Below, piece by piece: positions 1 to 32,241 of a stretch of DNA of 32,241 nucleotides (the first letter of the stretch is position 1; every line of letters begins with the position of its first letter). A program made the position numbers and the translations under genes. The stretch covers positions 1-32,241 of the forward strand of contig CANQUE010000024.1 in assembly GCA_947626905.1 (NCBI GenBank), in the 5' to 3' direction. The stretch comes from an uncultured Oscillospiraceae bacterium (GTDB lineage Bacteria > Bacillota > Clostridia > Oscillospirales > Oscillospiraceae). The notes beneath the pieces were generated by a model. It made no database searches. It worked only from the letters and a program-made list of their open reading frames with translations, and was not told where the DNA came from.

Positions 1-2
1 AA

Positions 3-33
3 CCACCAGTCCTCTTTCGTACAGAACTGGTGG
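3..33. repeat. Short inverted repeat at the window edge
   Basis: CCACCAGT (3-10) and ACTGGTGG (26-33) are perfect 8-bp inverted arms around a 15-nt loop. The rest of 1-134 has no convincing gene. The stretch could be a terminator or structured region downstream of the minus-strand CoaX-like gene, or the edge of a mobile element, since 41-70 is AT-rich and unlike the flanking coding DNA. There is not enough sequence to decide. Confidence 0.4.
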
Positions 34-134
34 CCTAACCTGTTACTTTTGTGTCTACCAACTATTGACTATTTCACGGATCTCCCGTCTGGCTTTTGCT
101 ATATGGCGGTATGGGCACGCTTGGGTCTGGACTA

Positions 135-908
135 TCACCGGCGCGGGTTCTTTTTCCAGATCAGCCACAGTCCCTTGTGGATCAGATCGTCGTCCACATG
201 GATATCCTTCCGCCGGCAGTGGGGGATCACCGCCCGGGCCCAGGGACCGGTGGCGACCACCGTGGCGCGCTGACCCAATTCATCCTCCATGCCAGCCAGA
301 AGCCCGTCCAGCATGGCGGCGGCGCCGAAAATGATGCCCGAGCGCATGCTCTCGTCGGTGTTCCGGCAGATGATGTGGTCCGGGGCGTGGGGCAGCACGT
401 CGTGGAGCAGGGAGGCATGGCTGGTGAGAGCGGAGGCGGAGGCCATGATCCCCGGGGCGATGACTCCGCCGATATAGCACCCGCTGCCGTCGGTGACGCC
501 CAGGCCGATGGCGGTATCCATCTCCACCGTGATCACCGGGAGGGGATAGGCCGCCTGGGCCGCTACGGCGGCGGCTACGAAATCGCTGCCCAGCTGGGAG
601 GGATCGTCCAGGCGGATGTTCAGCCCGGTCTTGACGCCGGGACCCACCACCATCACCTCTTTGCCGGTGAGCTTCTCCAGCCCACGGCGCAGCACCATCG
701 TCAGCTCCGGTACCACGGAGGACAGGATGCATCCGTCCAGGGCGGCCCGGTCCGCTTTTTCCCGGTCCAGCAGCAGGCCCATCAGGGCCGCGTATTCATC
801 CGCCGTGCGGCTTTTCACCGTGGACAGGTGGCAGGAGAAGGCAATGGCGTTTTCCATGACGCCGGCCATGGTGATATGGGTATTGGACAGATCGACTGTC
901 AGGATCAT
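135..908 (-). CDS. CoaX-like protein (type III pantothenate kinase family) with degenerate active-site motifs
   Basis: The 257-residue product has the length and overall pattern of type III pantothenate kinase, which phosphorylates pantothenate in the first step of CoA synthesis. Visible family features are an N-terminal D6-L-S-N9-T phosphate motif, the interface motif GGVIAPG (147-153), and a C-terminal VATGPWA-like segment. Several key positions differ from the usual enzyme. The usual DxGNT reads DLSNT. The pantothenate motif GxDR reads GSDF (107-110), so Asp109 is kept but the Arg is lost. The second phosphate motif, normally DxGTAxT, reads EMDTA (129-133). It may therefore be a paralog with weak, altered or no kinase activity, with a normal CoaX encoded elsewhere. 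It lies 48 bp downstream of the flippase gene on the same strand but has its own promoter-like sequence. The start ATG is preceded by AGGAAGTG. Confidence 0.8.
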   Translation of the reverse strand: MILTVDLSNTHITMAGVMENAIAFSCHLSTVKSRTADEYAALMGLLLDREKADRAALDGCILSSVVPELTMVLRRGLEKLTGKEVMVVGPGVKTGLNIRLDDPSQLGSDFVAAAVAAQAAYPLPVITVEMDTAIGLGVTDGSGCYIGGVIAPGIMASASALTSHASLLHDVLPHAPDHIICRNTDESMRSGIIFGAAAMLDGLLAGMEDELGQRATVVATGPWARAVIPHCRRKDIHVDDDLIHKGLWLIWKKNPRR

Positions 909-931
909 GCGTTATCACTTCCTATGAGCCA

Positions 932-960
932 AGCATACCAAATAATCGACCCGCTGTCAA
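932..960 (-). promoter_or_regulatory. Promoter of the CoaX-like gene
   Basis: On the minus strand, TTGACA (955-960) is followed after 17 bp by TATGCT (932-937). This is a good housekeeping sigma-factor match. The -35 box overlaps the last codons of the flippase gene, so the CoaX-like gene can be transcribed separately from it. Confidence 0.6.
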
Positions 961-2456
961 AGGATACTTAGCCGCCGCCCTACGAGAAGGACATATACCC
1001 CCAGTCCCAGCACCAGCGAAACGGCCAGGGACAGCGGATGTCCGTCCGCACAGGTGAGGCTTCCCGCCAGCCGTGCCGCGGCGCCGGCCAGCGCGGCGCC
1101 GGCCAGCGTGCCGCCCACCCGCCGCCAATCGGTCCGGAAGCCGGAAACTTTTTTCAGCCGGAGGATGCTCAGAGCAAAATTGAACGCCTCGGTGAAGCAT
1201 ATCACGAATATATACGCGGCCAGGCCCCATTTTGGCAGCAGCAGCCACACCAACAGAGCGGACAGTCCCACGTCCGCGATGTTCACGTACATGCAGTACA
1301 TCATCTCGCCCAGCCCCTTCAGGCACCCGTCTGCGGCGGTATCCATATACATCACCGGCACGATCAGCGCGAAGATCTGTATGTACATCCCCGCCTCTTC
1401 TGAACCGTACAGCGCCAGACCCAAACTGTCGCCCAGGGCCAGCAGCAGCGCGGCCGTGATGGCGCAGAAGGCAAAGCTCTTACTGAGCACATCCTCCGTC
1501 ACGCGGCGGATGGCCCCGGCCCGTCCCTGTATCTGCTTTTCCGTTAATTTGGGCACGATCAGCTCCGCCACCGCCAACATCAGGCAGGAGGGGAACAGGA
1601 CCACCGGCAGGGCCATGCCCTGAATGACGCCGTAGCCCGCCAGAGCCGCCTCCGCCGCCAGGCCCGAGGCCCGCAGCCCCCGGGGCACCAGCAGGTGCTG
1701 CAAAGTGGACAGACCGCTGCGCCCATAGGAAGCGGCCGCCAGCGGCAGGGCGATGCGCAGCATCCGTCCCGTCACCCCGGGCAGCTCCGCCTGTCCTTTC
1801 TGGCGGAGCAGGCCATAACGCCGTCTGTCCACAGCAAAGGCGATCCCCAGAGCTGCCGCGCCGAAGACCTCGCCGGCCAGCGTGCCGGCGGTGATCCGGA
1901 CCACGGCCTGCTCCAGGTTGCCGGGGGCGGCGGAAAGGAGCAGCAGCGCCGTCATGGCGATGGTCACCAGCTGCTGGCACACCGATACGCTCACGCTCTT
2001 CCATACCCGGGATACGGCGGTGAAATACCCGTGCATCACCGCGTCCAGGCCGGTCAGCGGCATGGTCATGGCCAGGAGCATCAGCGGCCGCACGGTGCGG
2101 GCGTCCTCCAGCCAGAGGAAGCCCAGCCTCTCCGCCCCCAGCAGCAATATGGATCCGGCTCCCAGGCCGAAGCACAGCCCGTAGAGCAGGCAGCGGCGCA
2201 GCGCCTGGACCGCGCCGTGGGGCCGGCCCAGGCCGGTCTCCTCCGCGACCAGCCGTGTCACCGCGTAACGGCTGCCGCTGACCGCCACCGTCGCCGCCAG
2301 GGTGTTTACGCTCATCACCAGCTGGAAAAGTCCCGTGCCGGCCTCGCCGATGCGGCTGACCAGCCAGATCTGCCACACGATGCCCACCAGACGCATGGCC
2401 AGTCCGGAAACGGTGAGAAGGGCGGTGTTGAACGCCAGCGTCCTGTCCCGAAGCAA
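957..2456 (-). CDS. SpoVB-like polysaccharide flippase (MATE/MOP superfamily)
   Basis: The 499-residue integral membrane protein has about 12-14 hydrophobic segments and begins with the pattern typical of stage V sporulation protein B and related lipid-linked oligosaccharide flippases (AFNTALLTVSGLAMRLVG). Members of this family move lipid-linked sugars across the membrane, and SpoVB acts in spore cortex peptidoglycan synthesis. Its length fits the SpoVB branch (about 500-550 residues). The start is a TTG (2454-2456) with a strong AGGGAGGG ribosome binding site about 8 bp upstream. It is divergent from ispD and followed by the CoaX-like gene. The MOP superfamily assignment is firm; assignment to SpoVB rather than a related exporter is moderate. 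Confidence 0.8.
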   Translation of the reverse strand: MLRDRTLAFNTALLTVSGLAMRLVGIVWQIWLVSRIGEAGTGLFQLVMSVNTLAATVAVSGSRYAVTRLVAEETGLGRPHGAVQALRRCLLYGLCFGLGAGSILLLGAERLGFLWLEDARTVRPLMLLAMTMPLTGLDAVMHGYFTAVSRVWKSVSVSVCQQLVTIAMTALLLLSAAPGNLEQAVVRITAGTLAGEVFGAAALGIAFAVDRRRYGLLRQKGQAELPGVTGRMLRIALPLAAASYGRSGLSTLQHLLVPRGLRASGLAAEAALAGYGVIQGMALPVVLFPSCLMLAVAELIVPKLTEKQIQGRAGAIRRVTEDVLSKSFAFCAITAALLLALGDSLGLALYGSEEAGMYIQIFALIVPVMYMDTAADGCLKGLGEMMYCMYVNIADVGLSALLVWLLLPKWGLAAYIFVICFTEAFNFALSILRLKKVSGFRTDWRRVGGTLAGAALAGAAARLAGSLTCADGHPLSLAVSLVLGLGVYVLLVGRRLSIL

Positions 2457-2474
2457 TATAAGCCCTCCCTACAC

Positions 2475-2503
2475 TTGCGCAAAATGTCCCAAATGGGTAT
2501 AAT
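2475..2503 (+). promoter_or_regulatory. Promoter of ispD-ispF
   Basis: TTGCGC (2475-2480) and a perfect TATAAT (2498-2503) are spaced by 17 bp. The predicted transcript starts near 2510, inside a palindrome, and has a leader of about 115 nt before ispD. Confidence 0.6.
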
Positions 2504-2525
2504 AGCGGCAGGACCGCTATTATAC
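2497..2525. promoter_or_regulatory. Palindrome containing mirrored -10 boxes between the divergent flippase and ispD genes
   Basis: The 12-bp arms GTATAATAGCGG (2497-2508) and CCGCTATTATAC (2514-2525) are perfect inverted repeats around a 5-nt centre. Each arm contains TATAAT, one on each strand, so both predicted start sites fall at the centre of symmetry. It could be an operator controlling both genes or overlapping divergent core promoters. The minus-strand promoter has only a weak -35 (GAGCGC, 2542-2547). Confidence 0.65.
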
Positions 2526-2624
2526 GATCGAGATGCCGGTCGCGCTCCCGGCTGACGCCGAAACCGCGCGACATGGCATAATGCACTATATGGGACAAAA
2601 CCTCCGGTTATGTTGAGGCACATC

Positions 2625-3347
2625 ATGACAAAGGCATCGGAAAAAATGAAAGCAGCCCGCCTGCCCTATGCCGCGGCGGTGATCGTGGCGGGCGGCTCCG
2701 GGACCCGCTTCGGGGGCGACAAGCTGATGGCGGACCTGGACGGGGCGCCGGTGCTGGCCCGGACGCTGCTGGCCTTTGAACGGACGCGGGCGGTACGCGC
2801 CATCGTGGTAGCGGCCCGGCCGGGCAATGAGGAGGACGTATCCTCGCTGGCCCGGCGCTATGGGATCGAAAAGCTCCGCGCGGTGGTGGCCGGCGGGCAG
2901 ACACGGACCATGTCGTGCCTGGCCGGCGTGCTGGCCGCGCCGCCAGAGGCGGAGCTGATCGCCATCCATGACGGGGCGCGGCCTCTGGTGACGGAGGAGG
3001 TGATCCTGAACGGGCTGTGGACGGCCTACCGGCACACGGCGGCGCTGCCGGCGATCCCGGTACGGGACACCATCAAAATGGCGGAGGACGGCATGGTGAC
3101 CGCCACCCCGGACAGGGCCAGCCTTTTTTCCGCCCAGACGCCCCAGTGCTTTCAGGCGGACCTGATCCGCGGAGCGCTGCTGGACGCGGTGAAAAACGCC
3201 CCGGATATTACGGACGACTGCGCGGCGGTGGAGCGCGTGGGCGGGAAGATCACCCTTTCCCCGGGCAGCGAGGAGAATATCAAGATCACCACACCGCTGG
3301 ATCTGCGGATCGCGGAGCTGATACTGAGAGGGAGGCGGCAGACATGA
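2625..3347 (+). CDS. ispD: 2-C-methyl-D-erythritol 4-phosphate cytidylyltransferase IspD
   Basis: The enzyme couples MEP with CTP to give CDP-ME in the MEP isoprenoid pathway. The nucleotide-binding loop [13 protein letters not shown] lies close to the N-terminus. It is followed by IHDGARPLV (usually VHDAARPL), RDTIKMA and the QTPQCF motif. The product is 240 residues from ATG 2625, normal for the family. I chose this ATG because TTGAGG lies 6-7 bp upstream; ATG 2610 has no ribosome binding site and ATG 2646 is a later alternative. The stop overlaps the ispF start (ATGA), so the two are likely translationally coupled. Confidence 0.93.
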
Positions 3348-3811
3348 GGATCGGGCACGGCTACGACGCCCATCGGGCAGTTGAGGGCCGAAAGCTCATT
3401 TTGGGCGGCGTGGAAATCCCCTTTGAAAAAGGGCTTCTCGGCCACTCGGACGCGGATGTGCTGCTGCATGCGCTGGCGGACGCCATATTGGGGGCGGCGG
3501 CCCTGGGCGATATAGGCCATCTCTTCCCGGACAGCGACCCAGCCACGGAGGGGATAGACAGCCGCTTGATCCTCCGTGCCTGCGCCGGGGCGGCGGCAAA
3601 GGAGGGATACAAGGTGGAAAACTGCGACGTGACCGTCATTGCCCAGCGGCCCAAGCTGGCGCCCTACATCGAACGGATGCGGGCCAATATCGCCGCCGAT
3701 CTGGACCTGGATATCTCCGCCGTCAGCGTGAAGGCCACCACAGAGGAGCGGATGGGCTTCACCGGGACGGGGGAGGGCATCAGCGCCCACGCGGTGGTCC
3801 TTCTGACCTGA
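3344..3811 (+). CDS. ispF: 2-C-methyl-D-erythritol 2,4-cyclodiphosphate synthase IspF
   Basis: The enzyme converts CDP-ME 2-phosphate to MEcPP with release of CMP in the MEP pathway. The 155-residue product has the family length. It shows the metal ligands Asp8 and His10 in GYDAH, His42 in the segment after [15 protein letters not shown], the LFPDSDP loop, and the C-terminal [17 protein letters not shown] signature. It overlaps the end of ispD by 4 nt. The ispD-ispF pair is a common arrangement. A terminator-like hairpin follows 15 bp after the stop. Confidence 0.95.
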
Positions 3812-3812
3812 C

Positions 3813-3842
3813 CGGACAAATGCGCTCCCTCCCGCATACAAT
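3813..3842 (+). promoter_or_regulatory. Possible promoter with its -10 inside the hairpin loop
   Basis: TACAAT (3837-3842) lies in the hairpin loop. CGGACA (3813-3818) is 18 bp upstream as a partial -35. The predicted start near 3849 would give an RNA lacking the 5' arm, leaving the GGGAGGG ribosome binding site free. The -35 match is weak, so this is tentative. Confidence 0.35.
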
Positions 3843-3872
3843 GGCCTGTGACCATTGCGGGAGGGATTTTTT
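3826..3872 (+). terminator. Terminator-like hairpin after ispF that also holds the next gene's ribosome binding site
   Basis: TCCCTCCCGCA (3826-3836) pairs perfectly with TGCGGGAGGGA (3856-3866), with an inner ATGG/CCAT extension, and six T follow (3867-3872). This is a classical Rho-independent terminator shape. The 3' arm contains GGGAGGG (3859-3865), which sits 7 bp before the GTG start of the DUF3343 gene at 3873. The hairpin would therefore both end ispDF transcripts and, in any read-through RNA, mask that ribosome binding site. Confidence 0.75.
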
Positions 3873-4121
3873 GTGCAATATCTTCTGACATACCGAAGCC
3901 TGACCTATGCCCAGCGGGCGGCAAGATTGCTGGAACGGGCCGGGGTGACGGGGACCCTCTCCCGGGTGCCCAAGGACGCGTCCGCAAGAGGCTGTGCCTA
4001 CTGCGTGGCCGTTCCGGCCCGGCACAGGGACAGGGCGTTGGGCGTTCTTTCCAAGGCTGGGTTCGGGCCGGAGCGGGTGCTGCTGCGCCATGAAGACGGC
4101 TCCTGGGAGGCGGCGGAATGA
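3873..4121 (+). CDS. DUF3343 family protein (putative S/Se carrier-like)
   Basis: The 82-residue product matches the pattern of DUF3343 (Pfam describes it as a putative Se/S carrier protein-like family). It has an N-terminal Y-L-L-T-Y-R-S strand, a helix with alternating Ala and Arg, and a Cys pair at C41 and C44 in the segment where the family normally has its conserved Cys. I chose GTG 3873 because GGGAGGG lies 7 bp upstream; the in-frame TTG at 3855 lies inside the terminator hairpin and has no ribosome binding site. Its stop overlaps the start of the cysteine-desulfurase-like gene (ATGA), which fits a role in receiving sulfur or selenium from that enzyme. That role is inference from family and context. 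Confidence 0.75.
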   Translation: MQYLLTYRSLTYAQRAARLLERAGVTGTLSRVPKDASARGCAYCVAVPARHRDRALGVLSKAGFGPERVLLRHEDGSWEAAE

Positions 4122-5239
4122 TCTATCTGGACAGCGCCGCCACCAGCTTGCTGAAACCCGCGGCGGTACCTTATGCCGTGGCGGAGGCCATCCGCACCAT
4201 GGCCAGTCCCGGCCGCGGCGGATATGAAAGCGCCATGCTGGCGGCGGATATGGTGCTGGACTGCCGTCTGGCGCTGGCGGATATGTTCTGCGTGAAGGAC
4301 CCGGAGCGGGTCGTGCTCACGTCCAGCGCCACCCACGGACTGAACATCGCCCTGCACAGCCTGGTCCGGCCGGGGGACCGGGTGGTGATCTCCGGCTATG
4401 AGCATAACGCGGTCTGGCGGCCGCTGCGGGCGCTTGGGGCGAAGACCGACGTGGCGGCGTCGGAGCTTTTTGCGCCGGAAAAGGCGGTGGAGGCGTTCCG
4501 GCGGCGGCTGCCCGGGGCAAAGGCCGCCGTTTGCACGCAGGTATCCAATGTGTTCGGCTATATCCTGCCGGTGGAACAGATCGCCGGTCTGTGCCGGAGG
4601 GAGGGCGTGCCGCTGATCGTGGACGCATCCCAGGGCGCGGGAGCGGTGGGTCTGGATTTTGAGGCCCTTGGCTGTGCTTTCGCCGCCATGCCGGGCCATA
4701 AAGGACTGCTGGGTCCCCAGGGGACCGGCGTGCTGCTTTGCGGCGGCGGACCGGCGCTGCCGCTGATGGCGGGAGGCACAGGGTCCATGAGCGCGGGGGC
4801 GGATATGCCGGATTTTCTGCCGGACCGGCTGGAGGCGGGCACCCACAACGTACCGGGAGCCGCGGGCCTGCTGGCGGGGGTGCGGTGGCTGGCAAAGCGC
4901 ACTTTGCCGGAAGTGCTGGCCCACGAACGGGAGCTGCTGGCGGCGTTTTCCGACAGGCTGGGGCGGTATGGGAAGATCAAACAGTATCTGGCGCCCCGTC
5001 TGTCGGACCAGGCGGGAGTGCTCTCTGTCCAGTTCAAAAACATGGACTGCGAACAGGCGGCGGCTCGTCTGGGAGAGATGGGCGTGGCCGTGCGGGCGGG
5101 GCTGCACTGCGCGCCGCTGGCCCATCGGACAGCGGGGACCTTTCAGACCGGGACGGTACGCTTCAGCTTTTCGCCCTTCAATACCCTGTCGGAGGTGCTG
5201 GCGGCGGCGGATGCGGCCGGAGAGATCGCCGGGGCATAA
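4118..5239 (+). CDS. Cysteine desulfurase-like PLP enzyme (aminotransferase class V)
   Basis: The 373-residue product is a class V aminotransferase-fold enzyme of the cysteine desulfurase/selenocysteine lyase type. Visible features are the N-terminal YLDSAATSLLKP, the His of SGYEHNAVW, D169 in VDASQGAG, the PLP-binding K195 in MPGHKGLLGPQGTG, and the mobile-loop C331 in RAGLHCAPLAH. Such enzymes strip sulfur or selenium from (seleno)cysteine as a persulfide on the loop Cys. It belongs with a shorter group found next to DUF3343 genes rather than with IscS/NifS of Fe-S operons, as no iscU or suf genes are present. Its start overlaps the DUF3343 stop. A wobble-paired hairpin follows. Confidence 0.88.
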   Translation: MIYLDSAATSLLKPAAVPYAVAEAIRTMASPGRGGYESAMLAADMVLDCRLALADMFCVKDPERVVLTSSATHGLNIALHSLVRPGDRVVISGYEHNAVWRPLRALGAKTDVAASELFAPEKAVEAFRRRLPGAKAAVCTQVSNVFGYILPVEQIAGLCRREGVPLIVDASQGAGAVGLDFEALGCAFAAMPGHKGLLGPQGTGVLLCGGGPALPLMAGGTGSMSAGADMPDFLPDRLEAGTHNVPGAAGLLAGVRWLAKRTLPEVLAHERELLAAFSDRLGRYGKIKQYLAPRLSDQAGVLSVQFKNMDCEQAAARLGEMGVAVRAGLHCAPLAHRTAGTFQTGTVRFSFSPFNTLSEVLAAADAAGEIAGA

Positions 5240-5258
5240 AAGGCTTACCCGGCCCGGA

Positions 5259-5293
5259 CGCGCTCTGCCGTGGCGGCGGAGCGCGCCGCTTTT
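5259..5293 (+). terminator. Imperfect terminator after the cysteine-desulfurase-like gene
   Basis: CGCGCTCTGCC (5259-5269) pairs with GGCGGAGCGCG (5275-5285) using one U-G wobble. A short T run (5290-5293) follows four nucleotides later. The gap before the T run makes it a weaker terminator. Confidence 0.45.
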
Positions 5294-5294
5294 A

Positions 5295-5323
5295 TTGACA
5301 GACGGCGAAAGAACGATTATACT
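5295..5323 (+). promoter_or_regulatory. Promoter of the GH13 gene
   Basis: A perfect TTGACA (5295-5300) and TATACT (5318-5323) are spaced by 17 bp. A strong AAGGAGG (5355-5361) precedes the ATG at 5368. This is one of the best consensus promoters in the window. Confidence 0.8.
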
Positions 5324-5367
5324 ATCCCTCCGGTTCGAACGGTTTTGACAGGACAAGGAGGCAGAAG

Positions 5368-7275
5368 ATGGTCCCCTGGCAGGAGAGCGTATATTCCGAC
5401 GGCACGGCGCTGTTCGTGAGCCGGCCGTCCCCGGCGATCGGAGAAACAGTGGCGGTGCGGCTGCGGATGTATGAGAGCGCGCCGGTGCGGGGCGTGCGGC
5501 TGCGGTATCTGCGCAACGGACTGGAACAGATCGTTCCGGCCCGGAAGATCGGCGCGGAGCGCGGTCTGGCGTGGTATGAGGCGCAAATGCCCGTCACCGA
5601 AGATCGGATGCAGTACCAGTTTTATCTGCTGATGGAGGACGGCCTGTATTATTACACCCAGCGAGGGCTGAGCCGGTGTATGCCGGACCACACATATGAT
5701 TTCGTGCTACTGGCGGACTATGTACAGCCCGCCTGGGTGAAAGAGGCGGTGTTTTATCAGATCTTCCCGGAGCGCTTCTTTAACGGCGATCCCGGCAATG
5801 ACGTGCGCCCCGGGGAGTACGCCCAGGAAGGGCACCCGGCCATCCGCATGGAGAGGTGGACCGACCGGCCGCTGTCCTACCAGGAGGGATTCTGCCTGGA
5901 CTTTTTCGGCGGGGATCTGGAGGGCATCCGGCAAAAGATCCCGTATTTGCGGGACCTGGGCGTCACGGCGCTGTACCTGAACCCGATCTTCCGGGCGCCC
6001 TCTACCCACAAATACGACTGCGTGGATTATTTCCATGTGGACCCCCATTTTGGCGGGGACGAGGCGCTGGCGGCTCTGTCGGAGCAGCTGCACGCCAACG
6101 GGATGAGGCTCATCCTGGATATATCCATCAACCATACCGGGGCCAACCACCGCTGGTTCAACCGGGACGGCATGTTTTTCGATGCGGCTCAGGGCGCTTA
6201 CCACGACCCGGACTGCCGGGAGCGGGGCTATTACTTCTTTGGCCCGGACAACACATATCACGGCTGGGCGGGCAACAGCAACCTGCCGACGCTCAACTAT
6301 ACCTCTCAGGCCCTGCGGGATGAGATATACAGGGGAGAGGATTCCGTACTGAAGAAATGGCTGAAGCCGCCCTATTCCATTGACGGCTGGCGGTTCGACG
6401 TGGCGGATACCTTCGCCCGCAACGACAGCGTGCAGCTGGCCCACCAGCTGTGGCCGGAGATCAGAAAGAGCATCCGCGCTGTCAATCCCCAGGCGTATAT
6501 CCTGGCGGAGGACTGGGGGGACTGCGCCGGATATCTGCAGGGGAGCGAGTGGGATTCTCCGATGAATTACTTCGGCTGCGGCCGGCCCATCCGGCAGTTT
6601 TTGGGTCAGCCGGACCTGTTTTTGGGCCGGGACCCGCTGCTGCGGGAGGCGAGCCGCGGGATGCGGGCGGAAGATCTGGCCCTGCGGATCGTGCAGCATC
6701 TGGGAAAGCTGCCCTATGTCATATGGGAAAATCAGTTCAATCTCTTTGACAGCCACGACACCAGCCGCCTGCACAACGATCCGGCCATCTCCCCCATGGC
6801 CTGGCGGGGAGCGGTATATTTTCAGTTCATCCTGCCCGGGGCCGCCAGCATCTATTATGGCGATGAGGCCACCATCGGCGGGACCACGGATTCCAACGAG
6901 GGCTGCCGCTATCCCATGCCCTGGGGCAGCGGATTTGAGGCCGGCGAGGCCTATCGCGTCTACCGCACGATGGCCCGGCTGAAAACGGCCCATCCGGCCC
7001 TCTCCCACGGGGGGATGCAGCTCCTGTATGCCAAAGGGGATGTGATCGCTCTGGGCCGTTCTGACCGGGAGGAGGCGTTCGCGGCGGTGGTCTCCGTGTC
7101 GGATAAGACGGAACGGGTCCGGCTGCCTTTGGGGGCCATGGGCGCGGCCGGGTTGGAGGACGCGGATGTGATGGGGGAGAGGGTCGTATGCAGGGCGAGG
7201 GACGCATACGGCGTGGAGCTGGAGATCCCCCCGAAAACGAGCTATTTTGTCCAATGCCGGATGAAAGATCGATAA
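5368..7275 (+). CDS. GH13 alpha-amylase family enzyme (neopullulanase/cyclomaltodextrinase/maltogenic type)
   Basis: The 635-residue product has an N-terminal beta-sandwich (about 1-125) resembling the CBM34 domain of GH13_20 enzymes. A TIM-barrel catalytic domain (AVFYQIFPERF onward) and a C-terminal beta domain follow. All four GH13 regions are visible: DISINHTG; GWRFDVAD with the nucleophile D344; ILAEDW with the acid/base E381; and FDSHDTSRL with the transition-state stabiliser D464. These enzymes hydrolyse alpha-1,4 (and some alpha-1,6) links in maltodextrins, cyclodextrins or pullulan. No signal peptide is visible, so it should act in the cytoplasm on imported oligosaccharides. It is a single-gene unit with a strong promoter and terminator. 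The exact substrate cannot be read from the sequence. Confidence 0.9.
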   Translation: MVPWQESVYSDGTALFVSRPSPAIGETVAVRLRMYESAPVRGVRLRYLRNGLEQIVPARKIGAERGLAWYEAQMPVTEDRMQYQFYLLMEDGLYYYTQRGLSRCMPDHTYDFVLLADYVQPAWVKEAVFYQIFPERFFNGDPGNDVRPGEYAQEGHPAIRMERWTDRPLSYQEGFCLDFFGGDLEGIRQKIPYLRDLGVTALYLNPIFRAPSTHKYDCVDYFHVDPHFGGDEALAALSEQLHANGMRLILDISINHTGANHRWFNRDGMFFDAAQGAYHDPDCRERGYYFFGPDNTYHGWAGNSNLPTLNYTSQALRDEIYRGEDSVLKKWLKPPYSIDGWRFDVADTFARNDSVQLAHQLWPEIRKSIRAVNPQAYILAEDWGDCAGYLQGSEWDSPMNYFGCGRPIRQFLGQPDLFLGRDPLLREASRGMRAEDLALRIVQHLGKLPYVIWENQFNLFDSHDTSRLHNDPAISPMAWRGAVYFQFILPGAASIYYGDEATIGGTTDSNEGCRYPMPWGSGFEAGEAYRVYRTMARLKTAHPALSHGGMQLLYAKGDVIALGRSDREEAFAAVVSVSDKTERVRLPLGAMGAAGLEDADVMGERVVCRARDAYGVELEIPPKTSYFVQCRMKDR

Positions 7276-7278
7276 CGC

Positions 7279-7311
7279 AAGGCGCGGTGCTGAGCACCGC
7301 GCCTTTTCTTT
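7279..7311 (+). terminator. Rho-independent terminator after the GH13 gene
   Basis: AAGGCGCGGTGC (7279-7290) and GCACCGCGCCTT (7294-7305) form a perfect 12-bp stem with a 3-nt loop, followed by TTCTTT. It may also work on the opposite strand for the S51-like gene ending at 7334. Confidence 0.88.
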
Positions 7312-7333
7312 GAAATTTTGCCTCAAAACCCTT

Positions 7334-8056
7334 TCAGTCGTCCAGAGGGAGCACATCCCCGTCTTCGGAGATCTTCTCCATGACCCCGTCGTGGATCAGC
7401 CAAGCCTCGCCCCGCAGCTCCTCGCGGCCGTCCCGGGACAGGATGTAACTGCCGTCCGGCAGGACAAAGAACATCCGCCCCTCGCTGTCAGGGATGGCGA
7501 TGTCCTCGAACAGGTCCAGTCCATCCAGCACGGTCCCGGCCACCGTATTGTAGTGGGGAATGATATTTGCCTCCGTCAGTCCCAGGCCGGGCAGAAAGCG
7601 CTCATAGTCCGGATCGACGGCCTCGCCTTCCAGCTCCGGATGGGAGTACACGCACGCGGCGCTGTTCATGCTCCCGGCGCTGATGCCGACGACGACCCCG
7701 TCGAAACCGGACAGCATCTCACCCAGGCCGATGGCCTGAAAGAAGGCGTTTTGGGTGGGCACGTGGCCTCCCGACAAGATGATCAGATCCGCCTGCGCGA
7801 TGAGCGCGCCGGCGTCCTCGGCGGTGCGCCAGTCCAGTACGTCATAGGAGAAAAACGCAAACCCGGCCCGCTCCAGGCTCTCCGCCATCGACGCGCTGTA
7901 AAAATCGTTGGAAGATTCGTCGTCCGGGTCGGAACAGACTTGCAGCGCGCGGCAGGGATAGGGAAGGGCCAGATGCAGCTCGTGGATGAATCCGTTGGCG
8001 GGGTTCACATCCGGCGTATCCGGACCGGTGGGACTGCTGGTGAAAAAACAGGTCAT
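7334..8056 (-). CDS. Peptidase E-like protein (S51 family, class I glutamine amidotransferase-like fold)
   Basis: The 240-residue product has the S51 (peptidase E/cyanophycinase) core: ILSGGHVPTQNAFF around 93-106, then the nucleophile elbow VVGISAGSMNSA with Ser126. A following segment has LGL...IIPHYN, where the catalytic His normally lies. S51 peptidases are cytoplasmic serine peptidases that cleave small Asp-containing peptides. There is no signal peptide. The substrate is unknown. I chose ATG 8056 because CAAGGAG lies 7 bp upstream; an in-frame ATG at 8086 falls in a small leader hairpin without a ribosome binding site. It is divergent from the M60 gene, and the two promoters share the same -35-like motif. 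Confidence 0.8.
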   Translation of the reverse strand: MTCFFTSSPTGPDTPDVNPANGFIHELHLALPYPCRALQVCSDPDDESSNDFYSASMAESLERAGFAFFSYDVLDWRTAEDAGALIAQADLIILSGGHVPTQNAFFQAIGLGEMLSGFDGVVVGISAGSMNSAACVYSHPELEGEAVDPDYERFLPGLGLTEANIIPHYNTVAGTVLDGLDLFEDIAIPDSEGRMFFVLPDGSYILSRDGREELRGEAWLIHDGVMEKISEDGDVLPLDD

Positions 8057-8110
8057 GGAAAAACTCCTTGTTTCCGTGCCGGGCATACCCGGCTGTACTG
8101 TTACCGGCTC

Positions 8111-8139
8111 ATTATACTATTTTTCCCCCGGGAGCGCAA
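8111..8139 (-). promoter_or_regulatory. Promoter of the S51-like gene
   Basis: On the minus strand, TTGCGC (8134-8139) and TATAAT (8111-8116) are spaced by 17 bp. The upstream extension reads TATTGCGC, mirrored in the divergent promoter at 8205-8212. Confidence 0.65.
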
Positions 8140-8206
8140 TAAAGATCAAATATAAGGAAAAATGACAAATAAAAACAAAAAATTTTTGGATTACGTAATA
8201 AAACTA

Positions 8207-8235
8207 TTGCGCGGTTATGGTAAACCTGGTAAAAT
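8207..8235 (+). promoter_or_regulatory. Promoter of the M60/partner operon
   Basis: TTGCGC (8207-8212) and TAAAAT (8230-8235) are spaced by 17 bp, in an AT-rich stretch that contrasts with the surrounding coding DNA. The predicted leader is about 43 nt. Confidence 0.6.
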
Positions 8236-8285
8236 ATAGCGGAATCTAACCCGCGGGAGCGGAGGATGGATCGAGAGGTGTAGCC

Positions 8286-11200
8286 ATGAAAAGATTTATC
8301 GCAGCTTTGCTGGCGCTTATGATGATGCTCAGTATGGCTGTTCCCACATTCGCGGCGGACGGCGCTGCGTCGGAGCCATCGTCTGCGCCGGAAGGGACGC
8401 CGGTCCAGGCGTCGGAGGACACGCCCTCCGCCAGCCCGGAAGCGTCGCCCTCCGCAAGTCCTGAGGCCGAGGCCACCGATGACCCGGAAGCTACGCCTTC
8501 GGAAGATCCTGAGGCCACGCCCACGGTGGACCCGGAAGCTACGCCCTCCGCAAGCCCTGAGGCGTCGCCCTCCGCAAGCCCTGAGGCGGTACCGGAACCT
8601 ACGTCTACGCCGGCCGATCCCTTCGCCAACGGGCCCCTGGTCCCCACCTCCGCGGGCCAGCTGGATCTGGCGGTCATCCTGGCCATGGATCTGGGGGGGA
8701 CCATCCCCTGGTTCCGGGCGGAACTGACCGGAACGGAGGGCAGGTACTATCAGATGGACATGCCGGGCGATGGGGAGTGCCACAGCTTCATGGAGCTGCC
8801 GGAAGGCACGTATACCCTCGCCGTCACGGGTGCGGGCTATGCCCGGTATGAGCAGACCGTCAGCATAGGGAAGAGCGACGGGATATTGCTGCAGCTGTCC
8901 GTGGGCCATGTGGCGGGGCTGGACGGCGGGGCGCACTACGGTGTGCTGCGGCCCGGCGACCTGAACGGCGACGGCGTCATTGACGGCGGCGACAGCCTTT
9001 TGATGATGCAGGCGGTGGACGGCACGGCGCAGTGCGATCTGGCGGATTTGAACGGCGACGGCGGCGTGACGCTGGCGGACGCGGAATATCTGGCCAAGAG
9101 CCTGGCGCTGGGCCGGCTGGACAGCGCCGCGCTGCTGGCCACCGAGGCCCACTATGTCCCGGTGGCGTCCATCGCGTCCCTGGCCGGGGAGAACACCCAG
9201 GCCCAGGGCATGGAAAACCTGTTCAAAGACAACGGCGAGAAGCTCACCCTGAGCCCCGCCGACGGGCAAACGCCCATCTCCGAGGAGGCCCCGGTAGAGG
9301 TGCTGTTCGGCATGGCCGAGGGGGCTACCACCGACGCCATCCTCATTGAGGATACCAATATCGACGCCGGCGAGGTCACCGTCTATTTTGACGACGGCAC
9401 CAGCGCTACCGCCTCCATCGGCGGCGGCACGGCCCGGTTCTCCATGGCCCTGTTCTCCGCCGCCCCCTCTGTCAGGGTGGTCAAGGATGACCGGGGCAAC
9501 ATCACGGTGGACTTGGGCGGCCAGGTGGCCGTGAAACGGGTGTCCTTGAAGATCACCGGCGTGACGGGCCCCATGAATCTGGCCTCTATTTCGCAGGTGG
9601 AATTTGTCAACGGGATGGAAGACCGTATCCCGGAGCCGGATCTGAGCCGGCCGGAAAATGTGACGGCCAAGGCGGGGAGCGCCCAGTTTACCGTGTCCTG
9701 GTCCCCCTGCGAGAACATCACCGGCTATGTGGTGCAGGTCAGCGACGGCGTCAACCCCAAGGAAACGTATTCCCTGGGCGGCACCAGTTTGACCGTCACC
9801 CGGTATGGCAAGGACGACCTTATCAACTACACCACCTATACCGTGGCGGTCCGGTCCGTCAACGGGGCGTGGGAGAGCCCTTGGTCGGACAGCGTTTCCG
9901 TGACGCCTGTGCCTTCCGGCAAACCGGACAAGCCGGACAATGTGACGGCCAAGGGAGGATACGAGTCCATCACGGTGAGCTGGAAGGCCATGAAGGACAC
10001 CGAAAAGTATGACCTCTATTATAAGAAGGACGGGGACGCCAGCTTTGCCAAGATCCCCGATCTGACTGTGAACAGCTATACCATCAAGGGACTGGACAGC
10101 TCCAGGGCGACCACCTACATCGCCTACGTGGTGGGCAAAAACGCGCTGGGTGAGAGCGCGCCCTCTCTGTATGCCAGCGCCGATACGGTCACGCTGATCC
10201 CGGCGGAGATGCCCCGGTATAACCTGATCAACCGGGACGGCTCCGGCAAGCCCGGCAGGGACCACATCCTGTCCGCCGCCCAGAGTGGCGGCACCATGGC
10301 GGCCAGTCCGCTGGACAGCGCCGACGGCACCGCCTGGGGCACGGTGGACGGCGATCCCGCCTCCTACTATGAGCGCATGTCCTGGGACGACGGCGGCTAT
10401 AACTGGGAGCCCGGCGCCAACCGCGGTCTGAGCTATGTGTTCGATGATGTGTACACCATCGATACCATCGGCATGATGTCCGCGGTGGACAGCAATATGG
10501 ATTATACCTATCTCAAGATCCGCTGGTTCGACGCCCAGGGAAACGGCCATCTGATCGGCCGGGATCTGATGAGCAGCGAGCGGCGTACCGACAGCCAGGG
10601 CAAGACCTATTTCTTCCTGCGCCTGCCCTATCCTGTGGACGCCAAGCAGATCCAGATCGGCACCGCCCGGTACTGGCCGGGCAACCCCAGCGTCAATGTT
10701 TCCGAGGTGTATTTCTACAAGTACGATCCCCTGAAACGGGAGATCGGGGCCCTGTATGCCGACGACCTGCACACCATGCTGGTGGAGGGCGTCACGCTGG
10801 AGCAGCTCAACAGCCTGAAAGAGCGGATCGAATCCTCCGTGGACGAGTTCGGCGAGCCCAATCCGGACAGAGAGCAGCTTCTCAGAGAATGGGAAACGGC
10901 CCTCAAGATCTATAACGAGCAGTTCGTGGGCAAAGTGACCCAGGTCCATACCGGCATCACCGCCAGCGGGGACGAGCACGGCTTCGGCGGGCTGAATGCC
11001 TGGCAGCCCTTGGGCGTGGTCGCCGCGGCGGGAGAAACTGTTACCGTCTATGTGGGCCACAATTATAAGAAGACGGGCGCGGATACCAATCTGCAGCTGG
11101 TCGCCACCCAGTATAACGCCGAGGCCAACGCCATGAGCAAGGTGGTGGTGGAGAAGCTGAAGGTGGGCGCCAACGAGGTGGAGATCCCCAAGATCTGGAC

Positions 11201-13646
11201 CACCACCGGCGTGGAGTCCGGCGGCGCACTGTACGTGCAGTATACCGGCGGCGCCGCGTCTGAGGACAGATATGCCGTGCGGGTCAGCGGCGGCACGGCG
11301 GTGCCGGTGCTGGATCTCTATAAGATCACCGATCCTGTCCAGCGGCTGGAGAAGGTGAGAGCCTATCTGGAGGAGCTGATCGCTTACGCGGACGGCCAGG
11401 CCGCGCTGCACAGCCAGGTCCATCAGGGCGAAAACGCCGTCAGCAAAGCGGTAGATTATGCCTTTGACGAGCGCACCTGCGTGCTGGGCGCCACGGATAT
11501 CATGCTGGACACCATGATGCTGTCCCTGCCGGCGAAGCAGGTCGTGGCGGGCTGCGGCCGAAACGCGGAGGCGCTGCTTGCCTCCCTGGACGCCATGGAG
11601 AGCATGATGGACCTATTCTATCAGCACAAGGGCCTGAACGCCGCCGCTCCTGACGGGGCGGACCGGATCCCCAACCGGCATTTGAACATCCGCTACCAGC
11701 GCATGTTCTCCGGGGCGTTCATGTACGCCAGCGGCGACCACATCGGCATCGGCTATGATGAGACCGACAATATGGCCGGGTGTGCGGGCGTCACCGCCAC
11801 CGCCGACGGACAATATGTTTCCGGCAACTATTTTGGCTGGGGCATCGCCCATGAGATCGGCCACGACATCAACCAGGGCTGCTATGCCATCGCGGAGATC
11901 ACCAACAATTACTTCGCCGTCTTGGCCCAGGCCAGGGATGATAACGAGAGCGTCCGCTTCCAGTACCCGCTGGTATATGAAAAGGTGACCAGCGGCACCA
12001 AAGGCAGCAGCACCAATGTGTTTACCCAGCTGGGAATGTATTGGCAGCTCCACCTGGCCTATGATACGGGCTGGAATTACAAGACCTATGACAGCTATGA
12101 CGAGCAGCTGAAAAACCTGTTCTATGCCCGGGTGGATACATATGCCCGCAACCCCAAGAAGGCCCCCAAGGGGCAGGGGAACATCGCGCTGTCCCTGGAT
12201 ACGAAGGACAGCGATCAGATCCTGATGCGCCTGGCCTGCGCCGCGGCGGAGCGGAATATCCTGGACTTCTTTGTCCGCTGGGGCAAGACGCCCGACGCGG
12301 ATACCATCGCCTATGCTTCCCAGTTCCCTGTGGAGACCCGCGCCATCTATTACGCCAGCGACGACGCCCGGCGCTACGCCCTCCAGTCCGGACGGACAAG
12401 CGCCCTTGCCGCCGACGGCTCTACCCAGGCGCTGGGCTCTGTCGCTGCGTCGGCGGGAGAGCAGGCCAATCAGGTGTGCATCACGATGACGCCCGGAGAG
12501 GCCATCCCGGCGGAGGACGTGCTGGGCTATGAGATCGTGCGCTGCACCGTGGCAGGCGGGGCAACGGAAAAACGGACGGTGGGCTTTGTCACTGGAAATA
12601 GCTTTACCGACGTGATCCAGGCCATGAACAACCGCACCGTGTATTACGAGGTCACACTGGTGGACAAATACCTCAACCGCTCCGCTCCGGCGGTCACAGA
12701 CGCGGTGAAGGTGAAGCACGAGGGCAATTTGGACAAGACCTTCTGGACCGTGTCCACGACCGGCCTGGAGGCGGAGCCGGATATCACCGGCGGCGACGAG
12801 GAAACGCCCGAGCGGATCGAGGAGGATTCCGCCAAGCGGATCATCGACGGGAAGGACTCCACCGTTTACAGCGCCCATGTGGGCGAGAACGCCTGCATAG
12901 AGATCGACCTGCGGGATACCCAGGTGATCAGCGGATTCAAGTATGTGGCCGGAAGCGGCGTTCCCATCGGCGGATATCTGGTGTATGTGCACCAGGCCGG
13001 CGAGTGGATCCTGGTGGACGAAGGGGAGCTGGGCGGCAGCAAGAGCGTGTATTTCTCCAACGCGGACGGCAAGTATGTGAGCACCTACGCGGCCGACGCC
13101 GTGCGGCTGGTCATCACCGGCCAGGTGGGGCAGGACATCACCGTGGCGGAACTGGATCTGCTGGGCCTGACGGGCGATGACGTGGACTTCCGCGCGGCGG
13201 ATGACGGCACCGCGGCCGTGGGCTATCTTACAAACGATTTCCAGTATGGCGAAGAGGAAACAGACGTGATCCCGGCGGGATCGCTGGTGTTCACCGGCAG
13301 CTATAAGGGCAATGCCGCCTACAACGTGGTGGTGCTCTACGATCAGGACGGAAAGATCGTGGCCGCGCCTTCCGCCGGGGGCATGCTCCGGGCCGACCAG
13401 GTCATTCTGGCCCCGGTGCCCGACCGGGGGGATATCAAGAACGTGTCCGACGGTACGTGGATCTACTGGATCTACAAAGAGGACCTGGAGCGCTTCACTC
13501 TGCCGCAAAAGGTCCGCGCGGAGCTCTACCGGGTGAACAACGCCCGGACCAACGCGGGCGAGCGGCTGGTGAGCGACAGCCTGTTCGTGCCGGTGCCGGA
13601 GCATCCCGGTCAGATCGACCTGACCAACGCCCGCAGCGTGGGCTGA
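8286..13646 (+). CDS. Secreted dockerin-containing M60 (enhancin-like) zinc metallopeptidase with FN3 and discoidin domains
   Basis: The 1786-residue protein has a signal peptide (1-24, cleavage near PTFA|AD) and a Ser/Pro/Glu/Ala repeat linker (about 35-105). A beta domain follows, then a dockerin-like module with two calcium-loop repeats: D225-L-N-G-D229 and D254-L-N-G-D258. Next come two FN3 domains (about 456-545 and 550-640), a discoidin/F5-8C-like domain (about 646-818) and the M60 region (about 885-1365). A further FN3-like domain (about 1395-1475), a second F5/8C domain (about 1515-1631) and a C-terminal domain complete the protein. The gluzincin motif is H1189-E1190-I-G-H1193, with E1204 as candidate third ligand. 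M60 enzymes of gut bacteria cut O-glycosylated mucin-type glycoproteins. It has no sorting signal; surface retention may use the dockerin. It lies 18 bp upstream of, and probably cotranscribed with, the wall-anchored partner gene. Confidence 0.88.
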   Translation: MKRFIAALLALMMMLSMAVPTFAADGAASEPSSAPEGTPVQASEDTPSASPEASPSASPEAEATDDPEATPSEDPEATPTVDPEATPSASPEASPSASPEAVPEPTSTPADPFANGPLVPTSAGQLDLAVILAMDLGGTIPWFRAELTGTEGRYYQMDMPGDGECHSFMELPEGTYTLAVTGAGYARYEQTVSIGKSDGILLQLSVGHVAGLDGGAHYGVLRPGDLNGDGVIDGGDSLLMMQAVDGTAQCDLADLNGDGGVTLADAEYLAKSLALGRLDSAALLATEAHYVPVASIASLAGENTQAQGMENLFKDNGEKLTLSPADGQTPISEEAPVEVLFGMAEGATTDAILIEDTNIDAGEVTVYFDDGTSATASIGGGTARFSMALFSAAPSVRVVKDDRGNITVDLGGQVAVKRVSLKITGVTGPMNLASISQVEFVNGMEDRIPEPDLSRPENVTAKAGSAQFTVSWSPCENITGYVVQVSDGVNPKETYSLGGTSLTVTRYGKDDLINYTTYTVAVRSVNGAWESPWSDSVSVTPVPSGKPDKPDNVTAKGGYESITVSWKAMKDTEKYDLYYKKDGDASFAKIPDLTVNSYTIKGLDSSRATTYIAYVVGKNALGESAPSLYASADTVTLIPAEMPRYNLINRDGSGKPGRDHILSAAQSGGTMAASPLDSADGTAWGTVDGDPASYYERMSWDDGGYNWEPGANRGLSYVFDDVYTIDTIGMMSAVDSNMDYTYLKIRWFDAQGNGHLIGRDLMSSERRTDSQGKTYFFLRLPYPVDAKQIQIGTARYWPGNPSVNVSEVYFYKYDPLKREIGALYADDLHTMLVEGVTLEQLNSLKERIESSVDEFGEPNPDREQLLREWETALKIYNEQFVGKVTQVHTGITASGDEHGFGGLNAWQPLGVVAAAGETVTVYVGHNYKKTGADTNLQLVATQYNAEANAMSKVVVEKLKVGANEVEIPKIWTTTGVESGGALYVQYTGGAASEDRYAVRVSGGTAVPVLDLYKITDPVQRLEKVRAYLEELIAYADGQAALHSQVHQGENAVSKAVDYAFDERTCVLGATDIMLDTMMLSLPAKQVVAGCGRNAEALLASLDAMESMMDLFYQHKGLNAAAPDGADRIPNRHLNIRYQRMFSGAFMYASGDHIGIGYDETDNMAGCAGVTATADGQYVSGNYFGWGIAHEIGHDINQGCYAIAEITNNYFAVLAQARDDNESVRFQYPLVYEKVTSGTKGSSTNVFTQLGMYWQLHLAYDTGWNYKTYDSYDEQLKNLFYARVDTYARNPKKAPKGQGNIALSLDTKDSDQILMRLACAAAERNILDFFVRWGKTPDADTIAYASQFPVETRAIYYASDDARRYALQSGRTSALAADGSTQALGSVAASAGEQANQVCITMTPGEAIPAEDVLGYEIVRCTVAGGATEKRTVGFVTGNSFTDVIQAMNNRTVYYEVTLVDKYLNRSAPAVTDAVKVKHEGNLDKTFWTVSTTGLEAEPDITGGDEETPERIEEDSAKRIIDGKDSTVYSAHVGENACIEIDLRDTQVISGFKYVAGSGVPIGGYLVYVHQAGEWILVDEGELGGSKSVYFSNADGKYVSTYAADAVRLVITGQVGQDITVAELDLLGLTGDDVDFRAADDGTAAVGYLTNDFQYGEEETDVIPAGSLVFTGSYKGNAAYNVVVLYDQDGKIVAAPSAGGMLRADQVILAPVPDRGDIKNVSDGTWIYWIYKEDLERFTLPQKVRAELYRVNNARTNAGERLVSDSLFVPVPEHPGQIDLTNARSVG
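8409..8605 (+). repeat. In-frame tandem repeats coding a Ser-Pro-Glu-Ala linker
   Basis: Repeated units translate as S-P-E-A-S-P-S-A and D-P-E-A-T-P. At DNA level the unit CCCTCCGCAAGCCCTGAGG recurs nearly unchanged. This is a low-complexity linker next to the signal peptide, probably extended and possibly glycosylated, and prone to copy-number change by slippage. Confidence 0.75.
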
Positions 13647-13664
13647 GGCGGGAAGGAGTAAGAT

Positions 13665-14852
13665 ATGAAGAGACCTATGCATAAGACCTTTATCCCGGCC
13701 CTGGTCCTTCTGGGCCTGCTGCTGGCGGTGGTGGCCGCCCCCTGCGCCCTGGCGGCGGAGGGGGCCGCCCCGCTGGACGACGTGCTGGTCGCCTCCGACG
13801 GCACGGTGACGCTCCAGTCCGGCCATGCGGGGCCGGAGGGCATTTGCTCTGTCCAGCTTGCACTGGCGCTGGAAGAGGGGGCAGAGGGGTCGCTGTCGTT
13901 CCGCTTCGACGGGGGCTTGGACAGCCGGATCACTTACGCCACCGAGCGTGAGGGCGTGCTGTATATCTATGTGGCCGGCGCGGAGCCGCTGATGGACAGC
14001 GGCGCGTCCCAGCTCGTACTGGGGACCGTTTCCGGCGCTTCGCCGGAGAGCGTCGCGCTGGTGGAAGATTCCCTCCAGTTCGTTTACGGCCGTCAGACGC
14101 TGGTCCAGCCGGTGGCGGTCAAGGCCGGCGAAACGCCGTCGGAGCAGGGCTCCGACAGCGGCCAGGATAGCGGAGATAACGGACCTGCCGGCGGCGATCC
14201 TGCAACAGGCGACGACCCTGCGGCCGACAGCAGGGAAGCGCTCAGAAGCGAGCTGGAGAGCGTGTCCGCCGTCTACGGAAAGGACAGCGAGACCGGCAAG
14301 CGATACACCCAGGCCAGTTGGGACGTGCTGGTGAGCGCCATCGACCGGGCTATGGCCCTTTTGAATGACCCGGCTTCCTCTCCGGAAGATCTGGAGAGCG
14401 CTTTGAGCCAGCTCCGGACCGCGGTGAACGGCCTTGTGAGCAGGAGCCATTCCGATCTGCAGGAGGCGCTGGACGAGGCGGAAGGCTACGATCCGTCGGG
14501 CTATACTCCGGAGAGCTACGAGGCGCTGCAGCAGGCCGCGGCCCAGGCGCGGGAGGCGCTGACCAGCGGCGACGACAGCCGTCTGTCCGAGGCCATGGAG
14601 AAGTTGCGCCAGGCCATAGACGGCCTGGTGCCTCAGACGTCCGCCGACAGCAACGGGGAAGTGATCCAGGATGGAGCGGAGGGGGACCCCGGCGCCCGCG
14701 ACGCCTCCACGCCCGCCCCGGTCGCCGGCACGTCCGGCCCCCGGTCCCCCAGCACAGGGGATGAGACCCAGATCATGCTCTGGGCGCTGATGCTGGATCT
14801 TTCCGCCCTGCTGCTGATCGCCCTGCTTTGGCGCAGAAGAGCGGAGAGATAG
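13665..14852 (+). CDS. Cell-wall-anchored protein with a cohesin-like domain, two FIVAR repeats and a variant sorting signal
   Basis: The 395-residue product starts with a signal peptide (about 1-30, CALA|AEG). Residues about 35-145 look like a compact all-beta cohesin/carbohydrate-binding fold: SVQLALAL, SLSFRFDG, then YIYVAG, QLVLGTVSG and ALVEDSLQFV strands. A Gly/Asp/Ser linker (150-185) leads to two FIVAR helical repeats (about 188-262 and 264-325), each ending in the typical L-R-x-A-(V/I)-(N/D)-G-L-V. The C-terminus is a sorting signal: SPSTG (361-365), a hydrophobic stretch, then RRRAER. It would be displayed on peptidoglycan by a sortase. The AAGGAG 6 bp before the ATG and the 18-bp gap indicate an operon with the dockerin-bearing M60 peptidase. 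The cohesin call rests on pattern and context and is the least certain part. Confidence 0.75.
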   Translation: MKRPMHKTFIPALVLLGLLLAVVAAPCALAAEGAAPLDDVLVASDGTVTLQSGHAGPEGICSVQLALALEEGAEGSLSFRFDGGLDSRITYATEREGVLYIYVAGAEPLMDSGASQLVLGTVSGASPESVALVEDSLQFVYGRQTLVQPVAVKAGETPSEQGSDSGQDSGDNGPAGGDPATGDDPAADSREALRSELESVSAVYGKDSETGKRYTQASWDVLVSAIDRAMALLNDPASSPEDLESALSQLRTAVNGLVSRSHSDLQEALDEAEGYDPSGYTPESYEALQQAAAQAREALTSGDDSRLSEAMEKLRQAIDGLVPQTSADSNGEVIQDGAEGDPGARDASTPAPVAGTSGPRSPSTGDETQIMLWALMLDLSALLLIALLWRRRAER

Positions 14853-14869
14853 ACCGTATAAAAGACCTC

Positions 14870-14902
14870 AAGGCCCCGCGCTCCGCGCAGGGCCTTTTCT
14901 TT
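14870..14902 (+). terminator. Terminator of the M60/partner operon
   Basis: AAGGCCC...GGGCCTT arms, with an inner GCG/CGC pairing, are followed by TTCTTT. The structure lies 18 bp after the stop codon and closes the two-gene unit. Confidence 0.8.
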
Positions 14903-14908
14903 GGACGG

Positions 14909-14937
14909 TTGAATCCGGAAGGGGAATGTACTATAAT
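14909..14937 (+). promoter_or_regulatory. Promoter of the PcrA-like helicase gene
   Basis: TTGAAT (14909-14914) and a perfect TATAAT (14932-14937) are spaced by 17 bp. Confidence 0.65.
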
Positions 14938-15006
14938 TTTACTGTACTGTTTATCGGACGGCAGATGTAGATAATGGATGTATTCCAGAGAAAGGCGGGC
15001 GCGGCG

Positions 15007-17166
15007 ATGGTTTTTTCCGATCTGAATCAGGCCCAGCGGGAGGCGGTGACCGCCACGGAGGGATACGTGCGGGTCATCGCGGGGGCGGGCTCCGGAAAGA
15101 CCCGCGCGCTCACGCACCGGTTTGCCTATCTGGTCAACGATCTTGGCATCCTGCCGGAAAACATCCTGTGCGTCACCTTCACCAACAAGGCGGCCAATGA
15201 GATGCGCCAGCGCATCCATAACCTGACCGGGGACAGCGACGTGGGCTATATCAACACCTTCCACGGATTTTGCGTGTCCGTGCTCCAGGAGGACAGCTAT
15301 GCCGTGCAGTATCCCAAGAGCTTTCTGGTGCTGGACAACGCCGATATCGATCAGATGCTCCGCCTGATCTATGAAGAGCGGGGCCTGACGCTGCGGGATA
15401 TGACCTTCTCCGATGCCCGGGACATGATCGAGATCGAGAAGATGTGCAAGCGGCCGGACTACTACCTGGACATGATCGACATGGACCTGCAGACCTTGCG
15501 GGAAAAGTATGAGTCCGCCCGGTCGGCCAGGGACATCATTTTTTACGGGTATCTCTACCAGGAGAAAAAGTGCTTCGCCCTGGATTATAACGACCTGATC
15601 CAATTCACCCTGTACATATTCTCCCGCTGCGAGGACATACGCCTGAAGTGGCAGAAGCGTTTGGAATACATCATGGTGGACGAGTTTCAGGACATCGACC
15701 GGCCGCAGTATGAGCTGATGGAGGCGCTGTGCGGCTATCATAAAAACCTGTTCATCGTGGGGGACCCGGACCAGACCATCTACACCTGGCGAGGGGCGGA
15801 TGTGCGGTACCTGCTGGATTTTGACAGATCCCACCCCGGCACCAGAACGATCTTCATGATGGAGAATTACCGCTCCATGCCCCAGATCCTGGCGGCGGCC
15901 AACTCCCTGATCGACAAAAACCGGATGCGGATCAAGAAGGACCTGCTCCCCCGGCTCCCGGCGGGGGAGAGCGTGCTGTGCCACCACGGAAAGGCCGCCG
16001 AAGAGGAGGCGGAGTGGATGGCGGCGGAAATGCTCCGGCTCCATGAGGCAGGCGTCGGATTCAAGGATATGACCGTGCTGTACCGTGCCCACTATGTGAC
16101 CCGGACGGTAGAGGGGGTGCTTCAGAAAAGAAAGATCCCCTATGCCATATACAGCGGCGTGCCGTTCTTTGGCCGGGCGGAGATCAAGGATGCTCTCAGC
16201 TATCTGCGCATGATCGCCTACAAGGACGACCTGGCTTTCCGGAGAGTGGTGAATGTGCCGAAGCGGAACATGGGCCGCCGGCGGATGGAGTTTTTGGAGA
16301 AGACGGCGGAAAAGATGGGCTGCACCCTCTATGAGGCCCTGAGCCGGAGCCTGGAGGAGGACATCTTTAAGGGGACGAAGGCCGCCGCTTTCGTGAGCCT
16401 GGTGGAGTCCTATGCTGCGGGGTATGCCGGCCGGCCCGTTTCAGAGGTGCTCAGCGCCATCCTCAATGAGAGCGGCTATGAGCAGGCGCTGCGGACGGAG
16501 GGGAGCCAGCAGCGGCTGGACAATCTGGCGGAGCTGAAGCAGGCGGTGTATGAATACGAGACCGGCTGCGGGGAGGAAGCGGGATTGGAGCATTATCTCA
16601 GCCATGTGGCGCTGTTCACCAACGCCGACGGCGCGGAGCCCGGCGACAAGGTGAAGCTGATGACCGTCCACGCCGCCAAGGGGCTGGAGTTTCCCTATGT
16701 TTTCCTGTGCGGGATGAACGAGGGCGTGTTCCCGACCCGAAAGGTCAAGACCCTGCCGGGCATGGAGGAGGAGAGGCGGCTCGCGTTCGTGGCGATGACC
16801 CGGGCGGAGAAGCGGCTGTATCTCACGGAGGCGGAGGGCCGCGCCCTGGACGGGGCGCCCCGGTATCCCTCCCGGTTCGTTTTGGACATCGATCCCACGC
16901 TGCTCGAATATACCGCGCCGCCCCGGGAGGAGCTCATCGCCGAGGCCAGAGAGTATATCGGCGCCAGCCAGCGGCGGCTGCCCCAGAGCGAGGATATGCT
17001 CTTTCAGGCGGGGGATCGAGTGGTGCACGATATTCTGGGCCCCGGCACCGTGGAACAGGCGGACAGAGAAAAAGGCGCTTACCTGGTGCGCTTTGACGGC
17101 ATGGCCACGGCGCGGGCCATCTCCTTCCGGGCCAAGCTGCGGCGGGAAACGGCGGACCGGTCGTGA
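15007..17166 (+). CDS. UvrD/PcrA-type superfamily 1 ATP-dependent DNA helicase
   Basis: The 719-residue product carries the SF1A helicase motifs in order: LNQAQREAV (Q motif), AGAGSGKT Walker A (25-32), FTNKAANEM (Ia), MVDEFQDI (II), GDPDQTIYTWRGA (III), ENYRS (IV), TVHAAKGLEF (V) and VAMTRAEKRLY (VI). A C-terminal Tudor-like DRVVHDILGPGTV segment follows, as in PcrA, where it contacts RNA polymerase. The protein unwinds DNA 3'-5' in repair and in clearing replication-transcription conflicts. I chose ATG 15007 because it starts just before the Q motif and has AAAGGCGG upstream; ATG 14974 is an in-frame alternative with no better site. It is preceded by its own promoter and followed by dapF with a separate promoter. 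Confidence 0.9.
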   Translation: MVFSDLNQAQREAVTATEGYVRVIAGAGSGKTRALTHRFAYLVNDLGILPENILCVTFTNKAANEMRQRIHNLTGDSDVGYINTFHGFCVSVLQEDSYAVQYPKSFLVLDNADIDQMLRLIYEERGLTLRDMTFSDARDMIEIEKMCKRPDYYLDMIDMDLQTLREKYESARSARDIIFYGYLYQEKKCFALDYNDLIQFTLYIFSRCEDIRLKWQKRLEYIMVDEFQDIDRPQYELMEALCGYHKNLFIVGDPDQTIYTWRGADVRYLLDFDRSHPGTRTIFMMENYRSMPQILAAANSLIDKNRMRIKKDLLPRLPAGESVLCHHGKAAEEEAEWMAAEMLRLHEAGVGFKDMTVLYRAHYVTRTVEGVLQKRKIPYAIYSGVPFFGRAEIKDALSYLRMIAYKDDLAFRRVVNVPKRNMGRRRMEFLEKTAEKMGCTLYEALSRSLEEDIFKGTKAAAFVSLVESYAAGYAGRPVSEVLSAILNESGYEQALRTEGSQQRLDNLAELKQAVYEYETGCGEEAGLEHYLSHVALFTNADGAEPGDKVKLMTVHAAKGLEFPYVFLCGMNEGVFPTRKVKTLPGMEEERRLAFVAMTRAEKRLYLTEAEGRALDGAPRYPSRFVLDIDPTLLEYTAPPREELIAEAREYIGASQRRLPQSEDMLFQAGDRVVHDILGPGTVEQADREKGAYLVRFDGMATARAISFRAKLRRETADRS

Positions 17167-17197
17167 AGCGCCTGCCGGCGCGAAGGTGGCCTGGCGA

Positions 17198-17226
17198 TTG
17201 ACTTTTATCCGGTGCGAGGGTACAAT
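17198..17226 (+). promoter_or_regulatory. Promoter of dapF
   Basis: TTGACT (17198-17203) and TACAAT (17221-17226) are spaced by 17 bp. The predicted leader is about 41 nt and ends in AAAGGAG before the ATG. Confidence 0.65.
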
Positions 17227-17273
17227 TCGATGTGTGTGGATCGGCCGCGTCGGGCGGCGGAAAGGAGAGCGGC

Positions 17274-18107
17274 ATGGATTTTTGGAAGATGAACGGCGCC
17301 GGAAACGATTTTATCGTGATCAATGATATGGACCGGCGCATTCCCGATGAAAAGCTGGGAGAACTGGCCCGGCGGGTGTGCGAGCGCCATCTGTCTGTGG
17401 GAGCGGACGGCATGATGGTGGTGCGCCCGGCCCAGGACGGCGGAGATTACCGGATGGTGTTTTTCAATTCCGACGGTTCGGAGGGGGAGATGTGCGGCAA
17501 TGGGGCCCGCTGCATCTGCCGGTACGGATATGAAAACGGCCTGGCCGGGGAGATCCAGCGGGTGGAGACCCTGTCCGGCACGGTCACCGGCCGGCGGATC
17601 GACCGCCGGCAATACCGGGTGCGGCTCAACGACCCCAGCGTTTTCCGTCCGGACTATCCGATCGAGGTGGACGGCAGGGTATATCCCTGCGCCTATGTGG
17701 AGCTGGGGTCCCCCGGGCTGCCCCACGCGGCGGTGCCCTATGAGGACCTGGCCGGCGCCGATGAGAATGCGCTGCGGGCCCTGGGCCGGAAGATGCGCTA
17801 TCACCCGGCTTTTCCCAAGGGTGCCAACGTAAACTTTTATGAGATCCTGGGGCCGGACCATCTTTATGAACGGACCTATGAGCGGGGAGTGGAGGATTTC
17901 ACCTACGCCTGCGGCACGGGGACCGGTTCGGTGGTGGCGGTGCTGTCCCGGATGGGAAAGGTCAGCGGAAAGAACGTGCGGGTGGATATGACCGGCGGCA
18001 CGCTCAGCATCGACGTAACGGACACAGGCGATAAGATAACGGACATCTACCTCACCGGTCCGACCAACATCGTCTGCAGGGGCGTCCTCACCGACGAGGA
18101 ACTGTGA
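17274..18107 (+). CDS. dapF: Diaminopimelate epimerase DapF
   Basis: The 277-residue enzyme interconverts LL- and meso-diaminopimelate in lysine and peptidoglycan synthesis. Both catalytic cysteines are present: C74 in SEGEMCGNGARC and C213 in TYACGTGTGS. The N-terminal F-W-K-M-N-G-A-G-N-D-F signature and ADG motif are intact. The start ATG 17274 has AAAGGAG 7 bp upstream. The end overlaps a GTGA that could start the next gene. Confidence 0.95.
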   Translation: MDFWKMNGAGNDFIVINDMDRRIPDEKLGELARRVCERHLSVGADGMMVVRPAQDGGDYRMVFFNSDGSEGEMCGNGARCICRYGYENGLAGEIQRVETLSGTVTGRRIDRRQYRVRLNDPSVFRPDYPIEVDGRVYPCAYVELGSPGLPHAAVPYEDLAGADENALRALGRKMRYHPAFPKGANVNFYEILGPDHLYERTYERGVEDFTYACGTGTGSVVAVLSRMGKVSGKNVRVDMTGGTLSIDVTDTGDKITDIYLTGPTNIVCRGVLTDEEL

Positions 18108-18139
18108 GCTATTTTACCGCGAAGGAGCGAGCATGCGCG

Positions 18140-20020
18140 ATGAAAAAACAGGTCAAAAGCGGGGCAAAAAAGCTGCTGGCTTCCGCTCTTTCCCATGACT
18201 CAAAGAGCCGGAGGGTACTGTATAATGCCGCGCAGTTCGTAACAGATGCAGCCCATGCACAGATCGTGACCAAGATCGATGAAGTCACGGATATCTCCCG
18301 ACAGGACCCGGAACTTCTGTGTGAGCAGCTGGCACAATACGATCTTGTTTCGTTTGATGCGTTTGACACGCTGATACTGCGTGCGGTAGATGATCCCAAG
18401 TCAGTTTTTTCCCTGTGGGGAATGGAATATAAGGAAGTATACGGCCGTGCTGTCCGGCGGGAAGTTGAACAGGAACTGCGAGCAAACAGCGGCGGCAGGC
18501 CTGTTACTATGGCGGAAATATACCAGAAGATGGAACGCCGGTTCGGCATCCCATGGGAACAGGGCATGGAGCGCGAAATTGAATTGGAAATGCACTGCTG
18601 CATGCCGAATCCCTATATGAAGCAAATATACCAGGGCTTATTGGACAGGGGTATCAAACCGATCATCACCTCGGATATGTATCTGCCAAAAGAGGCGTTG
18701 GGGCGAATACTGGAAAAATGTGGATACAACGGATACGAGGATCTGTATGTTTCATCGGATTGTGGAAAAAAGAAAAGTGACGGCACCCTGTTTCGGCACA
18801 TTTCTGCGCTTCATCCGGAGAAAAAACGATGCGTGCATGTGGGGGACAGTCTGAACTCTGACGTTACCCAGGCGCAAAATGCCGGCTGGGACGCCGTATA
18901 TTACAAAAATGTCCGCTCTCAAGGCATCCGGCTGTTTTCAGATCAGATGTCCCCGCTGGTCGGCAGCTTTTATCGTGGCGTGACAGATGCATATCTGTTT
19001 AACGGCTTGAAGCGGCAGGGTTCCCTTTACGACATCGGTTTTCTCTATTTTGGCCTGCCTGTCTTTGGCTTCTGCCAATGGCTGCATGATCTGGCGGCAA
19101 ATCTGGACATCGATCTTATTCTCTTTGCCGCAAGAGATATGCACGTCGTCTATACGCTCTATACTGAGTTGTACGACACGCCCAGCGAATATTTGCCGAT
19201 CTCGAGGGCTGCGGTCTTTCGGCTGGGATTCCCGGACGGCATGGAGTCCCTTTTGGGGAATATGGCGTATACAAAAAATACCCCCCCCCGCAGCGTTCAA
19301 GCGTATTTTCATAGCCAGAACCTTGAGCTTTTGCTGCCGTGGCTGGAGAAAGAAGGCATTTCTCCGGACACGCTTCTGTCCCCTGAATCATTGCCATCCG
19401 TCCGAAAGATATTGCTGAACAATGAGAAAGAGATATGTGCAGCATTTGCTCATGAAAGGGAGGCGGCGATCGGATATTACAACCGGCTTTTGAAAGTCCA
19501 TGCGCCGGTTTCCCGTATTTTGTTCGTCGATCTGAACGGGCGCTGTACTTCCCTCAGGGGCGTGGAACAGATAATAGACCTGTGCGGGGAAAAAGCAGAG
19601 GTGTTTGGCGCGCTCATGTACAGCGGCAGTTCGCTCGTTGCAGAAAGAGTGCTGGAGGAAAGCCTGCATATTTGGATGTTTTCCTGTTTGCACAATGTCG
19701 ATCTGTTTCAGTATTACACTGAATCAGGCATATCGCTGTCAGTCAGTGCGGAAAAATGGGTATTTACCAATAAACAAGGTTCACTTCTGTCCTATACAGA
19801 CGGTCATGGCGGCCTTCTATATTCCGAGGAAGCGCCGCTGGCCAAGTATGTCGATCCTATGCAAAAGGGCATTTTGGATTCTGCCAGAGTCTTTTCTGAG
19901 AAAATCACCCTTCCCAGCGGAAAGAGCATGCGTTTACCGCCAAGAGATTGTTTTTATCCTATGATGCAGGGAATGCGGGTTTTACGGAGGCTTGCGGAGG
20001 AGCTAAAAACAGGATATTGA
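18140..20020 (+). CDS. HAD-superfamily hydrolase-like protein (COG5610-type)
   Basis: The 626-residue protein has an N-terminal HAD domain. Motif I is D73-A-F-D76-T, motif II is ITSDMYL, a K-K-S-D stretch gives motif III, and motif IV is VGDSLNSD. The long C-terminal half contains ILFAARDMH and is of unknown function. Proteins of this type often sit in capsule or surface-polysaccharide clusters. Here it stands alone. Its base composition (near 50 percent GC by eye, with many A/T-ending codons) differs clearly from the GC-rich neighbours, which suggests recent acquisition. The start is uncertain: ATG 18140 has AAGGAG 12 bp upstream, while GTG 18104 overlaps the dapF stop with GAGGAA just before it. 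The substrate is unknown. Confidence 0.75.
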   Translation: MKKQVKSGAKKLLASALSHDSKSRRVLYNAAQFVTDAAHAQIVTKIDEVTDISRQDPELLCEQLAQYDLVSFDAFDTLILRAVDDPKSVFSLWGMEYKEVYGRAVRREVEQELRANSGGRPVTMAEIYQKMERRFGIPWEQGMEREIELEMHCCMPNPYMKQIYQGLLDRGIKPIITSDMYLPKEALGRILEKCGYNGYEDLYVSSDCGKKKSDGTLFRHISALHPEKKRCVHVGDSLNSDVTQAQNAGWDAVYYKNVRSQGIRLFSDQMSPLVGSFYRGVTDAYLFNGLKRQGSLYDIGFLYFGLPVFGFCQWLHDLAANLDIDLILFAARDMHVVYTLYTELYDTPSEYLPISRAAVFRLGFPDGMESLLGNMAYTKNTPPRSVQAYFHSQNLELLLPWLEKEGISPDTLLSPESLPSVRKILLNNEKEICAAFAHEREAAIGYYNRLLKVHAPVSRILFVDLNGRCTSLRGVEQIIDLCGEKAEVFGALMYSGSSLVAERVLEESLHIWMFSCLHNVDLFQYYTESGISLSVSAEKWVFTNKQGSLLSYTDGHGGLLYSEEAPLAKYVDPMQKGILDSARVFSEKITLPSGKSMRLPPRDCFYPMMQGMRVLRRLAEELKTGY

Positions 20021-20078
20021 ACGGAGTTTTGTATACCCGCTTCCGGCGCAGATATGAAAATGCGCTGACACTTGTAAA

Positions 20079-20123
20079 GCATATAATAAAACGCCCTCTG
20101 TTGGAGAGCGTTTTATTATATGC
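20079..20123. terminator. Bidirectional terminator between convergent genes
   Basis: GCATATAATAAAACGC (20079-20094) and GCGTTTTATTATATGC (20108-20123) are perfect 16-bp inverted arms, with an inner TCT/AGA pairing. A-rich and T-rich tracts flank the GC core on both sides. It serves the HAD gene (plus) and the AlkZ-related gene (minus), whose last codon and stop lie inside the arm. Confidence 0.82.
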
Positions 20124-20802
20124 TCAAAAGCTTCAATAGCTGCTTTTCCGTGGCCTGGGGCAGGCGCTTTTGCAGCCAGTCCAGCATCCGCTCCAGGGAC
20201 TTTTCCGGGGCCCTGCCATAGGCGGCGGTGACGGCGTCGTAGCCGAAGATGCTCTCCGGCGCGGCGTACCGTGCGATGCCCCAGCCATAGGCGTTTCCGT
20301 GCCTGTCCACAGCGTAGTCAAAATCCGCAACGGTGAGATAGGTCTGCATCTGCAGCCTCGTGATGACGGTCTCAAAGCCCTTCTTGCCGTCCTTGCCGCC
20401 ATAGCCGCACAGCTTTTTTATCTGTCCGGTCTGGAGAGAGCCGTGACGTGTCACCGTGTCATAGAGCTCTTTGTCCTTATAGGAGGCCAGTTCGTCGTCG
20501 AATCGGGCGTCGAAATCATAGCCGTCCCGGCGCCAGTTGGCAAAATCGGCGAACCACTCCAAGCTTATGAACCCGGCTTTTTTCCGAAAGAATTTGCCGT
20601 AGGCACAGCTCCCCGTCCGGGCCACCGGACCCTTCCAGTCCCAGGGGCCCCAGCCCTCACCGCCGTCGCTGTCCCCAAACCACCACTCCGGCGGGGTATG
20701 CTCCTCGATGGAGAAGCCCTCGATCTCATTTTTGAAAAAGGGGAGAAATCCCCACTGCTGCACCAGCGCTTCCATGTCGCCGGCCGAACGGATCTCTGTC
20801 AT
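20116..20802 (-). CDS. AlkZ-related protein
   Basis: The 228-residue product matches the pattern of proteins annotated as AlkZ-related in clostridia: a W-rich N-terminal half (FSIEEHTPPEWWFGD, GPWDWKGPVAR, CAYGKFF) then SLEWFADFANWRRDGYDFDAR. A winged-helix-like segment (about 115-165) ends in TRLQMQTYL. AlkZ/YcaQ proteins are DNA glycosylases that unhook alkyl adducts and crosslinks. This protein is shorter, and I cannot place the catalytic Q-x-Q/D motif with confidence; QMQ at 151-153 lies in a helix that may be the wing recognition helix instead. I chose ATG 20802 because AAGGAG lies 8 bp upstream. It is divergent from dus. Confidence 0.65.
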   Translation of the reverse strand: MTEIRSAGDMEALVQQWGFLPFFKNEIEGFSIEEHTPPEWWFGDSDGGEGWGPWDWKGPVARTGSCAYGKFFRKKAGFISLEWFADFANWRRDGYDFDARFDDELASYKDKELYDTVTRHGSLQTGQIKKLCGYGGKDGKKGFETVITRLQMQTYLTVADFDYAVDRHGNAYGWGIARYAAPESIFGYDAVTAAYGRAPEKSLERMLDWLQKRLPQATEKQLLKLLSI

Positions 20803-20831
20803 AGGATTCACTCCTTACAACCGCTGTTATG

Positions 20832-20860
20832 AGCATACCACATCGCGGCCCCGGGCGCAA
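20832..20860 (-). promoter_or_regulatory. Promoter of the AlkZ-related gene
   Basis: On the minus strand, TTGCGC (20855-20860) and TATGCT (20832-20837) are spaced by 17 bp. The upstream extension again reads TATTGCGC. Confidence 0.6.
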
Positions 20861-20872
20861 TAGGTCCGCGTG

Positions 20873-20901
20873 TTGCGCCTGGGACAAGACTGTGATACAA
20901 T
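20873..20901 (+). promoter_or_regulatory. Promoter of the dihydrouridine synthase gene, predicting a leaderless mRNA
   Basis: TTGCGC (20873-20878) and TACAAT (20896-20901) are spaced by 17 bp. The -10 box ends 6 bp before the ATG at 20908, so the expected transcription start coincides with the start codon. Confidence 0.6.
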
Positions 20902-20907
20902 GCTGCC

Positions 20908-21876
20908 ATGAAGCTGTATTTTGCCCCTATGGAGGGCGTCACCGATCACATCTACCGCCGGATCCACCGGCGGTTTTATCCGGGGGTGGACAAGTATTTC
21001 ACCCCCTTTTTGAGCCCTACGCAAAACCATGTGTTTCCCCCGAGGGAGCTGCGCCAGGTTCTCCCGGAGAACAACGAGGACGTCCCTTTGGTGCCCCAGC
21101 TTTTGACGAAAAGGCCGGAGGACTTCCTCTGGGCGGCAAGGGTGCTGGCGGATATGGGGTATACGGAGGTCAATCTGAACGCCGGCTGTCCCTCCGGCAC
21201 GGTCACCGCCAAAGGGAAAGGCGCGGGTCTGTTGGCGGATACGGACGGATTGCGCCGGCTGCTGGATGGGATCTTCGCCGCGGCGCCTGTGGCGATCTCG
21301 GTAAAGACCCGGCTCGGCGTGAAGAGCGGGGAGGAATTTTCCGCCCTGCTCGCCGTGTTCGGCGACTATCCCATCGCGGAGCTGACGGTCCACGCCCGGA
21401 CGGCGGCCCAGCAGTATGCCGGCCGGCCGGATCTGGACTGCTTTTCCCAGGCGCTGAGCGCGCTCCCGTTTCCGGTGTGCTATAACGGCGATCTGCGCAC
21501 GGTGTCGGATATCCGTGAGGCGCGGGAACGATTTCCCGGACTGGAGGCGGCGATGATCGGCCGGGGCCTGGCCGCAGACCCGGCTCTGGCCGCCAGAGCA
21601 AAGGGAAATTCTCCCGACCGGGGAACGCTGCGGGCATTCACCGACGCGCTCTGGGAGGCATACTGCGCCGCCTTTGGGGGCCCGGCCAGCGCCATGAACC
21701 GGATGAAGGCGATCTGGGCGCTGATGCTGGACAGCTTTCAGGACGGGGATGCCTTCGGCAAGCGTTTGGGAAAGACCCGGAAATGGCCGGATTTTCTTGC
21801 CGTCACAAGGCGGGTGCTGGACCAGCTGGAGCCAAAGGACCCGGACCGGCCGGGCAGCTGGGGAAACGGGTGTTAA
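20908..21876 (+). CDS. tRNA-dihydrouridine synthase (Dus family)
   Basis: The 322-residue flavoenzyme reduces uridines to dihydrouridine in tRNA. Visible motifs are the N-terminal FMN-site pattern YFAPMEGVTD, the catalytic C94 in VNLNAGCPSGTVTAKGKGAGLL, SVKTRLGV, TVHARTAAQQYAG (the usual R-T motif), CYNGDL and MIGRGLAADP. The length is normal. No ribosome binding site is visible and the promoter ends immediately before the ATG. A later start would cut into the FMN-binding strand, so this ATG is well supported. The uvrA gene follows after 96 bp with its own promoter. Confidence 0.92.
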   Translation: MKLYFAPMEGVTDHIYRRIHRRFYPGVDKYFTPFLSPTQNHVFPPRELRQVLPENNEDVPLVPQLLTKRPEDFLWAARVLADMGYTEVNLNAGCPSGTVTAKGKGAGLLADTDGLRRLLDGIFAAAPVAISVKTRLGVKSGEEFSALLAVFGDYPIAELTVHARTAAQQYAGRPDLDCFSQALSALPFPVCYNGDLRTVSDIREARERFPGLEAAMIGRGLAADPALAARAKGNSPDRGTLRAFTDALWEAYCAAFGGPASAMNRMKAIWALMLDSFQDGDAFGKRLGKTRKWPDFLAVTRRVLDQLEPKDPDRPGSWGNGC

Positions 21877-21902
21877 CGGAGCATTAAATTTGCGATTTTG
21901 GA

Positions 21903-21932
21903 TTGTAATTTGCGTTTGGCATAGTGTATAAT
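21903..21932 (+). promoter_or_regulatory. Promoter of uvrA
   Basis: A perfect TATAAT (21927-21932) has TTGTAA (21903-21908) 18 bp upstream. The surrounding stretch is AT-rich. GAGGGA (21956-21961) is the likely ribosome binding site, with a long 11-nt spacing to ATG 21973. Confidence 0.55.
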
Positions 21933-21972
21933 AAATCGTTACAGACCATGCACGTGAGGGAACCAAAACCAT

Positions 21973-24801
21973 ATGCCTGAGAAGATCGTTATCCAAGGGG
22001 CGCGAGCCAATAACCTCAAGAATATAGACATCGAACTGCCCCGGGATAAGCTGGTGGTATTCACCGGGCTGTCCGGCAGCGGAAAATCCAGCCTTGCTTT
22101 TGATACCATATATGCCGAGGGCCAGCGGCGGTATGTGGAGAGCCTGTCCAGCTATGCCCGCCAGTTTTTGGGCCAGATGGACAAGCCGGATGTGGACTAC
22201 ATCGGCGGGCTGTCCCCGGCGATCTCCATCGACCAGAAGACCACCTCCCGCAACCCCAGGTCCACTGTGGGCACGGTCACGGAGATACACGATTATTTGC
22301 GGCTGCTTTGGGCCCAGATCGGGATACCCCATTGCCCGAAGTGCGGCAAGGAGATCCGCCAGCAGACCATCGACCAGATCGTGGATCAGATCATGGAGCT
22401 GCCGGAGGGCACGCGGATGCAGGTGCTGGCTCCGGTGATCCGGGGAAAAAAGGGCGAACACCGGAAGATCTTTGAGGACGCCCAGCGCTCCGGCTATGTC
22501 CGCGCCCGGGTAGACGGGGAGACCTATGACCTGGCCGAGGATATCCCCCTTGACAAAAATAAAAAACACAACATAGAGATCGTGGTGGACCGGCTGGTGA
22601 TGCGCCAGGACGTGGTCCGCCGCCTTACCGACTCGGCGGAAACGGCCATGGGGCTGTCCGGCGGGGTGGTGTATGTGGACCTGCCCGGGCAGGACAGGCA
22701 GTTGAGCTTCTCCCAGAACTACGCCTGTGAAGACTGCGGCATCTCTATTGAAGAGATGACCCCGCGGCTGTTTTCCTTCAACGCCCCCTATGGTGCCTGC
22801 CCCACCTGCAGCGGCCTGGGGACCATGCTCCGGGTGGACCCGGCGCTGATCATCCCCAATCCCAACCTGTCCATCATGGACGGGGGGATCATGGCTTACG
22901 GATGGAGCAACGTGCGGGGGGATTCCATCTGCCGCATGTACTACGAGGCCCTGGGGCGGAAGTATCATTTCGATCTGCACGACCCGATCAAGACTCTGTC
23001 CGACGCGGCGCTGAACGCCATACTTTACGGGACCAACGGGGAACCGCTGGAGCTGCGCTATGAGCGGGGCTCCGGCTATGGGACGCTCATCAAGGATTTT
23101 GAGGGCATCGTGAACAACCTGGAGCGGCGGTATAAGGAAACCCAGTCCCCCTCTGCCCGCGCCACGCTGGAAGAGTGCATGGGCGAGTATGACTGTCCGG
23201 ACTGTCACGGCGACCGGCTGAAGCCGGAGGTGCTGGCGGTGACGGTGGGGGGACTGTCCATCGCCCAGTTCAGCCGTCTGCCGGTGACAGAGGAGCTGGC
23301 CTTTTTGGAAAAGCTGGTCCTGACGGACAAGGAAAAGCTCATCGCCGACCGCATCCTGAAGGAGATCCGCCAGCGGCTGGGCTTTTTGGTGAGCGTGGGG
23401 CTGGGATATTTGACGCTGGCCCGGGGCGCGGCCACCCTGTCCGGCGGGGAGAGCCAGCGCATCCGTCTGGCTACCCAGATCGGATCGGCGCTGATGGGGG
23501 TGCTGTATGTGCTGGACGAGCCCAGCATCGGCCTGCATCAGCGGGACAACGAAAAACTGCTGCGTACGCTGCGAAAGCTCACCGACGCGGGCAATACCCT
23601 GATCGTGGTGGAACACGACGAGGATACCATCCGCGCGGCGGATTGGGTGGTGGACATCGGCCCCGGCGCCGGCGTACACGGCGGGCGGGTGGTATGCGCC
23701 GGGACCCCGGCGGATATCATGGCCTGCCCGGATTCCATCACGGGACAGTATCTGTGCGGGGCAAAAAAGATCGAGGTCCCTGCCCGCCGGCGGCCCGGCA
23801 ACGGGCACTTTCTCTCCGTGCGGGGGGCTGCCGCCAACAATTTGCAGCATCTGGATGTGGACATACCCCTGGGGGCCTTCACCTGTGTCACCGGGGTGTC
23901 GGGCAGCGGCAAGAGTTCTCTGGTGAACGAGGTCATCGAGAAGAAACTGGGGGCGGATCTGAACCGGCGGAAGGTGCGGCCCGGCAAGTGCGACGCGATC
24001 ACAGGGCTGGAGTACCTGGACAAGGTCATCGATATCGACCAGAGCCCTATAGGCCGCACGCCCCGATCCAATCCGGCCACATATACGGGCCTTTTCAACG
24101 ACATTCGGGAGCTGTTCGCCTCCACCCAGGACGCCCGGCTGCGGGGCTATAAGTCCGGACGGTTCTCCTTCAACGTAAAGGGCGGCCGTTGCGAAGCCTG
24201 TTGCGGCGACGGGCTGATCAAGATAGAGATGCTGTTCCTGCCGGACGTATACGTCCCCTGTGAGGTGTGCCACGGCAACCGGTATAACCGGGAAACGCTG
24301 GAGGTCCGATACAAAGGAAAGAACATTGCCCAGGTGCTGGATATGACGGTGGAGGAGGCGCTGGACTTCTTCCAGAATCAGGAAACCATCCGCAGTAAGC
24401 TCCAGACCCTTTGGGACGTGGGCCTGGGATACGTGAAGCTGGGACAGTCCTCCACCACTCTGTCCGGCGGCGAGGCCCAGCGGGTGAAGCTGGCCACGGA
24501 GCTGGCCAAGCGGAGCACAGGAAACACGTTTTACATCCTGGACGAGCCCACCACAGGACTGCATACGGCGGATGTGGCGCGGCTGCTCCAGATCCTGCAG
24601 CGGCTCGCGGACGGCGGGAACACGGTATTGGTCATCGAACACAATCTTGACGTCATAAAATGCGCCGATCATATCATCGATCTGGGACCGGAGGGCGGCG
24701 ACGAGGGCGGAAGGCTCGTCTTTGCCGGGACGCCGGAGGATTGTGCCCGCCATGAGGGCAGCTATACGGGTCAGTTCCTGCGAAAGGTCCTGGCCGGATA
24801 A
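21973..24801 (+). CDS. uvrA: UvrABC system protein A (excinuclease ABC subunit A)
   Basis: The 942-residue protein is full length for UvrA, the damage-recognition ATPase of nucleotide excision repair. It has two ABC ATPase halves: Walker [10 protein letters not shown] (32-40) and GVSGSGKSS, each paired with an LSGGE signature and an LDEPS/LDEPT Walker B. Zinc-binding Cys pairs are present: CPKC in the insertion domain, CEDC...CPTC, and CEAC...CEVC. The N-terminal [16 protein letters not shown] is typical. uvrB and uvrC are not in the window. The next gene's ribosome binding site overlaps the uvrA stop codon (TAAGGAG), so they are probably cotranscribed. Confidence 0.97.
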
Positions 24802-24809
24802 GGAGCTAT

Positions 24810-25301
24810 ATGGAGATTGCGAGCTACGTCGCGGACATGGGAGCAGGGAATATACTTGTCACCCTGATCGTATCCATGCTGCCTATCGTGGAGCTGCGGG
24901 GCGCAATACCTGTAGGCGTGAGCCTGGGCCTACCGGTATGGCAGGCCGCGATCATCGCCATGGTAGGGAATATGCTGCCTGTGCCGTTCATCATCGCGTT
25001 TGTGCGCACGTTGATGGACTGGCTCCGGCAGCGGTCTGATCGCGCCCGCCGGTTCGTGGCGTGGCTGGAGCGGAAGGGCAGCGGGAAAAAGGCGGAACGG
25101 GTCCGCAAGGCCCAGTTTTTCGGGCTGCTGCTGTTCGTGTCAATACCTATGCCCGGCACGGGCGCGTGGACCGGCGCGCTGATCGCGGCGCTGCTGAATA
25201 TGCGGATGAAGCGGGCTCTCCCGCCCATTCTCCTGGGCGTGCTGGTGGCGGGATTGATCGTGTCCCTGGCTACAGCCGGCGTCATCCGGCTGCTGTTCTG
25301 A
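24810..25301 (+). CDS. Small integral membrane protein (COG2426, small multidrug export family PF06695)
   Basis: The 163-residue product has four hydrophobic segments and the family pattern: MLPIVELRGAIPVG near the N-terminus, a central charged helix (about 68-100), then FVSIPMPGTGAWTGALIAALL. The family is named for small multidrug export, but evidence for transport is thin. The proline/glycine motifs in each half resemble the re-entrant loops of DedA-like proteins. AAGGAG overlaps the uvrA stop and lies 4 bp before the ATG. recD2 begins one nucleotide after the stop. Confidence 0.82.
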   Translation: MEIASYVADMGAGNILVTLIVSMLPIVELRGAIPVGVSLGLPVWQAAIIAMVGNMLPVPFIIAFVRTLMDWLRQRSDRARRFVAWLERKGSGKKAERVRKAQFFGLLLFVSIPMPGTGAWTGALIAALLNMRMKRALPPILLGVLVAGLIVSLATAGVIRLLF

Positions 25302-25302
25302 T

Positions 25303-27513
25303 ATGAGAGAACAGGCGTTGGAGAGGATCGCCGGACAGGTGGCCGCGGTGATCTATTTCAATGAGGAGAGCGGCTACACCGTGCTGCGCCTGCAGGTGGA
25401 CGACGGTTCACAGGCCATCGTGGTGGGCTGCATCCCCATGGTGGCCCCGGGAGAGAGCATGGTGGCCTGGGGGGAGTGGACCCGCCATCCCGCCCATGGC
25501 GAGCAGTTTCAGGCCGCTTATACGGAGCGGACCATGCCCACCGGCGCGGCCGCCATCTTTGACTATCTTTCCAGCCGCACCATCAAGGGCATCGGCCCGG
25601 CCACGGCGGCGCTGATCGTGGGCCAGTTTGGCGACGACGCGCTGAACGTGCTCCGGGATCATCCGGAAAAGCTGGCCACGCTCCGGGGAATCAGCCTTCA
25701 AAAGGCCCAGGAGATGAGCGCGGCCTTCCGCCAGCAGACCGGTATACGGTCGCTGATGGAATTTCTGGGCGGCGCGGGGATCGGGCCGCTGCTGGCTTTG
25801 CGCCTGTACAGAGTCTACGGGGACGAGGCCATGACCCGGGTGGAGGAGAACCCCTATATCCTCGCCGGATTCCAGGTGGGGGGCACCTTTGCCCAGGCGG
25901 ACGCGCTGGCGCTGGCCAACGGGATGGAGGCGGACGCGCCCCAGCGGATCGCGGCGGCGCTGCTGTTCGAGCTGCGCCACAACAGCGATAACGGCCACTG
26001 CTTCCTCCCGGTGGAAAAACTTACCGCCGCCACGGCCCAGCTCATCGGCGTGGACCCGGAGCAGGTCGGGGAGGGGCTGGATATCCTCCTGGACGGCGGG
26101 GACGTGGTATGTGAACCGGTGGGCAATGTGACGGCCTGCTATCTGGCGCACATGTATGCCGCGGAGGTGTATGTGGCCGAACGGCTGAAGGGGATGGCTC
26201 GGTATACATACGACGCGCCCAACGTTTCGGTGGAGCGGGTCATTGAAAAGCTGGAGGCCGAGCAGCGCATCCGCTTTGCCCCCCTGCAGCGAAAGACACT
26301 GGACGCCGCGGCGGTCCGGCAGCTGGTGGTGATCACCGGCGGGCCGGGGACGGGCAAGACGACCTCGCTGCGGGCGGTGCTGGCGCTGTTTGACGCCATG
26401 GGTCTGGAAACCATGCTGGCCGCCCCCACGGGACAGGCCGCCAAGCGCCTGGGCGATCTGACCGGAAGAGAGGCGTCTACCATCCACCGGCTGCTGGGCG
26501 CCAGCTATTCGCCGGAAACGGACAGCACGGTCTTTCGGAAAAATGAGACCGACCGGCTCCGCTGCGACGCGCTGATATTGGACGAGTGCTCCATGGTGGA
26601 TATGTCGCTGATGAAGGCGGTGCTGGCGGCCGTCGGTCCGTCCTGCCGCATGGTGTTGGTGGGGGACGCGGACCAGCTCCCCTCGGTGGGGCCGGGGGCT
26701 GTGTTTCGGGACGTGATCCGCTCCGGCATTGCGGAAACGGTGCGCCTGACGGAGATCTTCCGACAGAATCAGACCAGCCGTATCGTGGTCGGCGCCCATC
26801 AGATCAACCGGGGCGAGGTGCCCGATCTGCGGGCCAACAACGGCGGATTCTACTTTCTGCGCCGCCGGACGCCGGATGATACGGCGCAGACCATCGTGTC
26901 CCTGTGCCGGGAGCGGCTGCCGAAAAATATGGGGATCCCCTCCGGGCAGATCCAGGTCCTTACGCCCACCCGCAAGGGGCCGGCGGGAACGGCGGAACTG
27001 AACCGGGCGCTGCAGCTGGCGCTCAATCCGCCGGCCGTCGGCAAACAGGAGTTCACCTATGCCGGACGGATCTTCCGGGAAGGGGACCGGGTCATGCAGA
27101 TCCGAAACGACTATGATCTCACCTGGGCCAGCGCCGCGGGAGAGCGGGGCTATGGGGTCTTCAACGGGGACATCGGATATCTGGATTCGATCGATCCCGC
27201 GTCGGAGAGCTTTGTGATCGACTTTGACGGCCGGAAGGCGGAATACGTCTTTGAGCAGGCGTCGGAGCTGGATCACGCCTGGGCCACCACGGTGCACAAA
27301 TCTCAGGGAAGCGAGTACCGGGCGGTGGTGCTCGCCGCGGCGCCGGCGGCGCCTCAGCTGATGTATCGCAGCCTTTTATATACTGCCGTCACCCGGGCGG
27401 CGGAGCTGCTGGTGATCGTGGGGGATGACGGCGTCATACGCACGATGACGGAAAATGCCCGCCGGGCCAAACGGTACAGCGGACTGCGGATCAGGATGGT
27501 TTCCGATGAGTAA
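25303..27513 (+). CDS. recD2: ATP-dependent RecD2-like DNA helicase
   Basis: The 736-residue SF1B (5'-3') helicase has the long N-terminal extension typical of RecD2 (OB-like domain, then helix-hairpin-helix-like IKGIGPATAALI). The motifs follow: Walker A GGPGTGKT (346-353), ILDECSMVD (II), GDADQLPSVGPG (III), TEIFRQ (IV), then the C-terminal SH3-like insert and VHKSQGSEYRAVVL. RecD2 acts in DNA repair and replication without RecBC in organisms that use AddAB. No ribosome binding site precedes ATG 25303, which lies one nucleotide after the previous stop, so translation is probably by coupling. Its end overlaps the comF-like start by 8 nt. Confidence 0.93.
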   Translation: MREQALERIAGQVAAVIYFNEESGYTVLRLQVDDGSQAIVVGCIPMVAPGESMVAWGEWTRHPAHGEQFQAAYTERTMPTGAAAIFDYLSSRTIKGIGPATAALIVGQFGDDALNVLRDHPEKLATLRGISLQKAQEMSAAFRQQTGIRSLMEFLGGAGIGPLLALRLYRVYGDEAMTRVEENPYILAGFQVGGTFAQADALALANGMEADAPQRIAAALLFELRHNSDNGHCFLPVEKLTAATAQLIGVDPEQVGEGLDILLDGGDVVCEPVGNVTACYLAHMYAAEVYVAERLKGMARYTYDAPNVSVERVIEKLEAEQRIRFAPLQRKTLDAAAVRQLVVITGGPGTGKTTSLRAVLALFDAMGLETMLAAPTGQAAKRLGDLTGREASTIHRLLGASYSPETDSTVFRKNETDRLRCDALILDECSMVDMSLMKAVLAAVGPSCRMVLVGDADQLPSVGPGAVFRDVIRSGIAETVRLTEIFRQNQTSRIVVGAHQINRGEVPDLRANNGGFYFLRRRTPDDTAQTIVSLCRERLPKNMGIPSGQIQVLTPTRKGPAGTAELNRALQLALNPPAVGKQEFTYAGRIFREGDRVMQIRNDYDLTWASAAGERGYGVFNGDIGYLDSIDPASESFVIDFDGRKAEYVFEQASELDHAWATTVHKSQGSEYRAVVLAAAPAAPQLMYRSLLYTAVTRAAELLVIVGDDGVIRTMTENARRAKRYSGLRIRMVSDE

Positions 27514-28162
27514 GCCGCTTGATTGGGCGCTGGACCTTGTCTATCCGACGCGGTGCGTATTCTGCCACCGCTTTATCTCTCCGCCCGGAAGGCCGCGGAT
27601 CTGTCCCGCCTGCGAGGCTTCGCTGCCCCGGACAGAGGATGGCCGGAGAAGAAAGGGTGATTTCTTTTCCGAGTGCGTGTCCGCGCTGTATTATGAGGGC
27701 GATGTGCGCCAAGCCATCCACCGGTATAAGTTCGGCGGCGTGCAGGCGTACGCTCCCGTGTTCGGGGAACTGGTGGCCGCGCTGGTCTACGAGCAGCTCC
27801 AGGGAGAGTATAATCTGATCACATGGGCGCCCCTGGACAGGTCCCGCCGCAGGAAGCGGGGCTATGACCAGGCGGAGCTGATCGCCAAAAACGCGGCCGC
27901 CCGCCTGCGGCAGGAGGCTGTGCCCACGCTGGCCAAGCGCCGGGGCGTCCGGCCCCAGTCCAGGACCGGGGCGCCGGAAAAACGCAAGGCCAATATTTCC
28001 GGCGCATACCGGGTCCGGGATCGGGCGGCGGTGGCCGGAAAACGGATCTTATTGATCGACGATATCGTGACCACCGGGGCCACTCTTTCCGAGTGCGCCA
28101 AGGTCCTGCTCCTGGCGGGAGCGGAGGACGTGCGGTGCGCCACGCTGGCGAGCACGCGGTAG
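27506..28162 (+). CDS. ComF family phosphoribosyltransferase-like protein
   Basis: The 218-residue product has the ComFC/GntX layout: an N-terminal zinc-finger pattern (C17-x2-C20 in RCVFCHR and ICPAC) and a C-terminal phosphoribosyltransferase-like PRPP loop ILLIDDIVTTGATLSEC. ComFC takes part in DNA uptake or processing during natural transformation in Gram-positives. No comFA helicase is adjacent, so a competence role is not established here. ATG 27506 overlaps the recD2 stop. The stop codon is fused to the AGGAGG ribosome binding site of the mreB-like gene. Confidence 0.87.
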   Translation: MSKPLDWALDLVYPTRCVFCHRFISPPGRPRICPACEASLPRTEDGRRRKGDFFSECVSALYYEGDVRQAIHRYKFGGVQAYAPVFGELVAALVYEQLQGEYNLITWAPLDRSRRRKRGYDQAELIAKNAAARLRQEAVPTLAKRRGVRPQSRTGAPEKRKANISGAYRVRDRAAVAGKRILLIDDIVTTGATLSECAKVLLLAGAEDVRCATLASTR

Positions 28163-28173
28163 GAGGAGTCGCT

Positions 28174-29205
28174 ATGCTGTTTTTTGAAAGAGATATTGCC
28201 ATTGATCTGGGGACCATGACCACCCTGATGTATGTCCGGGGCCGGGGCATCCGGCTGCGGGAGTCGTCCCTGGTGGCGCTGGACAGCACCAACGGGAGAG
28301 TGCTGCGCATCGGGGAGGAGGCCAAGAAGATGCTGGGCAGGACCCCGGCCAATATCGTGGCCATCAGCCCCATCGTGGCGGGGGTCATTTCCGACTACGA
28401 CATGACCGCCAGGATGCTGAAGGAATTTCTCGGCCGCATCACTTCCTTCAGCCTGTTCAAGCCCCGGGTGATGATCTGCGTGCCGGGGAGCATCACCGGC
28501 GTGGAGGAGCGAGCCCTCATCGACGCGGCCATCGAGGCGGGAGCCCGGAAAGTGTACCTGAAGGAAACGTGCCTCGCCACCGCTGTGGGCGCGGGGATCG
28601 ACATCAACAAGGCCGATGGCCATATGATCGTGGACATCGGCAGCGGCACCACGGAGGTGGCGGTGGTATCCCTGGGCGGGGTAGTGGAGCAGGAATCCGT
28701 CAAGACCGCCGGGGCGGATTTTGACGAGGCCATCGTCCGGTATGTGCGGAAAAAGCATAACCTTCTCATCGGGACCCGTACGGCGGAGGAACTGAAGATC
28801 TCGATCGGATGCGTCTATCCCCGGCCGGAGGTATCCTACGAGGAGGTAAAAGGGCGCTGCTTGGTGACCGGTCTGCCCCGAAGCGTCACCGTCAGCTCAG
28901 CCGACATGATCGAGGCGCTGGAGGAACCCATGGCCCGGCTGATGGAGGCCATCCACCTGGTATTGGAGCGCACTCCGCCGGAACTGGTGGGAGATGTTTC
29001 TCAAAACGGCATCGTCCTGTCCGGCGGAGGCAGCCAGCTCTGGGGATTGGACAAGCTGGTGGCCGACCGTACGGGGATCGACACCATATTGGTGGATGAC
29101 GCGCTGAGCTGCACCGCCTACGGTGCGGGGAGGATGCTCCAGAACCTGAACGATATGCAGGAGGGCATGATCAACCTCGCCCGCCGCCGTCAGATGAAAA
29201 GCTGA
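28174..29205 (+). CDS. MreB/Mbl family rod-shape-determining actin homolog
   Basis: The 343-residue product is full length for MreB, the actin-like filament that guides elongation-phase peptidoglycan synthesis on the inner membrane face. Seen are the N-terminal amphipathic start MLFFERDIAIDLG, phosphate-1 GTMTT (usually GTANT), the VDIGSGTTEVAV phosphate-2 loop, the conserved NLLIGTRTAEELK, and LSGGGSQLWGLD (usually LTGGGALL). The changed phosphate-1 and adenosine motifs suggest an Mbl/MreBH-like paralog. mreC and mreD are absent; the gene ends an operon after comF. AGGAGG precedes ATG 28174 by about 7 bp, which excludes the longer upstream reading frame. Confidence 0.88.
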   Translation: MLFFERDIAIDLGTMTTLMYVRGRGIRLRESSLVALDSTNGRVLRIGEEAKKMLGRTPANIVAISPIVAGVISDYDMTARMLKEFLGRITSFSLFKPRVMICVPGSITGVEERALIDAAIEAGARKVYLKETCLATAVGAGIDINKADGHMIVDIGSGTTEVAVVSLGGVVEQESVKTAGADFDEAIVRYVRKKHNLLIGTRTAEELKISIGCVYPRPEVSYEEVKGRCLVTGLPRSVTVSSADMIEALEEPMARLMEAIHLVLERTPPELVGDVSQNGIVLSGGGSQLWGLDKLVADRTGIDTILVDDALSCTAYGAGRMLQNLNDMQEGMINLARRRQMKS

Positions 29206-29220
29206 CGGCGTCCGCCCGGC

Positions 29221-29276
29221 AAAAAAATAAAGACCCGCCCCCGGGAGCAGGATGACCTGCGCCGGGGGCGGGCTTA
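29221..29276 (-). terminator. Strong terminator between the convergent mreB-like and methyltransferase genes
   Basis: CCCGCCCCCGG (29234-29244) and CCGGGGGCGGG (29262-29272) form a perfect 11-bp stem, with an inner GCAGG/CCTGC stem and a 4-nt ATGA loop. The A tract 29221-29227 becomes a U tract on the minus strand, so it chiefly ends the methyltransferase transcript. On the plus strand it offers a weaker stop for the mreB-like gene. Confidence 0.82.
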
Positions 29277-29278
29277 TA

Positions 29279-30097
29279 TCATTCGCGGCGGCGGAACTGC
29301 CAGAAAGCCACGGCGGCGGCCGCCGCCACGTTCAGACTGTCGACGCCGTTCGCCATGGGGATACGGGCCGTATGATCGCAGGCGGCAACAGCGGAAGGGG
29401 ACAACCCGTCCCCCTCTGTGCCCAAGACAGCCGCCAGCTTTGGCACCCCGGCAAGGCGGGCGTCGTCGATGTCCAGCGCCCGTTTGTCCAGGGCCAGGGC
29501 CACCGTCACGAATCCATAGTTTCGAAGCATCGCCAATCCCCCCTCCGGCCAGTCGTCCAATATGGCCCAGGGCACCTGCAGCACCGTGCCCATGCTCACC
29601 CGCACGGCCCGGCGGCTCAGAGGGTCGCAGCAGCTGGCGGACAAGAGCACGCCGTCCATGCCCAGCGCCGCCGCGGAGCGGAAAATGGCGCCCAGGTTGG
29701 TGGTGTCCACAATGCCCTCCAGCACCGCCAGGCGTTTCGCGCCGGGGAGGATATCCTCCGCCCGCCTGGGCGCGGGCCGTGCCATGGCGCAGAGGATCCC
29801 CCGGTTCACGGTATAGCCGGTCAGCGAAGCCAGTACCTGCCTGGGAGCGGTATAAACGGGCACATCCCCGCAGCGCTCCGCCAGCGCGGCGCCCTGACCG
29901 CGGAGGTGCCGCTCCTCCATGAGAAGGCTCACAGGTCTGCAGCCCGCCCGGAGGGCCACGTCGATGGCTTTGACGCTCTCCGCGATAAACACGCCCTTTT
30001 CCGGCTCCAGGCGGCTGCGAAGCTGCGCCTGGGTCAAACGGGCGTATACGTCCAGCTCCGGAGCGGAGATATCGGTAATCTGCACGATGCGGGCCAT
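29279..30097 (-). CDS. TrmH/SpoU family RNA methyltransferase
   Basis: The 272-residue product has the SPOUT 2'-O-methyltransferase layout. An N-terminal substrate-binding domain (VFIAESVKAIDVAL, L30e-like) precedes the knotted SAM-binding domain. Its motifs are DTTNLGAIFRSAAALG (motif 1), VLGTEGDGLSP (motif 2) and IPMANGVDSLNVAAAAAV (motif 3). It methylates a ribose in rRNA or tRNA; the site cannot be told. I chose ATG 30097 because AAGGGGGG lies about 7 bp upstream; the longer frame reaches into the promoter. It is convergent with the mreB-like gene and divergent from pyrC. Confidence 0.9.
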   Translation of the reverse strand: MARIVQITDISAPELDVYARLTQAQLRSRLEPEKGVFIAESVKAIDVALRAGCRPVSLLMEERHLRGQGAALAERCGDVPVYTAPRQVLASLTGYTVNRGILCAMARPAPRRAEDILPGAKRLAVLEGIVDTTNLGAIFRSAAALGMDGVLLSASCCDPLSRRAVRVSMGTVLQVPWAILDDWPEGGLAMLRNYGFVTVALALDKRALDIDDARLAGVPKLAAVLGTEGDGLSPSAVAACDHTARIPMANGVDSLNVAAAAAVAFWQFRRRE

Positions 30098-30124
30098 GGC
30101 CGAGCCCCCCTTCAAGATGGAAAG

Positions 30125-30153
30125 AGTATACTCTATCCCGGTGGGTTTTGCAA
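30125..30153 (-). promoter_or_regulatory. Promoter of the RNA methyltransferase gene
   Basis: On the minus strand, TTGCAA (30148-30153) and TATACT (30125-30130) are spaced by 17 bp. Confidence 0.6.
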
Positions 30154-30189
30154 CTTGCGGCGGCAGGCAAAATAAATGTCCATGGCTCG

Positions 30190-30218
30190 TTGACAAGCCG
30201 CCGGGGCCGTGATATAAT
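30190..30218 (+). promoter_or_regulatory. Promoter of pyrC-carB
   Basis: A perfect TTGACA (30190-30195) and a perfect TATAAT (30213-30218) are spaced by 17 bp. This is a full-consensus housekeeping promoter. Confidence 0.8.
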
Positions 30219-30225
30219 GCCCGAA

Positions 30226-30252
30226 ACGGTGCTCCGGACAGCGGAGCGCCGT
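30226..30252 (+). promoter_or_regulatory. Leader hairpin of the pyrC-carB mRNA
   Basis: ACGGTGCTCCG (30226-30236) pairs fully with CGGAGCGCCGT (30242-30252), counting one U-G pair, around the loop GACAG. It begins close to the predicted transcript 5' end and ends about 9 nt before the AAAGGGGAG ribosome binding site. It has no T run, so it is not a terminator. It does not visibly match the PyrR-binding loop. It may stabilise the mRNA end or affect initiation. Confidence 0.5.
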
Positions 30253-30276
30253 GAACAGCGAAAGGGGAGAGCGACG

Positions 30277-31491
30277 ATGGAAAAGCAGGTCAACGCCGCT
30301 TTTTTCAAGCCGGAGGCCTATTCCCGTTTTTACCCGCCCATGGATGGTCTGACGGCCCCCTTTTCCCTTGACGAAGGCGGAAAATTTTTCGTATTGCCCG
30401 GTTTTTGCGATGTGCATGTGCATTTTCGCGAGCCGGGTTTTTCTTATAAGGGGACCATATCGACCGGCACCGCCGCGGCGGCCCGCGGCGGGTATACCGC
30501 CGTGTGCGCCATGCCCAACCTGGACCCGGTACCGGACAGCGCCGCATCCCTGGCGGCGGAGCGGGACGTCATCGCCCGGGACGCGCGTATCCCCGTCTAT
30601 CCCTACGGCGCCATCACCGCCGGAGAAAAGGGACAGTGCCTGGCGGATATGGAGGCCATGGCCCCTTATGTGGCCGGTTTTTCCGACGACGGCAGGGGGG
30701 TGCAGTCCGAGAGCATGATGCGCTCTGCCATGGAGAAGGCGAAGAGCCTGGGGAAGATCATTGCCGCCCACTGTGAGGACAACGGGCTTCTGCGCGGCGG
30801 TTATATCCATGACGGGGCATATGCTGCCGCCCACGGTCATCGGGGCATATGCTCCGAGAGCGAGTGGCGGCAGATCGAGCGGGACCTGCGTCTGGCAAAG
30901 GAGACCGGCTGCGCCTATCATGTATGCCACATCTCTACCAGGCAGAGCGTTTCCCTCATCCGCCGGGCCAAGGCGGAAGGGGTGGATGTGACATGCGAGA
31001 CCGCCCCCCATTATCTCGTGCTGGACGAGAACGATCTGCAGGAGGACGGGCGGTTCAAAATGAACCCGCCGCTGCGGAGCAGGGAGGACCGGCAGGCGCT
31101 TGTGGAGGGCCTCCTGGACGGCACCATCGATATGATCGCCACCGATCACGCTCCCCACAGCGCTGAGGAAAAATCCCGGGGCCTGGAGCACAGCGCCATG
31201 GGCATCGTGGGCCTGGAAACGGCGTTTCCTGTGCTGTATACGTATCTGGTGAGGCCGGGCGTGCTGACTATGGAACGGCTCATGGAGCTTCTGGTGAGCG
31301 CGCCCCGGAGGCGCTTTGGCATCCCGGCGGGGGAGGAATGGTCCCTGTGGGAGCTGGAGCGGCCCTATACGGTAGACCCGGAGGGATTCCTCTCCAAGGG
31401 CCGAGCCACGCCCTTTGCCGGGCGAACGGTGTATGGCCGCTGCCTGCTCACGGTGCGGGACGCAGAGCGCGTATATCAAAGCGGAAAATAA
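30277..31491 (+). CDS. pyrC: Dihydroorotase PyrC (class I type)
   Basis: The 404-residue zinc amidohydrolase cyclises carbamoyl-aspartate to dihydroorotate in pyrimidine synthesis. Seen are the metal motif DVHVHFREPG, the substrate loop AMPNLDPVPD (commonly AMPNTNP), AAHCEDN, YHVCHIST, and the C-terminal ATDHAPHS with the catalytic Asp. The length fits the class I (Bacillus-type) enzymes, and the N-terminus carries an extra 40 residues before the metal motif. Start ATG 30277 has AAAGGGGAG upstream; a longer in-frame reading would extend through the promoter. carB follows after 28 bp, so both should be cotranscribed. Confidence 0.93.
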   Translation: MEKQVNAAFFKPEAYSRFYPPMDGLTAPFSLDEGGKFFVLPGFCDVHVHFREPGFSYKGTISTGTAAAARGGYTAVCAMPNLDPVPDSAASLAAERDVIARDARIPVYPYGAITAGEKGQCLADMEAMAPYVAGFSDDGRGVQSESMMRSAMEKAKSLGKIIAAHCEDNGLLRGGYIHDGAYAAAHGHRGICSESEWRQIERDLRLAKETGCAYHVCHISTRQSVSLIRRAKAEGVDVTCETAPHYLVLDENDLQEDGRFKMNPPLRSREDRQALVEGLLDGTIDMIATDHAPHSAEEKSRGLEHSAMGIVGLETAFPVLYTYLVRPGVLTMERLMELLVSAPRRRFGIPAGEEWSLWELERPYTVDPEGFLSKGRATPFAGRTVYGRCLLTVRDAERVYQSGK

Positions 31492-31519
31492 CGACTGACA
31501 TATTTCTTGGAGGAACACC

Positions 31520-32241
31520 ATGGCAAAGAGAACAGATGTGAAAAAAGTGCTGATCATCGGCTCCGGCCCCATCGTCATCGGCCAGGCGGCGGAGTTTGAC
31601 TATGCCGGCACCCAGGCCTGCCTGGCTCTGAAGGAGGAGGGGTATGAGGTCATTTTGTGCAACTCCAACCCCGCTACCATCATGACCGACACCTCTATCG
31701 CCGACAAAGTTTACATGGAGCCGCTGACCCTGGAGTATGTGGCGAAGATCCTGCGCTACGAGCGGCCGGACGCCATCATCCCCGGCATCGGCGGCCAGAC
31801 GGGTCTGAATCTGGCCATGCAGCTGGAGAAAAAAGGGATCCTGCGGGAGTGCCGTGTGAAGCTGCTGGGCACCCCCAGCGAGAGCATCGAGCGGGCGGAG
31901 GACCGGGAACTCTTCAAAGAGATGTGCCAGTCCATCGGCGAGCCGGTGATCCCCTCGGAGATCACCTATTCCATCGGGGAGGCCAAGGCCGCGGCGGAGC
32001 GGATCGGCTATCCGGTGGTGCTGCGGCCGGCCTTCACTCTGGGCGGCACCGGCGGCGGCTTTGCCAACAACGAGGAGGAGCTGGCGGAGATCGGCCTGAA
32101 CGCCTTCAAGCTCTCTCCGGTGCACCAGGTGCTGGTGGAGAAGAGCGTGAAGGGCTATAAGGAGATCGAGTTCGAGGTCATGCGGGACTCCAACGACCAC
32201 ACCATCACCATCTGCGGCATGGAGAACGTGGACCCGGTGGG
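31520..32241 (+). CDS. carB: Carbamoyl-phosphate synthase large subunit CarB (5' part, cut by the window end)
   Basis: The first 240 codons are present and open to the edge. CarB makes carbamoyl phosphate from bicarbonate, ATP and ammonia for pyrimidine and arginine synthesis. The N-terminus shows the family pattern [32 protein letters not shown], the [12 protein letters not shown] segment, and the ATP-grasp stretch [18 protein letters not shown]. The ribosome binding site TTGGAGG (31507-31513) precedes ATG 31520 by 6 bp. The small subunit gene carA, which usually lies directly upstream, is not between pyrC and carB. Confidence 0.95.

Follow-up and report, generated by a model that had tools for sequence, protein, structure and literature searches.

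A dockerin-bearing M60 peptidase and its neighbouring surface protein as a recurrent gene pair with interchangeable anchors in Oscillospiraceae and related bacteria

The two genes and their products

In a window of 32,241 nucleotides, the whole stretch of DNA that was analysed, which originates from an uncultured Oscillospiraceae bacterium and probable inhabitant of the gut, we identified two adjacent genes that encode a metallopeptidase and a cell-surface protein, termed the partner. Their features, all on the + strand, are:

8286-13646, +: gene of the M60 (PF13402) metallopeptidase, 1786 residues, with the dockerin near its N-terminus (ORF and Pfam)
8286..8354, +: signal peptide of the enzyme, about residues 1-23 (sequence; cleavage site by eye)
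8643..8930, +: module immediately before the dockerin, residues ~120-215 (weakly similar to PEGA/CarboxypepD_reg)
8952..9104, +: type I dockerin, residues 223-273 (Pfam Dockerin_1, 8.1e-7; genome search)
8958-8993, +: dockerin loop 1, residues 225-236 (sequence)
9045-9080, +: dockerin loop 2, residues 254-265 (sequence)
9645..10178, +: two fibronectin type III (fn3) domains, the best at residues 454-539, the second at about 547-631 by eye (Pfam 6e-16, two stretches)
11517..12284, +: Peptidase_M60 domain, residues 1078-1333 (Pfam 3.2e-9)
11850-11864, +: zinc motif HEIGH, residues 1189-1193 (sequence)
13665..14852, +: partner, a cell-surface protein of 395 residues starting 18 bp after the enzyme gene (ORF)
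13755..14129, +: N-terminal all-beta domain of the partner, residues ~31-155 (~125 residues), a putative dockerin receptor (without a model in Pfam)
14235..14633, +: two FIVAR repeats, about residues 191-257 and 257-323 (Pfam 9.7e-11, two stretches)
14745..14852, +: sorting signal in which SPSTGD (residue 361) precedes a hydrophobic stretch and a basic tail (sequence)
14870..14896, +: GC-rich hairpin and, after it, TTTTCTTT; probable terminator for the pair of genes (folding energy)

The enzyme scores 37.1 bits against Peptidase_M60 (PF13402; curated cut-off 25.8) and contains the HExGH motif, while a galactose-binding F5/8C-like match stays below the Pfam cut-off. No sorting motif was seen upon inspection of its C-terminal tail, and in 51 enzymes the hydropathy of 19-residue segments within the final 80 residues peaks at 1.25, compared to at least 1.96 in the tails of partners from the genus. 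Judged from these features, the protein is secreted without a surface anchor of its own. Members of the M60 family cleave O-glycosylated (mucin-type) proteins, and the enzyme is on the basis of this family knowledge probably a mucin-cutting protease. Its dockerin reaches 29.6 bits (PF00404; cut-off 22.9) and carries both calcium loops. The module preceding it matches PEGA in 7 and CarboxypepD_reg in 4 of 24 relatives (E<=0.01), could be aligned by eye in 22/22 enzymes of the genus and occupies a place that we take to resemble that of the X-module in X-dockerin pairs.

The partner starts with a hydrophobic leader that constitutes a signal peptide, and its FIVAR repeats, the second of which (257-323) is matched by the solved chains 7jrm and 7jrl, probably form a stalk. 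The SPSTGD motif with its tail and two sortase-family matches in the genome (6.2e-28 and 9.5e-9) characterize it as a sortase-anchored surface protein, with a score for the NCBIfam LPXTG_anchor model of 12.8 bits that is under the cut-off of 15.9. Downstream of the gene, the stretch 14850-14910 folds with -29.5 kcal/mol (z -4.7), and a consensus scan reports the stem on the - strand only. The layout of the two genes agrees with a preliminary description of the DNA, which had claimed a 1786-residue M60 peptidase with HEIGH at residues 1189-1193, two calcium loops in a dockerin near its N-terminus and no sorting signal, followed after 18 bp by a gene encoding a signal peptide, two FIVAR repeats and a wall-sorting signal.

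Distribution of the gene pair

Among 35 genomes of the genus, the enzyme was found in 22 and the partner domain in the same 22, with a 23rd match of the partner search (G010) covering the sorting signal only. The partner is in all 22 cases located downstream at a distance of 14-26 bp, a range that rests on our choice of start codons, and 21 of the 22 partners carry an xPxTGD motif 35-37 residues from the C-terminal end. The conservation of both genes and both domains in 22/35 genomes argues against chance as origin of the two-gene arrangement. A sample of 394 genomes of the order contains, in 28 genomes, 30 M60 genes, of which 24 are followed by a partner gene (one recognised by its layout only and one weakly) and one is fused to it. 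In the remaining five, no dockerin is recognisable with Pfam, and these dockerin-less M60s are without partner. Conversely, the pairing is found in 16/16 genomes of this sample with an accepted match to the partner profile. The match in a 17th genome (G218, locus L094, E 0.002) was regarded as fortuitous and excluded because the genome contains no M60 match and neither signal peptide nor anchor was seen in the open reading frame. The pair extends to 4/4 Lachnospiraceae enzymes outside the order and to both further matches in a 115-genome sample of the class (two species of one genus). Among eight extra neighbours compared with the partner-domain model, L143 showed a weak match and L144 none. 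Our exact tests ignored the relatedness of genomes, and the test on dockerin status counted G201, whose dockerin was unread, as dockerin-bearing. The survey of homologous loci, which the preliminary description had proposed to see whether the two genes co-occur, finds them together in related genomes rather than apart.

The anchor of the partner differs between lineages. Pfam detects S-layer repeats in nine and choline-binding repeats in one of 16 scanned partners outside the genus; further ones display membrane or LPXTG-like tails by eye, and no anchor was recognised in the partner of G449 (L093). The retention of the N-terminal domain during the swapping of anchors is as expected of an anchoring adaptor, and a gene pair with interchangeable surface anchors recurs in related bacteria.

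The dockerin is conserved alongside the partner. Dockerin_1 matches 20 of the 22 partner-associated enzymes of the genus and, at E<=0.01 within the first 500 residues, 22/24 enzymes of the order sample, with G201, whose assembly does not contain the enzyme in a single frame, left out of the count. The aspartates that open and close each of the two loops are invariant in 24/24 aligned enzymes, and five of the seven invariant positions within the first 500 residues belong to the dockerin (G224, D225, D236, D254 and D265). Apart from positions 1 and 12, ligands are lost in some loops, namely the first of L108 and the second of L150. A comparison of module distances in 46 pairs found all enzyme modules to correlate with the partner about alike and the dockerin least. 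Since the partner-associated enzymes share their entire N-terminal architecture, gene context by itself does not distinguish the dockerin from the other modules. For other dockerin-containing stretches of the genus (18 listed), a sortase-type or cohesin gene directly follows in 7 of 12 examined.

A candidate receptor for the dockerin

Most genomes with the pair offer no recognisable cohesin. At E<=0.001, Pfam detects none in 20 of the 24 order-sample genomes with pair or fusion (the other four, G299, G305, G440 and G449, contain cohesins elsewhere), compared to matches in 180/394 genomes overall. Similarly, 19 of the 22 enzyme-bearing genomes of the genus lack a Pfam cohesin at E<=0.01, and in 16/22 the dockerin of the enzyme is the sole dockerin match at E<=0.001. 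The 90.9% complete genome of the window contains no PF00963 match and no multi-cohesin scaffoldin as found in cellulosomes or mucinolysomes. Besides the dockerin of the enzyme, it has one further dockerin match, which is weak and lies in a different protein. The frequent lack of cohesins and the often single dockerin point by elimination to the partner domain as receptor.

We thus propose, with a probability of roughly 0.7 for the explanation as a whole, that both genes form a surface-docking unit for a single enzyme. Both proteins would be exported and the partner attached to the surface of the cell through its C-terminal anchor, in this case by a sortase, with the FIVAR stalk holding up its N-terminal beta domain. 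This domain would bind the calcium-binding dockerin of the anchorless enzyme, located after the X-like module, and the M60 domain, kept on the cell by docking, would cut mucin-type O-glycosylated proteins, as suggested by knowledge of its family. The sequences show the architecture, the strict pairing, the exchange of anchors and the conservation of the dockerin; the contact between dockerin and partner domain, its calcium dependence and the substrate are what we infer.

The preliminary description had regarded the partner domain as cohesin-like. Since residues 31-155 match neither a Pfam family nor, by sequence, a credible solved structure, this resemblance is an impression from the strand pattern. 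Cohesin (PF00963) was not detected by Pfam in the window partner or in 16 partners outside the genus, and HHalign comparisons of 30 and subsequently 39 partner domains with 30 Pfam cohesins yielded probabilities of 0.7% and 0.5%, in comparison to 99.9% between cohesin halves and 92.8% between the two fn3 domains of the enzyme as controls. A cohesin HMM built here, whose result is suggestive only, matched 2/39 partner domains at p<1e-4 versus 1/390 shuffled and 0/39 reversed sequences. In our own profile aligner, partners and cohesins aligned end-to-end with z-scores of 4.0 and 4.5 in two alignments and of 1.7 in a genus-only alignment, but the score is not specific for cohesins, as the domain of the enzyme at residues 290-450 reaches 4.5 against the partner domain. 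Cohesins adopt a nine-strand jelly-roll fold with a dockerin-binding face, and nine strand-like segments were found in both families from beta-propensity only. The correlation of these propensities (0.42) is above all 78 rotations (highest 0.25) and equally unspecific, with 0.54 for an fn3 domain. On this sequence evidence, the dockerin receptor would be a cohesin that has diverged very far or else a dockerin-binding domain of unrelated origin. That it constitutes a new receptor family non-homologous to cohesins, heading surface proteins with anchors that lineages exchange freely, is a tentative possibility. As to the earlier claim of a docking system for a mucin-degrading protease, gene context, with the strict pairing, the swapped anchors, the fusion and the dockerin kept where the partner occurs, lends strong support to the two-gene surface system, whereas the identification as cohesin finds none at the level of sequence.

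The absence of a cohesin signal in Pfam and HHalign would also be compatible with a partner domain that is no dockerin receptor, where enzyme and a mucin-binding or substrate-presenting surface partner cooperate on mucin and the dockerin has a different ligand or none outside the protein. Glycan-active proteins that lack a dockerin, such as three M60s of the order, can carry FIVAR repeats as well. We nevertheless consider such cooperation unlikely in light of a dockerin retained beside the partner (20/22 and 22/24) with invariant loop aspartates, the scarcity of Pfam cohesins to bind it in pair genomes and the lack of a partner for dockerin-less M60s. Another module of the enzyme, the X-like module, the 290-450 domain or fn3, could instead contact the partner, with the dockerin as calcium-stabilised structural element. 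All modules travel with the partner at about equal evolutionary correlation, and in our profile aligner the match of the 290-450 domain to the partner domain is as good as that of cohesins (z 4.5 vs 4.0), but dockerin residues make up five of the seven invariant positions and dockerins are described as docking modules in two studies (PMC5429695, PMC12997984), which renders this arrangement quite improbable.

Complexes described in Limousia (PMC12997984) and the few pair genomes containing Pfam cohesins could hint at a dockerin that binds a canonical cohesin elsewhere, within a larger mucinolysome-like assembly to which the neighbour is incidental. The missing cohesin in the window's genome (90.9% complete) and in 19/22 and 20/24 pair genomes, together with the strict pairing, makes this very unlikely. 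Finally, the housekeeping genes surrounding the pair may reflect a stable locus, where adjacency would be inherited synteny devoid of functional meaning, yet the persistence of the pairing across orders despite different anchors, its presence in all 16 accepted partner-profile genomes of 394 and the enzyme-partner fusion have largely refuted this view, which we find hardly credible.

Relation to known systems and implications

Non-cellulosomal cohesin-dockerin pairs with FIVAR modules are known from glycosidases of Clostridium perfringens. In the X82 cohesin-dockerin complexes of this organism, all five cohesin proteins also contain a glycoside hydrolase domain (PMC12997984); these complexes resemble the proposed unit as non-cellulosomal assemblies with single receptor modules and host-glycan enzymes, but connect enzyme to enzyme instead of an enzyme to a dedicated anchor. 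The same source describes the Limousia mucinolysome, where the sortase-anchored cSca5 with its N-terminal cohesin is predicted to receive scaffoldins and the majority of glycosidases through their dockerins. Common to both systems are gut Clostridia, dockerin-bearing enzymes including peptidases, a sortase-anchored protein with an N-terminal receptor, putative in our case, and mucin as the target, presumed in our case. In Limousia, however, the cohesins are recognisable as such, scaffoldins combine several of them, and one anchor protein is predicted to serve many dockerins. Here, we found no multi-domain scaffold, and a receptor without cohesin signature would serve one enzyme encoded next to it. 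The term 'M60' is absent from the main text of that paper (PMC12997984). In Ruminococcus flavefaciens (PMC5429695), certain dockerin groups bind surface cohesins such as ScaE and not the scaffold. ScaE is similar as a cell-surface receptor tethering a dockerin-bearing protein, a binding that is presumed in our case, and differs as a canonical cohesin that tethers a plant-fibre cellulosome, whereas the partner domain carries no cohesin signature. Of 415 M60-like/PF13402 proteins, likewise extracellular with glycan-binding modules, two contain a type 1 dockerin, six FIVAR (PF07554) and five a Gram-positive anchor (PMC3267712); 'cohesin' does not appear in the main text of this study, nor docking to a neighbouring gene product in the passages found.

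If the proposed docking is correct, some Oscillospiraceae and Lachnospiraceae would keep a probable mucin protease on their own surface by a dedicated adapter and thereby retain its products. Dockerins in genomes without Pfam cohesins would gain a receptor, the partner domain would represent a family that is so far without Pfam model, and the pair would exemplify a modular design with swapped anchors. In case the receptor is non-homologous to cohesins, the receptors of dockerins would be of several kinds, and dedicated two-gene units would serve gut Clostridia to tether individual enzymes.

The enzyme and its neighbour in the window

The M60 peptidase (the enzyme) and the surface protein encoded by the next gene (the partner) are surrounded mostly by housekeeping genes, as assigned in Pfam searches:

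8286–13646, forward strand: enzyme, 1786 amino acids
13665–14852, forward strand: partner, 395 amino acids
7334–8086, reverse strand: Peptidase S51-like gene, upstream of the enzyme and divergent (Pfam 2.9e-6)
2610–7275 and 14974–32239: IspD, class V aminotransferase, alpha-amylase, UvrD-type helicase, DAP epimerase, Dus, UvrA, RecD2-like helicase, MreB, dihydroorotase-like protein, carbamoyl-phosphate synthase

In the enzyme, Pfam identifies Peptidase_M60 (3.2e-9), Dockerin_1 at residues 223–273 (8.1e-7), two fn3 stretches and an F5/8C-like match below threshold, with the zinc motif HEIGH starting at residue 1189 and the dockerin loops at residues 225 and 254. In the partner, Pfam recognizes FIVAR and returns no match for residues 31–155, the proposed dockerin receptor (the partner domain). 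Its C-terminal end consists of SPSTGD followed by a hydrophobic segment and a tail of basic residues. The genome contains two sortase-family matches. In their positions, lengths, M60 motif, dockerin loops, FIVAR and sorting tail, both reading frames agree with the preliminary description, which had proposed that a dockerin-bearing M60 mucinase is held at the surface by a cohesin-like, wall-anchored neighbour. A hairpin with a T-rich tail is located 3' of the partner (z -4.7), and the pair thus looks like a single transcription unit.

Co-occurrence of enzyme and partner

Whole-genome searches detect the enzyme in 22 of the 35 genomes of the genus, and the same 22 are among the 23 matched in the partner search. 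The 23rd (G010) was rejected, as its match covers the sorting signal only. The two genes are separated by 14–26 bp in all 22 pairs, based on start codons picked by us, and the partner N-terminal domains share 33–56% identity with that of the window. By eye, the dockerin and the module preceding it are retained in 22/22 enzymes; at E≤0.001 Pfam detects the enzyme dockerin in 20 of the 22 genomes and as sole dockerin match of the genome in 16.

Across the order, a search of 394 sampled genomes with a widened profile found the partner domain in 17. One match (G218) was dropped as chance, and in 16/16 of the remaining genomes the partner is located directly 3' of an M60 gene. An independent M60 search returned 31 stretches corresponding to 30 genes in 28 genomes, including all 16 with a partner, and the remaining 14 genes were inspected. 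In eight of these a dockerin is present and the next gene encodes a secreted protein. With a model built from 30 partner domains, from which these eight neighbours had been left out, the N-terminal domain was recognized in six at E values of 3e-10 or better (calculated on the excised stretch for a search space of 10,000 sequences), while the neighbour at locus L143 matches weakly (0.007) and that at L144 not at all. In G111 (L150:26-6766), enzyme and partner are fused into one reading frame of 2247 amino acids ending in S-layer-like repeats, with a degenerate partner domain (E 0.09, excised) and a dockerin in which each loop retains its first and last aspartate and one inner position is changed. 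The last five M60 genes (two in G142, one each in G208, G266 and G393) contain no dockerin by Pfam, and no partner was seen beside them, although the G393 locus runs into a contig end. Among dockerin-less M60 enzymes of the order, three at L152 and L154, two of which are arranged in tandem, carry FIVAR, NPCBM and F5/8C domains of their own.

The preliminary description had called for a survey of homologous loci, and here both genes are found together: in 22/22 cases in the genus, and in the order sample in 24/24 readable dockerin-bearing M60 genes, either paired (23) or fused (1), compared to 0/4 readable dockerin-less ones. In G201, which is outside the 24, the gene is paired and its dockerin unreadable. 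Counting it as dockerin-bearing and ignoring the relatedness of genomes, the split gives a value of 4e-5.

In a scan of named genomes, nine loci were found in five 'Lapin' (French for rabbit) Oscillospiraceae MAGs and four Lachnospiraceae; in 4/4 of the latter, the protein following the enzyme contains the same partner domain. In a class-wide sample, 3/115 genomes match: that of the window and two from a single genus in another family, both of which show the same pair.

The dockerin is the conserved part of the enzyme N-terminal region. Pfam detects Dockerin_1 at E≤0.01 in 22 of 24 order-sample enzymes, and an alignment of the first 500 residues of all 24 reveals Y176, G224, D225, D236, D254, D265 and G362 as invariant. 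Five of these seven positions are inside the dockerin, four being the aspartates at the first and last position of each loop; inner loop positions are variable (L108, L150).

Anchors and identity of the partner domain

The partners of the genus carry sortase signals, with xPxTGD located 35–37 residues before the end in 21/22 and a variant motif in G006. Among 16 partners scanned with Pfam outside the genus, S-layer repeats are found in nine and choline-binding repeats in one, with membrane tails or LPXTG-like signals in others (by eye) and no anchor recognized in L093. A kept head combined with an exchangeable tail is the pattern predicted for an anchoring adaptor. Several genus enzymes (e.g. 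L034, L037, L047) contain LPxTG-like strings (VPATG, LPDTG, LPETG) about 75 residues before the C-terminus, inside the last domain and without a hydrophobic tail; they appear to be coincidental and may give false hits in motif scans.

At the level of sequence, the earlier 'cohesin' label was not borne out: Pfam finds no cohesin match in the partner domain of the window or of the 16 partners scanned outside the genus, no credible match by sequence was found in the PDB and HHalign against cohesins gives 0.5%. Softer comparisons are equivocal and non-specific. Because of its strand count, its length and the precedents of paired genes, we nevertheless consider the domain somewhat more probably a divergent cohesin than not. 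Other recognizable receptors are few: cohesins are matched at E≤0.001 in 180/394 order genomes and in only 4/24 of those with a pair or fusion (G299, G305, G440, G449), whose partners are themselves devoid of a match (Pfam). Among the 22 genus genomes with the enzyme, three contain a cohesin match at E≤0.01 (G014, G020, G024; the cut-off is passed by G014 only), in no case in the partner, and the window's own genome contains none.

A study of Clostridium perfringens M60 proteins reportedly described complex architectures. In a survey of the M60 family, dockerins were found in 2/415 proteins, and the word cohesin is absent from its main text (PMC3267712); it was the only paper found for M60 with dockerin in open-licence PMC. 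For dockerin, cohesin, M60 and mucin combined, none of the papers found there was on the subject, as judged by title and start of abstract. The nearest paper on cohesin or dockerin with mucin or C. perfringens, among the matches listed, describes the Limousia mucinolysome, in which dockerin peptidases are combined with the cohesin-bearing, sortase-anchored cSca5 (PMC12997984). This mucinolysome is a multi-scaffold system with recognizable cohesins, whereas the partner domain of the window has no cohesin match. ScaE of R. flavefaciens tethers a cellulosome (PMC5429695).

Further paired dockerin genes

The window's own genome contains one further dockerin match, weak and partial, at the end of a secreted protein that appears 5'-nucleotidase-like by eye (L063 in G000:C22, reading frame 2017–4506, reverse strand), with no partner seen beside it. 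Besides 20 M60 dockerins, 18 non-M60 stretches were listed in the genus and the surroundings of 12 were inspected. A sortase-type or cohesin gene is immediately next in 7/12:

G014 C24: cohesin, over the cut-off in one scan and just under in another, with sortase motif
G024 C12: cohesin at 0.01, under the cut-off
G023 C9, two dockerins: cohesins over the cut-off, one with sortase motif
G005 C36, G010 C8, G024 C6: sortase-type genes without Pfam cohesin

No such next gene is found at the other five. These comprise another two dockerins of G023 C9, two of G027 C231, which have cohesin genes upstream instead, and the weak one of the window's genome. The paired non-M60 loci (L161, L162, L163, L164, L165, L166 and L169), which encode secreted dockerin proteins, would form a family of gene pairs for docking in addition to the M60 one. 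With 7/12 non-M60 dockerins followed in this way, a dockerin gene with a predicted surface receptor encoded by the next gene is therefore a repeated layout in the genus, which includes both recognizable and unrecognizable receptors.
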